64,000 bases of DNA from Planctomycetota bacterium (lineage in GTDB: Bacteria > Planctomycetota > OFTM77). Shown here piece after piece: positions 1 through 64,000 of this stretch. The notes beneath the pieces are model-generated. The model did no database searches. It saw nothing but the letters and a program-made list of their open reading frames with translations, and was not told the DNA's origin. A program made the position numbers and the translations under genes. The stretch covers positions 1 to 64,000 of the forward strand of contig JAJDCO010000004.1 in NCBI GenBank assembly GCA_029260795.1, read 5' to 3'. Position 1 is the first letter of the stretch; the number at the start of each line of letters is the position of its first letter.

Positions 1-233
1 TGCGCAGTAGCTTGGCGAACATGCTCAACCTCTCTGGCTGCCCCCATCGCAAAGCGGGAGCCAATGTCGGCGCAAGCGGCTAACTGCCTTTCCGGCAGTG
101 GCTTGGGGCTATGGGCGCCTGCCGGCGCCTGACCAGGAGGACAGGGGGTCACCCCGTGCTGAGCTCCCGCTAGGGCAAGGTCAATCAGTGGCAGAGTTTG
201 GGGGCAAGGACCCCCTGGTCAGGCCGGCCTGAC
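1..233. other. Left-edge stretch without a recognisable gene
   Basis: No convincing coding frame was seen before the end of the response-regulator gene. The stretch is rich in short inverted repeats. One pairs GGGGG at 200-204 with CCCCC at 211-215; another is a small CTGCC/GGCAG hairpin near 90-105. These may be termination or spacer structures. Nothing ties them to a known RNA family. Confidence 0.5.
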
Positions 234-234
234 C
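217..234. repeat. Perfect 18-bp palindrome at the 3' end of the response-regulator gene
   Basis: The bases GGTCAGGCC and GGCCTGACC form a perfect two-fold palindrome. Its last base overlaps the stop codon of the minus-strand regulator gene. As RNA it could fold into a short hairpin, but no T-tract follows on the minus strand. It could be a terminator stem or a protein-binding dyad. Confidence 0.4.
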
Positions 235-1592
235 TAATCGTCAGGCTCCGCGCTGGGAGGCGAGTAGCGCCGCAGCAGGCGATAGAGGTGCCGCTCGCTG
301 ACCCCGAGCACTTCCGCGGCCTGTTGCCGGTTGCCGTCGAGGAGATCCAGCACCGCCTGGACGTGCAGCTGCTGGGCTTGCTGCAAGGAGACCAGCTGTG
401 TCGCGCGCTGGGACGAACTGGGCAAGGCCAGGTGCTCGGGAGTGATTTCGCCCATGTCGGCGATCTCGGCAGCGAGGCTGGCCCGCTCCATGGTGTGGGC
501 CAGCTCGCGCACGTTGCCGGGCCAAGAGTGCGCCTGGAGGGCAGCCCGGGCAGAACTCCCTAACCTCTTGGCCGGCGTGTTGGAGCTGGCCATTCCGCTG
601 AGGAAGCTCTCGGCCAGCGGGAGGACGTCTTCTTGGCGCTCACGAAGGGGGGGAATGTGCAGCTCGAACACCAGGAGTCGGTGGTAGAGGTCTTCGCGGA
701 AGCGCCCGTCGGTGGCGAGCTCCCGGAGGTCCGCGTGGGTGGCCGCCAGGATGCGCACGTCGACTTCCCGCTCGCGGGCAGAGCCGACGCGACGAAAGAG
801 CCGCGACTCCAGGAACCGGAGCAGGCGAACCTGGGCAGGGCTCGGGATGTCCCCGATCTCGTCCAGGAAGAGGCTGCCACCGTCGGCGGCTTCGATCATG
901 CCCGGGCGGGCCTCGGTCGCCCCGGTGAACGCCCCTTTCTCGCTCCCGAACAGCTCGGCATCGAGCAGGGTGTCTGAGAGAGCCCCGCAGTTGACGACCG
1001 TGAGCGGGTGGTCGTTGCGGGCAGAGTGCTGGTGAATGAACTCGGCGATGACTCCCTTTCCGGTGCCCGTCTCGCCGGTGATCAAGACCGTGGCCGGGGT
1101 CTCGGCGACCTTGGAGATCAGTGTCTTGACGCGCTCGATGGCATCGCTGATGCCGACGATCTCGTTGAAGGCATCGCGCCGAAGCAGCTCCTCCTTGAGC
1201 TGGAGATTCTCTCGCCGTAGCCCTCGCCGCTCGGCGGCACGCTCGACGATGGCTCGCACCTGGGCGATCTTGAAGGGCTTGGCGAGATAGTCAAAAGCAC
1301 CGGCCTTCATCGCTTCGACGGCGGTCTCCCAGGAGGCATGCGCGGTGATCACGATGACGACCAGCTCCGGGTCGTTCTCGCGCGCTTGTCGGAGCAGCGT
1401 GATTCCGTCCATCTTGGGCATCTTGAGATCGGTGATCAGAAGATCGAACGGCCGGGCTCGCTGCTTCTCCAGCGCTTCGGTGCCGCTCGCCGCCGTCTCC
1501 ACGGAATAGTCGAGGCCCCGCAGGATCTCCGCCAGACCCTCGGCGATGGCGGTCTCGTCATCGGTGACCAGCACATGGGCGCGCGGGCTCAT
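234..1592 (-). CDS. NtrC-family sigma-54-dependent response regulator
   Basis: This 452-residue protein is a three-domain activator of sigma-54 RNA polymerase. A receiver domain (about 5-118) carries acidic DD residues at 11-12, the probable phospho-acceptor Asp55 in ITDLKMP, and Lys105. The AAA+ domain has Walker A GETGTGKG (173-180), the sigma-54 contact loop GAFTGA (about 220-225) and Walker B LFLDEIGD (from 241). The C-terminus ends in a Fis-type helix-turn-helix (QAAEVLGVSERHLYRLL). The start overlaps the end of the histidine-kinase gene by 4 bp (ATGA), so the two form a cognate pair. Length and motifs are canonical. Its target promoters are unknown, and I found no clear -24/-12 element in the window. 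Confidence 0.95.
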   Translation of the reverse strand: MSPRAHVLVTDDETAIAEGLAEILRGLDYSVETAASGTEALEKQRARPFDLLITDLKMPKMDGITLLRQARENDPELVVIVITAHASWETAVEAMKAGAFDYLAKPFKIAQVRAIVERAAERRGLRRENLQLKEELLRRDAFNEIVGISDAIERVKTLISKVAETPATVLITGETGTGKGVIAEFIHQHSARNDHPLTVVNCGALSDTLLDAELFGSEKGAFTGATEARPGMIEAADGGSLFLDEIGDIPSPAQVRLLRFLESRLFRRVGSAREREVDVRILAATHADLRELATDGRFREDLYHRLLVFELHIPPLRERQEDVLPLAESFLSGMASSNTPAKRLGSSARAALQAHSWPGNVRELAHTMERASLAAEIADMGEITPEHLALPSSSQRATQLVSLQQAQQLHVQAVLDLLDGNRQQAAEVLGVSERHLYRLLRRYSPPSAEPDD

Positions 1593-3520
1593 TTCGATCC
1601 TCCGGGATCTCCGCTCTTCTCGGTGGCGCGGTTGCCAGCCGGGCGCTCGGAGGTCAGTAGGGTCACGCAGAAAGTGGTGCCTTCAGGTCCGGTCTTCTCG
1701 ACCCGAATCTGTCCACCATGGTTTCGAATGATGCCGTAAGAGATCGACAGCCCCAGCCCAGTTCCTTCACCGGGCGCCTTGGTCGTGAAGAAAGGCTCGA
1801 AGAGCTTGTCGAGCGACTCGGTTGGGATCCCGGCTCCCGAGTCGGTGATCCGAATCTCGAGTCCATCGGTCCCTCGCCGAGCCGAGACTCCGAGGCGCCC
1901 ACCGTTCGGCATGGCTTGCACCGCGTTGGAGAGCAGGTTGATGAAGACTTGCAGGAGCTGACTCTCGTCGCCCCGTACCCAAGGGAGGTCTTCGGGGAGA
2001 TCGCGAACGATCTCGACTTCGCCCGCGATCTTGCGAATGGAGACGAGTGACAGGGCTTTCTCGAGAGGCGCCGTGATCGAGATCGGTTCGGGCCGGAACT
2101 CCTGCGTACGTGAGAAGTCGAGCATGCCCCCAGCGATGGCCGCGATTCGCTCGGCATTCTCGAGAATCGTTCGCACCTTGCGACGGTCCCGATCGGAGAG
2201 GTCGGGCTGCTCGAGGAGCAGCTCGGCATACATCGAGACGATGCCTGCGGGGTTGTTGATCTCGTGTGCGACGCCCGCCGCCAGCTCGCCGAGCGAGCGC
2301 AGCTTCTCAGTCTGCATGAGAACACGGTTGGCCTGCTGCAGCTCCTCGGTCTTCTCGGCGATCCGCCGCTCGAGATCGGCATGCGAGCGTTCCAGGGCCT
2401 CGGCCATGCGGTTGAACTCCGCGGCGAGCTGCTCGATCTCGTCACCGGTCTTGACTGCGATTCGTTGGTCGAGGTGCCCAGCAGCGATCTCCTGGGCACC
2501 GAGCCGGAGCTGCTCGATCGGCTTGGTGAGCTGCCGGGCGAAGACGATGCAGAGCACCATCGACAGCACGACCGCGGCACCGAGGATGAGGAGGAACACT
2601 CGGCGCGCCTCGGTGACGGGCTGGAGGACGATCTCACGATCTTGAACGACGCCGACGATCAGATCGAGACCGATGCGGGCGGCCTGAAAGCTGTCCCACG
2701 CGATCGTCCGATTGGCGCTGGTCAGGAGGCCCCGCGGGCGCTGCATCAGCTGATCCGCGTCTTCATCGCCGAGGACGCTCGGCAGCTCTCGGCCATAGGC
2801 GAGCACTGCGCCCAGTCCGTCTTCTCCAGGTTGCAGCAGGACTTCTCCGGGTCGGCCGGCCCCCGGCCCTTGCGCGAGGAGGTACCCGGAGACCTGATCG
2901 GAATCGAGATCTCCGCGATCAGTGACGACGGAGAGGATGGTGTCGGGGCTGAGGGATCCGATCAATACTCCTGCCCGCAGAGATCGCCCGTTCTGCTCGA
3001 CGTTGACCGGAACGACGACCAACCCGTGGCACTCCGGGCTGAAGCCGATGGCGGTGTTCGGGATTCGCAGTGTATTGACGGCAGCCTTGGCGAGGGACTC
3101 GGAAGGCTCAGGAATCAGAGGGAATGTCAGCCTGACGGCGACCTGGGGCGTTCCATCCTCACTGATCCCACGGAATTCGAAATAGGTCAACCGGCTCAGC
3201 AGGCTGCGTTGGACGATCTGTTTGAAAGTCTCAAAGGCGGCTTCGTCGCGATCGGCAAGATCCCGAACCAACTCTCGAAACTCGCGCTGGCCGGCGAGGT
3301 TCTCGATGATCATCGAGCTCTCGCGGAAGAGACTGCGAAGTCCGAGAGTGCGGAATCCCGCTTGGTACTGCAGGCTTTCGTGCGCTTGCTTTCCGAGTGC
3401 CTCGGTCGTCTGCCGGCTCGCCTGAATCATCACGGCGATCAGGGGAATCGCCGTCACCGTCAACATGGCGATCAGCAGCCGGTTCTGAATCCGACCGAAG
3501 AATTGCAAGACGGCGTTCAT
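1589..3520 (-). CDS. Membrane sensor histidine kinase with HAMP domain
   Basis: This 643-residue sensor kinase presumably phosphorylates the regulator encoded just downstream. It has TM1 (about 14-33), a roughly 270-residue extracytoplasmic sensor region, TM2 (about 307-327), a HAMP linker (328-380) and a coiled coil. The HisKA H-box is GVAHEINNPAG with His419. The ATPase N-box is QVFINLLSNAVQAMPNGG, followed by DSGAGIP and GTGLGLSIS. The start MNAVLQFF was chosen because it begins just before TM1 and its ATGA overlaps the stop of the upstream nuclease gene. A longer frame adds 65 Arg-rich residues lying inside that gene and was rejected. The signal sensed is unknown; the sensor region matches no fold I recognise. 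Confidence 0.93.
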   Translation of the reverse strand: MNAVLQFFGRIQNRLLIAMLTVTAIPLIAVMIQASRQTTEALGKQAHESLQYQAGFRTLGLRSLFRESSMIIENLAGQREFRELVRDLADRDEAAFETFKQIVQRSLLSRLTYFEFRGISEDGTPQVAVRLTFPLIPEPSESLAKAAVNTLRIPNTAIGFSPECHGLVVVPVNVEQNGRSLRAGVLIGSLSPDTILSVVTDRGDLDSDQVSGYLLAQGPGAGRPGEVLLQPGEDGLGAVLAYGRELPSVLGDEDADQLMQRPRGLLTSANRTIAWDSFQAARIGLDLIVGVVQDREIVLQPVTEARRVFLLILGAAVVLSMVLCIVFARQLTKPIEQLRLGAQEIAAGHLDQRIAVKTGDEIEQLAAEFNRMAEALERSHADLERRIAEKTEELQQANRVLMQTEKLRSLGELAAGVAHEINNPAGIVSMYAELLLEQPDLSDRDRRKVRTILENAERIAAIAGGMLDFSRTQEFRPEPISITAPLEKALSLVSIRKIAGEVEIVRDLPEDLPWVRGDESQLLQVFINLLSNAVQAMPNGGRLGVSARRGTDGLEIRITDSGAGIPTESLDKLFEPFFTTKAPGEGTGLGLSISYGIIRNHGGQIRVEKTGPEGTTFCVTLLTSERPAGNRATEKSGDPGGSK

Positions 3521-4497
3521 GCCAGAGGGCGGGCCTCGAGTCCTCGCGCACAGAGCTCGCGAGCGAAGGCTTCCTTGTAGCCATGGATCACGAGAACCTC
3601 CCGCGGGCGGGAGCGCTCGATCAGCTCGAGGAGCTCGTCGAAGTCGGCGTGATCCGAGAGTGGAAAGAACTCGTCGATCTCGGCGGGAAACGGGGCCCGC
3701 CCCCTGAGTGCCCAACCGGACGCGTAGCCGATGCGCTTGTTCGAGATTCGCTTGAGGAGCGATTGATAACGGCGCCCCGGTGGCACCACCAGCACGCGAC
3801 CTCCGAGGTTCGTCCCGTCATAGAGCACGGCGTTTGGGAACTCGACTCCGAACTGGCGATAGAGCTCCATGACCTCCCAAGTCCAAGTTGGAACGCAGAC
3901 CCCGATGCCGGCCTCACCGAGTGCCTTGGCGACCTCCTGCCCTTTCCCCACGGCATAGGCGAGGATGACCGGGTTCTCACCCGCGCGATGACATGCCGCG
4001 ACGAAGTCCCCCATCTGCTCGCGAACCGTCTCGGCGGGCGGGAATCGGAACACCGGAATCCCGAACGTCGATTCGGTGATCAGGCGATCACATTCGGGAA
4101 CGACCGCGCGCGGGCAAGTCAAGTTGTCTCGAAGCTTGACGTCTCCGGTGAACAGCAAGCGCTCGCCATCACGCTCGACGAGTACCATCGCCGAGCCGAG
4201 CATGTGGCCAGCCGAGTACAGGGTGACCTTCAAGCCCTCCAGCTCGAACGGCACCTCGAGCTCGTGCTCGACGATCTCGAGCTCGTCGCCGAGCCGAAGC
4301 TTCATCAGTGCGGCGGTGGCCGGTGTGGCATGGGTGAGGCCATGCTTTCCGATGTGGTCGCCATGAGCGTGGGTGACGATGGCGCAGTCGCGCCGCTTGT
4401 CCGGGTCGAGCCAGACTCGTCCGTCCAGCTCGATCCCACCCGCTTCTCGCACCTGGATGACGGGGCGACGCTCACTCAGAGATTGGGAGGATACCAT
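3517..4497 (-). CDS. Metallo-beta-lactamase / beta-CASP-like exonuclease
   Basis: This 326-residue protein has the metal-binding motif THAHGDHIGKHG (about 42-53), then GHMLGSA, the acidic FTGD motif and a late PLSDHADFDEL followed by VIHGYKEA. This is the order seen in RNA/DNA-processing MBL nucleases of the CPSF/Artemis type and in the exonuclease found with LigD-type ligases. It probably cleaves nucleic acid using two zinc ions. It is the first gene of an operon with the histidine kinase and the NtrC regulator; its stop overlaps the kinase start by 4 bp. That pairing is unusual, and no ligase gene is nearby. A role in DNA repair or RNA turnover is inferred from family only. Confidence 0.85.
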   Translation of the reverse strand: MVSSQSLSERRPVIQVREAGGIELDGRVWLDPDKRRDCAIVTHAHGDHIGKHGLTHATPATAALMKLRLGDELEIVEHELEVPFELEGLKVTLYSAGHMLGSAMVLVERDGERLLFTGDVKLRDNLTCPRAVVPECDRLITESTFGIPVFRFPPAETVREQMGDFVAACHRAGENPVILAYAVGKGQEVAKALGEAGIGVCVPTWTWEVMELYRQFGVEFPNAVLYDGTNLGGRVLVVPPGRRYQSLLKRISNKRIGYASGWALRGRAPFPAEIDEFFPLSDHADFDELLELIERSRPREVLVIHGYKEAFARELCARGLEARPLA

Positions 4498-4615
4498 CGG
4501 GACAGGATACCAGAACCCCGCGGGGTCTGACGATCGAAGGTCTCGAGTTGCCGGGGTCGCGCCGAACCGGGCACTCGACTAGATTGAAGTCGAACCCGGC
4601 GTCTCAGGAGGCCCC

Positions 4616-5041
4616 ATGCCACGCAAACTCGCCCCCGCCTTACTCGCCGTTCTCCTCGTGCTTCCCGGATGCTACAGCCTCAAGGCTCAAAAGCGAGACC
4701 TCAAAGAGGGCCGCCTGGAGCTGGGTCGGCAAAGCCTCGAAGCTTTCTTGGACGTCTGGGGAGAGCCGAGCAATCACGGCGTTCGCATCCTCGACACTTA
4801 TGATCCCTACTGGGTCGAGCCCTACTGGACCGGCTTCCAGGCTCGCCGCTGGGGCCTCGGCTACGGGTATCATCTCGGGTACCACCCCTATCCGCACTAC
4901 GCTCGCTATCGAGTCGCGATCGACGAGCTGTACTATGACGAGCGCAATGTGATCGTCATCTTCGAGAACGATCGCCTGATGGGATACCGACCCATCCGTT
5001 ACCTCGAGCCGATGAAGCTCGGTCCGAAGAGCTATCCGTGA
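4616..5041 (+). CDS. Small predicted lipoprotein, function unknown
   Basis: This 141-residue protein has a lipoprotein signal peptide: a basic start, a hydrophobic Leu/Val run and the lipobox LPGC with Cys19 as the likely lipidated residue. The mature part is rich in Tyr, Trp and Arg (for example YDPYWVEPYW), with no domain I recognise. A strong Shine-Dalgarno AGGAGG lies just upstream of the ATG. It is divergent from the nuclease-kinase-regulator operon and convergent with the asparaginase gene. It probably sits in the outer membrane or periplasm. Confidence 0.75.
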   Translation: MPRKLAPALLAVLLVLPGCYSLKAQKRDLKEGRLELGRQSLEAFLDVWGEPSNHGVRILDTYDPYWVEPYWTGFQARRWGLGYGYHLGYHPYPHYARYRVAIDELYYDERNVIVIFENDRLMGYRPIRYLEPMKLGPKSYP

Positions 5042-5050
5042 TGGAGCCTT

Positions 5051-5099
5051 GAACGTCGAGGGCAGGCCAGCTGACGCAACCGTTCACAGCTCGACGTTT
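5051..5099. terminator. Inverted repeat between convergent genes
   Basis: AACGTCGAG (5052-5060) can pair with CTCGACGTT (5090-5098) in the 57-bp gap between the lipoprotein and asparaginase genes. The roughly 29-nt loop is long, and a short TTTC follows on the plus strand. It is a possible bidirectional terminator, supported by position more than by structure. Confidence 0.4.
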
Positions 5100-6022
5100 C
5101 ATTCTCCTTGGTCCGGCGCGCTGCCGCTTCGACCTTGGGCGTCGCGAAAAGTGTAAGCCATGTGGGGGGTGTTGAAGTCGACGGCGATTCGGCCGCGGCG
5201 GTCGACGAGGATGACGCCTGCCAGTCCCTTCACTCGACGCTCGAGAACCTCGAACGCCCGCTTCAATGCGGCCTCGGGCTCCTGGTCGCCGCGGAGCTCT
5301 TCGACGCTGAGACGGGCGAGTACGACCTTCGCGATCGCCTCACCGAGCCCCGTGCAACAAGCGGCTCCGAGCTCGTCGTCCGCATAGAAGCCACATCCGA
5401 CGAGTGGTGAGTCCCCGACACGGCCGACTCGCTTGAAGGGCGAGCCGCCGGTGGAGATGGCAACCGCGAGCCGCCCTTCTTGATCGCGGGCGACGGCTCC
5501 GACCGTGCCGCCTTTCTTCTGGCTGGGGCCGAATGCGCTGTCTGGGCGAAAGTTGCCGGCCTCGACGGCCTGCTTCCACCGATCCAGCTCACGCGGCACG
5601 ACGAGCTCGGCAGGCGCGCAGCCCGCGATGCCGACCTCGCGAGCGAAGAGGCGAGCTCCGGAGCCGACGAGGAAGATGTGACTCCCGTCCTCGAGGACCT
5701 GGCGCGCGAGCTGGATGGGATTGGCTATGCCTCGAACGGCAGCAACCGCACCGATGTCGAGGGTGTCGCCGCGCATGAGAGCCGCGTCCAGCTCGACGTC
5801 GCCTTCACGGTTGAGAAACGCGCCTCGGCCCGCGTCGAAGGTCGGATCGTCCTCGAGGATGCGGACGGCTTCCTCGCAGGCATCGAGAGCGCTCCCGCCG
5901 TCTGCGAGACTCTTCCAGCCCGCCTCGAAAGCGATCCGGCATCCGTCTCGATGTGCCTCCAACCAGTCGACGGGGATGTCCCAAGCTCCCCCATGGACCG
6001 CCAAGGCGGGCTGAACACTCAT
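5099..6022 (-). CDS. Isoaspartyl peptidase / L-asparaginase (Ntn-hydrolase, type 2)
   Basis: This 307-residue protein is a plant-type asparaginase of the Ntn-hydrolase fold. Such enzymes are made as a precursor that cleaves itself before a Thr, which then becomes the nucleophile. That site is visible as GGTVGAVA with Thr173. Other family landmarks are LAVHGGAW at the N-terminus, the GRGAFLNREGDVELDA segment, STGG after the nucleophile and TGLGEAI. It would hydrolyse isoaspartyl dipeptides and/or asparagine; the preferred substrate cannot be read from sequence. There is no signal peptide, so it should be cytoplasmic. The gene is monocistronic. Confidence 0.92.
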   Translation of the reverse strand: MSVQPALAVHGGAWDIPVDWLEAHRDGCRIAFEAGWKSLADGGSALDACEEAVRILEDDPTFDAGRGAFLNREGDVELDAALMRGDTLDIGAVAAVRGIANPIQLARQVLEDGSHIFLVGSGARLFAREVGIAGCAPAELVVPRELDRWKQAVEAGNFRPDSAFGPSQKKGGTVGAVARDQEGRLAVAISTGGSPFKRVGRVGDSPLVGCGFYADDELGAACCTGLGEAIAKVVLARLSVEELRGDQEPEAALKRAFEVLERRVKGLAGVILVDRRGRIAVDFNTPHMAYTFRDAQGRSGSAPDQGE

Positions 6023-6181
6023 CGCGATTCGATCTCCCGAGTAGTTCCGACTTCAGCCAAGCGGAGACCGGCGTCTCGCGTGAGCTGCGAATTGTCACCG
6101 CGCTTCGAGCGCTTTGCAATCCGAGTCACGGAGTGCTCGGGTCCACGAGGCCACTCGAGTACCGAGCCTGAAACCAAAAGA

Positions 6182-6217
6182 CGCGAGCCCGAGAGGCTCT
6201 CGCCTTTCGGGCTCGCG
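6182..6217 (-). terminator. Intrinsic terminator of the coiled-coil membrane protein gene
   Basis: An 11-bp perfect GC-rich stem pairs 6182-6192 with 6207-6217. On the minus strand it is followed by TCTTTTGG. It lies 35 bp after the stop of the minus-strand gene at 6252, as expected for a rho-independent terminator. Confidence 0.8.
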
Positions 6218-6251
6218 TGGAGTCGCTTAATGAGTTTCGAGTCGTTCCGCG

Positions 6252-7097
6252 TTAGCGGTCGAGCGGCTGGAGCTCGAAGCTGTCCTCGATCGAGGCTTCG
6301 GCGCGCTTCTGGAAGCGGGCCCGAGTCTCGTAGTCCTTCGACAGCGTGTTGCTGCTGTAGGCCTTCATCTTCTCCATCTGCTCGGAGCGGCGCTGCTCGA
6401 TCTGCTTCTCGATCGACGCGAGGTTCGCCAGGCGATCGCTGTTGTCGATGCCGTAGAGGCGCTTGCGACGCTCGGCCAGCTCGATGAGCTTGTCGGTCGT
6501 CTTCAGCATGTCGATCTCGCGCTGAAGCTGATGGTAGCGGTCGATGAACTCCTGGTACTCGAAGCGCAGCTTGCCCAACTCGGTACGCACGGCATCGCTC
6601 TCGCCGCGCAGGAGATCCAGCGACTGCTGTCCGCTGCGGATCTTACGCTCGTAGTCCGATCGAACCTCGACGAGCTCGTTGCCCTTGCGCTGCGCGTCGC
6701 GATAGCTGAAGCGCCCACCGCGGAAGCTGATCGAGCTCACTCCGGTCGCGGCCGCTTGGAGCTGCGGCTGCAGCCCTTCGAGGTCCGTGTCGACGATGGC
6801 GACCACGTTTTGCCACAGCTGGAGGCTCTCTTCCTGACGAAAGACCTCCGCGTCGATCTCACGCAGCATGGCTTCCAGCTCGGCGATCCGGATCGGATAC
6901 TCGTCCTTCAGCTCTTCCATGTCCGCGTGAAGGGACTGGCTCTCCGGGACGATGTTGTCAACCGAGCGGCAGACACCATCCTTTACGGCGTGAAACGCTT
7001 GCGAGACGCGATGCTTGCCGAGGATGGCCGTCGCCGCTCCACCCACGACCAGACCGACCAGACCGACTTTGACGATCGTTTTGGTGAAACCCCACAT
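6252..7097 (-). CDS. Membrane-anchored coiled-coil protein, function unknown
   Basis: This 281-residue protein has one N-terminal hydrophobic segment (about 8-27, VKVGLVGLVVGGAATAILG). It is followed by long charged heptad-like stretches (about 55-105 and 130-275) predicted to be coiled coil. A Gly/Ser-rich break (about 113-125, ATGVSSISFRGGRFSYRD) separates the two helical parts. It has no enzyme motif. A GGAGG Shine-Dalgarno lies 8 nt before the ATG. The architecture loosely resembles PspA-like or scaffold proteins, but no homology can be claimed. It has its own terminator and a long divergent upstream region. Confidence 0.75.
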   Translation of the reverse strand: MWGFTKTIVKVGLVGLVVGGAATAILGKHRVSQAFHAVKDGVCRSVDNIVPESQSLHADMEELKDEYPIRIAELEAMLREIDAEVFRQEESLQLWQNVVAIVDTDLEGLQPQLQAAATGVSSISFRGGRFSYRDAQRKGNELVEVRSDYERKIRSGQQSLDLLRGESDAVRTELGKLRFEYQEFIDRYHQLQREIDMLKTTDKLIELAERRKRLYGIDNSDRLANLASIEKQIEQRRSEQMEKMKAYSSNTLSKDYETRARFQKRAEASIEDSFELQPLDR

Positions 7098-7500
7098 TGC
7101 GAGGACCTCCAGAATCGAGAGGGCTCATCTTGGCGAGCCACTCGTTGTTGTTGTCTTCAACCGTGCAACACTCGTTCGTTGCCACGCCGATAGTTGGGAA
7201 GCCACCGAGCCGAATTTCATGATTTCCACCCGCCAACCTGTTCGCTGAGCGCTCACCGATGGCAGCGGAGCCCTTCACTCCACGCTCAACACCGCAAGTC
7301 ATTATAATTTGGCATGTTACGGCTCAATCAGAGTGGCGAGTGATACCCGACGTGGCCTGGGCCACTCTCGACACCGTCGGTTGAACGCCCCCGCGCCGTC
7401 AGGAATAATGCCCCGCCGGTGCCGACCGATCCACGACAGGACCGCCGAGGGACACGTGGATTGGAGAACGATCGAGCTTAGACGAGAGGCAGACTCCAGG
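7098..7500. other. Divergent intergenic region (403 bp)
   Basis: This region separates the leftward coiled-coil gene from the rightward dehydrogenase gene and should hold promoters for both. A TATAAT box within a palindromic ATTATAAT occurs at 7301-7308. A frame open across 7309-7500 would extend the dehydrogenase by 64 Arg-rich residues; it has no family support. No RNA gene was recognised. Confidence 0.6.
7303..7308. promoter_or_regulatory. Possible -10 box (TATAAT) between divergent genes
   Basis: A perfect TATAAT stands out in an otherwise GC-rich intergenic region. Because ATTATAAT is its own reverse complement, the site could serve either strand. No good -35 hexamer lies 16-18 bp away on the plus strand; on the minus strand a TTGAGC lies about 15 bp upstream. 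The assignment is weak. Confidence 0.3.
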
Positions 7501-8841
7501 ATGAGCGCCAACGACCTGTTCGATGCCCTTCAGCGCGAGAACCTCACCCACCTCGTCCTGCGAGCGGACGCACGCTCCGACCGTGTCGTGGTCCAGGCGG
7601 GTCTCGGCTGGGATCGCTCGATCGACTGGACCGAGTACGGCCAGAGCTTCACGGCGACGACGCCCTTGGCCGCGCAGCCCTTCGAGCTCACGCCAGAGCA
7701 GACGATCCGGCGCCTGGCTCAGCAAGAGGCCGGTGGCTTCCTGGCGCCCATCGTCGAAGCGTTTCGAGCCGGTGGTCACGAGGAGCTGGCCTTTTACCGC
7801 GAGCCGAATCACGGCGTGCGGTTGGTCGCGGCAGTGCACAACCGGGTTCTCGGCCTCACCAACCGAAGCGCGGTCCAATGTGCGGGTGGGCTTCGATGCC
7901 ATCCCCGATCCGAGAGTGAGCGTTTCGTCGTGCTGGATCTACTCCGCCTCTCTCGCGCGATGTCGTTCAAGAACGCGGCGGCACAGCTCGACTACGGAGG
8001 CTGCAAGTTCGCAATCCATGGCAGCCTGACCGAATCGGCCGAGTACGGCTTCATCGCGTACCAGATCGATCGCTCTCGCTGTTGCACCGGACCGGATGTC
8101 CGCTTCGGCGCGGACGAGATCGATCGGCTGCGAGAGTTCACGCCCAGCGCCATGGGTGGCCACCATGCACCGCTGGGTCCCGTGGGTGGATACACGGCCT
8201 TGGGCGTCGCACTCGCACTCGAAGGGGCGTTTTCTCACTTGGGCGAGAGCCTGTCGGGCCGCCGCGTCGCCGTCCAAGGGCTCGGCTCGGTCGGACGTCC
8301 ACTGATCGGCGAGCTGCTGAAGCGTGGTGTCTCCGAGATCCTGATCGCGGACCTCGATCCCGGTCGAGCGGAGGCGGTGATCGACTCGCTCGGCGAAGAG
8401 GGCCAGCGTTGCCGAATCGTCGACACGGATTCGATCCTCTTCGAGGAGGTCGACGCGGTATGCCCTTGCGCCTTGGGTGGAATCCTGGACGCCGAGACGA
8501 TCGATCGTCTGAATTGTCGCGTCCTGGTGGGCGCCGCCAACAACCCGCTCCGGGCGAGCAGCCCCGCCGGTGAGGTCGCGCTCGCTCGTCAACTCGCACT
8601 GAGGGGCGTGCTCTATCAGGTCGATTGGGTCGCCAACGCAGGAGGTCTGATCGCAGGAATGATCGCGTTCGAAAGCGGCGAAGCCGTCGACTCATCGGAA
8701 ATCCTGGCACGAATCGAGCGAGTCTGTGGCGAGGGTGGCCGACAGCTCCTCGAGGCGGCGAGCGCCTCCGAACGCACGCCTCTCGAGGAGGCGCAGCAGA
8801 AGTTCCGCGCTCGTCTGCGGCTGAGCTCGTCGATCTCCTGA
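7501..8841 (+). CDS. Leucine/glutamate-dehydrogenase-like amino acid dehydrogenase with N-terminal extension
   Basis: This 446-residue protein belongs to the Glu/Leu/Phe/Val dehydrogenase family, which interconverts an amino acid and its oxo-acid using NAD(P). From about residue 93 it follows leucine dehydrogenase: LRLSRAMSFKNAAA, then GGCK with the probable catalytic Lys169 (usually GGGK), the Rossmann motif VQGLGSVGRPL (about 258-268), CALGGIL, GAANNPL and a late DWVANAGGLI. The first roughly 92 residues have no counterpart in typical leucine dehydrogenases of about 360 residues. The ATG at 7501 follows a purine-rich GAGAGG. The stop overlaps the next start by one base (TGATG). Substrate is uncertain. 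Confidence 0.82.
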   Translation: MSANDLFDALQRENLTHLVLRADARSDRVVVQAGLGWDRSIDWTEYGQSFTATTPLAAQPFELTPEQTIRRLAQQEAGGFLAPIVEAFRAGGHEELAFYREPNHGVRLVAAVHNRVLGLTNRSAVQCAGGLRCHPRSESERFVVLDLLRLSRAMSFKNAAAQLDYGGCKFAIHGSLTESAEYGFIAYQIDRSRCCTGPDVRFGADEIDRLREFTPSAMGGHHAPLGPVGGYTALGVALALEGAFSHLGESLSGRRVAVQGLGSVGRPLIGELLKRGVSEILIADLDPGRAEAVIDSLGEEGQRCRIVDTDSILFEEVDAVCPCALGGILDAETIDRLNCRVLVGAANNPLRASSPAGEVALARQLALRGVLYQVDWVANAGGLIAGMIAFESGEAVDSSEILARIERVCGEGGRQLLEAASASERTPLEEAQQKFRARLRLSSSIS

Positions 8842-10781
8842 TGGCCCGGCACACCGTCACCGCGACCGAACGGCGTTCGATCCGGTGTTGGACTCGCCTG
8901 CGTGCGTCCGTCCAACGGGATCCCTACTCGGCCATCGTGCTCGCGATCGCGGCCTTGCTTCGCCTCGTGGTCGGCTGGGACCTAGCGGCTCATTCGCCGC
9001 TCTCCGATCTGCCGATATCGGACGCGCGCCACTACCTGACGTGGGCCGACTCGATTCGTGCCGGCGCAGCTCCGACCGACGTGTTCTTCATGGCTCCTCT
9101 CTTTCCGTATGTGCTGGCCAGCTGGCGATGGCTAGTCGGTGAAGGGCTGGGGGCGATCACCCTCATCCAGGGCCTGCTCGGATGGTGGTCACTGTGGGGT
9201 TGGGGTCAGCTGGCTCGAACGTTGGTCGGTCGCAGCGGACGTCGAATCGTTCTGACGATCGGCGCGCTGTACGCAGCACCCGTCTACTACGAGAGCAAAG
9301 TCCTCGTGACGACTCTCGCCGTCTTCCTCGGGACCTCCATGCTGTTGGTGCTCCTCGCGGCTCAACGCCGTGATCGTCCGTTGCGATGGCTCGGTGCGGG
9401 CTTGCTGCTGGGGCTACTGGCGGCCGCCCGGCCCCAGGCTTTGCTGTTCGCGCCATTGGCCATGGGCTGGATCCTGCTCAGCCCCGGTGTGCGCTCGCAG
9501 CGCTGGCGCCGCGCGGCCCTCACCGGAGTCGGTGCGTTGATCGCGATCGGACCGGTGACGCTCCACAACCTCGCCGCCGGCGACCTCGTGCTGATTGCCT
9601 CGAACGGCGGCATCAATTTCTACTTCGGCAACAACCCGCTCGCCGAGGGCACGTTCAACGCGCCGAGCGCCGATTTCGGCTCGATCGAGACCCAGGCCGA
9701 CAACGCGCGGCGACTGGCCGAACAGGCGCTCGAGAGCCCGCGTCCACTCTCGCCCTCCGAGACGTCCGCCTACTGGCGCGGCCGCGGCTTCGACTTCATC
9801 ACGGGGTCGCCCGACGAGTGGCTCGCCGTCGAGCTGAAGAAGCTCCGCGCTTTCCTCGCCAGCTTCGAGTATGGCGTCGTGTATCTCTTCGAGGCGGAGC
9901 GCGCACTCGCGCCGACGCTCTGGCTGATGCCGATCCCGTTCGGTCTCGTTCTCGCCCTCGGCCTCGCCGGCAGCTTTGCGCTCCTCTCGGATCGGCGCGC
10001 TTGGTTGCTCCTCCTCTTCAGCGCCGCGCAGCTCGCGACGATGATGTTGTTCTTCGTCTACGGTCGCTTCCGGGTGGCGATGTTGCCGGGGCTGCTGCCG
10101 CTGGCCAGCGGGTTAGCGCTCTGGACACGGATGAGCCGAAGGCGGCAAGTGTGTGCGGCCGCCCTGTCGGTGGCGGTCCTCGTGACGTCGTTCGCGTGGT
10201 CGGATCCTTTCCAGGCTCGCCAGCGGGCCAACGCCGAGTGTGAGCTGGCCAGCGCCTGGTTGGCGAAAGACGCGCCGGACCGGGCGGCCGATCACTTCGA
10301 GCACGCGCTCACGCTGTTGCCCGACTTCACCAAGGCGCTTCACGGGCTAGGCCGAGCTCACGAGGCACGGGGCGAGCACGCCGCGGCCCTCGAGGATCTC
10401 GACGCCGCGCTCGCGGCGGGCGGGCAGAACGACCCGTGGGTATGGACGCATCGGGGCGATTCTCTCGCCGGCCTCGGTCGAGAGCAAGACGCCGAAGCCG
10501 CCTACCGACGAGCGCTCGAGCTCGATGCGACGGTGGGGCCGGCCTTCACGGGATTGATCGAGTACGTCTTCGAGCGCAATCAAGAATGGCAGCGGGCCGT
10601 GAGCTGGGGCTTGCAGCTCGTCGAGCGGTCTCCGAACGAGCTCGACTTCCGGGTCGGGACGGCCTACGCCTGCTACCGCCTGGGTCGTCCAGATCTCGGC
10701 CGTCCCCATTTCGAAGCGGCTCGTCGACTGGCGCCCACGGATGGGCGCGTCCGAAACTTGGCCCGCGTCTACACGAACTGA
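8841..10781 (+). CDS. Polytopic membrane glycosyltransferase-like protein with C-terminal TPRs
   Basis: This 646-residue protein has many hydrophobic segments between about 25 and 450, in the style of ArnT/PMT (GT39-like) transferases that use lipid-linked sugars. An early acidic pair follows the first membrane segment (LPISDARHYLTWADS), as in GT-C enzymes. The last roughly 190 residues are soluble tetratricopeptide repeats (for example DRAADHFEHALTLLPDF and DAEAAYRRALELDATVGPAF). The ATG at 8841 overlaps the stop of the dehydrogenase gene by one base, which implies translational coupling; a longer frame inside that gene was rejected. The acceptor is unknown. It faces the transporter gene with an 11-bp gap. 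Confidence 0.75.
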   Translation: MARHTVTATERRSIRCWTRLRASVQRDPYSAIVLAIAALLRLVVGWDLAAHSPLSDLPISDARHYLTWADSIRAGAAPTDVFFMAPLFPYVLASWRWLVGEGLGAITLIQGLLGWWSLWGWGQLARTLVGRSGRRIVLTIGALYAAPVYYESKVLVTTLAVFLGTSMLLVLLAAQRRDRPLRWLGAGLLLGLLAAARPQALLFAPLAMGWILLSPGVRSQRWRRAALTGVGALIAIGPVTLHNLAAGDLVLIASNGGINFYFGNNPLAEGTFNAPSADFGSIETQADNARRLAEQALESPRPLSPSETSAYWRGRGFDFITGSPDEWLAVELKKLRAFLASFEYGVVYLFEAERALAPTLWLMPIPFGLVLALGLAGSFALLSDRRAWLLLLFSAAQLATMMLFFVYGRFRVAMLPGLLPLASGLALWTRMSRRRQVCAAALSVAVLVTSFAWSDPFQARQRANAECELASAWLAKDAPDRAADHFEHALTLLPDFTKALHGLGRAHEARGEHAAALEDLDAALAAGGQNDPWVWTHRGDSLAGLGREQDAEAAYRRALELDATVGPAFTGLIEYVFERNQEWQRAVSWGLQLVERSPNELDFRVGTAYACYRLGRPDLGRPHFEAARRLAPTDGRVRNLARVYTN

Positions 10782-10792
10782 TGATCGCGAGG

Positions 10793-12328
10793 TCACTTGG
10801 CCCAATCGGGCACCGAGCCGACCTCGATGCCCATCCACGGAACCGCGAGGTAGCGCACGAAGAGCGTGATGAGCACGGCGCCGATGAGGTTGAGCACGAG
10901 CCCATACCGCATCATCTGACCGATGGTGATGCGGTTGGACCCGAAGACGATCGCATTCGGCGGCGTCGCGACGGGGAGCATGAAGGCGCACGAGGCCGAG
11001 AGAGCGGCCGGCAGCATCAGCAGTCTCGGATCGTGTCCGAGCTCGATGGCGGTCGTGGCGAGGAGAGGCAGTAGGACAGTCGCGGTCGCGGTGTTCGAGG
11101 TCACCTCGGTCATGAAGGTCACCAAGAGACACACCGCCAAGATCATCGCAAGCGGCTGCCAACCGTGAACGACCGCGCCGAGGAAGCGGCCGAGCTCAGC
11201 CGACAGCAAGCTGACCTCGAAGGCGTGAGCGAGTGCGAAGCCACCTCCGAAGAGGATGAGGATGCCCCAGGGCAGCCGATGGACCATCGACCAATCGAGC
11301 AAGCGTCGGCGCTCGGGATCGGACGCTCGGCCCGGAAGCACGAATCCCAAGATCGCCATGAAGATCGCCACGGTCGCATCGCTGACGCGGGCACCGTCCG
11401 GGAGCCACCGCCCCCATCCCGGGAGTGTCAGCGCACCGAGGTCGATGTCTTGTCGGAAGACCCAGAGGAAGGCCGTCAGCCCGAAGAGAGCGAGCATGCT
11501 CGCCTCCGCGCGATCCATGGGCCCGAGGGCCTCCCGGCGCGCGGCCAGCACTCTCGGCTCGACGCTCGCCAAGCCGCTCGGCAGCACCAGCAGGAGCAGC
11601 CCGGCCAGGCCAGCCCCGAAGACGAGCACGAATGGGACACAGACCTTCATCCAGTCGAAGAACGAGACCGCAGGTGCCTCGGGGAACGCGCTCGCCAGCA
11701 CCCCGACGTAAACTCCGTTCGGAGGGCTGCCGATCAGGCTGCCGATCCCACCGATGCTCGAGCCGTAAGCGACCGTCAACAGCAGCAGGACGCCGAAGCG
11801 CTTCAGATCGATGCCTGGATGGAGCGATTCGACCTCGCCGATCACGGCCAAGGCGAGCGGCGTGAGCATCATGGCCGTCGCCGTGTTCGAGATCCACATC
11901 GACAGAAACGTGCTGGTCAGCAGAAAGCCGAGCACGAGCCGCCGGGGCGTCCCGCCGATCCGCTCGAGCAGCACGAAGGCGATACGGCGATGGAGACCCC
12001 AGCGCTCCAACCCGAGGGCGAGCAGGAACCCGCCGAGGAAGAGCGCGATGGTGTCGCTGAAATACCGCTCCGCGACGGCCTGGGGAGACAGCACGCCGAG
12101 CAAGGGAAGGAGCACGATCGGAAGCAGCGCCGTGGCCGGGATCGGGATGGCTTCCGTCATCCACCAGATGGCGAGCAGTGCGGCCGCGGCCGCGGTCCGG
12201 CTGGCGGCGGGTTGATCTGGCCAGAGCGGCATGAGGAGCAGGAGGGCGAAGGCGAACAGGCCGGCGCCGAGCCCGATGCGCGGCCCGACGCCTGCTCCGC
12301 GAGGTGTCGAGTCGTCAGCGCTTGCCAT
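10793..12328 (-). CDS. DASS/SLC13-family sodium:anion symporter
   Basis: This 511-residue polytopic protein is of the divalent anion:sodium symporter family, which imports dicarboxylates, citrate, sulfate or similar anions with sodium. Visible landmarks are two internal repeats of the conserved Ser-Asn-Thr motif (ISNTATAMMLTPLAL and TSNTATATVLLPLL), GSPPNGVYVG in the first half and TPPNAIVFGSNRI in the second. These match the two ion/substrate sites of the fold. The start MASADDST was chosen because it precedes the first membrane helix; it overlaps the end of cutA by 14 bp. The anion transported cannot be predicted. Confidence 0.9.
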   Translation of the reverse strand: MASADDSTPRGAGVGPRIGLGAGLFAFALLLLMPLWPDQPAASRTAAAAALLAIWWMTEAIPIPATALLPIVLLPLLGVLSPQAVAERYFSDTIALFLGGFLLALGLERWGLHRRIAFVLLERIGGTPRRLVLGFLLTSTFLSMWISNTATAMMLTPLALAVIGEVESLHPGIDLKRFGVLLLLTVAYGSSIGGIGSLIGSPPNGVYVGVLASAFPEAPAVSFFDWMKVCVPFVLVFGAGLAGLLLLVLPSGLASVEPRVLAARREALGPMDRAEASMLALFGLTAFLWVFRQDIDLGALTLPGWGRWLPDGARVSDATVAIFMAILGFVLPGRASDPERRRLLDWSMVHRLPWGILILFGGGFALAHAFEVSLLSAELGRFLGAVVHGWQPLAMILAVCLLVTFMTEVTSNTATATVLLPLLATTAIELGHDPRLLMLPAALSASCAFMLPVATPPNAIVFGSNRITIGQMMRYGLVLNLIGAVLITLFVRYLAVPWMGIEVGSVPDWAK

Positions 12329-12656
12329 CGGGTTCCTTGACGTGAGCTCGCATCCAGTCGCGGTACGGTGCGTGGGCCGCCACGATCGGGAGGGCGATGA
12401 ACTCGGGAACGGAGTAGGGATGCTCGGCGACGACGACCTCGCAGAGCGCATCGAGGACGGTCGCCTCGGTTTTGATCACCAACAACACCTCGGCGTCGTC
12501 CTGGATCTCACCCTCCCAACGATAGAGCGAACGGACACCGGGCACGACGTTGACGCAGGCGACGAGCTCTCGCTCGAGGAGCGTTCGCGCCAAGCGCACT
12601 CCGACGTCGACATCGGGGACGGTGACGAGCACGACGCGAGCACCCTCGTCCTTCAT
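12315..12656 (-). CDS. cutA: Divalent-cation tolerance protein CutA
   Basis: This 113-residue protein has the compact CutA1 fold, a PII-like trimer. Matching stretches are VTVPDVDVGVRLARTLLERELVACVNVVPGV, here in two shorter motifs VACVNVVPGV and SLYRWEGEI, then VLLVIKTE and HPYSVPEFIALPI. The length is typical for the family. CutA is linked to copper/divalent metal tolerance in E. coli, but its molecular role is unsettled. It is the upstream gene of a two-gene unit with the DASS transporter, overlapping it by 14 bp. Confidence 0.95.
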   Translation of the reverse strand: MKDEGARVVLVTVPDVDVGVRLARTLLERELVACVNVVPGVRSLYRWEGEIQDDAEVLLVIKTEATVLDALCEVVVAEHPYSVPEFIALPIVAAHAPYRDWMRAHVKEPDGKR

Positions 12657-12730
12657 GTTCTGCGACTCCGGGCGGACCAGCTTCGGTGCGGGCGCTTCCG
12701 CGAGCCCGCCTCGCCGCCCACCATAAGAAA

Positions 12731-12756
12731 AGCCCCCTTCCCGAAAGAAGGGGGCT
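12731..12756 (-). terminator. Intrinsic terminator of the M36-like peptidase gene
   Basis: A perfect 10-bp stem pairs AGCCCCCTTC (12731-12740) with GAAGGGGGCT (12747-12756) around a CCGAAA loop. On the minus strand it is followed by TTTTCTTATGG. It lies 32 bp beyond the peptidase stop codon. Confidence 0.88.
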
Positions 12757-12788
12757 CCTCGAAGTGAGATCGAATCAGGAGGTGACGA

Positions 12789-15134
12789 TCAGAAGACGGT
12801 CACGCGGAAGAAGGTGTCCCGCGCGTCGATCCACTGGCCGTTCTTCCAGGTCGCGACACCGAAGTAAGCCGCTCCTGTGAAAGCACCGTTGTACCCAGGG
12901 ATCGAGAAGGTTCCCGTTCCGGCCGAGTTCAACACCTGAGAGGCGAAGATCAACGCGTTGCCGATCGGCAGCGTCACACCGTTGCCCAAAGGCGTCGTGC
13001 CACCATTGGAGCCGACGAAGATGATGAAGAGCGCATCCGACTGACCACCCAGGCGCCAGTTACCGCCGCCGGGCTTGATGATGAAGGACGTGCCTCGAAT
13101 GTCGGTATCGGCGTTGTCGGTGAAGCTGAGCGACTGATCGTTGTCGTTGCCCGCACCGCTGGCGACGTCGATGACCTGCGAGGCCAACGAGGTCACGATC
13201 GGCGAGTTGAACGTGATCGTCGTCGAGTTCACGATGTTGAAGCCTTGCGGCAAGCCACCGACGGTCACCGAGTTGACGTCCTGGAGGTTGGAGCCGCTGA
13301 GCGTCACGGTCGTGCCGCCGAACGAGCCGACCGTCGAAGGCGTGACGGTGTCGACGACGGGCGGGCCGAACGAGACACCCGGGAAGCCCTGCTCACGGAA
13401 GGCACCGTCGATGTCGGCGGCGTTCGGCGTACCGTTGCCAATGTTGCCATCGTTGTCATCGAGGACCAGCCAGTGAGTCTCGACGATGGTCCGGATCTGA
13501 CTGTCGTTGTACTGCGAGAACCAGGCCAGGTTGAGAGCATCGGCTATGGCATCGCCGGTGGCGTTGCCGTGGGTGTTGTTGAGGTTGCGACGCACCTTCC
13601 AGAGGGCGCCCATGATCACCTCACCGTTGGCGTGCACGCCACCGTAGCAACCGGGGTTGCTGTCACCACAGAACTGGCGGGTGTTGTTGCCCGTTCGGAT
13701 GAAGCTGCTGCCCGAGAACTCACGTCCCACGATGGCATCGTCGGCGAGGTACATCGCCCACACGTCGGCCGCACCCTCACCAAAGCCATCGGAACCGTTG
13801 CCCGAGTTGAAGCGGACGTTGGCCCAGTGACCTTCCTCGTGCGCGATGACCGTCGAGTAGCCCGTGTTCACGCAGCCGCCACCCGAACGATACATGTTGA
13901 TGGAGTTGCCGTTGAAGAAGGCGTTGCAGGTCGAGCTGAGGTTGACGTTGGCCGTCACCTGGAAGTCCATCGTTCCCACGCCCGAGTCGGTCGCGCGCAC
14001 CCAGTTGCGGAACTTGTTCACCCAGTTGGCGGCGTTGACCTCGGCGGTCGTGTACTGACCCTTGCCGGCGTTGAAGATCAGGTCAGCGGGCACGTCCGGG
14101 TTGAAGGTGGCCGAGATGACCGCATTGCTACCGCCCTGGTTCTCGACGCGGACCCAAGGACCACGCAGGCGAGCCGTGACGTTCCGTGACTGGTTCTGAT
14201 TCGCGAACACAAAGTTGCCGTTCGCGTCGGTGTTGGTCGTCGCTCCCGTCGAGAGCGTGACGGTCAGGTCGCTCAGATTGATGAGCTGCTCCGGGTTGCC
14301 GCCGACGTCGGGACGGGTGCCCGGCGACGCCCAGCCCTTCACGGTGCCGAGGATGTCGGCCTCGTGGACCAAGTTCCACTGATCGACAACGCTTCCGTCG
14401 CGAGCGTCGATCGCGTAGCCCTGGCGATTCGGCAAGCCGCGCGCATCGAGCATCGAGCTACCGACCTCGACCAAGTAGGCGAGGTGCGCCTCACGGACGC
14501 CACCCTCATCGGTGAAGTAGACCTCCACCTCAGGCTCGCCGACCTCGTCGATCATCAAGCCGAACTCGATCTCGAAGTCGCTGACGGCACTCTCCTGGGC
14601 CTCGACGCTCGACAGCGTCGGCAGGATGCTCAGGCCGCGGGCCATCGGCGCCACGTTGGCGTCGAGGCTGACTGCCCGACCGTCCGGCAGGAACAGGACG
14701 ACGTAGGTCGTACCGTGGACCGGCATGCCGTCGACGACCTGACGGAACTCGATACCGATCTTGTCCACCGAGCCGACCCGGCTGAGCTGCGAACGATTGA
14801 CCGCAACCAGCTCGAGATCCTGCGTGTCCACGCCGAAGATGCCGGCGTTCGCGTCGACGAGCTCGCGGGCCCGCTCGACAAAGTCCTCGGCCGTCACGAG
14901 CGTACGCGGCGAAGGAATGTTCATGCCCCAGAGAATCCGGCCATAGCCAGTCTCCTGATGCCAGGTCAGGCGCCAGCCCGGCCCCTGCTCCGCCTGAAAC
15001 GACTCGAAAGCCGCCTGTGCGCTTGTGCGCGGGGCAACGCCGTAATCGGCTGCCGGCTGCGCAACCGCCGTCGCGGTCAGCAGTCCAACGAGCCCGAGCG
15101 TCCAGGCCGAACGCTGCATCCAGTTCCTACTCAT
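12789..15134 (-). CDS. Secreted M36/thermolysin-like metallopeptidase with IPT/TIG domain
   Basis: This 781-residue protein has a Sec signal peptide (about 1-25, cleavage near AVAQP). An FTP/PepSY-type propeptide follows (about 35-260). A zinc peptidase domain contains HEEGH at 432-436 (the HExxH ligands and catalytic Glu) and GFGEGAADVWA with Glu453 as third ligand. A later NGTPNAADIDGAFREQGF is typical of fungalysin relatives. An IPT/TIG Ig-like domain follows (about 640-720, TPSTVGSFGGTTVTLSGSNL), then a C-terminal beta-rich tail. It should degrade extracellular protein after autoprocessing. The start at 15134 was preferred over a longer frame for its signal peptide. It is monocistronic with a strong terminator. 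Confidence 0.88.
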   Translation of the reverse strand: MSRNWMQRSAWTLGLVGLLTATAVAQPAADYGVAPRTSAQAAFESFQAEQGPGWRLTWHQETGYGRILWGMNIPSPRTLVTAEDFVERARELVDANAGIFGVDTQDLELVAVNRSQLSRVGSVDKIGIEFRQVVDGMPVHGTTYVVLFLPDGRAVSLDANVAPMARGLSILPTLSSVEAQESAVSDFEIEFGLMIDEVGEPEVEVYFTDEGGVREAHLAYLVEVGSSMLDARGLPNRQGYAIDARDGSVVDQWNLVHEADILGTVKGWASPGTRPDVGGNPEQLINLSDLTVTLSTGATTNTDANGNFVFANQNQSRNVTARLRGPWVRVENQGGSNAVISATFNPDVPADLIFNAGKGQYTTAEVNAANWVNKFRNWVRATDSGVGTMDFQVTANVNLSSTCNAFFNGNSINMYRSGGGCVNTGYSTVIAHEEGHWANVRFNSGNGSDGFGEGAADVWAMYLADDAIVGREFSGSSFIRTGNNTRQFCGDSNPGCYGGVHANGEVIMGALWKVRRNLNNTHGNATGDAIADALNLAWFSQYNDSQIRTIVETHWLVLDDNDGNIGNGTPNAADIDGAFREQGFPGVSFGPPVVDTVTPSTVGSFGGTTVTLSGSNLQDVNSVTVGGLPQGFNIVNSTTITFNSPIVTSLASQVIDVASGAGNDNDQSLSFTDNADTDIRGTSFIIKPGGGNWRLGGQSDALFIIFVGSNGGTTPLGNGVTLPIGNALIFASQVLNSAGTGTFSIPGYNGAFTGAAYFGVATWKNGQWIDARDTFFRVTVF

Positions 15135-15265
15135 CAAATCGATCCTCCTCCTCGGCCGTCTCACGAGCCACCCAACGCAGGGAAGTCTCGCACCAGCTGA
15201 CAGCCACACGGGAAAAAAAGGCTGGGGAGTCCGAGATCACACAGAGTTGATCAGCAAGCACAAAC

Positions 15266-15295
15266 ATCATGCGCAAAATCAGTTAGAGTCGTCAA
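15266..15295 (-). promoter_or_regulatory. Candidate sigma-70 promoter for the M36-like peptidase
   Basis: On the minus strand TTGACG (15295-15290) is followed after 18 bp by CATGAT (15271-15266). This gives 5/6 and 4/6 matches to the -35 and -10 consensus. It would leave a 5' UTR of about 125 nt. There is no independent support. Confidence 0.35.
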
Positions 15296-15429
15296 CGCCC
15301 GCAGCCTAGGCTTCGTCTTCTAGTGACACGAAATCCACCCGGCAGAGGTTCCCGGCAAATCGATAGGAGTGAGGCCGGAGCTCGCTCGCGAGAGTCGCGG
15401 CACTCCAGGCTCAGGGTGCCACTGTCCAG

Positions 15430-16185
15430 CTACTTACCGACTTCGAGCCGGGTCGCGCACATCTCGTGCAATCCCCCGAGCTCCCGGATCTTGCGCTGAG
15501 TGAGCCCGAGATCGTACTCCACACGGCGAAACTCGAGCTCACCGTCGTTCACCAGCACGTAGCAGGCACGCGGATCCCCGTCGCGGGGTTGGCCGACCGA
15601 CCCGACGTTGACGATGACTCGCCCGACTTCCGGCAGCCGGTATCGGTGTCCAAGATCGGTGGGTGTCAGGAACTCGAGCTTTTCGGTCATTACGCCGGGC
15701 TGATGGGTGTGCCCAACGAAGCACACGCTCTCGACGAACTCGAAGTTCGAACGGATCTTGCCGGGATCGAAGACGATGTCGGGCCGCAGCAGGTATTCCC
15801 GGAGGGGATCCCGCGGCGAAGCATGGCAGTAGAGCACGGAGCCTTCGCGGCAAGAAGGCTTCAGCTCGGCGAGGAAGTGCCAACGGTCTCGCCGCTTGGG
15901 CAGGCTGAGCCAGCTTGGCCGGAGAAGGACCCGGTTGACCTCGATCGCCTGACGAGCGATCGGGTTGAAGTCCGGAGCGCCGTGGAAGAGCGCGTCATCG
16001 TGATTCCCGCGCAGCACGAGTCGGCACCGTTGCCGCACGAGGTCGACGCACTCGACGGGCTGAGGTCCGTAGCCCACGATGTCACCGAGACAGAGAACCG
16101 ACTCGACGTCGTGACGATCGATATCGGCGAAAACGGCGGTGAGCGCCTCGAGGTTGCTGTGGAGATCCGAGATGATCGCGTACAT
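15430..16185 (-). CDS. Calcineurin-like metallophosphoesterase
   Basis: This 251-residue protein has the full set of metallophosphoesterase motifs in order: ISDLHSN at the N-terminus, CLGDIVGYGP, LRGNHDD and FVGHTHQP. These bind two metal ions. The closest style is the YfcE/MJ0936-type or serine/threonine-phosphatase-like family (IVGYGPQP is characteristic), active on phosphodiesters or phosphoproteins. It lies 11 bp downstream of the DHH phosphoesterase gene, so the two are probably co-transcribed. It has no signal peptide and should be cytoplasmic. The substrate is unknown. Confidence 0.88.
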   Translation of the reverse strand: MYAIISDLHSNLEALTAVFADIDRHDVESVLCLGDIVGYGPQPVECVDLVRQRCRLVLRGNHDDALFHGAPDFNPIARQAIEVNRVLLRPSWLSLPKRRDRWHFLAELKPSCREGSVLYCHASPRDPLREYLLRPDIVFDPGKIRSNFEFVESVCFVGHTHQPGVMTEKLEFLTPTDLGHRYRLPEVGRVIVNVGSVGQPRDGDPRACYVLVNDGELEFRRVEYDLGLTQRKIRELGGLHEMCATRLEVGK

Positions 16186-16196
16186 GCTCCGCCTCG

Positions 16197-17189
16197 TCAG
16201 CTCGCCGGGACCAACAGGGCGCGCGTCTGTTCGAGCACGGCGCGAGTGGCCTGCTCGACGTCGCCGGTCAATGTCGCTCCAGCCGCGAGGCGATGTCCGC
16301 CTCCGCCGAAGGACGCCGCAATCGCTTGGACATCGAGCTCACCGCTCGATCGCCAGCTCACTTTCATCTGAAGTGGACCGACCTCTCGAAGGAGCACGAC
16401 GACGTCGACACCATCGATCGAGCGCAGGAGACCGAGCACGAGATCCGATTCTTCGACTCGGACCGGGTCACCGCCTGCCATCTCCTGGGTGACCGTCGTC
16501 CACGCGAGTCGGCCGCTCTGCTCGAAGTGCGCCGAGGCCGCGGCTTCGGCGACCAGCTGCATCGTGCTGCGTTTGACTCGCTGGTACAGTGCGCGGTGAA
16601 TGGCGGCGCTGTCGAGCCCCGTCTCCACCAACCGAGCGGCGAGGTGCAGGGTCTCGGCATTCGTATTGTCGTGAACGAACCAGCCGGTGTCCGACACCAG
16701 CGCGATGAAGACTCCCTCGGCGATCTCCCGGGTCAACGGTAGCCCCAGCCCATCCAGCAAGCGAACGAACAAGGCGCCGGTCGCGCTGGCAGTCTCGTCC
16801 CAGAAGTACTCGTCAAAGACCCGTTGGTCGATCACGTGATGATCGAAGCAGATGGTCGGTATCGAGCCCTCTCGAGCGGTACGCCCCACCTCGCCCAGAC
16901 GGCCCCACTCGGAGACGTCGAGCACGAAGAGAGCTCCCGCCTCCGCCACGACTCGGGTGTGCCGAGCGGCTTCCCAGGCTTCGAAGGCGCTGACACACGA
17001 GACGAAGTCGAAGCGCGGTGGCAGCGGGTCGGGATTCACGATCCGAGCCCGTCGCCCCAACAGCCGAAGCAGGTGATAAAGGGCAATCTGGGAGCCCACG
17101 CAGTCCCCGTCCAGAGAGACGTGCCCCACCAACACGAAGTCATCGCGTTGGTCGATCACCTGTCGGAATCGTCTGACCCACGTATCCAC
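16197..17189 (-). CDS. DHH/DHHA1 phosphoesterase (NrnA-like oligoribonuclease / pAp phosphatase)
   Basis: This 330-residue protein has the DHH family layout: HVSLDGDCVGSQ near the N-terminus (the usual DGDxxGS motif), the acidic Asp of LVSDTGWF, the name-giving FDHHV, and a DHHA1 domain ending in GGGGHRLAAG. NrnA-type enzymes degrade nano-RNA and dephosphorylate pAp; pGpG or c-di-nucleotide breakdown is also known in the family. The start is a GTG, since no in-frame ATG precedes the first motif. It is the first gene of a likely two-gene unit with the metallophosphoesterase, which suggests a shared role in small nucleotide turnover. Confidence 0.88.
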   Translation of the reverse strand: MDTWVRRFRQVIDQRDDFVLVGHVSLDGDCVGSQIALYHLLRLLGRRARIVNPDPLPPRFDFVSCVSAFEAWEAARHTRVVAEAGALFVLDVSEWGRLGEVGRTAREGSIPTICFDHHVIDQRVFDEYFWDETASATGALFVRLLDGLGLPLTREIAEGVFIALVSDTGWFVHDNTNAETLHLAARLVETGLDSAAIHRALYQRVKRSTMQLVAEAAASAHFEQSGRLAWTTVTQEMAGGDPVRVEESDLVLGLLRSIDGVDVVVLLREVGPLQMKVSWRSSGELDVQAIAASFGGGGHRLAAGATLTGDVEQATRAVLEQTRALLVPAS

Positions 17190-17271
17190 CAGCTGTCACG
17201 CCCCTTTCGAAGTCACTCCAGACGCTAGTGGACGCCTCGTCTCGAGTCAAGAAAACGGCTCTTACCGACTC

Positions 17272-18816
17272 TCACTCGAGTCGAAAGACCTTCCAGGCTC
17301 CTCGGCCCAACGGGGGAGCAGGTCGCGCGATTCCGGCGAGCGCTCGAACAAGCTCCGCATTCTCCGGGGCCACGAGCGTCTCGTGACGAGCGAAAAAATG
17401 GCTGGGTCGGTTGGCCTCCACCAGCTGGTCGTGAAGCTGCTCGGGTGTCTCGATGGGACCGACGACCCGTCGTCGAATGTAGTAGAGCACGGTGCTTCCG
17501 AAGTTGGGCACGCGCTCCAGAGTCAAGAGAAGGGCCTCGGGTGGAGTTCCCGAGCGGAGACGGTCCGCGAACTCGTACGCTATGGTCGTCCGCTCGTCTC
17601 CGAGGCGTTGCCAAACTGAGACTCCGGACCATCCGCACAAGACGACGATCAAGGCGATCCAGACCGAGGATGCCGGCTGCTCGAGGCGGTTCATCACGAG
17701 CTCGACCGCGATGCCGCCGGCCAACGCGACAGGAGGTGCCAACAGGTAAGCCCAGTAGGGATGCACCCAGGCACCCTGTGGAAAGAGAACGATGTGGACG
17801 ATTCCCACGGCACTCGAGAGAACGATCAGTCCGAACAGCCGCCCCAACAGGAACCGTTGTCGAAACGCCTCGACGCTACCCACGATCGCGAGCAGGAGGA
17901 AGCCAATTGGAAAGTAGGGTCGCCAACGACCCAAGATGCCCGATACGAACAGCCGCAGCTGATCCGAGTCCTCCACGAAGCTCCAAAGAGAGCGAGTGCG
18001 GACCGCCTTGCCGAAGATGCCACGAAAGTCCCCGGTCACCCATTCCACGTATGCCAGGAAGCCGAGGCCCAAGACAACCGCACCCACTGGAAACCAGAGC
18101 ACGCTCCGCCGCGCCGATCGCCCACGAGCCATCCACTCCCACACTGGTAGGAAACCTGCGACGTAGAATCCCGGCCAGTCCGACATCGCCGCCAGACTCA
18201 ACCAGGCTCCAGCTCGACAGGCCGTGCCGAGCCGCCCCGTTTCCGACCACCTCGAGTAGGCATCGATGCCGAGGAGCGAGAAAACGAGGACCATCGCGCC
18301 TTGCGGGTCCACCATCCCTCCATAGTAGGCGGACATCGGTAAGGCGGCATACAAGGCGGCGGTGGCGAGCGCGGCGGCCGGCGTGGCGAATCGCCGAACC
18401 AACCGCCAAAGCATCGCGATCACGCCCAGGTGCGCGAGCAGGGCCACCAACCGAGCCGCCCACTCGTGCTCTCCGAAGACGGCGAACGAGAACGAGATGA
18501 AGAGCGGAACGAGGAACGGGTGACGCAAATAGGGCGTGAACATCGGCACGTCGGCGGTCACCGTGTCCATGCGCGGCTCCAACCGGCAACCCAGCCAGTC
18601 GTGGGCGAGGTAGTTTCGCGCGATGAGGCTGTAGCGGGCGCCATTGGCCCCGTGGTGGCGATCGTTCCAGGGCTCGGTGAAGCCACGGCCGGAGACGAGC
18701 GACGCGAAGATCAAGATGATGACGAGCGCTGCCCACTCACCGACACGAGCTCGTGATGGCCCAGTCTCCTGAGAGCGCGGAGAGCTCTCGTTCGGGGCGG
18801 TTCCTGCGGTACTCAT
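17272..18816 (-). CDS. GT39/ArnT-like membrane glycosyltransferase
   Basis: This 514-residue protein has 10 or more predicted membrane helices and an early extracytoplasmic loop (EPWNDRHHGANGARYSLIARNYL) followed by FTPYLRHPFLVPLF. This resembles the catalytic loop region of dolichyl-phosphate-mannose/ArnT family enzymes (GT-C fold), although the acidic pair is not clear. It would move a sugar from a polyprenyl carrier to an outward-facing acceptor. The start MSTAG was chosen because its ATG overlaps the sulfatase stop by 4 bp, and a longer frame lies inside that gene. The coupling suggests the two act on the same surface glycan. Confidence 0.72.
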   Translation of the reverse strand: MSTAGTAPNESSPRSQETGPSRARVGEWAALVIILIFASLVSGRGFTEPWNDRHHGANGARYSLIARNYLAHDWLGCRLEPRMDTVTADVPMFTPYLRHPFLVPLFISFSFAVFGEHEWAARLVALLAHLGVIAMLWRLVRRFATPAAALATAALYAALPMSAYYGGMVDPQGAMVLVFSLLGIDAYSRWSETGRLGTACRAGAWLSLAAMSDWPGFYVAGFLPVWEWMARGRSARRSVLWFPVGAVVLGLGFLAYVEWVTGDFRGIFGKAVRTRSLWSFVEDSDQLRLFVSGILGRWRPYFPIGFLLLAIVGSVEAFRQRFLLGRLFGLIVLSSAVGIVHIVLFPQGAWVHPYWAYLLAPPVALAGGIAVELVMNRLEQPASSVWIALIVVLCGWSGVSVWQRLGDERTTIAYEFADRLRSGTPPEALLLTLERVPNFGSTVLYYIRRRVVGPIETPEQLHDQLVEANRPSHFFARHETLVAPENAELVRALAGIARPAPPLGRGAWKVFRLE

Positions 18817-21275
18817 CGGTCCTTCAGGTACCCGAGCTGCCGGAGCTGCGCCGACGTCTTCTCGTCGAGCCCTCCTTGCCCGAGCTTCCCGAACGAGGCA
18901 CCGAGCTCTGAGAAAGCTTCCCGAAGCTTCGGAAGGTTCTTCCGCAACTGCGAAGCCCCCTCGGGATCGCTTCCAGCGAGATCCGACCGTTCTTCGGGAT
19001 CGGACTTCAGATTGAAGACCTCCCAGGGCTGGAGGTTCGGGAAGATCGTACCGCCCGGCTCGGGTCCTCGGATCACCTTCCATCCCGACCGCGAGTCGCG
19101 GAGTGAGTACTTGTGCGCGATCTCGTCGACCTCGGACCAGATGAAGGCATGCTCGTCGCCGCCGAGGAGGTCGCGACCCTGCATGCGCACATCATTGGGT
19201 AGCCCGAGGCGGCCGAGCAGCGTCGGAACGAGGTCGATCACCATCACCGGCTCAGTGATGACGCGGGGCGCCCGACCCGGCACTCGGAGGATCATCGGCA
19301 CGCGGATCATCTCTTCGTAGAGCGTGTACGTGTGAGCGATGACTCCGCGCTCGCCCAGCTCTTCACCGTGGTCCGAGGTGATCGCGACCACCGTGCGGTC
19401 GGCCAGCCCGAGCTCGTCGAGCAGCGCAAGCCATTCGCCGATCACTTCATCGGTGTGATGGAGTGCCGCGTCATAGTGCGCGATGATGTACTCGAGAAGC
19501 TCCGGCTCGATTCCCTGCTGCAGCGCATGCTCGTGATTGAGGTAGGGCGAGAAGTCTTCGACGGGTGGCTTGCCCCGCCAGTATTGATCGAGCGCTCCTG
19601 GTGGTGGGTCGAAGTCGTGTACCTCGTACGAGTGCACGAAGAGGAAGAACGGCTCGAACTGGTTCGCTCGAATCCAATCGGACACGCGCTTGGGTCCATA
19701 CTCTCCCACCAGCTCGGCCGTCAAGAGATCTGGGCGCCGCGCGATGAAGGTCTCGAAGTGCGGAGAGCGCGCGTGTCGAATCGGATCCACGTTCGAGTAG
19801 GCGTCGAAGCCGCGGTCGAAGCCGAAGGAGGCGTTGAGGTATCCACCTGCCGTGAAGGCACGCGTCGTGTAGCCCGCCTCAGAGAGGATCTCTGCGAGCA
19901 AGGGTGTGCGTCGCGGCGCAATCAAGCGCTCGGCGCTCTGAACACCGTGCACAGAAGGGAACTGGCCCGAAAGCATGCTGACGTGAGAGGGAAGCGTGTA
20001 CGGCGCCTGCGCCGTGACGTCGGCGAAACGGATTCCCTGGCTCGCCAGTCGATCGAGGTTGGGTGTCGTCTCTCGGCCATAGCCGTAGGCGCTCACGTGA
20101 TCCGCTCGCAGCGTGTCGATCGAGATCAGCAGCACGTTGAGCGCTTCGGTCCCCCGTGAGACCATTCGAACGGTCGGCGCTCCCACCACGGCCGGTCGGT
20201 CTCCCGTGACCTCGAAGGTCAGCCGGACCTGTTGGCCAGCCCAAGCGTCGAGGCCGACCAACCGCTCCTCCCATCGGAGATCCAACCGCCGAGCGTCACT
20301 CGGCAGCGTCTCCGAGAGCACTGTCGTCGCATCGATCGAGACTCTCACCCGTGTCTCGTTCTGTGGCACTCGGACCTCGGCGCCACCTAGCCAAGGTGCT
20401 AGCGCGAACTCGAGCAACGGGCGCGTCGCCGGTATCGAGACGTCCCAGGCGAGCTCTTCTCCTGGCAGAAGGGCCACCGAAGGGCGTGTCTCAGCGCCCA
20501 GCTCGAAGCGAATACGCCTTCGATAACGCCAGTCACTCGGCTCCTCGGTCCGCATCAGAAGTGCGTTCTGGTCCAGGATCTCGCCAGCACGATAAGCCTC
20601 CTCCGAAAGCTTGGAAAGCGACGGCTCCGAGAACTCAGCGAAACCGCTCTCGACTTCGCCCGGCATGCCGAGGACGGCAGCGATCAGAAGAGCACGGCTC
20701 TGCACGCCGGCTCGAAAGGTCACCTCGTGCTGCTGCCAGGAGCTCGACATGGGAAACTGATGGCGTGCCTGGAGCACGGGGCGCAAGCCGCCCTGAAGCA
20801 CATCTTCCGGATTCCCGAAACGATCGAGCTCCGCGAGATACCAGGTGCCGCCATAGAACTCCGCGGTTCCATCCGACTTCAGAGACACTCCCCGGGCTCG
20901 GCCGCTGAAGCGATAGACCGCTCCGGGCTCGAGAGGCACGAGGGTGTAGACGCCACCCCGACGCCCCGTGAGTCGGAGCTCTGGGCCAGCGACCTCCGTC
21001 GACTCGGAGACCTTCGTGACCAATGCGAAAAGATCACGGTTGAGCGGCTCGCGAAGGCTCCCCGTGACGTGCCAGACTTCTTCCAAGCTGAAGGGCGGAA
21101 GGGGGACCGCTTGCTCGTCGAACGACTCGCCAATCGCGTCCAGAGAGGCGTCGAGCTCGAACAACCGCTGCCGTCTCGGCGGCGGTTGGTTCTCGGTGTC
21201 GCGGGAAAGGACGAGCCAAACGGCGGCGGCGCCCAAGGCGGCGAGGATCAAGAAGCTAGCGGTACGATTGTTCAT
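18813..21275 (-). CDS. Membrane-anchored sulfatase-fold hydrolase lacking the Cys-type active site
   Basis: This 820-residue protein has an N-terminal membrane anchor or signal (about 5-24). A 350-residue beta-rich region with possible carbohydrate-binding modules precedes the alkaline-phosphatase/sulfatase domain starting near residue 380. That domain shows VLLISIDTLRADH (metal ligand Asp387), TTPNLDRLASQGIRF, APYTLPSH and a second metal site VAITSDHGEELGERG. True sulfatases have C/S-x-P-x-R at the nucleophile, whereas this protein has Thr427-Leu-Pro-Ser-His. That points to a phosphatase- or phosphodiesterase-like member. It is coupled by ATGA to the GT39-like gene. Confidence 0.82.
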   Translation of the reverse strand: MNNRTASFLILAALGAAAVWLVLSRDTENQPPPRRQRLFELDASLDAIGESFDEQAVPLPPFSLEEVWHVTGSLREPLNRDLFALVTKVSESTEVAGPELRLTGRRGGVYTLVPLEPGAVYRFSGRARGVSLKSDGTAEFYGGTWYLAELDRFGNPEDVLQGGLRPVLQARHQFPMSSSWQQHEVTFRAGVQSRALLIAAVLGMPGEVESGFAEFSEPSLSKLSEEAYRAGEILDQNALLMRTEEPSDWRYRRRIRFELGAETRPSVALLPGEELAWDVSIPATRPLLEFALAPWLGGAEVRVPQNETRVRVSIDATTVLSETLPSDARRLDLRWEERLVGLDAWAGQQVRLTFEVTGDRPAVVGAPTVRMVSRGTEALNVLLISIDTLRADHVSAYGYGRETTPNLDRLASQGIRFADVTAQAPYTLPSHVSMLSGQFPSVHGVQSAERLIAPRRTPLLAEILSEAGYTTRAFTAGGYLNASFGFDRGFDAYSNVDPIRHARSPHFETFIARRPDLLTAELVGEYGPKRVSDWIRANQFEPFFLFVHSYEVHDFDPPPGALDQYWRGKPPVEDFSPYLNHEHALQQGIEPELLEYIIAHYDAALHHTDEVIGEWLALLDELGLADRTVVAITSDHGEELGERGVIAHTYTLYEEMIRVPMILRVPGRAPRVITEPVMVIDLVPTLLGRLGLPNDVRMQGRDLLGGDEHAFIWSEVDEIAHKYSLRDSRSGWKVIRGPEPGGTIFPNLQPWEVFNLKSDPEERSDLAGSDPEGASQLRKNLPKLREAFSELGASFGKLGQGGLDEKTSAQLRQLGYLKDR

Positions 21276-21435
21276 GAAGCTCCATCGGTTGCGAGTCGCT
21301 TCGATTCTGACTGATATCGCGTCCGGGGCAAGTTCCGGTGAGCGGCGAGGCGGGATTCGGTAATCGAATGCCGGGCGAGGTCGAGCCCACTGCTCGGCTC
21401 GACGTCAGCTCCGCCGCCAAGAAGAGAGACGCGAT

Positions 21436-22665
21436 TCATTGAGCGGACCAGACGCGCTGGCCGCCGATCCACGTCTCGCAGACTCGGGTGCCCGGATCGA
21501 GGAGGGCCTGAAACACATCAGAGGGGCGATCGATCTCGTCCGCGAGCTGCAGAATGGCTAGGTCGGCGGGACCACCCACTCGCAGTCGCCCGATATCGCC
21601 GCGACCCATCGCCGCGGCGCCTCCGATCGTGGCGAGCTCGAAGGCCAGCTCGGGCGAGCAGCCTCCGACGTCGGCAACGAGGAAACGCATCTCGTCCAGA
21701 ACGGAAAGCGAGTCGTTGCTTCCAAGGCTGTCCGTCCCGAGTGCGACGGGAACTCCGGCGGCTCGAAGCCGAGGCCAAGGGTGCGCATCGTGCTGGAAGA
21801 AGGCGTGGCTTCGAGGGCAGTAGACCACCGAGGCACCCGCCGCCGCAATGCGACCGATGTCGTCGTCCGAGAGGTAGTTCGCGTGCACCAACAGGCACTC
21901 CGAGCGCAGGACACCGAGTCCTTCCAAGTACTCGATCGGCGAGGCTCCGGGCGGCCTCCAAGCACCGGGAAGCTTGTCCAGTGACTCGAGAAGATCACGA
22001 AGCGGCCCAGTCCCGCTGCGGAGAAACTCGAGCTCCTCGTGGGTCTCGGCAATGTGAGTTGCCCACCGGCAATCGAGCCGTCGCGCGATTTGGTCCACGC
22101 CGCGATACAGCTCGGCTGAGCACGAGTAGGGAGCATGAGGTGAGATGCCGAACCGGAGATGTTCAGAGGACCAAGCTCCCTCCTCGAGCTCACTCAGAAC
22201 CGAATTGGCGGATTCGGGGCGAAAGCCGACGCGCTCTCGAAACGCGATACCGCGTGGCCCATGCTGGTCCTGGGCTCGCCCGACCTCTCCCGAGCCATCG
22301 ATGTCACCGACCGCTGTAACGCCTGCAGCGAGTGTGCTCTGGATTCCCAGACGGATCGAACCACTGAGGTTCGAGTCGCTCCAGCCGGCTCGCTCCCTCA
22401 TCAAGGCGGAGACCCAAGGGACGAACGGTCCTCGCGGCAGCGGCGTATCAGCGAGCCGAGTGAGATCGAGGTGGACGTGTGCGTTGACCAAGCCCGGAAT
22501 GACGACCTGCCGTGGATCGAGGCGGGGCTCGCGGCGGGATCGCTTCTCGATACCGGCCAACCCCGATCCTTGGAGGTGCAATGTCGCCTGCTCGACAACT
22601 TCCTTCGGTGCCCGGACGATCCAGCGAGCGGTCAGCGAAGGCTTATCGGGCAAACGGATCGTCAT
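21436..22665 (-). CDS. Amidohydrolase-superfamily deaminase (aminofutalosine/guanine-deaminase-like)
   Basis: This 409-residue protein has the TIM-barrel metal-dependent hydrolase motifs: PGLVNAHVHLDL (H-x-H), SPHAPYSCS, ATHIAETHEE with a metal His, LLVHANYL, VVYCPRSHAFF and VALGTDSLGSN with the catalytic Asp. The CPRSHAFF and GTDSLGSN pair is typical of the chlorohydrolase/deaminase branch, which includes aminodeoxyfutalosine deaminase of the menaquinone route and guanine deaminase. No other futalosine-pathway gene is in the window. The ATG at 22665 is preferred to a TTG four codons upstream. It stands alone between the sulfatase and a large lipoprotein gene. Confidence 0.8.
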   Translation of the reverse strand: MTIRLPDKPSLTARWIVRAPKEVVEQATLHLQGSGLAGIEKRSRREPRLDPRQVVIPGLVNAHVHLDLTRLADTPLPRGPFVPWVSALMRERAGWSDSNLSGSIRLGIQSTLAAGVTAVGDIDGSGEVGRAQDQHGPRGIAFRERVGFRPESANSVLSELEEGAWSSEHLRFGISPHAPYSCSAELYRGVDQIARRLDCRWATHIAETHEELEFLRSGTGPLRDLLESLDKLPGAWRPPGASPIEYLEGLGVLRSECLLVHANYLSDDDIGRIAAAGASVVYCPRSHAFFQHDAHPWPRLRAAGVPVALGTDSLGSNDSLSVLDEMRFLVADVGGCSPELAFELATIGGAAAMGRGDIGRLRVGGPADLAILQLADEIDRPSDVFQALLDPGTRVCETWIGGQRVWSAQ

Positions 22666-22684
22666 GATGACATCCAACCAAGCG

Positions 22685-22715
22685 AGTGGGCCGACCCAAG
22701 ACAGGTCGGCCCACT
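22685..22715 (-). terminator. Hairpin terminator after the Gly-rich lipoprotein gene at 22742
   Basis: A perfect 12-bp stem pairs AGTGGGCCGACC (22685-22696) with GGTCGGCCCACT (22704-22715). It lies 26 bp past the stop of the minus-strand lipoprotein gene. The following minus-strand bases (CGCTTGGTTGG) are only weakly T-rich. Confidence 0.65.
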
Positions 22716-22741
22716 GGAAACCTCGTGATCTTCAGGACGGA

Positions 22742-25420
22742 TCAGCGACCGCGGTAGAAGACCCGCACATCATCGACCTCGGTCGGAAGACCATTGAGGA
22801 AGACGACGATGAAGCGGAAGAACTGGCGATCGTTGATCTGCCGAATATCCAACGTCCAGTCGGTGGCAGTGCTCTCGTTGGGGCCGCCTTGAGCGCTGGC
22901 GCTCGCGCCTTGGAAGGCGAGGAGAACGCCCGTCGAGGGCAGACTGTTCAGGTCGTTGGCGAAGGGAATGGACGTGTTGAAGCCGATGAGCTGCCCGTTG
23001 AGACGCAGCTGGAAGCCCTCGAAGATCGGAAGCAGCTGCTGGCTGTCGTAGAAGGCCGAGCGAGCCGCGGAGAAGCCGCTACCGGTGAAGGCACCGACGG
23101 TCCCGTTGTCGCTCGGAGGCTGAGTACAGGCGTTACAGGGCGTGACGTCGCCGACAACGAAAGTGATGCCGTTGTCCGGGTCGACCGCTTCGATCCGAAT
23201 GCGACCCAACCCGCCGGGACCGCCCTTGAACTTGGGATCACCGGCGCGGGTTCCGCCCTCACCACCGATCGCATTCAGCTTGGACTGGGAGAGCGTCAGA
23301 GAGACACTTCCGTCCCGAGAGTTGTCGAAGGCCGCCTGCAGGAGGATTCCACCGCCCGAACCACCGCCACCGGTGGTGACATCGTCGGCTCGGGGACCGG
23401 ACGGGCCATCCTCGATGTTGGCCGGCCCACCGGTGCCACCATCGGCCACGATGCGCGCATCGGCACTCTGGCTTCCTTTGATGGTGAGCTTGCGACCGGC
23501 CTGCAGCTGCAAGGCGCCACCGCCGCCACCGCCGCCTGAGCCGGGATTCGGGTTCCGATCGGCGAGCGGGAGGCACTCGCTGTTGCCGAGGCCGTTTCCG
23601 CGAGAGCCGAAGAAGTTGTTTCCGCCACCTCCACCGCCGCTACCGCCGACCAGCGGCCTGAGCGTCGGCGTGCCGTGACCGCCCGTTCCGCCGTCTCCCG
23701 GAGGACGGGCGAGACAATTGCCGGGCGCTGGGTAGCAGCGATTGTCGTGGACCGGATTGATGCAGCCGAAGAAGTTACTGCCGACCGAGCCTGCGGTTCC
23801 GGCCGTCGCATAGCCACCACCACCACCACCACCCGTGGCCGCTGCGACAATGAAGGTGAAGTTGTTGCAGAGAACCTCGGTGTCGGAGATGCCGATCGCG
23901 CCCTTGCCTGCTCCGTCTCCCAGACCGTCGTGTCCGTCGCCCGGAAGAATCGGCTCCGGGTCACCACAGGTCGATTGACCGTCGTCGATGAAGAACGTCG
24001 AGCCGTCGTCAGGCTCGCCGCCATCGCCACCCCGGAGGCCACCTGGGCCACCGACGCCGCCCAAGCCCGCTGTGGCTTGCTCTTCGAAGACCAAGCTCCC
24101 GGGCAAGCCGCTCACGTCGATCGTGCCATTCACGATCACGTCACCGGTCGAGAAGATGCGCAACGGCTTCGACCCGACGCCTCGCACCGTGACACCCGCC
24201 GGGATCGAAACGCGCGTGAAGTAGAACGTACCGTCTCGCACGGTCACCTGGTTTCCGAAGAGATCCGTGATGACCTGAGAGTCGGTATTCAGCGTGACGT
24301 CGGACGTCGGCGCGAACTCACCATGAATGGCGAAGCCACCGCCGAACCCCGGCCGCAGGACACCGTCGGTGTCGCCGCCGGGCTCGTTGACCGGACGACC
24401 GACATCCCAGTACGCGCCCGTCGCCCCCTTGTCCTCGAAATCTTCCCGCTCGAAGTTCTCGCGGACGCTCTGGCTGCCGCCCGGCGGTGCCGAAACCGTG
24501 CTGTAAAAGAAGTCGACCGTTTGCCCGGATTGATTGCCGGCCACGTCCGCGATCGAGCCGCCGACCGTCACGACGATGATGGCCGAGCCCGGGTATCGGC
24601 GGCCAGAAGGCAGCCGGAACGTCATCTCCGCGTCGGTCGAGCTGATGTCGAGGAGGTACGTGCCCGGCACGCGAACGCGATCTTCGCTACCACCGGTGCT
24701 CGGATCGCCGTCGAGGTCGACCTGAATGATGACGGTATTGCTCTCACCCGGCACCGTTCCCAAGGCCGTCGCGGGATCGATCGGCTCGGAGAAGCCCAAG
24801 ACGATCTCGCTGTCGACCGGAACGTCCGTCACGATGATGTTCGGGTTCGTCGGGTCCGGTGTTCCTTGCGGCTTGATGAGCGTGACCTTGGGTGTCCCGG
24901 GGAAGAAGTCGAAGGGGTTGTCCTCGGCTCCGCGCGTTGCCGTCGTGAACTCGAGCGTCGCCCCCTGGCGAATCGGCGTTCCGTCTGCCGAGCGGATCAA
25001 GTTCTCTCGCGGTTGCCCGGGAATGGCAACCAAGTACAGGGTCAAGAAATCGAAGCCGAACGAGAGTCCAGCCGTCGGGTTGGCGCGATCAAACGTCACG
25101 TCCGGTCGGAAGATCACGCGCGGACCTTCCACGGTAAACGTACCCGGAGCGAACTCGCCGGTGTCCGGCCGAACGATCTGAATCGTGTCGAAGGACACCG
25201 AGCTCGGGTCGATCGGCGTGCTGAACTCAAAGATCAGCGGCTCGTTCACGAACACACCCGCGGTGATCGTATTCGACCCCGAGACTTGTGAGCGCCCCAG
25301 GTTGAAGCTGAGGAGCGCGGGCGCCCCGACGGCGCTGCTCGAGCTACTGCCACTACATCCGGTCAACGCCAGGACCGCACCTACGGACCCGACGGCCAGG
25401 ATCTGTCCGAACCACCTCAT
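22742..25420 (-). CDS. Giant Gly-rich lipoprotein with SbsA-type Ig-like domains (copy A)
   Basis: This 892-residue predicted lipoprotein has a signal peptide with lipobox LTGC (Cys22) and a Ser-rich linker. Two SbsA/Big_5-like Ig-type domains follow (about 45-165 and 175-315, with FSTPIDPSSVSFDTIQI and FSEPIDPATA). Next is a module shared with the copies at 51819 and 54546: TLNTDSQVITD, then GTFYFTRVSIPAGV, GVGSKPLRIFSTGDV and GTIDVSG. About 280 residues of Gly-rich repeats follow, with runs of seven Gly and scattered Cys. A beta-rich C-terminus ends RVFYRGR. It is probably an outer-membrane-anchored surface protein; function is unknown. A GTG four codons upstream is an alternative start. 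Confidence 0.78.
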   Translation of the reverse strand: MRWFGQILAVGSVGAVLALTGCSGSSSSSAVGAPALLSFNLGRSQVSGSNTITAGVFVNEPLIFEFSTPIDPSSVSFDTIQIVRPDTGEFAPGTFTVEGPRVIFRPDVTFDRANPTAGLSFGFDFLTLYLVAIPGQPRENLIRSADGTPIRQGATLEFTTATRGAEDNPFDFFPGTPKVTLIKPQGTPDPTNPNIIVTDVPVDSEIVLGFSEPIDPATALGTVPGESNTVIIQVDLDGDPSTGGSEDRVRVPGTYLLDISSTDAEMTFRLPSGRRYPGSAIIVVTVGGSIADVAGNQSGQTVDFFYSTVSAPPGGSQSVRENFEREDFEDKGATGAYWDVGRPVNEPGGDTDGVLRPGFGGGFAIHGEFAPTSDVTLNTDSQVITDLFGNQVTVRDGTFYFTRVSIPAGVTVRGVGSKPLRIFSTGDVIVNGTIDVSGLPGSLVFEEQATAGLGGVGGPGGLRGGDGGEPDDGSTFFIDDGQSTCGDPEPILPGDGHDGLGDGAGKGAIGISDTEVLCNNFTFIVAAATGGGGGGGYATAGTAGSVGSNFFGCINPVHDNRCYPAPGNCLARPPGDGGTGGHGTPTLRPLVGGSGGGGGGNNFFGSRGNGLGNSECLPLADRNPNPGSGGGGGGGALQLQAGRKLTIKGSQSADARIVADGGTGGPANIEDGPSGPRADDVTTGGGGSGGGILLQAAFDNSRDGSVSLTLSQSKLNAIGGEGGTRAGDPKFKGGPGGLGRIRIEAVDPDNGITFVVGDVTPCNACTQPPSDNGTVGAFTGSGFSAARSAFYDSQQLLPIFEGFQLRLNGQLIGFNTSIPFANDLNSLPSTGVLLAFQGASASAQGGPNESTATDWTLDIRQINDRQFFRFIVVFLNGLPTEVDDVRVFYRGR
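23814..23834. repeat. Short trinucleotide repeat (CCA)6 inside copy A
   Basis: Six tandem CCA units lie within the lipoprotein gene and encode part of a seven-Gly run (GGT codons on the minus strand). Changes in unit number would keep the reading frame and alter only the Gly-run length. Confidence 0.7.
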
Positions 25421-25985
25421 GCTCTCGTCCACTCCAGATTAGGGATCGCTCCACCGCCTGCGGATCGACTCGACGATCCGTTAGCTCGTCTCGAAGACGG
25501 CGACGGTCAGATTCTCGAACCGGCTTGCTAGCGCAACCGCCATACCAGCGGAGGCGACGAAGCCGTCACCGACGACGCATTCGCCTCGAGAAGGCTAGTC
25601 CCCTCAGAATTCAAGGTTTAGGATGATTTCTCCCTCGAGTGCCGGGCTGACACCGGCCTCAGTGTCACGGACGAGTGTGCAAGAGCGCACTCTCGTCTGT
25701 GCGATCTTCTGCCGCTCCTCTCCCCAGCTGGGGTGGGCGAGAAAAGCGCATCATTCTAGGCAGGCTCGATTTGTACGATCAACCTCTTTTTCGGGCAAGC
25801 GTCAATCGCCTTCACAAGCCGAGCCCGGACACCGATCTCTCACGAAGCCCTCCGAGACCTTTTTGTCCTTCCTGCGCCGCCTCACCCTGCGGGTGCCCTC
25901 CACGGGCCTCGAGTTTGCTAAGCTGGCCTCGCTCGACACCGACTTCCCGCTGGCCGGTCCCGCGCCTTTGGAGGAGAACCCATTC
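25421..25985. other. Divergent intergenic region (565 bp) without a recognised gene
   Basis: The region lies between the leftward lipoprotein gene and the rightward helical-repeat gene and must contain both promoters. A frame open across 25623-25985 would add 121 residues before the downstream protein; it has no domain support and bypasses the strong GGAGGAG at 25970-25976. No RNA family was recognised. Confidence 0.55.
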
Positions 25986-27047
25986 ATGAAGATTCTGAGC
26001 GTGATCCTCTCGTTGGCCGCCCTCGCGGTCAGCACGACGCTCCTGGTCCTGTTCCTTCAGGAGCGCTCCCACGAAGGTGACGCCCGGAACATCGCGGCCC
26101 AAACGCAACGAAACACGCTCGAGCTGCTGCTCAAGCTCGAGCGGCGAGCTGATCAGAGCCTGACCGCCTTGCGCGGAATGATCCCTCCTCCGGCTCGCGA
26201 GGCCTCATTGGCCGGAACCGAGACCGAGCGTCTGGCCGAACATCACCTGGTCAACCTGCGACTCGGTGTTCAGCGCTGGCACGACCGGGTGCGTGACCCC
26301 GCCGAGACGGCGACGGCCGAGTACATGATGGCCACTAGCCGTGAGCTGATCGCTCAGCTCGGTCTCGACGTCGTCCCGATTCTCGAAGCGGAGCTGGTGC
26401 GCGTCGACGAAAGTGCCGACCCCGAAGATGGTTCACCTCTGATTCGCTCCGGCTACCAGACGCAGATCCTTCAGACGCTCGCTCAGATCGCGCCTGAGAG
26501 TGCCCTCGCCTACTTGGTCGAGGTGTCGAGCTCCGAGGTGGCCGCACCCCCGGTTCTGCTGCAGCGTGACGTGATCGCCCTGTTCGGTCAGCTCGATCGG
26601 GGCCAGGCAACGGAAGCCTACGTGCGCCTGCTCGGGCGCGCCGCTCCCGGCGACTACAACCCGGACACCCTACTCCGAGATCTCCGACACCGCCTCGACC
26701 CCGCGGCGACACCGCGCATCGTTGCGATCTTGAAGAAAGAGCTCCTCGATCCCCAGGCCGAGATCCTTCATCGGAATGCCGCTGCGAAGGAGCTCCAGTA
26801 CTACGATTCGCCCGAGGCGGTGATCGCCTTGAAGCAAGCGCTTCTCGACGAGACTCTCGACAACGTGACCACGTTCCCGCATGCCCTCCGCTCGCTGGAC
26901 GTGCTGATCAAGTCCGACATCGTTCCGCACCTCGATGAGATTCGGAAGAAGAACCCGCGAGCGCGACATGACCTTCTCGCCGAGCTCGAGAAGAAGTACG
27001 CCTCGCAGGCGATGGCTGCGCAAGATCCGAAGAACGAGGACCGCTAG
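25986..27047 (+). CDS. Membrane-anchored helical-repeat protein, function unknown
   Basis: This 353-residue protein has one N-terminal membrane segment (about 3-24) followed by a short coiled coil (about 30-60). An all-helical region of HEAT-like character follows, for example TPRIVAILKKELLDPQ and SPEAVIALKQALLDE. The C-terminus is Lys/Glu-rich. A strong Shine-Dalgarno GGAGGAG sits 9 nt before the ATG, which decides the start against a longer frame. The protein probably faces the periplasm. No enzymatic motif is visible. It precedes tatD on the same strand with a 162-bp gap, so co-transcription is uncertain. Confidence 0.72.
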   Translation: MKILSVILSLAALAVSTTLLVLFLQERSHEGDARNIAAQTQRNTLELLLKLERRADQSLTALRGMIPPPAREASLAGTETERLAEHHLVNLRLGVQRWHDRVRDPAETATAEYMMATSRELIAQLGLDVVPILEAELVRVDESADPEDGSPLIRSGYQTQILQTLAQIAPESALAYLVEVSSSEVAAPPVLLQRDVIALFGQLDRGQATEAYVRLLGRAAPGDYNPDTLLRDLRHRLDPAATPRIVAILKKELLDPQAEILHRNAAAKELQYYDSPEAVIALKQALLDETLDNVTTFPHALRSLDVLIKSDIVPHLDEIRKKNPRARHDLLAELEKKYASQAMAAQDPKNEDR

Positions 27048-27209
27048 TCGACACGCCCACCGATTGAGCTCGGGCCTGGCCCGACGTTTCGGGGGCACCT
27101 CTCGCCAGCCGGTGCCTGACTCGCTAGCCTGCAGTGCATTCGACGGGTCGTCCTCGAGCCTCTTGGGAGTGCTCGAGCCGAGCCGGTGGACCACCGAGCA
27201 AGCTCCGGC

Positions 27210-27992
27210 ATGAGAATCATCGACTCGCACGCCCACCTATTCTTCGACAGCTTCGACGACGATCGGGAGGCCATGCTCGAGCGCGCTGGATCCGAAGGGA
27301 TCGCCGCCTACGTTCATGTCGGAACCGATCTCGAGTCCTCTCGGGCCGTCAAGCGGCTGGCGGTGACGATGCCGAACACGTTTCCGACCGTCGGCGTCCA
27401 TCCCCACGACAGCGCCGGGCTCGACGAGGCGACCTTCGACGCCGTGCGGACGGAGGCGATGGCTCCCGAGGTCGTCGCCGTCGGCGAAACGGGTCTCGAT
27501 TTCTTCAAGAACTACGCGTCCCGCGACGTCCAGATCCATGCCTTTCGGCAGCAGGTAGCTCTGGCGTGCGAGCTGGACAAGCCGCTCGTGATCCACTGCC
27601 GAGATGCCTTCGAGGAGACGGCCGAGATCCTCGGTGAGATCGCTCCGGTGCGGGGTGTGATGCACTGCTTCACGGGTGACCCGGAGACGGCCCAGCTGTT
27701 CTCCGAGCTGGGGCTCCACATTTCGTTCGCGGCCCAGGTCACCTATCCGAAGAAGACCGAAGCGATCCAAGCGGCCGCCCGCATCGTGCCCGAGGACCGG
27801 CTCTTGGTCGAGACCGATTGCCCGTTCCTTCCGCCCCAGCCATTCCGAGGGCGCCGAAACGAGCCCGCCTACATCGTCCACACCGTGCGTCGCCTCGCGG
27901 AGCTCCGTCAAACGACGCCCGAGTCGATCGCGGAGACCACGGCCAGGAACGCGATCGCGCTCTTTCGCTTGCCGCTGGATGCCGCACTCTGA
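27210..27992 (+). CDS. tatD: TatD-family metal-dependent hydrolase (3'-5' DNase/RNase)
   Basis: This 260-residue protein has a complete TatD motif set in a TIM barrel: RIIDSHAHL at the N-terminus, VGVHPHD, VGETGLDF, VIHCRDAF, VMHCFTGD and LVETDCPFLPP. TatD enzymes remove 3' nucleotides from damaged or single-stranded DNA and RNA, and some act as D-aminoacyl-tRNA deacylase-like hydrolases. The ATG directly before RIIDSHAHL is the family's usual start; a GTG eight codons upstream is less likely. The gene is convergent with the TMTC-like gene, with only 3 bp between stops. Confidence 0.95.
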   Translation: MRIIDSHAHLFFDSFDDDREAMLERAGSEGIAAYVHVGTDLESSRAVKRLAVTMPNTFPTVGVHPHDSAGLDEATFDAVRTEAMAPEVVAVGETGLDFFKNYASRDVQIHAFRQQVALACELDKPLVIHCRDAFEETAEILGEIAPVRGVMHCFTGDPETAQLFSELGLHISFAAQVTYPKKTEAIQAAARIVPEDRLLVETDCPFLPPQPFRGRRNEPAYIVHTVRRLAELRQTTPESIAETTARNAIALFRLPLDAAL

Positions 27993-27995
27993 AGG

Positions 27996-29972
27996 CTAGC
28001 GATTCGGTGCGGCCAGGAGCTGATCGGCAAACCGTGTATGGCGAGCGGCGAGATCCGGGCGCGGCGTCTCGAGGCTGAGGTAGAGCTCGGCCAGCTGCCG
28101 GTGAGCGTAGGCTTCAAACGGCTGGTCCGCGACGAGGCGAGTGAGACAGGCGATGGCTAGCTCGGGCTCGCCGGCACGAATCCAGAGATCGGCCGCTCGA
28201 TAAGCGAAGACGGTCGCCTCGGGCCGCAGTCGTCTCAGCGCTTGGAAGTACCGCGCGGCACTGGACCAGTCCCGGTGTGCTTCGAAGTGCTCCGCGACGC
28301 TGCGGAGTGTCGCGACGTCCTGAGGTGCGGCGGCGAGGGCCGCCATCAGGAGCTCGCGCTCCCGCTCCGCGTCGTCGGGCGATGCTCCGAGCTCGTATCG
28401 CTGCTGGAGAATACGCGCCAGCTTCAGCGGGATGAGGCGATCGTGCGGCCGGCGTCGAATGACATGACGAAGATGTGCTTCTGCCTGATCGAGTCCAGCC
28501 GGCTGGCCGGACTCTTCGGCCAGCCGGAGAAGGCTCTCGGCGACGTTGAGTCGAGCCGGTTCATACCGCGGGTGAATCGCGAGTGCCGCTTCGTAGTGCT
28601 CCAGAGCTGCATCAAAATCGCCGCGTTGCGCCAGAGTGTTTCCGAAATTCAGCTGAGCCCGAAAGCTGCCCGCGTCGGTCGCGACCGCTCGTTCCCAGAG
28701 CCTCAGCTCGTTGCGCCAATCTTCGGTTCGACGCATCGTCTGCACTCCCAGAACCGCCACGACCAACGAGCCCAAGACGGTCGCGGCAGGTCGCGGCAGG
28801 AGCTCGAACCGTCGACGGACTCCGAAGTCAGAGCGAGCACTCAGACCGATGGCCGCAATCAGCAGCCCGACCGTCGGTAGATAGAGGCGATGCTCGTTCG
28901 CTACGACATTCAATGGGATGAGTGACGTCGGGGCCAAGGCGACGCCGAACCAGATCATTCCAAACACGAAGAGAGGCCGTCGGTGTCGCCAGAAGATGAG
29001 GGCGCCGACTGCGGTCGCGATCGCGACGAGCGCGGTCCAAGCGAGCGGATCCGTCATGTGCTCCACGATGGGGACGGCATGGTCAACGCTCAGCCCGGCG
29101 GGCCAGACCAGCAACCGGAGGTAGAGGAAGAATACCTCCGCCTGTGTGAAGAGGTTGGGCAAGAATCCGCGGCCCCCCCCACTGAAAGGGTCTCCCTGAC
29201 CTCCGAGGTCGACGGCCACGGTCGCGGTCCCGAGAACGACCTTGCGCCAGGCCAGGTACAGCACTCCGAGGAAGACGAAAGGCACGTAGCGCGTCGCGGC
29301 GGCACGCGGTGCGCGGCGCACGGCAGCGCCGTGGAGCAAGCCTTCATAAACCAAGAGGATCGCCGGAAAGACGATGGCGATCTCTTTCGCGAGGAGGCCC
29401 GCGACGAAGGCTCCGGCAGATGCCACCAACCAGCCGCGCCGCACCGCCGGGGCTCCACCAGAGCGAGCACGCAAGTAGGCGTAGAATGCCGTGAGCGTGC
29501 AGAGCGTCGCCAGCAGAGACGAGCGCGCCGACAGGTAGTTCACGGTCTCGGAGTGAATCGGATGGACGGCGAACAGCAGAGCGCCCCAGAACGGCCAGCC
29601 GAACTCCCCTGCCCCTTTCTCGCTCAGCCGGCGCAAGACGCCGAAGAGCACGACGGCAGTGAGGACGTGCAAAAAGAGGCTCGTCAGGTGCCACCCCCAG
29701 GTCGCGTTGAGACCATGCCAGTGATGATCCCACGCGAAGGTGGTCAGCAGGAGTGGCCGGTACATCGCGTTGTTTGGATCGACGCTGAACATGTCGGGGC
29801 GATGGAAGAAAGCCGGGATGTTCGAAGCTTCACGCAAGTGGGGATTCTGGACGATCGCGTGATGGTCGTCGTAAGTGAATCCACCCGAGAGCGATCCCAC
29901 GTAGACCGCGAGGCTGATCAGGACGATCAACACGACCGGCAGCAGCAGGCGCCGCCTCGGAGCCGAGCTCAT
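27996..29972 (-). CDS. TMTC-like membrane protein with TPR repeats
   Basis: This 658-residue protein has an N-terminal polytopic half opening with a membrane helix and GGFTYDDHHAIVQNPHL, the acidic loop typical of TMTC/DUF1736 and PMT-type (GT-C) O-mannosyltransferases. HSETVNYLSARSSLLAT follows, also a TMTC hallmark. The last roughly 240 residues are TPRs (for example FDAALEHYEAALAIHPRYEPA). It may transfer a sugar from a polyprenyl-phosphate donor to protein. The ATG overlaps the stop of the GT4 gene upstream by one base (TGATG), so it is the second gene of that unit. A longer frame inside that gene was rejected. Confidence 0.8.
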   Translation of the reverse strand: MSSAPRRRLLLPVVLIVLISLAVYVGSLSGGFTYDDHHAIVQNPHLREASNIPAFFHRPDMFSVDPNNAMYRPLLLTTFAWDHHWHGLNATWGWHLTSLFLHVLTAVVLFGVLRRLSEKGAGEFGWPFWGALLFAVHPIHSETVNYLSARSSLLATLCTLTAFYAYLRARSGGAPAVRRGWLVASAGAFVAGLLAKEIAIVFPAILLVYEGLLHGAAVRRAPRAAATRYVPFVFLGVLYLAWRKVVLGTATVAVDLGGQGDPFSGGGRGFLPNLFTQAEVFFLYLRLLVWPAGLSVDHAVPIVEHMTDPLAWTALVAIATAVGALIFWRHRRPLFVFGMIWFGVALAPTSLIPLNVVANEHRLYLPTVGLLIAAIGLSARSDFGVRRRFELLPRPAATVLGSLVVAVLGVQTMRRTEDWRNELRLWERAVATDAGSFRAQLNFGNTLAQRGDFDAALEHYEAALAIHPRYEPARLNVAESLLRLAEESGQPAGLDQAEAHLRHVIRRRPHDRLIPLKLARILQQRYELGASPDDAERERELLMAALAAAPQDVATLRSVAEHFEAHRDWSSAARYFQALRRLRPEATVFAYRAADLWIRAGEPELAIACLTRLVADQPFEAYAHRQLAELYLSLETPRPDLAARHTRFADQLLAAPNR

Positions 29973-31177
29973 CAGCGAACCCTCCGAGGAGAGCGTCGAC
30001 GACGGTCGGACAGCCAATGCCCTGCGAATCGATCGAGAGCGGGATCCGACAAGCGGACTCGCTCGGGCACGACCGGATCGCCGAGCGCGGACTCGTACAC
30101 GGCCACCGTCTCCGTTGCCGTTCGATCCCAATGAAACCGGCGAGCCTGCTCTCGCCCCCGCTCGGTCAGAACGACTCGCCGCTGCGGATCGGCAAGAAGC
30201 CTCTCGAGCGCGTCCGCCAGCTCCGACACGGTCGGCCTCTCGACATACTCGGCGGCTTCCCCCGCCACCTCCGGCAACGAGGAGATCCGCGTCGTCACGA
30301 CGGGAGTCCCGCATGCCATCGCCTCACCGACCGTCAACCCGAACCCCTCGTAGGAGGAAGGCGCCGCAAAGAGGGTCGCTCCCGAGTAGAGCGCCGGTAG
30401 ATCAGCTCTCGGCACCGGCCCCAGCCACCGAATGCCTGCCGGGTCGGCTTCGATGCGACGGATCAAGGCATCGCTCTTCCATCCCTCACGACCGACGATC
30501 GCCAATCGGAGGTCACGACGGCCGGCCGCGCGCAGCTTTTGGACCGCCGAGATGAGCTCCCCGATTCGCTTGCGCGGTTGAAGCGTTCCCACGGCGAGGA
30601 CATAGGGACTGCTCAGCGCATGACGTGCGAGCACCTCCCGCCGCCGCTCGTCCGAGACCGGCTCGAAGTACTCGCTCGAGATTCCGTTCGGCACCACGAC
30701 AGTTCGGGCGCCAGCGCGAAACAGCTCCTCGAGATCGCGACGAGTGCTCCGAGACACGGCGATGATCCGTCGAGCGCGCTGAACGGCGTGCTGGATGTGC
30801 GCTTTCAGAAACAGTCGAGCCGCCGGCGTGAACGTCTCGGGGCAACGGTACATGGCCAAGTCGTGGATCGTCACGATGGACGGCACCGGACAGCGCCACG
30901 GGATCGCATTCTTGGTGTCGTGATAGAGGTCGGGTCGCAGGCGTCGGAGCACACGAGGGAGGGCGAGGTGTTGCCAACGGAGTCGGTCCACCCCTCCGTG
31001 AAACCGCAGCGGAACGACCTTGACGGCAGAGCCCAGGCCCGAGAGCTGATCGGGGCAATCCGTCACGACCAGAAACCGGTGATGGGTGTCCTGGCGGGCC
31101 AACGCTCTGATGAGCTGGCGTCCATACTCGCTGACACCGCCCAAGGGGCCGAGCAGGGCTCCGATCGCGATCCTCAC
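29972..31177 (-). CDS. GT4-family glycosyltransferase
   Basis: This 401-residue GT-B glycosyltransferase opens with IAIGALLGPLGGVSEYGRQL (donor-loop Gly motif). Its C-terminal half has YVLAVGTLQPRKRIGELI, YEGFGLTVGEAMACGTPVV and SLPEVAG, the nucleotide-sugar site of WbaZ/mannosyltransferase-like GT4 enzymes. The start is a GTG at 31177 preceded by GGAGG 8 nt upstream. The open frame continues 455 codons further but is then antisense to the divergent GT4 gene and has no family match. It is the first gene of a unit with the TMTC-like protein. Sugar and acceptor are unknown. Confidence 0.88.
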   Translation of the reverse strand: MRIAIGALLGPLGGVSEYGRQLIRALARQDTHHRFLVVTDCPDQLSGLGSAVKVVPLRFHGGVDRLRWQHLALPRVLRRLRPDLYHDTKNAIPWRCPVPSIVTIHDLAMYRCPETFTPAARLFLKAHIQHAVQRARRIIAVSRSTRRDLEELFRAGARTVVVPNGISSEYFEPVSDERRREVLARHALSSPYVLAVGTLQPRKRIGELISAVQKLRAAGRRDLRLAIVGREGWKSDALIRRIEADPAGIRWLGPVPRADLPALYSGATLFAAPSSYEGFGLTVGEAMACGTPVVTTRISSLPEVAGEAAEYVERPTVSELADALERLLADPQRRVVLTERGREQARRFHWDRTATETVAVYESALGDPVVPERVRLSDPALDRFAGHWLSDRRRRSPRRVR

Positions 31178-31206
31178 CGCCAACACCTCCGAGTTCCGTT
31201 CGAGCA

Positions 31207-31226
31207 CGGGCGGTGCACACCACCCG
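31207..31226. promoter_or_regulatory. Imperfect 20-bp dyad in the divergent GT4 promoter region
   Basis: CGGGCGGTGCACACCACCCG pairs in 8 of 10 symmetric positions and lies 30 bp upstream of the leftward GTG start in the 195-bp gap between two divergent glycosyltransferase genes. It could be an operator. Chance occurrence in GC-rich DNA cannot be excluded. Confidence 0.3.
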
Positions 31227-31372
31227 TCCCACTCGACCTCCATCGGCTGCAACACCGAATCGAGTTGAGCCACCTCAAGACGGCGGCGCCCGCAACCGAT
31301 GTTCTCGGAGACGGATCTGCGATCTCTCGCGTGACCGATCCCCGCTGGCCGCTCAGTCGTGAGAACAGCTTG

Positions 31373-32635
31373 ATGCAGAGCCCCCCGGCACCACCAACTC
31401 GACGGCCTTTCCGCCCCCACGTGGCCATCGACGGGCTGTGTGTCAGCGAGCGCCGAGGCGGGATCGGGGAGTACACCCTCCATCTGACGCGGCATCTCCT
31501 GCTGCGCGGAGACGTCCGCGTCACGTGCTTTTGCCCGGACGATGCTCCCTCCGTGGTTGGAGAGCTGCTCGAAACCGGTGCCGACGTCGTCCCGGTACCT
31601 TGGTCCCTGAGTCGGGCTCGCGATCAGATCCTCTGGGAGAACGTCGTGCTCCGGCGCCGCTTGCGGCGACTGCGCCCCGACCTCTTCTTCGGTCCGAACT
31701 TCGCCATTCCGTTCCGACCGGGCTGCCCGACGATCGCCACACTGCATGACTTCGCCATCGATCATTACCCGGACACGAAGTCTTGGCAGTTCCGCCGGTA
31801 CCTGAGCTGGATGATTCGAAGGGCCTTGAACCGCGCGGACCTGCTGCTCACGGACTCCCAAGCCGTGGCCGATGATCTGCTCCAACGCTATGGCCCGGCA
31901 CCCGACCGCGTTCGGGTCACGCCCCTCGCCCCGACCGACTCCCTGCGTCCCGCGAGCGAGGACCAGATCCGAGAGATCCGTCAGCGGTACGACCTCGAGC
32001 AGGGCTATGTGTTGCACGTGAGCAACTTCGACGATCGCAAGAACGTCGTGAGGCTCGCTTCCGCGTTCGCCGCCGTCTGCGACGAGCTCGATCGCCCCGA
32101 GCGCCTCGTGCTCGCGGGGGGCCATCCTTGGACGGCCAACATCGGCAAGCGACTCCGCGACCGCGGCCTCGAGAATCGCATCCGCTTCACGGGCTACGTG
32201 TCCGCCCTCGAGCTCGCCGCTCTGTACTCGGGGGCTCGATTCTTCGCATTCCCGTCCCTGTACGAGGGCTTCGGTCTCCCGGTGCTCGAAGCGATGCTCT
32301 GTCACACGCCCGTTCTGACGTCCGACCGGGGCGCGTTGGCGGAGGTCGCGGGATCGGCCGCACTCCTCGTCGATCCCACCGATGCCAGCAGCCTGCGGCT
32401 CGGTATCCGCCACCTTCTGACTGACGACACGGCCTGCCGTGAGCTGCGGGACCGCGGTACGCTCCGCGTCTCCGAGTTCAGCTGGGCTCAGTGCGCCGAG
32501 GCGACCTTCGCCGCCTTCGAGGCCGTGCTGCGCCGCCATCATCGCTGGCCCGAGACCATCTCGATTCCGGCGGTGCCCCGATCGGTACCCGGCGAGGCCC
32601 CGCGCCCTGTCTCCCGACCGATCATCCGAAGCTGA
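31373..32635 (+). CDS. GT4-family glycosyltransferase
   Basis: This 420-residue enzyme is a paralogue of the divergent neighbour and of the GT4 gene at 35592. It has VAIDGLCVSERRGGIGEYTL at the N-terminus, PTIATLHDFAIDHYPDT in the middle, then YVLHVSNFDDRKNVVRLA, LYEGFGLPVLEAMLCHTPVL and ALAEVAG. The set matches WbaZ/MtfB-like mannosyl or rhamnosyl transferases in O-antigen or exopolysaccharide synthesis. The ATG at 31373 was chosen because the fold starts about 15 residues later; the frame extends upstream only over the divergent gene. It probably begins a rightward unit with the genes at 32777, 34042 and 35592. Confidence 0.88.
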   Translation: MQSPPAPPTRRPFRPHVAIDGLCVSERRGGIGEYTLHLTRHLLLRGDVRVTCFCPDDAPSVVGELLETGADVVPVPWSLSRARDQILWENVVLRRRLRRLRPDLFFGPNFAIPFRPGCPTIATLHDFAIDHYPDTKSWQFRRYLSWMIRRALNRADLLLTDSQAVADDLLQRYGPAPDRVRVTPLAPTDSLRPASEDQIREIRQRYDLEQGYVLHVSNFDDRKNVVRLASAFAAVCDELDRPERLVLAGGHPWTANIGKRLRDRGLENRIRFTGYVSALELAALYSGARFFAFPSLYEGFGLPVLEAMLCHTPVLTSDRGALAEVAGSAALLVDPTDASSLRLGIRHLLTDDTACRELRDRGTLRVSEFSWAQCAEATFAAFEAVLRRHHRWPETISIPAVPRSVPGEAPRPVSRPIIRS

Positions 32636-32776
32636 CTCGATCCCACGGGCATCGATCGAGGCTTCGTATTCTCGATAGCCCCATCAACCCCAGCGGGGCC
32701 GAAAGCCGATAGGGGGGACGGAAGCGTCCCGATCTTCGGGCCGCCAACGCGCTCCCGACCTGGAAGACCGCCCGCG

Positions 32777-34045
32777 ATGCGACTCCTCTATGTTTCCGAC
32801 CGGCTCCCTCATCCCCCGGTCGCCGGCCGGGCTCGACGCGTCCATGCCCTGGGCCGAGAGCTGATTCGGCGTGGGCACGAGGTCGAGCTTCTGCTGGTGA
32901 CGCCTCCTGCTTCGATACCGACCGAGACCGTGAAGACGTTGCGAGGGCTATTCGGCTCCCTGCACCAGATCCAGGTCCCCGAGCTTCGCCTCCGACAGTC
33001 CTCCGAGGCCAGTCGGCTCCTGGCGCGAGGTGTGCCGCCTGCGGCGCTCCCTTTTCACGCGCCAGAGGTCATTCGCGCCGCGCGAGGAATCGTCGGACGA
33101 ACGACCTTCGATGCGGTCGTCTTCGATGGCGTGGCTGCCGCCTCGCTTCGTCGCCACCTTCCGAGAGGCTTCACGAGCGTCGTCGACATCGCCGAGCCGG
33201 CCTGCGTCGCTCATGATGCGGAGGCCCGCTCGCGCGGCTTCGGGTTTTGGAAGTCCATCCGCTGGAAGCTCCACGGCGTGCTCCGTCGACGGCACGAGCA
33301 CCAAACTGTTGCGGACATGGACCTGGTCGTCGTTCGCTCGAGGGAAGATCGTCAGCTCTTGCGAAGATGGGTGCGCGATACTCGCGGCGTGATCGTGAGC
33401 GACGGTGTCGACGAACCCGAGCTTCGGGGCACCGATCCCGTGCCTGGACGCATCGTGGTCGTCGGTGCCTTCAACGAGCCGGTCGAGATCGACGGGCTCG
33501 TCTGGTTCGCACGCGAGATCTTCCCGAAGATTCGTGCGCATCATCCCGGTGTGCAAGCCGTCATCGTCGGTCAGGAGCCAGACGCGAGCCTGCTCGCTCT
33601 CAGAAGCCTTGACGGGATCGAGGTCGTCGACACCGACGAGCCGCTCGACACATGGCTCGAGAGCGCGACGCTGGTAGCGGTGCCCATCCGACATGGCGCG
33701 GGCGCGCCGGGACAGATCTTGGAGGGACTGGTTCGACAGCGTCCGGTGGTCGCGACGGTGAACGCGGCACGTGGCCTGGAGCTCGAGGACGGCCGGCACC
33801 TGCTTCTCGCGCCGAGCACCGACGGCTTCGTGCTGCGCTGCATCAAGCTTCTCGATCGGCCGGATCTGGCCGCACAAATGGGCCGGGACGGTGCCGAATG
33901 GTGCCGCCAACGCGCGCTGTGGCCGATCGCCCTGCGTCCGCTGGACACGTTGGTCGGTCATGCCCTCGGAGTGCCGCGGTCTCTCTCGCAAGCGGACCTC
34001 TCGCGCCCGAGCGCATCGACTCACCTCCCCACACCACCGAAATGA
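32777..34045 (+). CDS. GT4-like sugar transferase
   Basis: This 422-residue GT-B protein starts RLLYVSDRLPHPPVAGRARR, as in exopolysaccharide sugar transferases. The C-terminal domain has VVVGAFNEPVEIDGLVWFA, VPIRHGAGAPGQILEGLVRQ and PVVATVNAARGLELEDG, which align with the donor-binding region of the stp/GtrB-like EPS family. It differs from the other GT4 copies in the window by lacking the EGFGLP motif. Its stop overlaps the flippase start by 4 bp (ATGA). The role is probably assembly of the repeat unit exported by that flippase. Confidence 0.82.
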   Translation: MRLLYVSDRLPHPPVAGRARRVHALGRELIRRGHEVELLLVTPPASIPTETVKTLRGLFGSLHQIQVPELRLRQSSEASRLLARGVPPAALPFHAPEVIRAARGIVGRTTFDAVVFDGVAAASLRRHLPRGFTSVVDIAEPACVAHDAEARSRGFGFWKSIRWKLHGVLRRRHEHQTVADMDLVVVRSREDRQLLRRWVRDTRGVIVSDGVDEPELRGTDPVPGRIVVVGAFNEPVEIDGLVWFAREIFPKIRAHHPGVQAVIVGQEPDASLLALRSLDGIEVVDTDEPLDTWLESATLVAVPIRHGAGAPGQILEGLVRQRPVVATVNAARGLELEDGRHLLLAPSTDGFVLRCIKLLDRPDLAAQMGRDGAEWCRQRALWPIALRPLDTLVGHALGVPRSLSQADLSRPSASTHLPTPPK

Positions 34046-35595
34046 GACGGGCACGGTCGAGCCACGCCTCGGCCGGTCCCCCCCCGGCCGACTCCGTGTT
34101 CGACGCGGACGTGAAGCGGAACTCCAAGGCGCTCACGATCGCGCATCTCTCCACTCGGCTCTTGCGGTTTCCCGCGCTCCTGGCGCTGGCCCCCTTCCTC
34201 GGAAGAGAGTCCTTCGGACGCTTCGTGGCGGCGGGGGCGCTCCTCGAGATCGTGCGCCTGCTGCACAACTTCGGCTCCGACGAGATCGTGTCCCGTCGGG
34301 TCGCGACCGTCCCTGGGCGCCTGGCGACCGTTCTCCCGCGTCTCCTCGGTCTTCGACTGATCTTGTCGGGGCTGGCCTTCGTCGTGGCCGCAATCTCGGG
34401 CGCCCTCTTCATTCCCGGTGAGCTCGGATTGGTCTTGATCGGCGCCTGCGAGTTTCCGATTCGAGCGGCCCTCGAGGGCCTGTACCTCCCGTTTCGAGTG
34501 CGACTCCAGATGCATCGCGTTCTCGGAGTGGCCATCAGCCAGACGGCCGCCTTCGTCATCGGCTGCCTCGCTGCCGTGATCCTTCAATGGCCTCTGACGG
34601 CCATCATGGCGATCGGTCCACTGAGCGCTCTCGTCGGCGCGATTCACATCGGAGCGATCGCCGCCGGACAAGGCTGGCTGCGACTGCCCCAATTCTCGAT
34701 GCGTTGGTCGCGAGGCATCTTGCTCCAAAGCTGGCCGATCGGAGTGACGGCCCTCTTGGTGCTCGCCTACTTCCGCGTCGACACCTTGATGCTCAAGAGC
34801 CTCGTCGGCGACGCTGCGACCGGTGACTACGGCCTCGCCTTTCGATGCAGCGAGACTCTGCTGATCTTGGCGGGTGCCCTGGCCACGACGTTCTACCCGC
34901 TGCTCTCCGCCCGGGCACGGGAGCCGGAGCGCTTTCGCCAGATCTTTCTCGAGGTCCAGCCCGTCATCGCACGGCTCGCCATCGGCTCGGCGTTCGTCCT
35001 GGCGACGGTCGGTGCACGCCCCCTCGAGCGGCTCTTCGCCGATACGACGTCCCTCGCCGCACCGTTGTGGCTCCTCGCCTGGGCGACCGCCTGCATGTTC
35101 TTCAACCAATTCTCGGCCCCGGCCTTGATCGCTCTAGGCGCCCAGGCTCGCGTGACCCGCATCGCCGGGACCAATCTGGTGCTCAACGTGGCACTCAACG
35201 CTTGGTGGATCCCGATGTGGGGCGTGGCCGGAGCGTGCGCGGCGACTCTGGCGACCGAAGCCACGAACGCCGTATGCCAGCAGTGGGTACTCAGTCGATC
35301 GATCGGACCTTGGCCCTGGTTTCGGCAGGCGAGCTGCGGCCTCGTGTGGCCCGCCGCGTCGCTTCCCGTCGCCTGGCTCGCCAACGAGAGCGGATGGGGT
35401 TGGCTGGTGGCTCTTGGAGTCAGTGCCGGAGTGGGGTTCCCGGCGCTGCGAGAGCTCTTCCGTCTCTGGCGGCAACGCGACCCCCTACCGACAGAGAAGA
35501 CCTCGAAGGCCGAGAAGCGGCCGGCTCCTCGACTCGATCGCCATCCGCCGATCGATCGCAAGCCGATCGAGAGCACGCGGAGCCACACGTCATGA
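34042..35595 (+). CDS. Wzx-type polysaccharide flippase (MOP superfamily)
   Basis: This 517-residue protein has about 12-14 membrane helices and the MOP/PST layout seen in O-antigen and exopolysaccharide flippases. Features are RLLRFPALLALAPFLGRESFG near the N-terminus, a central YFRVDTLMLKSLVGDAATGDY (the usual helix-7 region) and LVLNVALNAWWIPMWGVAGA near the C-terminus. It would translocate lipid-linked oligosaccharide across the inner membrane. Both ends overlap neighbouring glycosyltransferase genes by 4 bp, so it sits inside a tight operon. The C-terminal 45 residues are Lys/Arg-rich. An 8-base C run lies in its 5' end (34078-34085). Confidence 0.87.
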   Translation: MRRARSSHASAGPPPADSVFDADVKRNSKALTIAHLSTRLLRFPALLALAPFLGRESFGRFVAAGALLEIVRLLHNFGSDEIVSRRVATVPGRLATVLPRLLGLRLILSGLAFVVAAISGALFIPGELGLVLIGACEFPIRAALEGLYLPFRVRLQMHRVLGVAISQTAAFVIGCLAAVILQWPLTAIMAIGPLSALVGAIHIGAIAAGQGWLRLPQFSMRWSRGILLQSWPIGVTALLVLAYFRVDTLMLKSLVGDAATGDYGLAFRCSETLLILAGALATTFYPLLSARAREPERFRQIFLEVQPVIARLAIGSAFVLATVGARPLERLFADTTSLAAPLWLLAWATACMFFNQFSAPALIALGAQARVTRIAGTNLVLNVALNAWWIPMWGVAGACAATLATEATNAVCQQWVLSRSIGPWPWFRQASCGLVWPAASLPVAWLANESGWGWLVALGVSAGVGFPALRELFRLWRQRDPLPTEKTSKAEKRPAPRLDRHPPIDRKPIESTRSHTS

Positions 35596-36773
35596 CGACC
35601 TATGCCCTCGATGCCACGCCCATGCTCGGTCATCGCACTGGCATCGGGCGTTGCGTCTCCCAGCTCGCGAACGGCGTGATCCAGCGGCTGCAAGGGAGTG
35701 AGTCCCTGGTGCTCTACGCGACGCCGTTTGGCCGCAACCCCTGGACGGGAGTCTCGCTGGAGCCTCTGCAACGTCTCGCCACGCACGAGAGGGTTCGGCT
35801 CGCCCTGCATTGGACGCCCTACCCGCTCTTGCGACCGGCTTGGAATCACTTCGATTGCCCGTCCCTCGACCGACGAATCGGACCCATCGACGCATTCCTT
35901 GGCACCAACTACCGACTGCCGCCGACCCGCGCCCGACGCATCGCGACCTTCTACGACGTGGCACTGCTCGAGGACCCCTCTCTGGCTCCACCGCGCATCG
36001 CGCGGCGATTTCGGGCCACGGTGACCGCAGCCGCTCGACATGCCGATCGAGTCGTGACGATCAGTGAGCAGGCGCGGCAGGAGATTCGACGTCACCTCGG
36101 CGTGGAGCCTGAGCGCATCGACGTCATCCGCCCTGGGATCGAGGAGTACTTTCGAGCCCGGGGAGATGCAGACGCCGATCGAGCTCTTCTGCGCGATCGA
36201 TACGGGCTCGGGGACGACTTCCTTCTCTTCGTCGGAACGACCGATCCCCGCAAGAATCTCGACCGTCTCCTCCGTGCCTTCGCTCGCTGCCTCCCCGAGC
36301 CCGGATTCCCGTCGCGACTGGTGCTGATCGGTCAGGCCGGGTTCGGCTCACCTTCGGTTGAGGCGAGGCTCAACCAGCTCGGTCTCGGCGAGTCGGTCTT
36401 GCGGCCCGGCTTCGTGCCCGACAGCGATCTGCCGAGCTTCTACCGCCGCGCTCGCCTGCTGGCGTTTCCTTCGCTCATCGAGGGATTCGGATTGCCCGTC
36501 GTGGAAGCGATGGCGGCGGGCTGCCCGGTCGTGACCTCGAACGCGAGCTGCCTTCCCGAGGTCGCTGGCGGTGCGGCCGAGCTGGTGGATCCCCGGAACG
36601 TCGAGTCGATCGCGCGAGGCCTGCGCCGCGTGGCTCACGATTCGGATCGAGCGCGTCAACTGGTGACGAGCGGGCACGAGCGCGCTCGTGACTTCACGTG
36701 GGAAGGCTACGTCGAGCAGCATCTGGAGCTGTTGCGGCGGACGGCTTCCCCCCGTGCTCACGCCCATTCCTGA
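35592..36773 (+). CDS. GT4-family glycosyltransferase
   Basis: This 393-residue enzyme is the third copy of the WbaZ-like GT4 group here. It opens TTYALDATPMLGHRTGIGR and continues with RIATFYDVALLEDPSL. The C-terminal half has FLLFVGTTDPRKNLDRLL, LIEGFGLPVVEAMAAGCPVV and CLPEVAGGAAELVDP, which form the sugar-nucleotide site. The ATG overlaps the flippase stop by 4 bp, making it the last gene of the rightward unit. It faces the leftward GT4 at 36784 across a 10-bp gap with no room for a typical terminator. Donor sugar is unknown. Confidence 0.88.
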   Translation: MTTYALDATPMLGHRTGIGRCVSQLANGVIQRLQGSESLVLYATPFGRNPWTGVSLEPLQRLATHERVRLALHWTPYPLLRPAWNHFDCPSLDRRIGPIDAFLGTNYRLPPTRARRIATFYDVALLEDPSLAPPRIARRFRATVTAAARHADRVVTISEQARQEIRRHLGVEPERIDVIRPGIEEYFRARGDADADRALLRDRYGLGDDFLLFVGTTDPRKNLDRLLRAFARCLPEPGFPSRLVLIGQAGFGSPSVEARLNQLGLGESVLRPGFVPDSDLPSFYRRARLLAFPSLIEGFGLPVVEAMAAGCPVVTSNASCLPEVAGGAAELVDPRNVESIARGLRRVAHDSDRARQLVTSGHERARDFTWEGYVEQHLELLRRTASPRAHAHS

Positions 36774-36783
36774 CCCGAGGCGC

Positions 36784-38040
36784 TCAGACCGCCGAGGTCG
36801 ACGTCGCACAAAGTCGCTCGACCAGCGTGCGGAACTGTCGGCCCACGACTGCGGGGCGCAGCTTGTCCTCGGCAATGCGGCGCCCGGCTTCTCCCAGGCG
36901 AGAAAGGGCCTCGGGTCGCTCGATCCAGCGGCGCAAGACGCCCGCCAACTCCATGGCGTCGCCGGCGGGGACCACGCTCACGCTCTCGCCTGGAACGAGT
37001 AGCTCGCGGATGGCTGGAGTGTCGGCAGTCACGATGGGCCGACCGCGCACGAGAGCATCGTAGATCTTGCAGGGGATGACCCGCCGGGCCTTGGCCGTTT
37101 CGCCAAAGATGCCCAGACAGACGTCCGCGCCTCGAATCCAACGATCGAGCTCGGCTTCTGGAACCCAGTCGTCCACGAAAGTCAGCGAGGCTCTCTTCTC
37201 GCTGGCGAGTGCCCGTACGGCCGAGTAGTCCTGCCCCTGCCCCACCAAGGTGAAGGTGATGTCTTGATCCCTCAGAGCCGCTGCAGCCTCGACGATGGTC
37301 TTCACGCCCTGGAGGGGGACATAGGTGCCCACGAACAGAGCGGACAGCCTCCCGGGGCGCGATCCAGGCGGACGCTCCGCGGGCTCTTTCCCGCGAGGCA
37401 ACGCCGAGCCGACCGGCAACGCGGTGACGCCTTCGTGTGCCAGGCCGAGCGCGGCGACGAAGTAGTCTCGATGGGCCTCGGTATCAACGAGGACGTGATC
37501 GGCTCCATGCAGAATTCGGCGCTCCAATGCTCGAAACGCGCGTGCGAAGCCAGGCACTCGCTGGAAGCGCCCCCGGTCTTCACACAATGTCTGAGCGACG
37601 GGCAAGAAGGCATCGAGGATCAGAGGAACGTCTCGGCGGCGAGCCCAACGTCGCGCGAGCGGTAGGTCCAAGTATCCGGGATATCCGAGGACGAGTGCAT
37701 CGAAGTGTCCGCCGAGCTGGAGCTCACGAGCGATCTCGAGTTGAGCTTGCCACCACCGCGGTCCGGCAGCCAAGGCGCTCCGCCAGACCGAGCGCGAGCG
37801 CTCGCCGCGGCGCCAGATGGACCGATGACACGGGACGACCTCGACACCGGCCGCACGAAGCGCTCCGATCAGGAAGCGGTTGCGCGGGTAGCCCTCCTGC
37901 AGCTCGTAGGTCCCCACGTAGGCGACGCGCAACTGTGGCTTGGCATCCGGCGGTGGAGCCTGCTCGCTCGAGCTCGTCCGTGACTCGGGGCGCAGCCGGA
38001 TCGAGGACCGGACCGAGGACTCAGTTCTCGAGGTCTTCAC
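36784..38040 (-). CDS. GT4-like glycosyltransferase
   Basis: This 418-residue GT-B protein has PQLRVAYVGTYELQEGYPRN near the N-terminus. It continues with LSALFVGTYVPLQGVKTIVE and ITFTLVGQGQDY, then an acidic IFGETAKARRVIPCKIYDAL and RPIVTADTPAIREL. This gives a GT4 fold with a variant donor motif. The start is a GTG at 38040, since no in-frame ATG precedes the fold; it overlaps the end of the GT2 gene by 20 bp. The gene is therefore the last of the leftward series pilT to GT2. An acceptor on pili or on surface glycan is possible, but this is inference. Confidence 0.8.
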   Translation of the reverse strand: MKTSRTESSVRSSIRLRPESRTSSSEQAPPPDAKPQLRVAYVGTYELQEGYPRNRFLIGALRAAGVEVVPCHRSIWRRGERSRSVWRSALAAGPRWWQAQLEIARELQLGGHFDALVLGYPGYLDLPLARRWARRRDVPLILDAFLPVAQTLCEDRGRFQRVPGFARAFRALERRILHGADHVLVDTEAHRDYFVAALGLAHEGVTALPVGSALPRGKEPAERPPGSRPGRLSALFVGTYVPLQGVKTIVEAAAALRDQDITFTLVGQGQDYSAVRALASEKRASLTFVDDWVPEAELDRWIRGADVCLGIFGETAKARRVIPCKIYDALVRGRPIVTADTPAIRELLVPGESVSVVPAGDAMELAGVLRRWIERPEALSRLGEAGRRIAEDKLRPAVVGRQFRTLVERLCATSTSAV

Positions 38041-39004
38041 TGCGCTCGAACCGTAGCTGGGCGATCTGCTCGGAGATCAAGCCGAGGCCGAACGTCATGA
38101 CGGCCATCGTGATCAAGACGACGCCCATGTTGGTGAACCGATGGGTTGTGAGATAGGTCAGCAGGTACCAGAGCATGCCGACACCGCCAATGGCGGCCGA
38201 CAGCGGCACGAAGACCTTCAGCGGTGAGAAGAAGACGGCGATCTTCAAGATGATCATGAAGAACCGCGACCCGTCCCGAATCAGCTTGATCTTGCTCCGG
38301 CCTTCACGTGCGCGTGTCTGGATCGGCATGTAGTGCACGCTGTATCCGGCTCGGAAGAGGGACAGAGTGATCGTGGTCGGATAGGAGAAGGTGTTCGGCA
38401 AGAGGTAGACGAACTTCTTGACGACGTCGGCCCGCATGACTCGAAAGCCGGAGGTCAGGTCCCAGATTCGGCGGCCGGTGACATAGGTCGCGAAGAGGTT
38501 GTAGATGGCGTTGGCGAGGTCGCGGTGCCAGGAGGTGTCGCTCTTGCGGGTTCGAGCGCCGACGACCATGTCGAACTTCCGGGCGAGCTCGAGGAGCCGC
38601 GGCACGTCTTCGGGGCGATGCTGACCATCGGCATCCATGAGCAGGATGTAGTCGCCGGTTGCAGCGCGAATCCCGCGCTTGATCGACGCGCCATTCCCGA
38701 GGTTGTAGGGATGGCGGATGACGCGCGCGCCCGCGGCCTCGGCGGCTTCACCGGTGCCATCGCTCGAGCCATCGTCGATGACCAGGATCTCGAGGTCCAG
38801 GTCGTCTCGCCCGCCGAGGATCTCTTGCAGGTGAGCGACGGTCCCTCCGACCGCGGCCACTTCGTCGAGGGCGGGCATCACGATGCTGAGCGTGACCCGG
38901 GTCCGGGGCGGCGCCTCTGGTGCGATCGACCGAGTCTCGGGTGCCAAGAGTCCCGGGGTCGGGCGGCTCGAGCTTCGGATCTTCGGGGGTACGAGATTCG
39001 TCAT
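38021..39004 (-). CDS. GT2-family polyprenol-phosphate glycosyltransferase
   Basis: This 327-residue protein is a DPM1/GtrB-like GT-A enzyme: SIVMPALDEVAAVGGTV, LVIDDGSSDGTGEAA, HPYNLGNGASIKRGI, the DxD motif within LLMDADGQHRPED and DLTSGFRVMRADVV. Two C-terminal membrane helices (about 240-310) anchor it. Such enzymes make polyprenyl-phosphate-linked hexose, the donor for GT-C transferases such as the TMTC- and GT39-like proteins of this window. It lies 112 bp downstream of a prepilin gene on the same strand and overlaps the GT4 gene by 20 bp. Confidence 0.9.
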   Translation of the reverse strand: MTNLVPPKIRSSSRPTPGLLAPETRSIAPEAPPRTRVTLSIVMPALDEVAAVGGTVAHLQEILGGRDDLDLEILVIDDGSSDGTGEAAEAAGARVIRHPYNLGNGASIKRGIRAATGDYILLMDADGQHRPEDVPRLLELARKFDMVVGARTRKSDTSWHRDLANAIYNLFATYVTGRRIWDLTSGFRVMRADVVKKFVYLLPNTFSYPTTITLSLFRAGYSVHYMPIQTRAREGRSKIKLIRDGSRFFMIILKIAVFFSPLKVFVPLSAAIGGVGMLWYLLTYLTTHRFTNMGVVLITMAVMTFGLGLISEQIAQLRFERSEDLEN

Positions 39005-39116
39005 GGGCTGGGGTCCCGACCGAGCGGGCCGTCGACCCAGACGGTTGAAGATGGCTCTCCCCTCCTTCTCCTCCGTCCGGAACCGAGCCGGTGAACGGCT
39101 CGAGCTGCTCGGTTGA

Positions 39117-39818
39117 TCAGTTCACGATGTTCCATCTCTGTCCATCGACACCGATCGTCCCGACCGCAGTCGGTCCGGTGATCGCTCCGACGGTAGACGC
39201 AGAAAGGAACGCGGCCTCGGGAGACGGCGCGACGCCAGCTCCGACGAGGTTGTTGTATCGTTGAGCCTCGTTCGAGGTGGAGAGGATCTCGCCTTGTTGA
39301 TTGGCGAAGAAGGCTGGGCGGCCCGAGACACCGAAGGTGACCGGCCAGGCGTAGCACGCCCAGAAGGTCTCCGAGTTGTTGGCGTCGGGCAGATTCCCGG
39401 ACTGAGGACCTCCGTCCTCGGCCTCGGGGATTCCGATGCCCTCCGCATCCGGAAGGAACATCCGGAAGACGTAGCCGGAACGAATCACGGTCCCGGTGAC
39501 GACGTTCTGGAATGCGGCGGAGAGTAGAGGTGGATCGAGCGGGGGATAGCCGCCCCGCAGGCTCGCGCCACCGGAGAGCTCGGCCAAGTAGCCATACTCA
39601 CCAGCGCCATTGCGGTTCATGTCGACCTTGGCAGACGAACGGAGGGAGGCCTGCCCCGAGACGAGCGTGCGCAGCGTCCCGACGACGGCCTTCTCGTTCG
39701 CGGTCGCCCGCGAGCTGAAGACGGTGGGCAAGGTGAACGAGGCGATGACCGCGATGATGGTGATCACGGTCATCAGCTCGATCAGAGTGAAACCGGCTTG
39801 TTGTCGGTCACGAGGCAT
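39117..39818 (-). CDS. Type IV pilin-like prepilin (copy 1)
   Basis: This 233-residue protein has a class III signal peptide: a short basic leader MPRDRQQAG, cleavage before the Phe of FTLIELMTVITIIAVIA, and Glu at mature position 5. The globular part shares spaced motifs with the pilin at 40005: GAGEYGYLAELSGG, SGYVFRMFLPDAEG, WACYAWPVTFG and FFANQQGEILS. The prepilin peptidase at 50003 would process it. A GGGAGG lies just before the ATG, which decides the start against a 40-residue longer frame. It could be a major pilin, minor pilin or pseudopilin. Confidence 0.9.
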   Translation of the reverse strand: MPRDRQQAGFTLIELMTVITIIAVIASFTLPTVFSSRATANEKAVVGTLRTLVSGQASLRSSAKVDMNRNGAGEYGYLAELSGGASLRGGYPPLDPPLLSAAFQNVVTGTVIRSGYVFRMFLPDAEGIGIPEAEDGGPQSGNLPDANNSETFWACYAWPVTFGVSGRPAFFANQQGEILSTSNEAQRYNNLVGAGVAPSPEAAFLSASTVGAITGPTAVGTIGVDGQRWNIVN

Positions 39819-39886
39819 GGGGATCCTCCCTGGCGGGGGTGCTGTCTCTAGTCGTGTCGCATTTTCTGAAACCAGGGGAAGGCCGC

Positions 39887-39921
39887 CCGGAGGTCGAGGC
39901 CGCTGGGGGAACGACCTCCGG
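39887..39921 (-). repeat. Inverted repeat between the two prepilin genes
   Basis: CCGGAGGTCG (39887-39896) pairs perfectly with CGACCTCCGG (39912-39921) in the gap after the upstream pilin gene. It may act as an attenuator or RNA-stability hairpin that lowers downstream expression. No T-tract follows on the minus strand. Confidence 0.5.
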
Positions 39922-40004
39922 GGCGCGGGCTGCGCCATCGACGAATCGATGACCAGCGGTTTCGGTTTACCTTGAGACTGATCGGCTCAGACGGGACGTC
40001 GACC

Positions 40005-40703
40005 TTAGTTGACGACGTTCCAGATCTGACCATCTTGAGCAGTGACACCGATCGCGAGGACGCCGATGATGCCGTTGGCGGTCGTGCCCTGCACGAAGGC
40101 GGCGTTGAATTCCGGAACGACCGCGTTGGTCGCACCCGGGACGCCGCTGTATCGCATAACGATGTTGTTGGACGACAGGACATCGCCCTGCTGATTCACG
40201 AAGAAGCTCCGGTTACCCGAGTTGCCAAAGTTGGCCGGCCAGGCGTAGCACGCCCAGGTCGTCTCACTGAGATTCGGGTTCGGGGCGGTGCCGCCGACAC
40301 CACCGGTGTCCGCCTCGGGGACACCGAGACCGGCATCATCGGGAAGCAGCATGCGGAAGACGTAACCGGAGCGGTTGACGACGCCATCCTGGACGTTCCG
40401 GAAAGCACCGGACATCATCGGAGGGTCGATCGGGACCGGCTGGTTGCGGATGTTGGTCTCACCGGACAGCTCACCGAAGTAGCCGAACTCGCCAGCACCG
40501 TCGTTGTCCGCATCGATCTTGCCCGACGCCTGGCACTGAGCCTGGGCGGACGAGATGTTACGGAGGGTACCGATCGCCGCTGCCTCATTCGCACTCAGGC
40601 GGGAGGACAGCAGGTTCGGAATGGCAATCGAGGCGACAATGGCGATGATCGCGATGACGATCATGAGCTCGATCAGGGTGAAACCGGAATCGTTTCTCTG
40701 CAT
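40005..40703 (-). CDS. Type IV pilin-like prepilin (copy 2)
   Basis: This 232-residue protein has leader MQRNDSG followed by FTLIELMIVIAIIAIVASI, a textbook N-methylation helix with Glu5, then PNLLSSRLSANEAAAIGTL. The C-terminal domain matches copy 1 motif by motif (GAGEFGYFGELSGE, SGYVFRMLLPDDAG, WACYAWPANFG, FFVNQQGDVLS). The helix is closer to the PilA consensus than that of copy 1, so this may be the major subunit. An AGGAG lies 11 nt before the ATG. It follows the TPR gene and precedes copy 1. Confidence 0.92.
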   Translation of the reverse strand: MQRNDSGFTLIELMIVIAIIAIVASIAIPNLLSSRLSANEAAAIGTLRNISSAQAQCQASGKIDADNDGAGEFGYFGELSGETNIRNQPVPIDPPMMSGAFRNVQDGVVNRSGYVFRMLLPDDAGLGVPEADTGGVGGTAPNPNLSETTWACYAWPANFGNSGNRSFFVNQQGDVLSSNNIVMRYSGVPGATNAVVPEFNAAFVQGTTANGIIGVLAIGVTAQDGQIWNVVN

Positions 40704-40815
40704 TTTGGCTCGTGCTCCTAACGCACAGGATCTGACAGCTGACTCCACGCAACGCTCTCTCAACCGACTCACCGGGCGGTGAATCGGCCCGACGACCTCA
40801 ATGGAGCTCCACGTC

Positions 40816-41763
40816 TCATTTTCGCGGGGCTCCGAAGTCGCCGTTCCTCTCCATTCCTTCCCAAAGTCCTTTCAGCCGCTCGATCGTCGGATCGCCGTCC
40901 GTCGACCGTGCTGTCATCTCTCTCTCCACCGCTTCGGGATCGATCTCGAACGCGGCGCTCAAGGCGTCCTGCGCCTCGACGGCCTGCTCGAGCTCGAGTG
41001 CCACTCCGGCGCGCAGAAGCTGAGCTTCCCACGATCGCGGGCTGAGCTCGTTCGTGCGTCGGAAGGCATCCAAAGCGGCTTCCCGGTTTCCCATCGCGAT
41101 CTGTACTTCTCCGAGGAGGAACGTCGTGCCGGCATCGTTCGGGGCCAACTCCAGCGCCCGCTTGCAAGCGACGAGTGCTTCTTGAGGGCTCTCGAGCTTG
41201 CGGTGGCACTCGGCCATCAGGCCGTAGGCCCGGGCCCGATCCGGCCACCTCGCCGATACCTTTCGACATTCGGCCAGGGCCGTCCTGAAGTCTTTTTGGC
41301 GGAATTGGATCGACGCAATCCCCAGATACACCTGCTCTTGCAGATCCTCATCCTCGATCGTCTCCAGAGCCTGCTGATACGCTGCGATGGCCTCGGCGAA
41401 GTTCTCCTGCTTCTCTTCGACGAAGCCAAGGATCAGCTCACGCTGCCCCCGCCCAGCGCTCGAGAGGCTCGGATGGGCCAGCTCCTCACGAGCTCGCACG
41501 TAATCCTCGGCACGCGCAAAGGCCTCTGCGGCGACGAGGCGTACCTCGAAGTCGTCGGGGTAGTGCTCGATCGCCTCTTCCACGGTGGATCGCGCCTCAT
41601 CGTGCAGTCCCAATCGGAGCTGCACACGGGCGGATCCGATCAGAGTGCCGGCGTCCGCCGGCGCCTCATACCAGAAGCCCACATAGGCGAGCACCGCGAC
41701 GACGGCCGCTGTAACGGCGTACAGGATCCAGCGTCCTCGGCTCGAGTTGGACGAGCTGTCCAT
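40816..41763 (-). CDS. Membrane-anchored TPR protein of the pilus operon
   Basis: This 315-residue protein has one N-terminal membrane helix (about 12-32) followed by tandem tetratricopeptide repeats filling the rest. Examples are LHDEARSTVEEAIEHYPDDF, FAEAIAAYQQALETIED and PQEALVACKRALELAPNDAG. TPR proteins such as PilF/PilW assist secretin or pilus assembly, but those are usually lipoproteins and no lipobox is present here. The start at 41763 follows an AAGGAGA; a frame 14 residues longer is possible. It lies between pilC and the pilin genes, so a role in pilus assembly is likely by context. Confidence 0.8.
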   Translation of the reverse strand: MDSSSNSSRGRWILYAVTAAVVAVLAYVGFWYEAPADAGTLIGSARVQLRLGLHDEARSTVEEAIEHYPDDFEVRLVAAEAFARAEDYVRAREELAHPSLSSAGRGQRELILGFVEEKQENFAEAIAAYQQALETIEDEDLQEQVYLGIASIQFRQKDFRTALAECRKVSARWPDRARAYGLMAECHRKLESPQEALVACKRALELAPNDAGTTFLLGEVQIAMGNREAALDAFRRTNELSPRSWEAQLLRAGVALELEQAVEAQDALSAAFEIDPEAVEREMTARSTDGDPTIERLKGLWEGMERNGDFGAPRK

Positions 41764-41838
41764 GCGACGAAATCTCCTTCTCCAGGGATGCGGCCGAGCG
41801 GCCATTGCCGCTCGGCATCAGAAGCGTCTCGGCTCTTC

Positions 41839-43074
41839 TCAACCGCCCGACGAGAGCATCTTCTGCAGCTCGAGGATGGGGAGGAACACGGCCAGGACGA
41901 TGAAGAACACCAAGCCACCCATGACCGTGATCATGAGGGGCTCGATGAGTGAGGTGAGGCCCTTGATCATTGCGGAGACCTGCTCGTCGTAGAACGTCGA
42001 GATCTTCTCGAGCAGGCTCTCCATCGACCCCGACTTCTCACCGATCGCGATCATGCGCGTGACCATCGGCGGGAAGACCCAGCTCGTGGACAAGGGATCG
42101 CTGAGCGTGTCTCCGGACAGCACGCTGGTCTTGGCGCGCTCGACGACACGATGAATGACGCGGTTGTTGACGGTCTCGCCGACTACGTCGAGCGCACCCA
42201 GGATCGGCACACCGCTTCGAATCAGAGTGGCGAACGTCCGCGCGAAGCGCGACAAGGCCACCTTGGTGGCCAGGCTACCGAAGACCGGGGCCTTCAGTTT
42301 GCACCAGTCGAGCTGGTAGCGACCGCGCTCGGTTCGACCATAGACCTGGAGCAGGAGGAAGGCGCCCACCGCGCCGCCGGCCACCGTCAGCCAATGGTGC
42401 TGGCAGAACTCGCTCAGATCGAGCACGAACTGCGTGATCGCCGGCAGCTTGATCTCGAGCGAGTCGAACATCGGTCGGAACTTCGGCACAATGACGACGA
42501 TCAGGAAGGCGGTGATCGCGGTGACCAAGAGCAGCGAGACGGCCGGGTAGGTCATGGCGGCCCGCACCTCACGGCGCAAGCGCGAGGACGCTTCGAGGTA
42601 CTCGGCCAGACGCACGAGGATGTCGTCGAGCTGACCCGAGACCTCACCGGCTCGCACCATGTTGACGTAGATGTTCGGGAAGACCTTGGGGTGCTTCTCG
42701 AGCGACTTGGAGAGATCCGAGCCGGCGCGGATGTCTTCGACCACGGTCATGACGGCCGAGTACAGTCGACTGCCTTCGATTTGCTCGGTGAGGATCTCGA
42801 GGGACTCGAGGAGCGGAACTCCGGAGCCGATCATGGTGGCGAGCTGCCGCGTGACGACGACCAACTCATCCTTCTTGCGACGCCTTCGGCCCTTGCCTTT
42901 CCTCACCAGGTTGGAGAAGGGGATCGCTCCGCCGGCCTCGAGCTTCTTCACGTCGAGGATGACGAGATTCTTGCGTCGCAGCTCGCGGATTGCCTCGGCC
43001 TGGTTCTCGGCAATGATCGTACCCGACACACTGCCTGACGAATTGCTCTTCGCCAGGTACTTGAACTTGGGCAT
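41839..43074 (-). CDS. pilC: Type IV pilus inner-membrane platform protein PilC (GspF family)
   Basis: This 411-residue protein has the two GspF/PilC domains. The N-terminal region MPKFKYLAKSNSSGSVSGTI is the usual start, with LVVVTRQLATMIGSGVPLLE in the first domain and FARTFATLIRSGVPILGALD in the second. It has three membrane helices (about 170-190, 210-230 and near the C-terminus, LMITVMGGLVFFIVLAVFLPI). It links the cytoplasmic ATPases to the growing pilus. It lies 51 bp after pilB and 75 bp before the TPR gene. Confidence 0.95.
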   Translation of the reverse strand: MPKFKYLAKSNSSGSVSGTIIAENQAEAIRELRRKNLVILDVKKLEAGGAIPFSNLVRKGKGRRRRKKDELVVVTRQLATMIGSGVPLLESLEILTEQIEGSRLYSAVMTVVEDIRAGSDLSKSLEKHPKVFPNIYVNMVRAGEVSGQLDDILVRLAEYLEASSRLRREVRAAMTYPAVSLLLVTAITAFLIVVIVPKFRPMFDSLEIKLPAITQFVLDLSEFCQHHWLTVAGGAVGAFLLLQVYGRTERGRYQLDWCKLKAPVFGSLATKVALSRFARTFATLIRSGVPILGALDVVGETVNNRVIHRVVERAKTSVLSGDTLSDPLSTSWVFPPMVTRMIAIGEKSGSMESLLEKISTFYDEQVSAMIKGLTSLIEPLMITVMGGLVFFIVLAVFLPILELQKMLSSGG

Positions 43075-43125
43075 CCGAGGGATCCTCTCTCAGTTCCGGA
43101 CGCCGCCCGACCGGGGCGGTGGCGG

Positions 43126-44859
43126 TCAGTCGGACAGGGTGACGCGCAGTACTTCTTCGAGGGAGGTCTTCCCCTTGATGGCGCTGAGAATGCCGCAGCG
43201 CCGCAGGGTCAGGAGCCCCTCGTCGAGGGCCGCTCTCTTGATGTCGAGGGCAGACGAGCCGTCGACGATCAGGCGCTTGACCCGATCCGTCATCGGCATC
43301 GTCTCGAGCAGGGCGAATCGACCGCGATACCCGGCATTGCAGCGCGAGCATCCATGCGGTCGGAAGAGCGTGAACTCCTCCACGAAGTCTTCATCGATGA
43401 AGCCGAGCTGGCGGAGACGCTCTTCAGGAATCTCGATGGGCTCACGACACTCGGCACAGAGGGCCCGCGCCAAGCGCTGAGCCGCGATCAGGACTACCGA
43501 GGAGGCCACCATGAACGGGTCCAAGCCCATGTCGACCATTCGAGTCACGGTGCTCGGAGCATCGTTGGTGTGAAGCGTCGAGAGCACGAGGTGGCCCGTG
43601 AGGGCCGCCTTGACTGCGATCTCGATCGTCTCACTGTCGCGAATCTCACCGATTAGGACCGTGTCGGGGTCCTGACGCAGAATCGATCGCAGGGCATTGG
43701 CGAAGGTCAACCCTCGCTTGGGATTCACCGGCACCTGGTTGATGCCCGTGATCTGGTACTCGACCGGGTCCTCGACGGTGACCAAGTTGGTCCCGTCGCT
43801 CATGATCTCCTTGACGGCGGCATAGAGCGTCGTCGACTTTCCGGAGCCCGTGGGACCGGTGACGAGGATCATGCCGTAGGGATTGGCGATCGCGTGTGCG
43901 AAGTCCTCGAGGCACTTGGGCTGGAAGCCGAGCCCGGCGAGCTGCAGCGACACCATCGTGGCATCGAGAATACGCAGCACGACCTTCTCGCCATGCACGA
44001 CGGGCAGGATCGAGACGCGAAAGTCGATCTGGCGGCCTTCGGCTCGCACCTGGAACTTGCCGTCCTGGGGCTTGTGCTTCTCGGCGATGTCGAGGTTCGA
44101 CATGATCTTGATGCGAGAGACGATCGCGGCTTGCAGATTCTTGGGCGGGTTCAGTGAGTCCTTGAGAATGCCATCGACTCGGTAGCGCACTCGAACGCGC
44201 CGCTCGAAGGGCTCGATGTGAATGTCGCTCGCGCCCTCCTTGATCGCCTGGAAGATGATCAAGTTGACCAAGCGGACGACGGGGGAACCCGACTCGGCGA
44301 CGTCGGTCACGTCCAAGTCGTCCTGGCGCTGGTTGGGATTGCTGAGCTCGACCTCGGGATCCATCATCCCTTCGAGCAGCTCCTCCACCTCTTGCCGACC
44401 CATACTGTAGCCCTTGCCGATCGCGTACTGGATCGTCGCAGGCGTACTGATGACGGGCCGGATCTCGCAGGTCGTGAGGATGCGCAGATCGTCGAGCTTC
44501 ACGATGTCGAAGGGATCACCGATCGCCACCGTCAACATCTGCCCGATCTTGCCGACCGGAAAGACGCCATACTCGGTGGCAGTGTCCTGAGACATGACCT
44601 CGAGCAGCTCTCGCTCGAACTCGATCTTCTTGAGGTCGATGGGTGGAAAGTTCGTCGCCCGCGCGATCTCGGCGATCAGAGGAGCCTCGTCGACGAGCTT
44701 GTCTTCGACCAACACCGTGCTCAGGTGCTTCTGGTCGCGACTCGCTCGCTCGATCGCCGCCTCGATCTGGTCTTCGCCCAGTATCCCGCTTCGCGTCAAG
44801 ATGGCCTTCAGACGGTTGTTGAATCCCGCCATGTTGGCCGTGGCATTTGCCCCGCTCAC
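43126..44859 (-). CDS. pilB: Type IV pilus assembly ATPase PilB (GspE family)
   Basis: This 577-residue hexameric ATPase would power pilus extension. It has an N-terminal MshEN/T2SSE_N region (about 10-145), a middle domain with SDIHIEPFERRVRVRYRVDG, Walker A GPTGSGKST (from 335), Walker B TVLIGEIRDSETIEIA, the His box TGHLVLSTLHTNDA and a zinc site formed by CAEC and CSRC in the C-terminal part. The start is a GTG with GAGGAAAC upstream; an ATG nine codons later has no Shine-Dalgarno. The N-terminal RLxxxLxxxG-type repeats resemble those that bind c-di-GMP in MshE, which is inference. Confidence 0.95.
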   Translation of the reverse strand: MSGANATANMAGFNNRLKAILTRSGILGEDQIEAAIERASRDQKHLSTVLVEDKLVDEAPLIAEIARATNFPPIDLKKIEFERELLEVMSQDTATEYGVFPVGKIGQMLTVAIGDPFDIVKLDDLRILTTCEIRPVISTPATIQYAIGKGYSMGRQEVEELLEGMMDPEVELSNPNQRQDDLDVTDVAESGSPVVRLVNLIIFQAIKEGASDIHIEPFERRVRVRYRVDGILKDSLNPPKNLQAAIVSRIKIMSNLDIAEKHKPQDGKFQVRAEGRQIDFRVSILPVVHGEKVVLRILDATMVSLQLAGLGFQPKCLEDFAHAIANPYGMILVTGPTGSGKSTTLYAAVKEIMSDGTNLVTVEDPVEYQITGINQVPVNPKRGLTFANALRSILRQDPDTVLIGEIRDSETIEIAVKAALTGHLVLSTLHTNDAPSTVTRMVDMGLDPFMVASSVVLIAAQRLARALCAECREPIEIPEERLRQLGFIDEDFVEEFTLFRPHGCSRCNAGYRGRFALLETMPMTDRVKRLIVDGSSALDIKRAALDEGLLTLRRCGILSAIKGKTSLEEVLRVTLSD

Positions 44860-44884
44860 GCCTGGTTTCCTCGCTCGTCGTTCA

Positions 44885-45949
44885 TCAGTAGCGGCGGAAC
44901 ATCCGCTTCAAGTCCTCGGTGTCATTCGATCGCGCCAACGCGTCGTCGTAGCTGACGAGGTTGGCGGAGTAGAGGTCGTAGAGGCATTGGTTCATCGTCT
45001 TCATCCCCAGCTTCGCGCCGGTTTGGATGATCGAGTTGATCTGGTGGGCCTTGTCGTCGCGGATCAGACTGCGAACGGCCGTGTTCGCGATCAGTACCTC
45101 GCAAGCCAACACCCGGCCCTTACCACCTGAGCGCGGCAGGAGCTGCTGGCAGAAGACCGCCTGCAAGCTGAACGAGAGCTGGGTGCGGATCTGAGCCTGC
45201 TGGTGAGCCGGAAAGACGTCGACGATCCGGTTGATCGTCTGGACCGCGTCGCTCGTGTGCAGCGTCGCGAAGGTCAAGTGACCCGTTTCCGCCAGGGTGA
45301 GGGCCGACTCGATCGTCTCCGCATCGCGCATCTCACCGATCAGGATCACGTCCGGATCTTGACGCAGCACCGATCGCAGAGCCGCCCCGAAGTTGTGCGT
45401 GTCGGAGCCGATCTCGCGTTGATTGAACAGACTGTTCTTGTTGCTGTGGACGAACTCGATCGGATCCTCGATCGTCACCACGTGGCAGTTGCGGCTCTGG
45501 TTGATGTGGTCGACCAAGGCCGCCAACGACGTCGACTTGCCCGAGCCCGTCGCGCCGGTCACCAGGACCAGGCCCTTGGGGATCTGGCAGAGGTTCTGGC
45601 AGACCTTGGTGGGGAGGCCCAGGTCGTCGAACGACTTCACAGTCGTGGGAATCATTCGCATCACGGCAGCCACCGAGCCGCGCTGCATGAAGACGTTGGT
45701 GCGGAATCGGCCGATGTTGCGGACCGAGAACGCGAAGTCCAGCTCCAACGTCTTCTCGAACTTGGCGATCTGCTCGCTCGAGAGGATGCTGTACACCAAC
45801 TTCTGCGTCATCTCCGACGTCAGCACGCCATACTCGGTGTTCACCAGCTTGCCGTCGATGCGGATCTTCGGCGGTGAGGAGGCCGAGATATGCAGGTCGC
45901 TGCCCCCTCGTTGGAGCATCACGTTCAGCAGCTCTTCGATCGAAACCAT
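44885..45949 (-). CDS. pilT: Type IV pilus retraction ATPase PilT
   Basis: This 354-residue protein opens with the PilT-type IEELLNVMLQRGGSDLHIS. It has Walker A GATGSGKST (132-140), the Asp box VVTIEDPIEFVH, Walker B VILIGEMRDAETIESAL, the His box TGHLTFATLHTSDA and AVRSLIRDDK, matching the PilT hallmark AIRNLIRE. It would drive pilus retraction and so twitching motility or DNA uptake. It is the first gene of the leftward pil unit and lies 25 bp before pilB. A GGGAAGAA precedes the ATG. Confidence 0.95.
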   Translation of the reverse strand: MVSIEELLNVMLQRGGSDLHISASSPPKIRIDGKLVNTEYGVLTSEMTQKLVYSILSSEQIAKFEKTLELDFAFSVRNIGRFRTNVFMQRGSVAAVMRMIPTTVKSFDDLGLPTKVCQNLCQIPKGLVLVTGATGSGKSTSLAALVDHINQSRNCHVVTIEDPIEFVHSNKNSLFNQREIGSDTHNFGAALRSVLRQDPDVILIGEMRDAETIESALTLAETGHLTFATLHTSDAVQTINRIVDVFPAHQQAQIRTQLSFSLQAVFCQQLLPRSGGKGRVLACEVLIANTAVRSLIRDDKAHQINSIIQTGAKLGMKTMNQCLYDLYSANLVSYDDALARSNDTEDLKRMFRRY

Positions 45950-46823
45950 GCCTGGTTCTTCCCTTCGGCTTTGGGTCTGGGGCGCACCTAGGGCGCAGCC
46001 TGTCTATCGAGCGGAAGGGTCCGCGAACCTGAATGGCTCTTGCGATTGCACTGGTCCTCGGGCACAGGCCGGCGCCCGTGATCGCAGAGGCCAGTGTTCA
46101 TATGAGAAGGATCGAGGGGTGGAGGGTATTGGAGAGGATGGAGTCAGAGGCGGGAGGGCATGCCTTCGAGGAGCTCGTTTCGGAGGGCGAGCTTCACGCC
46201 AGCGCGGCCGGAGTGGGGATGTCCACACAGAGGCATGGTGCTTGAGCCCTTTCGAGGGCATGCCGGCAGGAATAACCATCCATGAGCTTTGGAGACGCCA
46301 GGAGTCGACTCTTCTGCCAGGGCCCGTGAGGCGAGGTCCGTCGAGAAGCGAGGTCTGCCAGGCCGACCCTCTGAAAGTCCTGGGCGAAGCCAGGCACAGG
46401 GTCGTTCATTTGCTCAAACGGCTGGTATCGTGTCGCGCAAGCCCAGTCGGGGCGGCAGGCGAGGTGACCGCTCTCTCAGTTTGGTCGTCCAAAGGCATCC
46501 CGGCCCGACTTTGCGCGACGACAGAGGCGGAGCGAGGTGACGAACTCCGTTCGTGTCTCTGTTGGTTGCCGTGGCGACCGCCGGGATTGGAGACGGTGGC
46601 AGTCGGCGCTTCTGCCAGACCCGTGACAGTGGGACTCACGCCGGGTCGCCGCCTGATCGAACCGATTCACAGGCGCGCGACCTCACACCCGAATGAACTC
46701 GGGCTTTCGAAGGGACGGTCTGGAAGCACCTCGTTTGCAACGCCTAGGTGAAGTCCGCCCCCCGAATCGCCGGCTGAGATGCTGGAAGGAGGGAACGCTT
46801 CGCGATCCCTCCCAGGGCCAGAC
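45950..46823. other. Gene-free stretch of 874 bp upstream of pilT
   Basis: Frames in this stretch are short or Arg/Ser/Pro-rich and look like chance openings; none has a domain or a good Shine-Dalgarno. Base composition is somewhat less biased than in the flanking genes. It must hold the pilT promoter and the end structures of the EF-G-like gene. It could also contain a non-coding RNA or gene remnants. I checked by eye for RNase P, tmRNA, SRP RNA and c-di-GMP riboswitch signatures and saw none. Confidence 0.55.
46788..46812 (-). terminator. Hairpin after the EF-G-like gene
   Basis: GGAGGGA-A-CGC (46788-46798) pairs with GCG-A-TCCCTCC (46802-46812), with one A:A mismatch and a TTC loop. It lies 12 bp past the stop codon. 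The T-tract on the minus strand is short. Confidence 0.55.
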
Positions 46824-48839
46824 TCAGTGTGCCTCTTCTTCCTTGGAGGCCTTGTAGGCGGCCACGATCTTCTGCTGCTCCTGCGGCGGAACGATGTCGT
46901 AGTGTGAGAACTCCATGGAGAAGTCCCCTTCGCCGTGCGTGATGGAGCGCAGCTCGGTCGAGTAGTTCACGACCGAGGCGAGCGGTACCTGAGCCTTGAT
47001 CATCTGCATGTCGCCGACGGTGTCCATGCCTTGAATGCGTCCGCGGCGCGAGTTGAGATCGCCGGAGATGTCGCCCATGAAGCGCGACGGAACCGCGATC
47101 TCGAGATCCATGACCGGCTCCAGCAACACGGGCCGCCCCTTCTCGAAGCCTTCCAGAAACGCCCGACCAGCGGCGAGCTTGAAGGAGAGCTCGTCCGAGT
47201 CGACGTCGTGGTACTTGCCGTCGTAGAGCTCGACCGCACAGTCGACGACTTCGCAGCCTGCCAGTGGACCCTCGGTCATCCGCTCGTGAATGCCTTTGTC
47301 CACGGCCGGAATGTACTGGCGCGGAACCGAGCCGCCGACGATCTTGTCGACGAACTCGTACCCGGCTCCACGCTCGCGCGGCAGCAGGCGAATGTACACC
47401 TCACCAAACTGCCCCCGACCACCGGACTGCTTCTTGTGGCGGTGGTGCGCTTCGGCAGCGGTGGTGATCGTCTCCTTGTAGGGAATCTTCGGCATTCGGG
47501 TCGTTATCTCGACGCCGAATCGCCGCTTCATGCGCTCCATGACGACATCGAGGTGCATCGAGCTCATGCCGTTGATCAGCATCTCGCCGGTGTTTGGATC
47601 ACGGTGAGACATGAAGCCCGGATCCTCGCTGGATATCTTCGTGAGCGCGGTGCCGATCTTCTGCTCGTCGCCACGACTCTTGGGCTCGGCTGCCAGAGTC
47701 GCCATCGGCTTGGGAAGGTCGACCGGCTGGAAGCGAACGATGGTGTTCGGATCGCAAAGGGAGTCGCCGAGCTCGAAGTCCTCGATCTTCGAGGCGGCCA
47801 CGATGTCACCGGCCACCGCGCGATCGATGTGCACCTGCTCCTTACCCTGCATCCGGAGCAAGTTGCTGACCTTCTGCGGCTTGCCGATGCGGACGTCGAG
47901 AACCATGTCATCGGTCCCGACTGAACCGGAGAAGACGCGGAAGAAGCTGAGCTTCCCGACATACGGATCGCTGAGAGTCTTAAAGACGAAGGCGCTGAAC
48001 GGAGATCCTTCGTTGCAGGTCAGGGTTGCCGTGTCTTCCCCTTCGGCGCCCTGGAGGACCTGGCGAGGGCTCCCGGCATCATGGACTGGTGCAATCTCGA
48101 CGATCGCGTCGAGGAGCTGCTCGACACCGATGTCACCCGTCACGCTGCCACACAGAACCGGCACGACGTTGCCCTGGGCGACGGCCTTGCCGAAGGCACC
48201 GCGAAACTCCTCGTCGCTGATCTCCTGGCCTTCCAGGTAGCGCTCCATGAGGGCGTCATCCGCTTCGACCGTACGTTCGACCAGTGTCTCCTTCACGGTG
48301 GCAGCAGCTTCTCCACTTCCATCGGCGAGGACGCTGACGACTCCCGAGAACGACGCGGCCGCCCCTTCCGGCAGGACGATTGGGACGCAACGATCACCGA
48401 AGGCCTCTTGAATCGCCGCGATGCTCTCGTCGAAGGAGGCGTTCTCGCTGTCCATCTTGTTGAGGAAGATCAGACGCGCGACACCTTCTTCTCCGCACCG
48501 CTCCCAAAGCTTTCGGGCATGAAAGCTGACCGGGCCTCCGGCAGAGATGACGAACACGGCCGTTTCGACCGCGGCGAGGCACATGTAGGCCTCGCAGGCA
48601 AAGTCTGGATATCCCGGCGTGTCGAGGACGTTGATGAGCTCCTTCTTCCAGCTGGCATGCAAGATGGAGCTCGCGAGGGAGTGATGCCGCTCCTTCTCTT
48701 CGGGCTCGAAGTCGCTCAGCGACGACTTGTCGTCAACGCTCCCCGCGCGCGTCGCCTCCCCTGCCTTGAAGAGGATGAGGTCGATGAGGGAAGTTTTCCC
48801 TACAGAGGCGGGACCGATCAACGCCAAGTTCCGAGCCAT
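46824..48839 (-). CDS. Elongation factor G-like translational GTPase paralogue
   Basis: This 671-residue protein has the EF-G domain order. The G domain shows a variant P-loop LIGPASVGKTSL (usual EF-G is GHIDAGKTT), switch-region ERHHSLASSI, DTPGYPDF (usual DTPGHVDF) and LNKMDS. Domain II follows, then YKETITTAAEAHHRHKKQSG and GGRGQFGEVYIRL in domain IV. The C-terminal EF-G_C part has PVLLEPVMDLEIAVPSRFMG, DLNSRRGRIQGM and TELRSITHGEGDFSMEFSHY. It is therefore the EF-G-like family that occurs beside canonical FusA. It may act in translocation under stress or in recycling; the role is unsettled. It is monocistronic. Confidence 0.88.
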   Translation of the reverse strand: MARNLALIGPASVGKTSLIDLILFKAGEATRAGSVDDKSSLSDFEPEEKERHHSLASSILHASWKKELINVLDTPGYPDFACEAYMCLAAVETAVFVISAGGPVSFHARKLWERCGEEGVARLIFLNKMDSENASFDESIAAIQEAFGDRCVPIVLPEGAAASFSGVVSVLADGSGEAAATVKETLVERTVEADDALMERYLEGQEISDEEFRGAFGKAVAQGNVVPVLCGSVTGDIGVEQLLDAIVEIAPVHDAGSPRQVLQGAEGEDTATLTCNEGSPFSAFVFKTLSDPYVGKLSFFRVFSGSVGTDDMVLDVRIGKPQKVSNLLRMQGKEQVHIDRAVAGDIVAASKIEDFELGDSLCDPNTIVRFQPVDLPKPMATLAAEPKSRGDEQKIGTALTKISSEDPGFMSHRDPNTGEMLINGMSSMHLDVVMERMKRRFGVEITTRMPKIPYKETITTAAEAHHRHKKQSGGRGQFGEVYIRLLPRERGAGYEFVDKIVGGSVPRQYIPAVDKGIHERMTEGPLAGCEVVDCAVELYDGKYHDVDSDELSFKLAAGRAFLEGFEKGRPVLLEPVMDLEIAVPSRFMGDISGDLNSRRGRIQGMDTVGDMQMIKAQVPLASVVNYSTELRSITHGEGDFSMEFSHYDIVPPQEQQKIVAAYKASKEEEAH

Positions 48840-49209
48840 GCTCGTTCTCCCTCGTGCATGCCGTCCTCACCGGACGAAGGCACTCGCGAAGTACCGGCAC
48901 CGGAGCGCGCTTTCCGGGAGGAGAAGATGATCAAGAACGGGACAAGAAAGCGGGTATTCTACTCGAAGGCCTCCCTTGATCAAGGGGTGGACAGAGGGCC
49001 GGGATGAGGGAGAAGCTCGAGCCGAGATTCCCCTTCTCCATCACTCCTTGCTCGTGTCGGGCTGACCACTCGAGGGAGAGCTCGTAGCGGACGCCCGGTT
49101 TCGGACGACTAACGATGCGGTCGGTCGGTCGAATCGTCCAGGTGTCGAGGGTCACCCGGCCCCGGGGCTGTGCCGGGGCACGGGTGTTCCCATCGGACGC
49201 CCATGAGGC
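48840..49209. other. Intergenic region (370 bp) between the OmpA-lipoprotein and EF-G-like genes
   Basis: It contains the hairpin at 49153-49186 and presumably the promoter of the EF-G-like gene. A 74-codon minus-strand frame with a GTG start at 49155 lies partly inside that hairpin and has no recognisable product, so it is not called. Confidence 0.5.
49153..49186 (-). terminator. Strong GC-rich hairpin after the OmpA-family lipoprotein gene
   Basis: CACCCG-GCCCCGG (49153-49165) pairs with CCGGGGC-A-CGGGTG (49173-49186), giving 13 bp with a single bulged A. It lies 23 bp past the stop codon. No T-tract follows, so it could be a terminator or an mRNA-end stabiliser. Confidence 0.5.
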
Positions 49210-49932
49210 TCAGTACAGCACGACCTCGACGCGACGATTACGCTTCTTTCCCGAATCGTTGGAGTTGGCAGCCACCGGCTGGTGCTGTCCGTACCCGACG
49301 ACATTGAAGCGATCGCTCGGAATGCCGGCTCGCTCGAGCGAATCGCGCACGGTGAGGGCGCGCTCCACGGAGAGGTGCCAATTCGAACGGAACTTCGACT
49401 TGCTGATCGGGTCGTCGTCGGTGTGCCCTTCGACGCTGATGCGTTTGTCGGGGAACTTCAACCGCACTTCTTCAGCGATGCGGGTCAGGTTGCCCCGTCC
49501 CGAAGCCGTCAGTTCCGCCTTTCCGGAAGCGAAAGTGATCTCGGAAGGCAGGACGATCGCCAGCTGTCCGCGGCGCTCGATGACCTCGAGTCCATGCCCA
49601 GCGAGATTGTCGGCCAAGGCGCGCCGATCCCGCTCCAGGTCCGAAGGAGCCACGGCCACGGCCGGCTGGACGGCGGCCGCCTTCTTTGCGAGCTCCTGAC
49701 GGAGCTGCTCGCTCTGACGGCGCGCATCGGCGAGCTGCCGCTCCCAATTCGCACTGCCGCCGCGCAGCTCATCGACCTCCAGCTCGAGCTGGAACTTGTC
49801 CTCGTTGAGTGCCTCGATCTGGCGATCCTTGTCGAGGATGATGCCTTCGTAGTCCGTCGTGGCGCAGCTCGGCAGCAACAGCAGCACGAGAGCACCCAGG
49901 AGCAGACCACCCTGATTCTTGATGAAACTCAT
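49210..49932 (-). CDS. OmpA-family peptidoglycan-associated lipoprotein
   Basis: This 240-residue protein has a lipoprotein signal with lipobox LPSC (Cys23), a coiled coil (about 30-85) and an Ala/Val-rich linker. The OmpA-like domain contains ITFASGKAELTASGRGNL, VEGHTDDDPI, LSVERALTVRDSLERAG and GYGQHQPVAAN, ending KRNRRVEVVL. The domain binds diaminopimelate-type peptidoglycan, so the protein would tether the outer membrane to the wall, like Pal or MotB-type proteins. The ATG at 49932 has GGAGG 5 nt upstream and is preferred to a TTG four codons earlier. It lies 70 bp downstream of the prepilin peptidase gene on the same strand. Confidence 0.9.
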   Translation of the reverse strand: MSFIKNQGGLLLGALVLLLLPSCATTDYEGIILDKDRQIEALNEDKFQLELEVDELRGGSANWERQLADARRQSEQLRQELAKKAAAVQPAVAVAPSDLERDRRALADNLAGHGLEVIERRGQLAIVLPSEITFASGKAELTASGRGNLTRIAEEVRLKFPDKRISVEGHTDDDPISKSKFRSNWHLSVERALTVRDSLERAGIPSDRFNVVGYGQHQPVAANSNDSGKKRNRRVEVVLY

Positions 49933-50002
49933 TAACCCCTCCAACCAATCGGGGGTCGGCCGCCCGGCCGAGCCCTTTCGAAAACGACGCGCCGCGTCCC
50001 GC

Positions 50003-51082
50003 TCAGCGGAACAGATCCGGCCACGTCTTCGTGACGAACGTGAGAATCTCCGGTTCGAACAACAGCACCAAGATGGCGCCGAGTGAGAGATACGGCCCGA
50101 AGGCCAAATAATGATCCTTCGTGAAAAGCATTCGCAAGAGCCCGAGCAGCGAGCCGAGCACGCAGGCGAGGAAGAAAGTCAGAAGCGCCGCCCGCGCTCC
50201 GAGGAACCCACCCACCATCGCCAGGTACTTCACATCGCCGAAGCCCATCGCCTCCTTCTTGAAGGCGAGGCTGCCCAGCAGCCCGACGCCGAGAAGAAGG
50301 CCGCCGCCCACGCCAATACCCATCGCCGATGACATCAAAGCCCCGGCGCTACGATCGGGAAGCAGCAAGGCCAACAAGCCGGCGACGACTCCCACCAGCA
50401 CTCCTGGCCAGACCGCGCCGAGGTTGCGCGCGGGTCGGACCGAAGGTTGAGAGACTTGGCCTTCTTCCTCGAGCCATTCCGCAGAGGCATGCACGCGCAG
50501 CACGATGATCGTCGCTCCCGCTCCGATCAGCCCGACCACCAAGGGCATCCAAGTACCCCAGGTCGAGTCGGCCACGAGCTGTTCGCCCAGACGATCGGCT
50601 TGGATCAACGGACAGAGGATGCACGCCAGCGGGGCGAGCACCAGCCCGGAGAGCGTAAGCTCGTCGGGCAGGATGCGATGGTCGATGTCGATGAACGTCG
50701 CCGCGATCAGCACCGCCACGAAGTAGAACCACACGAACAGGCGCAGCCACTCTTCAACGACGGGCCCCTCGACCAGGGACGGCACCATCCAGCGCTCGTA
50801 GATCAGCACGAACACGAGGCCCGTCAGCAGCTCGACCAGTGGATAGCGCCACGAGATCGATGCCTTGCATCCTCGGCAGCGCCCACGCAGGAGCAAGAAG
50901 CTCAGGACGGGCAAGTTCTCGTGCCAACGAATCGCTCGACCACAACTCGGGCAAGCCGAACGCGGTCGCACGAGCGAGGCGCCTTCGATCGGGAGGCGAT
51001 GGATGACGACGTTCAAGAAGCTCCCGATGATCAGACCCAGAGCTCCGAAGAGCACGTCACCGAAGACTCGCAACGAGTCCAT
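50003..51082 (-). CDS. pilD: Prepilin peptidase / N-methyltransferase PilD
   Basis: This 359-residue polytopic aspartyl protease has the PilD layout. The N-terminus is GSFLNVVIHRLP, then a cytoplasmic zinc loop with CPSC and CRGC. Catalytic Asp residues lie in the ATFIDIDHRILPDELT region and in GFGDVKYLAMVGGFLG. It cleaves the leader of type IV prepilins and methylates the new N-terminal Phe, so it should process the two pilins at 39117 and 40005. The central hydrophilic insert (about 205-222) is longer than usual. The gene lies 3 bp after the acetyltransferase gene. Confidence 0.95.
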   Translation of the reverse strand: MDSLRVFGDVLFGALGLIIGSFLNVVIHRLPIEGASLVRPRSACPSCGRAIRWHENLPVLSFLLLRGRCRGCKASISWRYPLVELLTGLVFVLIYERWMVPSLVEGPVVEEWLRLFVWFYFVAVLIAATFIDIDHRILPDELTLSGLVLAPLACILCPLIQADRLGEQLVADSTWGTWMPLVVGLIGAGATIIVLRVHASAEWLEEEGQVSQPSVRPARNLGAVWPGVLVGVVAGLLALLLPDRSAGALMSSAMGIGVGGGLLLGVGLLGSLAFKKEAMGFGDVKYLAMVGGFLGARAALLTFFLACVLGSLLGLLRMLFTKDHYLAFGPYLSLGAILVLLFEPEILTFVTKTWPDLFR

Positions 51083-51085
51083 CGA

Positions 51086-51673
51086 TCAGCCCTCCTCTCG
51101 GAGCTCGGGGACTTGATCGACGATGCGATAGCGACGTCCGCAATCGGAGCAGCGGAATCCCTTCGGATCGTCCTCGGCCGGAGCCCCGCACTGGCAGACC
51201 CAGCCCTGCCGGCGTGCCGGTGACCCGACCATGAGCCAACGCGCATCGACGTCTCGTGTCACGACGCTTCCCGCGCCGATCAACGCTTCCTCGCCGATGC
51301 GCACTCCGCACAGGATCGTCGCGTTGGCTCCCAAGGTCGCTCCCCGTCCCACCCGAGTGGTGGCGAACTGATCCCGACGCGAGATGGCCGCCCGAGGGTA
51401 CTTCACGTTCGTGAAGACCACCGAAGGTCCGCAGAAGACCTCGTCCTCGAGCTCGACTCCCTCGTACACCGAGACGTTGTTCTGAATCTTGACTCGTTCT
51501 CCGATCCGCACTCCTCGGCCGATGAAGACGTTTTGACCGAGCTGAGTTCCCGCACCGAGGCGAGCTTCCTCCATGATGTGGCAGAAGTGCCAAACCCGGA
51601 CACCCGGACCCAGGCGACAGCTTTCCGCCACGACCGACGAAGGGTGGATGAAGACGTCTTCACGCGACGTCAC
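51086..51673 (-). CDS. Left-handed beta-helix acetyltransferase with C-terminal zinc ribbon
   Basis: This 195-residue protein has hexapeptide repeats from residue 8 to about 155 (FIHPSSVVAESCRLGPGVRV, QLGQNVFIGRGVRIGERVKI, TLGANATILCGVRIGEEALI). They are close in style to WbpD/WlbB UDP-2-acetamido-3-amino-glucuronate N-acetyltransferases (VFTNVKYPRAAI is typical). The last 40 residues hold CxC and CSDC pairs in a zinc-ribbon-like unit (CQCGAP, then FRCSDCGRRYRI), which that family usually lacks. The start is a GTG with a purine-rich leader. It is the upstream partner of pilD. Confidence 0.85.
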   Translation of the reverse strand: MTSREDVFIHPSSVVAESCRLGPGVRVWHFCHIMEEARLGAGTQLGQNVFIGRGVRIGERVKIQNNVSVYEGVELEDEVFCGPSVVFTNVKYPRAAISRRDQFATTRVGRGATLGANATILCGVRIGEEALIGAGSVVTRDVDARWLMVGSPARRQGWVCQCGAPAEDDPKGFRCSDCGRRYRIVDQVPELREEG

Positions 51674-51818
51674 GGCTCCGCCTTCTTGCGCAGGATTGAG
51701 TTCTTGGATCGAAACCGCCCTCAGGGCACGATTTTATGCGAGCGGACGATCGGATCCAACCCTGAGATCCGGTCGGATTTCGAAGATTGCTCGCTCCGAT
51801 CCCCGACCCGGCTCGGCA

Positions 51819-54239
51819 TCAGCGAGAAAGGTCGATGATGATGTCGTCGACCGAGAGCTGAACCGGGTCACCAATCGTCAAGTCGTCGACCTCGAACTCG
51901 ATGCGGACCGCCAGGAAGCGGATGGCGTCGGTTCCGAGCCGGTCGGCTCCCCGAAACTCGCCTTCCGGCGGTGCTCCTTCGGGTGCCTCGGCGCCCGTCC
52001 AGACGAAGGCTCGGCAGCGGCCCCCCACCTCTTGAGACTGGAGTTGGACCTTCAGGACGCGCCCGTAGTCCTGGCCCAGATCGATGACCGGAGTCGTGTA
52101 CCTCGCCACATTGGTTGAGGGGTCCTGACGGGTCCGCCCCGGTTGCCGGGTCTGACCTTGAGGTCTTTGGAAGATCCAAGGGTCCGGCTCGAGGATGCTC
52201 CGAGTCGGTGCGATCTCACCCTCGAAGTCTTCGAGCTGGATCCAGCCGGGTGAGCCACCCGCAGTACCACTCTGCGCCAAGACCTGCGCTCCATCGATCG
52301 TCAGTCCGCCGGCTGCCGAGAGCAACAGGCCACCGGCTCCGCCGCCGCCGCCGCCGCCTGCTTCCGGTCCGCCCGGCGCACCGACACCTCCCCCGGCTCG
52401 AAGCTCACCACCATCGATGCGGATCGCCCCTCCCGCGATGAGCACGGCGACACCCCCCCCTCCTCCACCGCCACCTCCGTTGGCGCTCGTGCTTCGAGAA
52501 GCGCCACCACCGCCACCACCGCGACCACCGCGGAGTGCAGCTACCGCTCCCAGTGAATCCACAACCGATCGTCGTTGGCCGTCGATGAGACGCTCCGTCC
52601 ACCCGTCGATCCAGGAGCTCCGCGGAGAGCCGGAGGGCGCTGGCTCTCCGGCGAGTCCCTCGCTCCCTCCCGCCCCTCCGGTGGCGCGGCGATCGCCCGG
52701 CGCGTATCCCGTTTCGCCAGAAGTCGGCGCAGCGATCTCGAAGAGTGGCGAGATTCCCCCCTCGCCGCCCCGGCCACCGCCGGGTCCTCCCAAGCCTCCG
52801 AACGGCCTTTCGCCACGCCGGGCATCTCCGATGCCGAGCTGCCCGGGCTCACCGGAGACATCGAGGCGCCCGTGGACGACGATGTCCTCGCGCGCTCTCA
52901 GAACCAGAGGGCGGCTACCCGTCGCTCGGACCTCGACGCCGAAGGGGATCTCGATGCGATCGAAATCGAAGCGTCCACCGACCACCTCCTCGATTCCGCC
53001 GCTCGCCGTCACGAAGGCCTGCTCATCCGTATTCAAGACGATCGAGGTCTCAGGTCGCCATTCTCCGAGTGTCAGCGCGGCCGGCACTCCAGGCTCCCAA
53101 AGAAGCTCGAGCACGCCGTTGCCGCTCGTTTCGAGGCGCCACCCCGATGCGGAGACTCGAGAGCTTTCGCCTCGAGTCCGGAGAGCGCGTCCTCGGTCGA
53201 GCGCCGACAGCACGGGCTGACCTTGCTCACCTTCGAGAAACCCGAGCGTCAGGCGGCTTCGCCCGCGAGGAGTCGTCGGAGTGACAACGAGCAGGCAGCC
53301 GAGCTGGTCTCGAAACGGGACGATCGGAAACCCGCTGAGGTCGCGGATGCTGGACTCACCGGACTCATCCAGAACGAACTCGAAGGCCAGTGTGAACGGA
53401 CGGATGGCGGACTGGAATCCGTCCAAGGGACGAACGGTCAAGATCGATCCGTCGTCATCATGCGAAAGGATCACCTCGGCCGACACACTCCGAGGCGTCG
53501 CCTCATCGATCACCCAAACCTGGATGTCCTTCGAGCTCAACGGCTCCTCACCGCGCGCAACCGGGAGCAGGTGCTTGTTGAAGTGGAAGTCGAGACCATG
53601 TCCGAGAAACGACTCGCTCAGCTTTCTATCGAGAGGGATGCGTTGACGCCAGGCGATCGGCTCATCCCGGATGCTCAGCGACACGATCGTCGCTCGCTCG
53701 TCGAGTCGAGGATCCCAATACAAGCGGTTGACGTCATCATCGGCTCGCGTTCGGAACGAGAACTCGTAGCTTCGGTCCAAGGGACGGTAGTCTTTGGTGA
53801 AGACACCCGTGAAGTGGGGGAAGCCCCGGACGATGACGCGATACTCGGTATCCGGCAGAAGGCCACCATCGCGCAGGGTGCGATGTGCCAGGAGGGGCTC
53901 GAAGGTCACGCGCTGAGGTTCCCGCACGAACCTCCCTCGGGCGAGGCGGCCATCGCGAGTCTCCACGCGAATGGAGTCTGCGTTCAGAGAGAAGGCCCCG
54001 ACGTCTTCGGAGAATTCGATGACGAGGGGCTCGTTGAGCCTCAGATCCTGGAGACCGTGAAAGTCGGGTGGTCTCGGCAGAAAGAGGGCGCTCGGTCGCT
54101 CCGCCGCCTCTTCACTACATCCTGGTAAGCCAACGACCAGCGCTACGGCGGTGAAGCCCGCAAGACTGAAAGATCGATCGGCGATGAGGAGTCGCTCGAC
54201 CCGCCCCATCACGTCCCTGATCCAAGATCCCGCGCTCAT
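51819..54239 (-). CDS. Giant Gly-rich lipoprotein with SbsA-type Ig-like domain (copy B)
   Basis: This 806-residue predicted lipoprotein has lipobox LPGC (Cys41) after a longer basic leader. A domain with LVIEFSEDVGAFSLNADSIR is the SbsA-like Ig type. The shared family module is present (IVLNTDEQAFVT, GRFDFDRIEIPFGV, GSRPLVLRAREDI, GRLDVSGEPG). Gly-rich tracts follow from about residue 470 to 665, with runs of 7-9 Gly between short hydrophobic strands such as GGAIRIDGGEL. A beta-rich C-terminus ends VDDIIIDLSR. An AAGGAAA precedes the ATG. It is the last of three tandem family members. It contains an 8-base C run (52453-52460). Confidence 0.78.
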   Translation of the reverse strand: MSAGSWIRDVMGRVERLLIADRSFSLAGFTAVALVVGLPGCSEEAAERPSALFLPRPPDFHGLQDLRLNEPLVIEFSEDVGAFSLNADSIRVETRDGRLARGRFVREPQRVTFEPLLAHRTLRDGGLLPDTEYRVIVRGFPHFTGVFTKDYRPLDRSYEFSFRTRADDDVNRLYWDPRLDERATIVSLSIRDEPIAWRQRIPLDRKLSESFLGHGLDFHFNKHLLPVARGEEPLSSKDIQVWVIDEATPRSVSAEVILSHDDDGSILTVRPLDGFQSAIRPFTLAFEFVLDESGESSIRDLSGFPIVPFRDQLGCLLVVTPTTPRGRSRLTLGFLEGEQGQPVLSALDRGRALRTRGESSRVSASGWRLETSGNGVLELLWEPGVPAALTLGEWRPETSIVLNTDEQAFVTASGGIEEVVGGRFDFDRIEIPFGVEVRATGSRPLVLRAREDIVVHGRLDVSGEPGQLGIGDARRGERPFGGLGGPGGGRGGEGGISPLFEIAAPTSGETGYAPGDRRATGGAGGSEGLAGEPAPSGSPRSSWIDGWTERLIDGQRRSVVDSLGAVAALRGGRGGGGGGASRSTSANGGGGGGGGGVAVLIAGGAIRIDGGELRAGGGVGAPGGPEAGGGGGGGAGGLLLSAAGGLTIDGAQVLAQSGTAGGSPGWIQLEDFEGEIAPTRSILEPDPWIFQRPQGQTRQPGRTRQDPSTNVARYTTPVIDLGQDYGRVLKVQLQSQEVGGRCRAFVWTGAEAPEGAPPEGEFRGADRLGTDAIRFLAVRIEFEVDDLTIGDPVQLSVDDIIIDLSR

Positions 54240-54545
54240 CGCTATTTCCTTGCTTGGCCGAGCCTCGCCGTTCCCGATGCGTTCCGGCCGCGAACGGGAT
54301 CACGCGGAGGGCGCCGGGGCCCCTGGTGAAGCGCCCGTTCGAGCGACTCGCTCCACGTCCGAGCACTCCCGACGGCTCCGAGTATCGAAGGTACTCCAAG
54401 GCCTCGCCCCGTGAAAGAGACTGAATCTTGGTCGCCGAAGGCATGCCGATCCTTCCCACGAACCGCGAGAACCAAAAAGACCGGGCGCCGCTGGATTCCC
54501 AGCGGCGCCCAGTGAGAGTCTGGCTCTCGTGAATCGTCGGTCCGC
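54240..54545. other. Intergenic region (306 bp) between lipoprotein copies B and C
   Basis: It holds the terminator of copy C at 54483-54510 and should contain the promoter of copy B. No gene or RNA was seen. Confidence 0.6.
54483..54510 (-). terminator. Intrinsic terminator of lipoprotein copy C
   Basis: A perfect 12-bp stem pairs GGGCGCCGCTGG (54483-54494) with CCAGCGGCGCCC (54499-54510) around an ATTC loop. On the minus strand it is followed by GGTCTTTTTGG. This is a clear rho-independent terminator 35 bp past the stop. Confidence 0.9.
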
Positions 54546-57353
54546 TCAGAAGCGCACGCCGAAGTCGAGACGGTCGATCAGAGGACGCGAGGCCGTCAGG
54601 TTCACCTGGCCATCGAGTGCTGTATTGAAGCGGGCCCGGAAGCGCACGAAGCGCTTGCCGTTGAGATCGGAGATGTCGCTGGTCCAGACATCCGGGCCAG
54701 GCACGATGGTGGTGGCGTCCGGCTTGCCGGTTCCGCGGGGCTCGAGCTCGTCCGCAGCTTGCCACTCGATCACGACCTGCGTGTTCGGAGCGATGAAGTT
54801 CGTACGATTCGTGCCGTTGACATCCGAGTTGATGGCGAAGTACGTCGTGTCGAGCACGTTCCCGGCCGCATCGGTCAGAACGATGCCCGAGGCATCGACG
54901 CCGGAGAAATCGAACTGCGGCCAGCCGGGTCCCTTGCGATCGGTCTCCCCAGTGAAGATCCAACCGGAGCGAGCCGACGAGAGATTCGAGAACTCACTCA
55001 GATCGCGAGAGAGGGGCATGGGAGTGCGGTTGATGCACTCACCGGGCTCTTTCGGGCAGTCGAGGGCAGCGCAGTCGTCGAGGTCGACGTACCACTCCGG
55101 GTCCTCGTTGAACTCACCCCCGACCACGTCGCTGAAGGCCGGAATGAGGATGGCGCCAGCGATCTGCCGATTCGGACCTTCGATCTGAATCACACCGGAG
55201 CCGCCCCAGCCACCGACGTACGTGTTGTTGCTCACCTGTCCGGGCTGCCCCCCCGTGGGGTCACCCGAGGTGAAGCCACCACCGACGCTCAGAATACCAG
55301 CGACGTTGATGGTGCCGAGGGAGTGCAGGATGATGGTGCCACCGGCACCGCCGCCACCGCCGCCGCCCCACTTGCTCTCGCCGTTGTTCGAACCGCCACC
55401 GCCAGCTCCGCCGGAGCAATCGACGATCGCGTTCTCTTCGACGATGATGTTTCCGAGCGCGGCAAGGTAGACCATGCCGCCACCACCACCACCGCCAGCG
55501 CCGGAGTCGTCGGTGTTCGAGGTGGCAGGCGGCGAAGGCTCACCGAGCTGATCACCACCGCCACCACCGCCTTGACCGCCTCCTGCATCCGCGACATCGA
55601 ATTCGCCGCCGCGTCCGTAGAAGTTATTGGTCTCGTCGGGATCCTGGAATTGGACGCCACCGGCCGGGCCGGCGGGAGTCCCCTTGCCACCGGTCTCGCC
55701 GTCGGCCTGAAGGCAGCCGTTGGCGTCCCGGTTACGGTTGTTGCGATTGCGGCCCTGCGTCAAGTGAGAGCCACCACCGCCACCACCGCCTGTCGGATCG
55801 GAGCTGCTGCCAGGAGGTCCGGCCGTCATGCCGCCCTGCCCACCGGCGCCCTGCGTTTGGAAAGGGCCGCGCCCCGGATCACCGCCATTGACGGACTGGA
55901 TGCCGGAACGCCCGGAGTCATGCGGGCTTCCGTTTCCTCCATCGCCACCCGAAGGTCCGGCCTTGCCGCCGTTCGCGACCTGCCCACCGAGGTTCGGGAC
56001 GGTAAAGAGGCTCCGCCCCGATGCACCTGAGGCGTTGATGGCCGTTGGCGTCTGAGGCGTCGGGCCCGCTGCGATTCGGATCGACTTCGTGGCGTAAATG
56101 AAGAGCGGCCGGGAGCCGACGACCCTCAAGGACGATCCGGACTCCATGACGAACTCGGTAAAGTTGAACACGCCTCCGTTGACAGTGACGAGGCCGTTGT
56201 TCGTCAGCAAGAGCTGCGAATCGGTGTCGAAGACGACGTTCTCGTTGAAGTTCAGCTTGAACGGACCGAGGGCACCGGTACCCGGGAAGGGCCGAGAGGC
56301 CTTGAGCGCACGGACGCCGCCGGTGCTCCACTCAGCGATCGCATAGCCATCGATCGTGCCACGCCGGTCGAAGCGACCCTGGGAGTTGAAGCCTTCGGAG
56401 AAAGTATCCGGGAAGCCGTTCTCGCCGGAGTTGACGTTTCGCGTCCGGAAGGCGGTCGCGAAGTTGACGCCTCCGATGGCGGAGTTTCCTTCGCCGATGA
56501 TGTCGCGCAAGCTGTTCGCAAAGCGGACCTCGAGCTCCGTGTCGACAGGCAGGATGCCCGCGGGCCGGAGGACGATCCGAGTCTCCTCGACGTCATTACG
56601 AGCCAAGATCGGTGTCGTCGGGACGATTCTCTGACGGAACGTGTCCCAGAGAAAGATCGTTTGCTTGTTGATGTTGTCCGCGGTCGGCAGCAGTGGCTGA
56701 TTGAAGAAGACCTCGATCTCGAACGGAGCGTCCGAGAAGAGGTTGAGCGACTGATTGGCGGCGCCATTGAGAGGCGTCGTGCCGACGACCTGAGGCGGTC
56801 CGGCGACCGGATCATCAAAGATGGCCGAAAGAGGCGTGTTGGCGTCGATGTTGATCATCGAAAACCTCACCGTACCACCGGCGGCCAAAGCGCGGTCGCG
56901 TTGCGATCGAACCGTGCGCCCCGTCGAGCTGGAGGTTGCGAAGCGCACCTCGTACTCGTTGCCTTCCTTCAGTCCCGCGTCGCCGAACTCCGGCTCGGTC
57001 GGGAAGGTCGGGATGAAGCGCACAGTGGTTGGATCGAACGGGTCGAGGCGGAAGAAACCCGTCACCGGCTCGGAGTTGGAGAGATTCCGGAAGGTGACGG
57101 TCTCGAACGAGACCGTATTGATGTTCACGGGCTGGGAGAACTTGAGCGTGATCTCTCGGTTGAGAGGCAAGCTGGTTTGGCCAGCGACGTTGCTGAACTC
57201 GAAGGTCAGCGTTCCGTCACCGGGGCCACCGGCCTTTCCTCCGGAGTTGCTGCAGGCGCCGAGACCGGCTCCGAGAGTCGCAGCCAAGATCAACGCACCC
57301 CAGCGTCGGTTCCACCGAACCGCAGTGGTGGTGCTGAAGCCAATCGCTCGCAT
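54546..57353 (-). CDS. Giant Gly-rich lipoprotein with SbsA-type Ig-like domains (copy C)
   Basis: This 935-residue predicted lipoprotein has lipobox LGAC (Cys34). Two Ig-like domains of the SbsA type follow (ITLKFSQPVNINTVSFETVT and FEIEVFFNQPLLPTADNI). The shared module appears as VVFDTDSQLLLTNNGLVTV, GVFNFTEFVMESGS and GSRPLFIYATKSIRI. A Gly-rich region (about 480-770) alternates runs of 6-8 Gly with strands such as GNIIVEENAIVDCSGG. The C-terminal region contains DFSGVDASGIVLTD and ends SRPLIDRLDFGVRF. The start was set at the ATG before the lipoprotein signal. It is the middle gene of a tandem trio, with its own terminator. Confidence 0.8.
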   Translation of the reverse strand: MRAIGFSTTTAVRWNRRWGALILAATLGAGLGACSNSGGKAGGPGDGTLTFEFSNVAGQTSLPLNREITLKFSQPVNINTVSFETVTFRNLSNSEPVTGFFRLDPFDPTTVRFIPTFPTEPEFGDAGLKEGNEYEVRFATSSSTGRTVRSQRDRALAAGGTVRFSMINIDANTPLSAIFDDPVAGPPQVVGTTPLNGAANQSLNLFSDAPFEIEVFFNQPLLPTADNINKQTIFLWDTFRQRIVPTTPILARNDVEETRIVLRPAGILPVDTELEVRFANSLRDIIGEGNSAIGGVNFATAFRTRNVNSGENGFPDTFSEGFNSQGRFDRRGTIDGYAIAEWSTGGVRALKASRPFPGTGALGPFKLNFNENVVFDTDSQLLLTNNGLVTVNGGVFNFTEFVMESGSSLRVVGSRPLFIYATKSIRIAAGPTPQTPTAINASGASGRSLFTVPNLGGQVANGGKAGPSGGDGGNGSPHDSGRSGIQSVNGGDPGRGPFQTQGAGGQGGMTAGPPGSSSDPTGGGGGGGSHLTQGRNRNNRNRDANGCLQADGETGGKGTPAGPAGGVQFQDPDETNNFYGRGGEFDVADAGGGQGGGGGGDQLGEPSPPATSNTDDSGAGGGGGGGMVYLAALGNIIVEENAIVDCSGGAGGGGSNNGESKWGGGGGGGAGGTIILHSLGTINVAGILSVGGGFTSGDPTGGQPGQVSNNTYVGGWGGSGVIQIEGPNRQIAGAILIPAFSDVVGGEFNEDPEWYVDLDDCAALDCPKEPGECINRTPMPLSRDLSEFSNLSSARSGWIFTGETDRKGPGWPQFDFSGVDASGIVLTDAAGNVLDTTYFAINSDVNGTNRTNFIAPNTQVVIEWQAADELEPRGTGKPDATTIVPGPDVWTSDISDLNGKRFVRFRARFNTALDGQVNLTASRPLIDRLDFGVRF

Positions 57354-57415
57354 GGAGGCCTCCGTGCTGAGAGCTGTCCGGTTATTCCGGTCAGCGTCGA
57401 GTTTCGTTCTGAAGA

Positions 57416-57442
57416 GCGAGCCCGGATGGGATCCGGGCTCGC
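57416..57442 (-). terminator. Hairpin terminator of lipoprotein copy D
   Basis: A perfect 12-bp stem pairs GCGAGCCCGGAT (57416-57427) with ATCCGGGCTCGC (57431-57442) around GGG. It lies 27 bp beyond the stop of the gene at 57470. TCTTC follows on the minus strand. Confidence 0.7.
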
Positions 57443-57469
57443 GAGATGGCATCCGTCGACTCACTCGGC

Positions 57470-60439
57470 TCAGTTGAGCGGAATGAGAGAGTACGGCACG
57501 GCGAGGGAGTCGATTCCGGGCACCTGCTCGGTCTCGGGATTCGCCTTGAAGGTCAGGCGGAACATCAGCGAGACACGACCATCGAGGATGTTGTGGCTCG
57601 TCGACCATTCGGTCGGGTTCGTTCCACTACCGTCGTCGGCACCGCGGTACTCGACGTCGATCTGAGTACCGGTCGGCAACAACGCGAGATCGGGTTCGAA
57701 GACCGGAGCGTTCCAGTCGAGCTCGAATCCGGCCGGCGCACCCTCGAAGATCTCGAACCATGTCGACTCGGCCTTGGTCTCGACGATCTTGAAGTCGAAG
57801 CGATGGATGTAGATGGAGTTGTCACCCCACTGGTTGGTGTTGCCACCGGTTCCACCGGCTCGATCGAGGCTCCACGGATCACTGACGACGAAACCGGCCA
57901 TCCCAGCCGTGAAGATACGGAAGGCCGGATCGGCCCAGCCCTGAACCGAGATGAAGATCTTGTACCCGTTGTATCCACCGGCTGGCGACGCGGCGACCCC
58001 CATGTCGAGCAGAATGCTGCTGACGGTATTGTAGGGGAAGCTGCGGTCAAACTTCGGGAAGTCGACGCGGAAGGGGTTCGGCAAGTTGGTCGGGGGACGA
58101 ACCGAGTAGGTCCGGCCTCTGTCGATGACGGTAGTCGGGCTCGGCGGATCGTCCTTCTTGATGTTCTGCGCGAAGAACTGCTTCAGGCCGGAGCGCGGAT
58201 CGGTCAGGAAGCCACCCGAGTTGGTCTTGGTATTCGGGACCACGTGGGTGTGGGAGACGTCGATGCTGAATTCGTTCCAGGTATCTGCGAACACGACATC
58301 ACCGATCGGCGCCCAGGCGAGGCCGGTCATCGTCCATACCGAGCCTGAAGCACCACCGCTGCTCAGAATCGTGCGCGGCACGCAGTGCTGGATGCGGGCT
58401 CCATTCGGATTGAACGGCGTCTGGACACCCGGAGGGAAGTTCGGGGTGATGGCGGGGGCGCCGTCGGTCGGCGTGAAGTTCTCCAGGTCATGGCTCCAGC
58501 TGAAAACCGGGCCACCCTCGATCACGCTCGGCGGCGAGCTCTGGTTGTGGTTGTTTCCGACGATGTTGTTGTAGGTCGTGAGGTCATCGAAGGTCTCGAG
58601 AAACAGGCCACCCTCGATCGCTTCAATGTCTTCCTTCACCACGAAGCGGAAGCGAAGTCCTTCGAAACCGACCTCATCCGCGGAGAAGATCGTGTCGGGA
58701 AGACCCGTCCGGATGCCCCGACCGGCCAAGTCGGTGATTCCTTCGACCGGCGACGTATTCGGATTGTCGGTCCGCACGACCAGAATGTACTCACTGCCTT
58801 CGCTTCCCCAACCCTGCGGCTGCAGCGGCGGACGGAAGATGAACTCGGTGAGCGAGGCATTGCTCTCTACGCGGCCAAAGTAGGCATCGGCGGGGAACTT
58901 CGGATCTCCACCATTCTTGACACAGAACATGGTCGAGAACGGCCCGATGGACTCGGGATTCATCGGCTCGCTGAACCGCAAGTGAATGGCCGAGAAGTTC
59001 GGAACCTGCTCGACGATGTCATTCGTCGAGACGCGGTTGCGGTACTTGAACTCGATCAAGCTCAGGCTGCTCACGGCGCTCGGGAAGTTGAGAACACCTT
59101 CGATCTCACCCGTGTCGTAGTAGATCCGACCGCCCAAGGTCGTCCCGTAGCTGGCGAGGATCGTACCGCCTTGGACCATCCCGAACGGGAAGGTCACCAC
59201 GCCGCTGATGGTTGCTGTCGCGTAGTCGACCACACCCGTGCCACCGATCGAGCCGGCACCGTTGTCGGTCACGGTATTCGTCGGGTCATCGGGGTCCCGG
59301 AGGGTCAGTGATCCGGCAGCGATTGGCGCGATCGAAAGCGAGACGCCGGCGCCGAAGTCTTGGTTGTTGCCGTCCGCGGTCGCCTGGCCAGTATCTTCAC
59401 CCTCGATCGAGACCGGGGCGTTGATCAGGCCGTAGTCCGGGATGTCGTCGTTGTTGGCGTCGATCGGCTGATCGACGAGGCGATTGGGCAAGTTGCCCTT
59501 TTCGGTGATCTGCACCGAGCCCGGCACGACGGGAGTGCGTACCAGGAAGTTCGTGTCGTTTCCAAAGTTCACGACTCGCGAGTCGTTGCCGAAGATGTTG
59601 AAGTTCTCGACCGGCGCCTGAGCCTCGTCATCATTCGGCGGAAAGTCGAAGAACACGACATCGGCGATGTCGAACGGGTTCGGGAAGAGATTGCCGACGT
59701 ACTCCTCACCGAGACGCGTCAGGATGAACGGGTCGGTCGAGTCCGGCAGGTAGCCGCGTGACTTGTCGAAGTCGCCGCCGGAGCGGAACCGGATCCAAAT
59801 GTCCACCTGGCCCGACTCGACATCCACCGTGCGAGCCGTGACCGAGCGCCCCTTGGTGTTGCGCACGACCGAGTTCGCTTGGGTGGGGATCAGAATCTGG
59901 AGGTTCGAGGCGTCGGAGATGAAGCTCTTTGGCAGCCCTTGCGGGTTCAGCGGCAGCTCGGGGTTGGTGAGCTGATCAAACGATTCGATCGCGGGATCGA
60001 AGATCACGTCCCGGCCATTGACGATGTAACGGCCTCGGACGAGCCGAGAAGGCGCATCGCCGTCCCGGACTTGGATGGTGTTCGTATCCGCCGTCGCGGG
60101 GTTGACCTGATCGGAGAAGCGCAACAGCAAAGCCGCGTTCCGAGGAACGAACAGGTTACTGATGACGTTCGAATCCAAGGATCGGATCTCGGTCCCCGGA
60201 TCGATCACCTCGATCAGCTCACCCGTCGCGGGATCCAACGAGACCTCGCTATCCGGTGGCATCAGTTGATCGACGCCGTTGACCTTGACCAGGCGTCCGT
60301 AGAACACCGAGTTCAGAGTCATCGTGGAATCGGTGCCCGGTGCCGAGCTTCCGCTGCCGCTACTGCACCCCCAGACGCTCACGCTGGTCGCGATCGTCAG
60401 GAGAAGGGTGAATGCCCGTCTCATGCTCCAGTCCTTCAT
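57470..60439 (-). CDS. Giant lipoprotein with SbsA-type Ig-like domains (copy D, no Gly-rich region)
   Basis: This 989-residue predicted lipoprotein has lipobox VWGC (Cys25) and a Ser/Gly linker. At least two SbsA-like Ig domains are visible (ALLLRFSDQVNPATADTNTI and FSAIHLRFSEPMNPESIGPF). A central repeat-like region includes INAPVSIEGEDTGQATADGN and TISGVVTFPFG. A long beta-rich C-terminal domain contains SIYIHRFDFKIVETKAE and ends AVPYSLIPLN. Unlike copies A-C it lacks poly-Gly tracts and the GSxPL module. The ATG at 60439 follows AGGAGTGGAG; an ATG five codons later is possible. It is the first of the tandem trio. Function is unknown. Confidence 0.78.
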   Translation of the reverse strand: MKDWSMRRAFTLLLTIATSVSVWGCSSGSGSSAPGTDSTMTLNSVFYGRLVKVNGVDQLMPPDSEVSLDPATGELIEVIDPGTEIRSLDSNVISNLFVPRNAALLLRFSDQVNPATADTNTIQVRDGDAPSRLVRGRYIVNGRDVIFDPAIESFDQLTNPELPLNPQGLPKSFISDASNLQILIPTQANSVVRNTKGRSVTARTVDVESGQVDIWIRFRSGGDFDKSRGYLPDSTDPFILTRLGEEYVGNLFPNPFDIADVVFFDFPPNDDEAQAPVENFNIFGNDSRVVNFGNDTNFLVRTPVVPGSVQITEKGNLPNRLVDQPIDANNDDIPDYGLINAPVSIEGEDTGQATADGNNQDFGAGVSLSIAPIAAGSLTLRDPDDPTNTVTDNGAGSIGGTGVVDYATATISGVVTFPFGMVQGGTILASYGTTLGGRIYYDTGEIEGVLNFPSAVSSLSLIEFKYRNRVSTNDIVEQVPNFSAIHLRFSEPMNPESIGPFSTMFCVKNGGDPKFPADAYFGRVESNASLTEFIFRPPLQPQGWGSEGSEYILVVRTDNPNTSPVEGITDLAGRGIRTGLPDTIFSADEVGFEGLRFRFVVKEDIEAIEGGLFLETFDDLTTYNNIVGNNHNQSSPPSVIEGGPVFSWSHDLENFTPTDGAPAITPNFPPGVQTPFNPNGARIQHCVPRTILSSGGASGSVWTMTGLAWAPIGDVVFADTWNEFSIDVSHTHVVPNTKTNSGGFLTDPRSGLKQFFAQNIKKDDPPSPTTVIDRGRTYSVRPPTNLPNPFRVDFPKFDRSFPYNTVSSILLDMGVAASPAGGYNGYKIFISVQGWADPAFRIFTAGMAGFVVSDPWSLDRAGGTGGNTNQWGDNSIYIHRFDFKIVETKAESTWFEIFEGAPAGFELDWNAPVFEPDLALLPTGTQIDVEYRGADDGSGTNPTEWSTSHNILDGRVSLMFRLTFKANPETEQVPGIDSLAVPYSLIPLN

Positions 60440-60780
60440 ATCTCCACTCCTGTGCGTCCCACTCAAACGCCCGGCAACGACGCGGGAACGCTTGCTTTCG
60501 CGGCACCGCCCCGACTCGGTGGACCGAGCGGTGCGGGCACGAGCCTCAACTCCGGTTGTTTTCAGGCCGATTCCGCCTGCGATTCTTGCTACTGGGAACC
60601 GTAGAGGCAAACACAATGCCAGAGGGCCTTCCATCAAAATCTTCGCTCGGCTCGGGTAACTCGTGACCCCGAACACTTTATGGATGCCTCGCCAGCCGCC
60701 TCCCTCGTCTCACCTCCCCGACCGCCCATGAGCGCGCGCCCCACGACCACCTCGCCGTGCGATTTCGCACGGCCCACCCC
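60440..60780. other. Intergenic region (341 bp) between copy D and pyrB
   Basis: It presumably contains the promoter of copy D. A small hairpin GCCGTGCGA/TCGCACGGC at 60754-60773 lies just after the pyrB stop but has no T-tract. No gene was recognised. Confidence 0.5.
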
Positions 60781-62127
60781 TCAGGTCGTGCGCTCCAACT
60801 CGTACCCCTCGGCCTCGTACGCAGCCACGTCTTCGAAAGCCGTGATCTCCGTTCCCGCGATCGCCATGACGTCGTTCGACTCGGCCGGAAAGACCTTCAT
60901 CCGAGATCGGTCGCCCACGAAGGTCGCCGGACGCACCGTCTCGCAGTAGGCGCAGCGCAGTCGGAACGGCAGCCGCGAGACGACCTCGAACTCGGAAGGC
61001 AGGTAGCCGCCTTGCTCCGTGCGTGTGATGCAAGCTTCATTTCCGCAACGCAGGTGACCTAGGCCCGGGACGACGACACGCGCGCGCGGTGCGGCGGGAC
61101 GCTTCAGGGGCCTCTGCCCCAACAACACCGAGATCAATGCCATGCGGATCGGTACCCCGAGCTGCGCCTGTTGGAAGTACATCGAGCGAGGATCCCGGTC
61201 CAACTCGTAGGCGATCTCGTCTCGCCGAGGCAGCGGATGCATCACGATCGCATCTTGGAAGCCGGGACTACTCAGCACCGCCTCATTGACGCGCGGATAC
61301 GCCGCCGCTTCTTCACACGAGCCGAACCGCTCGCTCTGCGCCCGCGTCATGTAGACGGCGTCGATGTTCTTGATCAGTCGACGCTTTTGGGCCCGCGACT
61401 CGGCCGCGTCCGTGAACAGCGAGAGCTGATGAGGCCGGTTCGGCGTGATGTAGAACGCGTCCGCTTGCTCCACCAACGCGTCGAACTCGCCCCCTTGGAA
61501 CCGCTCGGGCTCGCAGCGGAACTCCCCCGCAAGCTTCTCCAGCACGTAGTCGGGCATCTCGAACGAAGGAGCCGGAATGCAGATGATGTTCGCGCTGAAG
61601 CGCGCCAAGGCGTAGGCCAACGAGTGAACCGTCCGGGAGTACTTGAGATCCCCGCACAGCACGACGTCCAGCCCTTCCAAATGGCCCTTCTGCTTCTTGA
61701 GCGTGTAGAGATCGCAGAGCGTCTGCGTCGGATGCTCGTGCCCCCCGTCTCCGGCGTTGATCACCGGAACATCGGCGAAGCTGGCGGCGACTCGCGCCGC
61801 GCCGGCCGCCGGATGCCGAATCACCAGCACGTCGGCGTAGTTCCCGCCCACCACGCGCACCGTGTCCGCCAGCGACTCCCCTTTCGATGAGGAGGAGTCC
61901 CGCATGTTCGCTACCGTGATCACGTTGCCACCCAAGCGGTGCATCGCCGACTCGAACGAAAGCCGGGTGCGAGTGCTGGGCTCGTAGAACAACGTCGCCA
62001 TGATGTGAGCGCGACACAGACTGCCGAAGCCGCGCATGTCGGCTGCGAACTCGTCAGCGACGGCGAACACCTGCTCGATCTCGTCGTTGGTGAGGTCGTT
62101 GATCGAGATCAGATCCCGTTTGGACAT
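60781..62127 (-). CDS. pyrB: Aspartate carbamoyltransferase fused to a PyrI-type zinc domain
   Basis: This 448-residue protein would make carbamoyl-aspartate in pyrimidine synthesis. Residues 1-340 are a catalytic chain: YEPSTRTRLSFESAMHRLGG (carbamoyl-phosphate site), SSSKGESLADTV, HEHPTQTLCDLYTL and VMHPLPRRDEIAYELD. After a 20-residue linker come Cys361 and Cys366 (CGNEAC) and Cys392 and Cys395 (CAYC), the same C-x4-C...C-x2-C pattern as the zinc domain of E. coli PyrI (Cys109, 114, 138, 141). The nucleotide-binding allosteric domain of PyrI is absent. A 50-residue tail follows. The ATG at 62127 is preferred to a 49-residue longer frame. Confidence 0.92.
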   Translation of the reverse strand: MSKRDLISINDLTNDEIEQVFAVADEFAADMRGFGSLCRAHIMATLFYEPSTRTRLSFESAMHRLGGNVITVANMRDSSSSKGESLADTVRVVGGNYADVLVIRHPAAGAARVAASFADVPVINAGDGGHEHPTQTLCDLYTLKKQKGHLEGLDVVLCGDLKYSRTVHSLAYALARFSANIICIPAPSFEMPDYVLEKLAGEFRCEPERFQGGEFDALVEQADAFYITPNRPHQLSLFTDAAESRAQKRRLIKNIDAVYMTRAQSERFGSCEEAAAYPRVNEAVLSSPGFQDAIVMHPLPRRDEIAYELDRDPRSMYFQQAQLGVPIRMALISVLLGQRPLKRPAAPRARVVVPGLGHLRCGNEACITRTEQGGYLPSEFEVVSRLPFRLRCAYCETVRPATFVGDRSRMKVFPAESNDVMAIAGTEITAFEDVAAYEAEGYELERTT

Positions 62128-62299
62128 CGCGCTCGCCTCCCTGCGCCCTGCCGAGACGTACGCCAGCCCTCGCCTCTCATGGACGGGGTCTCTCTTGCCT
62201 GCGAATCTATCGAGTGATCGAGAATCCTTGCTTGGAATCGCGGTCAGGCTATCACGCTCGAATGTGATCCGCAAGGTCCCGAGAGTCAGGCACTTCCAC

Positions 62300-63478
62300 T
62301 CAGTCGGCCGCCACTCGCAAAGCTCTCAACCGACGGGCCGTACGCTCTGGGTCTCGGCGAGCCTCGTTCGCGGCATTCTCGAGCTCGGCGCGCTGATGCC
62401 TCGTGAAAGGGACGGCCTCCCCGGGCGCCACGACCGGCAGCCCGAGACGATCCACGAGCTCGCGTCGCAGATGCGCGATGCCATCGCCGGTCCGACAAGA
62501 GACTGTCACTCCGGGAGCATCGGTCTCCGCCCAGGCGTGGGAAGCGACTCGATCGCTCTTGTTCCAGACGATCACGTGGGACCGACCGGCGCATCGCCTC
62601 AGGATCTCGCGGTCCTCGGGCTGCGGCGGCTCGCTTCGGTCCAAGACGACCAGCCAGCAGTCTGCGGACTCTCCCGCCTGCCAGCTCGCGTCGATACCCT
62701 GGGCTTCCACGGGATCGGGTGCCCGACGAATGCCCGCCGTGTCGACGAGTCCGAACGGGACGCCTTCGATCAAGAGCTCCGCGCTCACGGGGTCCCGGGT
62801 CGTGCCGGGCCGGTCGCTCACGATGGCACGCTCGCGCCCGAGCAGTCGATTCAGCAAGGACGACTTTCCCACGTTCGGCCGCCCGATCAGCGCGAGACGC
62901 GTCGGTCGGCAGAGGGCGATTCCGAGCTGAGCGCGCCCAGCCAGCTCTCGGAGCCGGTCGGCGATGGCAGCCAGGTCCTGACGCTCGGAAAGGAGAGCTT
63001 CTATCCGGGCGACCTCCCGACCCAGTGCACCATCGACCTGATCCAAGAGCATCCGCACCGCTCGCTCGGACGCCGGTCGATCCAGCAGAAGACGAGCGGC
63101 ATCCACGAATGCCTCTTCGTCCCGAGCACGCGATAGCTCATCGACGGAGACGATTCGCACTCCGACGGCTTCCAGGCTGGCCAAGATGGCCCGCGCCGGT
63201 CCGATTCCACCGTGCCCGTGGATCTCGAAGCCAGTCGGGCTCGGACCTTTCGCAACGGCGTCGCATCGTCGAAGAAGCACCTCGTCGATCACACCGTCCG
63301 CGGTGACCCAATGACCGTAGGCGAGGCGGCCAGCTCCCGGCAGCCCTTGACGGCCCCGAAAGCGGGCGCGGATGAGCTCTTCGACCTCGTTCCCCGTGAC
63401 TGCGATGACCGCGATCCCCCCCGGCGCCCAAGGAGTGAGCAGCGCGGCCCGTGCCTCACCCCGATCAGAAGCGTCCAT
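62300..63478 (-). CDS. MnmE-like GTPase lacking the C-terminal catalytic Cys motif
   Basis: This 392-residue protein follows MnmE/TrmE, the GTPase that with MnmG modifies wobble U34 of tRNA. An N-terminal folate-binding-like domain has PGGIAVIAVTG and GFEIHGHGGIGPARAIL. A helical segment leads to the G domain: GRPNVGKSSLLNRLLG, SDRPGTTRD, LVDTAGIR and WNKSDR. MnmE is about 450 residues and ends with a Cys-x-Gly-Lys motif. This protein stops about 25 residues after FTRHQRAELENA and ends RALRVAAD with no such Cys. The start overlaps the end of coaX by 14 bp. Loss of the normal tRNA reaction is inferred. Confidence 0.85.
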   Translation of the reverse strand: MDASDRGEARAALLTPWAPGGIAVIAVTGNEVEELIRARFRGRQGLPGAGRLAYGHWVTADGVIDEVLLRRCDAVAKGPSPTGFEIHGHGGIGPARAILASLEAVGVRIVSVDELSRARDEEAFVDAARLLLDRPASERAVRMLLDQVDGALGREVARIEALLSERQDLAAIADRLRELAGRAQLGIALCRPTRLALIGRPNVGKSSLLNRLLGRERAIVSDRPGTTRDPVSAELLIEGVPFGLVDTAGIRRAPDPVEAQGIDASWQAGESADCWLVVLDRSEPPQPEDREILRRCAGRSHVIVWNKSDRVASHAWAETDAPGVTVSCRTGDGIAHLRRELVDRLGLPVVAPGEAVPFTRHQRAELENAANEARRDPERTARRLRALRVAAD

Positions 63479-64000
63479 AGAGATCCTCGAACAGCCGGAG
63501 CGCGGCCTCGAGGGTGAGGTGCGGATGCACACGCTCGATCTCGGGGATCGCCGACAGAACGAGATACGCATCTCCACCGGTCGCGACGATGGTCGGCGGC
63601 TCGGAGAGCTCGGCGGCGAGGAGCTCGAGAAGCTGCCGAACACCACCGACGGCCATCCAGAACAGACCGGATTGGAGTGCCTCTTGGGTCGACTTGCCGA
63701 GAGGGGTGGGCTGTCGGACGGGTCGAACGCTCGGGAGGCGAGCCGTGAACTCGTGGAGGGCACGGGCGCCGAGGCCGATGCCCGGAGCGATCGCGCCACC
63801 GAGGAACTCGCCGTCGCTGGTGATGACATCGAAGGTGATCGCGGTCCCGAAGTCCACGACGATGGAAGCGCCGAACCGGCGATGGGCTTCGCGCGCGTTC
63901 AGTAGCCGATCGAGACCCACGGAGTCCGGCTGACGAGTTCGATTGGGAATGTCGATGGGAAGATCGGCTCCGACGCGCACGACCCGGTGCGTGGGGACCC
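63465..64000 (-). CDS. coaX: Type III pantothenate kinase CoaX (5' end beyond the window)
   Basis: Only the C-terminal roughly 178 residues are present; the gene starts beyond the right edge. It shows SVGLDRLLNAREAHRRFG, the catalytic/phosphate motif IVVDFGTAITFDVI, GEFLGGAIAPGIGLGARAL and IVATGGDAYLV. These are hallmarks of the ASKHA-fold pantothenate kinase that begins coenzyme A synthesis. The family is usually about 255 residues, so roughly 75 are missing. Its stop codon lies within the first codons of the MnmE-like gene, which suggests one transcript. Confidence 0.9.
   Translation of the reverse strand, partial: VPTHRVVRVGADLPIDIPNRTRQPDSVGLDRLLNAREAHRRFGASIVVDFGTAITFDVITSDGEFLGGAIAPGIGLGARALHEFTARLPSVRPVRQPTPLGKSTQEALQSGLFWMAVGGVRQLLELLAAELSEPPTIVATGGDAYLVLSAIPEIERVHPHLTLEAALRLFEDLYGRF

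Follow-up and report, generated by a model that had tools for sequence, protein, structure and literature searches.

The genes that we call D, C and B belong to three distinct orthologous groups, all of them ancient, that keep a fixed order across dozens of Planctomycetota. They lie in the locus of a type IV pilus (T4P), and we propose, as a tentative reading, that their products are T4P-associated outer-membrane surface lipoproteins that may be adhesive or may form a coat. For the trio as a whole, we infer that the proteins are exposed at the surface, adhere and cooperate with the pilus.

A conserved gene order at the pilus locus

Three consecutive genes of 806, 935 and 989 residues had been predicted in the window (the whole stretch of 64,000 nucleotides analysed here), and they are indeed found there, adjacent and all on the reverse strand (Table 1). 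The host genome measures 8.1 Mb in 160 contigs, with the trio on contig C84. An alternative start of B, an ATG at 54209, would give a protein of 796 residues. A fourth lipoprotein gene, A, is encoded 28 kb from the trio; other genomes (G366, G342, G251, G269, G281, G203 and G374) also have related copies of C type near tatD.

Table 1. Features of the trio and its neighbourhood in the window (domain limits are residue numbers)
Feature	Coordinates	Strand	Remarks
Type IV pilin-like protein, second	39117..39818	-	N_methyl
Type IV pilin-like protein	40005..40703	-	N_methyl
PilC/GspF platform protein	41839..43074	-	T2SSF
PilB/GspE assembly ATPase	43126..44832	-	MshEN + T2SSE
PilT retraction ATPase	44885..45949	-	Pfam; orthologue lost in family f54
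EF-G paralogue	46824..48839	-	conserved member of the locus
OmpA-family lipoprotein	49210..49932	-	Pfam; end of B-PilD-OmpA unit
Prepilin peptidase PilD (A24)	50003..51082	-	Pfam
Hexapeptide-repeat acetyltransferase	51086..51673	-	separates B from PilD; lacking in most relatives
Gene B (P0001)	51819..54239	-	806 aa; lipobox at C41; N-terminus Ig-like and homologous to that of C; Gly-rich about 436-683; C-terminal beta domain
Intrinsic terminator between C and B	54480..54513	-	stem of 15 bp, tetraloop, T5; found repeatedly at the C-B junction of relatives
Gene C (P0002)	54546..57353	-	935 aa; lipobox C34; Big_5 Ig domains 46-165 and 186-300; beta region 350-440; Gly-rich about 437-728; C-terminal beta domain 785-935
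Hairpin after D	57415..57441 (approximate)	-	12-bp stem, no T-tract; z -2.5
Gene D (P0003)	57470..60439	-	989 aa; lipobox at C25; two Ig domains (about 95-245, about 470-600) with a lineage-specific insert between them (about 250-470); beta domains in the C-terminal half (645-989)
PyrB-type carbamoyltransferase	60781..62127	-	341 bp upstream of D, as a constant neighbour
Gene A (P0004)	22742..25432	-	896 aa; fourth Big_5/Gly-rich lipoprotein, C/B type

Searches in relatives first found the D, C, B order in another family as well. In the 20-kb neighbourhoods that we read, the full block, running from tatD through pilin, PilC, PilB, PilT, the EF-G paralogue, the OmpA lipoprotein, PilD, B, C and D to PyrB, MnmE and CoaX, is constant in families f1 (that of this genome), f30, f44, f81 and f60. 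The fixed order PyrB-D(-D)-C-B-PilD-OmpA-EF-G-PilT-PilB-PilC-pilin is that of a T4P locus. A scan of named genomes, with locus counts resting on ORF-plus-profile calls, gave 73 loci, all in Planctomycetota or in bacterial metagenome-assembled genomes that bear no lineage name. Two carriers have been cultured, Saltatorellus Poly30 (CP036434.1) and Rohdeia Pla163 (CP036290.1). The order is the same throughout these loci where the contig allows it to be followed. The clade carrying the trio is presumably the GTDB class UBA1135. The EF-G paralogue belongs to the pilus locus throughout, including in genomes that lack D. The hexapeptide acetyltransferase also adjoins PilD in G057, G013 and G026, and does not do so in most D-bearing relatives.

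A recent triplication was rejected as the origin of the trio, the orthologues of each gene keeping their order across families. The suggestion of an expanded surface family therefore holds for D only. The D tree shows repeated lineage-specific tandem duplications (e.g. L110, L124, L166 and L198) as well as an older split in f44/f81, and up to four tandem D genes are found in G147 (G147:C1:5112001-5148000; L119, L120). The D of the trio pairs in the tree with a paralogue from the same genome, on contig C35 (G000:C35:183976-186792; L070:7967-10855), which is 38% identical and stands alone, away from pilus genes.

Domain plan and predicted folds

A lipobox had been noted in all three genes, and each protein has one behind a signal peptide (...VSVWGC25 in D, ...GLGAC34 in C and ...GLPGC41 in B). 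Counted from the Cys columns of orthologue alignments, the lipobox Cys is kept by 36/36 B orthologues and by at least 90% of the C (49) and D (71) orthologues, so that the lipobox is no chance motif; with a signal peptide and a conserved lipobox Cys, D, C and B all class as bacterial lipoproteins. Distant C homologues, a tandem pair of C type in G018 (L067:6235-9447 and 10056-13337), lie away from the pilus locus and have a plain signal peptide in place of the lipobox. The C-terminal residue is Phe, Tyr or Trp in 46 of 69 distinct C orthologue sequences, often as ...PFRF; this aromatic ending could be of the kind seen in outer-membrane barrel proteins, or merely a domain's last strand.

SbsA/Big_5-like Ig domains had also been attributed to all three proteins. 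This is borne out for C and weakly for D; B gave no direct match and is linked through its orthologues and its profile. Judged by the Pfam gathering cut-off for PF13205 (23.6 bits), Big_5 is present in C in two copies (E 2.3e-11, 44.8 bits) and in A (38.8 bits), both above the cut-off, while the match in D falls under it (E 2.5e-3, 19.0 bits). The Pfam scan did not detect Big_5 in the B of this genome; 27 of 36 B orthologues match at an E of 0.01 or lower. The C and B profiles align over 379 columns (1e-32), from the lipobox through two Ig domains into the beta region. Between the D and C profiles, the common parts are limited to an Ig domain (E 2.8e-6), with the second Ig domain of D aligning to the first of C, and a C-terminal domain (E 1.4e-7) that is also weakly detectable in B (2.3e-5). 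These matches suggest a common plan consisting of a lipid anchor, Ig domains, a family-specific middle and a shared C-terminal beta domain. That D is a full copy of C is excluded by how little the two share.

Outside the Ig domains, no Pfam, NCBIfam or PHROGs family was found in the trio, the Pfam scans of C and D orthologues being run on 15 single members. A phage origin was rejected, PHROGs giving no match. By sequence, no solved structure was found for C alone or for the D profile. Pfam, NCBIfam, PHROGs and solved-structure profile searches placed none of the three in a characterised enzyme or adhesin family; such a placement is what the original prediction had named as refuting it. The PilY1 propeller PF05567 had no match in the trio (Pfam). 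PilY1 also went undetected in 21 genomes, a weak result in that the positive control gave no signal.

The Gly-rich regions reported for two of the trio are those of B (31% Gly over residues 456-690, with runs up to G9) and C (33% Gly over 440-725, with runs of G7); A also has one, and a scan of D found none. Among C orthologues, about 47 glycines within 440-725 are fixed at 90% or more, against a mean column identity of only 24%, which argues for a folded region and against simple low complexity. AlphaFold models this part of C as coil with short paired strands (pLDDT about 63-95 over 610-700). Among solved structures, the C profile matches the Gly-rich domain of Obg at a borderline E of 0.004-0.015, along with three weaker entries; composition can produce such scores, and the Obg match is thus no more than a lead toward a polyproline-II (PPII)-type fold. 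By fold, the region matches viral Gly-rich and 'collagen-like' models (BFVD), and no solved structure is among the PDB matches listed. Of the two folds initially guessed at, the polyproline-II bundle is tentatively favoured, on the modelled coil with its short paired strands and the borderline Obg sequence match. A beta-solenoid or right-handed beta-helix was set aside, since no solenoid is among the Foldseek matches listed (PDB, BFVD) and the DSSP string is without regular coils.

The full AlphaFold model of C, built with 49 orthologues (mean pLDDT 78.8, pTM 0.70), comprises two Ig domains, the beta region, the Gly-rich part and the C-terminal beta domain. Its Ig domains match LdtMt2 and the S-layer protein SbsC by fold (Foldseek, PDB), this Ig-fold similarity being all that the S-layer comparison returned. 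An L,D-transpeptidase was the top PDB fold match and was rejected as an identity for C, because only the Ig modules match and the YkuD domain is absent in the Pfam scan. The model of D (71 orthologues; pLDDT 69.5, pTM 0.67) is confident in its C-terminal half, which is beta-rich and has weak fold neighbours only, including the jelly-roll protein PHM (E 9e-4, TM about 0.2). D was rejected as a member of the PHM family on this TM score and because the copper ligands are not conserved: D has one near-invariant His only, and PHM requires several copper-binding His. The insert of D, modelled with low confidence, is found in this D and the C35 paralogue and is absent from the other D proteins first aligned; it holds two beta motifs that look alike, G-x-[IV]-x-Y-x-[TS]-G-x-[IL]-x-G-x-[VL]. 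On these models, the folds of the trio are predicted to be structural, not catalytic.

Predicted transcription units and co-variation with PilT

Hairpins had been noted after both C and D, and both are present; that after C is strong, ends in T5 and is a proper terminator (z -4.8), whereas that after D is without a T-tract. Counted over non-identical junctions, which are not phylogenetically independent and come from partly overlapping locus sets, hairpins of at least 10 bp occur in 11/65 D-C junctions (median gap 39 bp), and 19/34 C-B junctions have a hairpin, 13 of them with a T-rich tail. The B-PilD junctions have a median gap of 6 bp and hairpins in 2/41, the PilD-OmpA junction is also tight, and hairpins return in 19/32 OmpA-EFG junctions; the background inside ORFs is 6/159. 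The gaps and the placement of the hairpins suggest that the trio forms two transcription units, D-C and B-PilD-OmpA. From the sequence, we infer a layout of D(-D)-C, a terminator, B-PilD-OmpA, a second terminator, then EF-G and PilT-PilB-PilC, in which the C-B terminator would uncouple D-C from the PilD unit.

The PilT type of this locus occurs in each of the 39 strong-D genomes that lie outside family f54, and in 0/13 f54 genomes. The only PilT that the latter retain is of another kind, about 45% identical, and other PilB-PilT clusters remain there; the PilT, PilB and PilC of this locus are gone, and D and C are retained. In the three f54 loci read, B consists of a lipobox and two Ig domains. 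B is thus linked in evolution to PilT. D and C, by contrast, persist in f54 without the PilT/B/C set and so do not need it, and their survival is the strongest evidence against a pilus-linked reading of the trio.

This persistence (13/13 f54 genomes without the locus PilT) is what one would expect if D and C formed an S-layer-like or matrix-like lipoprotein coat of the clade, independent of the pilus, with B alone tied to it. The frequent duplication of D, the D-C transcription unit with a terminator at its end, and the Ig-fold matches to SbsC and LdtMt2 modules fit such a coat, but the position of D-C is constant beside PilD and PilT where families keep both, and we regard this explanation as somewhat doubtful.

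Across the phylum, PilT is found in 222/392 genomes and D in 73/392. Since PilT is widespread and D is not, D-C would seem to have joined an older pilus locus in this clade only. In 3/10 D-less genomes examined, the position upstream of PilD is taken by an Ig-type protein: a B homologue in G018, a weak profile match in G024 and a protein with a lipobox in G057.

Proposed role, alternatives and known counterparts

In the T4P-associated reading that we tentatively prefer, D, C and B would be exported by Sec and lipid-anchored in the outer membrane, projecting modular and mostly beta proteins to the surface. The Ig domains would form a stalk on the lipid anchor, carrying outward the family-specific middle, a putative PPII-type Gly-rich slab in C and B and jelly-roll-like sheets in D, and the common C-terminal beta domain would cap each protein. 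The trio is encoded at the T4P system and would most likely work with it. In keeping with an adhesive role, planctomycete fibres bind dextran (PMC5394234) and the T4P of Fimbriiglobus bind chitin, as cited in PMC11131199. B, as a member of the prepilin-peptidase/OmpA-lipoprotein unit, would be tied to the pilus machinery; D and C would be made as a pair, coating the surface and binding substrate, and so take the adhesive role that PilY1-type proteins have elsewhere.

Planctomycete crateriform structures and pili-like fibres have been described without assigned genes (PMC5394234). It is unlikely, in our estimate, that D, C and B supply the genes for these structures as the clade's own T4P/fibre surface apparatus, a lipid-anchored complex of giant adhesins replacing PilY1.

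More improbable still is that the jelly-roll half of D and the beta domains of C bind or cleave surface glycans and so feed macromolecule uptake. The dextran binding of planctomycete fibres fits this, as do the beta-rich domains modelled with high confidence in the C-terminal half of D, with their weak jelly-roll matches; yet the trio has no CAZyme or enzyme family match, D has a single near-invariant His against the several copper ligands of PHM, and no CAZyme cluster was seen at the locus.

We give equally little credence to conserved synteny devoid of a functional link, an old housekeeping order that includes surface lipoproteins of unrelated functions: EF-G, PyrB, MnmE, CoaX and TatD keep their places around the trio just as firmly, so that synteny alone is weak evidence for shared function, but the operon-like B-PilD and D-C gaps, the hairpins between units and not within them, the shrinkage of B where PilT is lost, and the Ig lipoproteins that can fill the slot upstream of PilD in genomes beyond the D clade speak against it.

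The locus offers candidate surface proteins, which are conserved across a planctomycete clade that is mostly uncultured and occur in two cultured strains, the latter making the proposed pilus link of the trio directly testable. The analysis also reveals two unannotated domains, a Gly-rich one with a fixed glycine pattern and a C-terminal one common to three ancient paralogues.

Several known systems resemble the trio in part. The Big_5 domain, scoring above or near the Pfam cut-off, is shared with Big_5/SbsA proteins by C, by A and by most B orthologues; however, Ig domains make up only about a quarter of each trio protein, and the remaining domains are without a Pfam family. The Gly-rich part recalls PE_PGRS and PGII domains and the N-terminus of Obg in its length, its fixed glycines and its coil modelled with good confidence; it differs in having beta strands interleaved in it, and the trio is non-mycobacterial and has no PE domain. 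The crateriform structures and pili-like fibres (PMC5394234) are surface structures of the same phylum that span the envelope, have fibres and bind dextran, although they were described in other orders (Planctopirus, Gemmata). The PilY1-type T4P adhesins (PF05567) resemble the trio in being very large, exported and encoded alongside pilus genes, and in the adhesive role proposed; where PilY1 carries a beta-propeller, the proteins described here are lipid-anchored and Ig-based.
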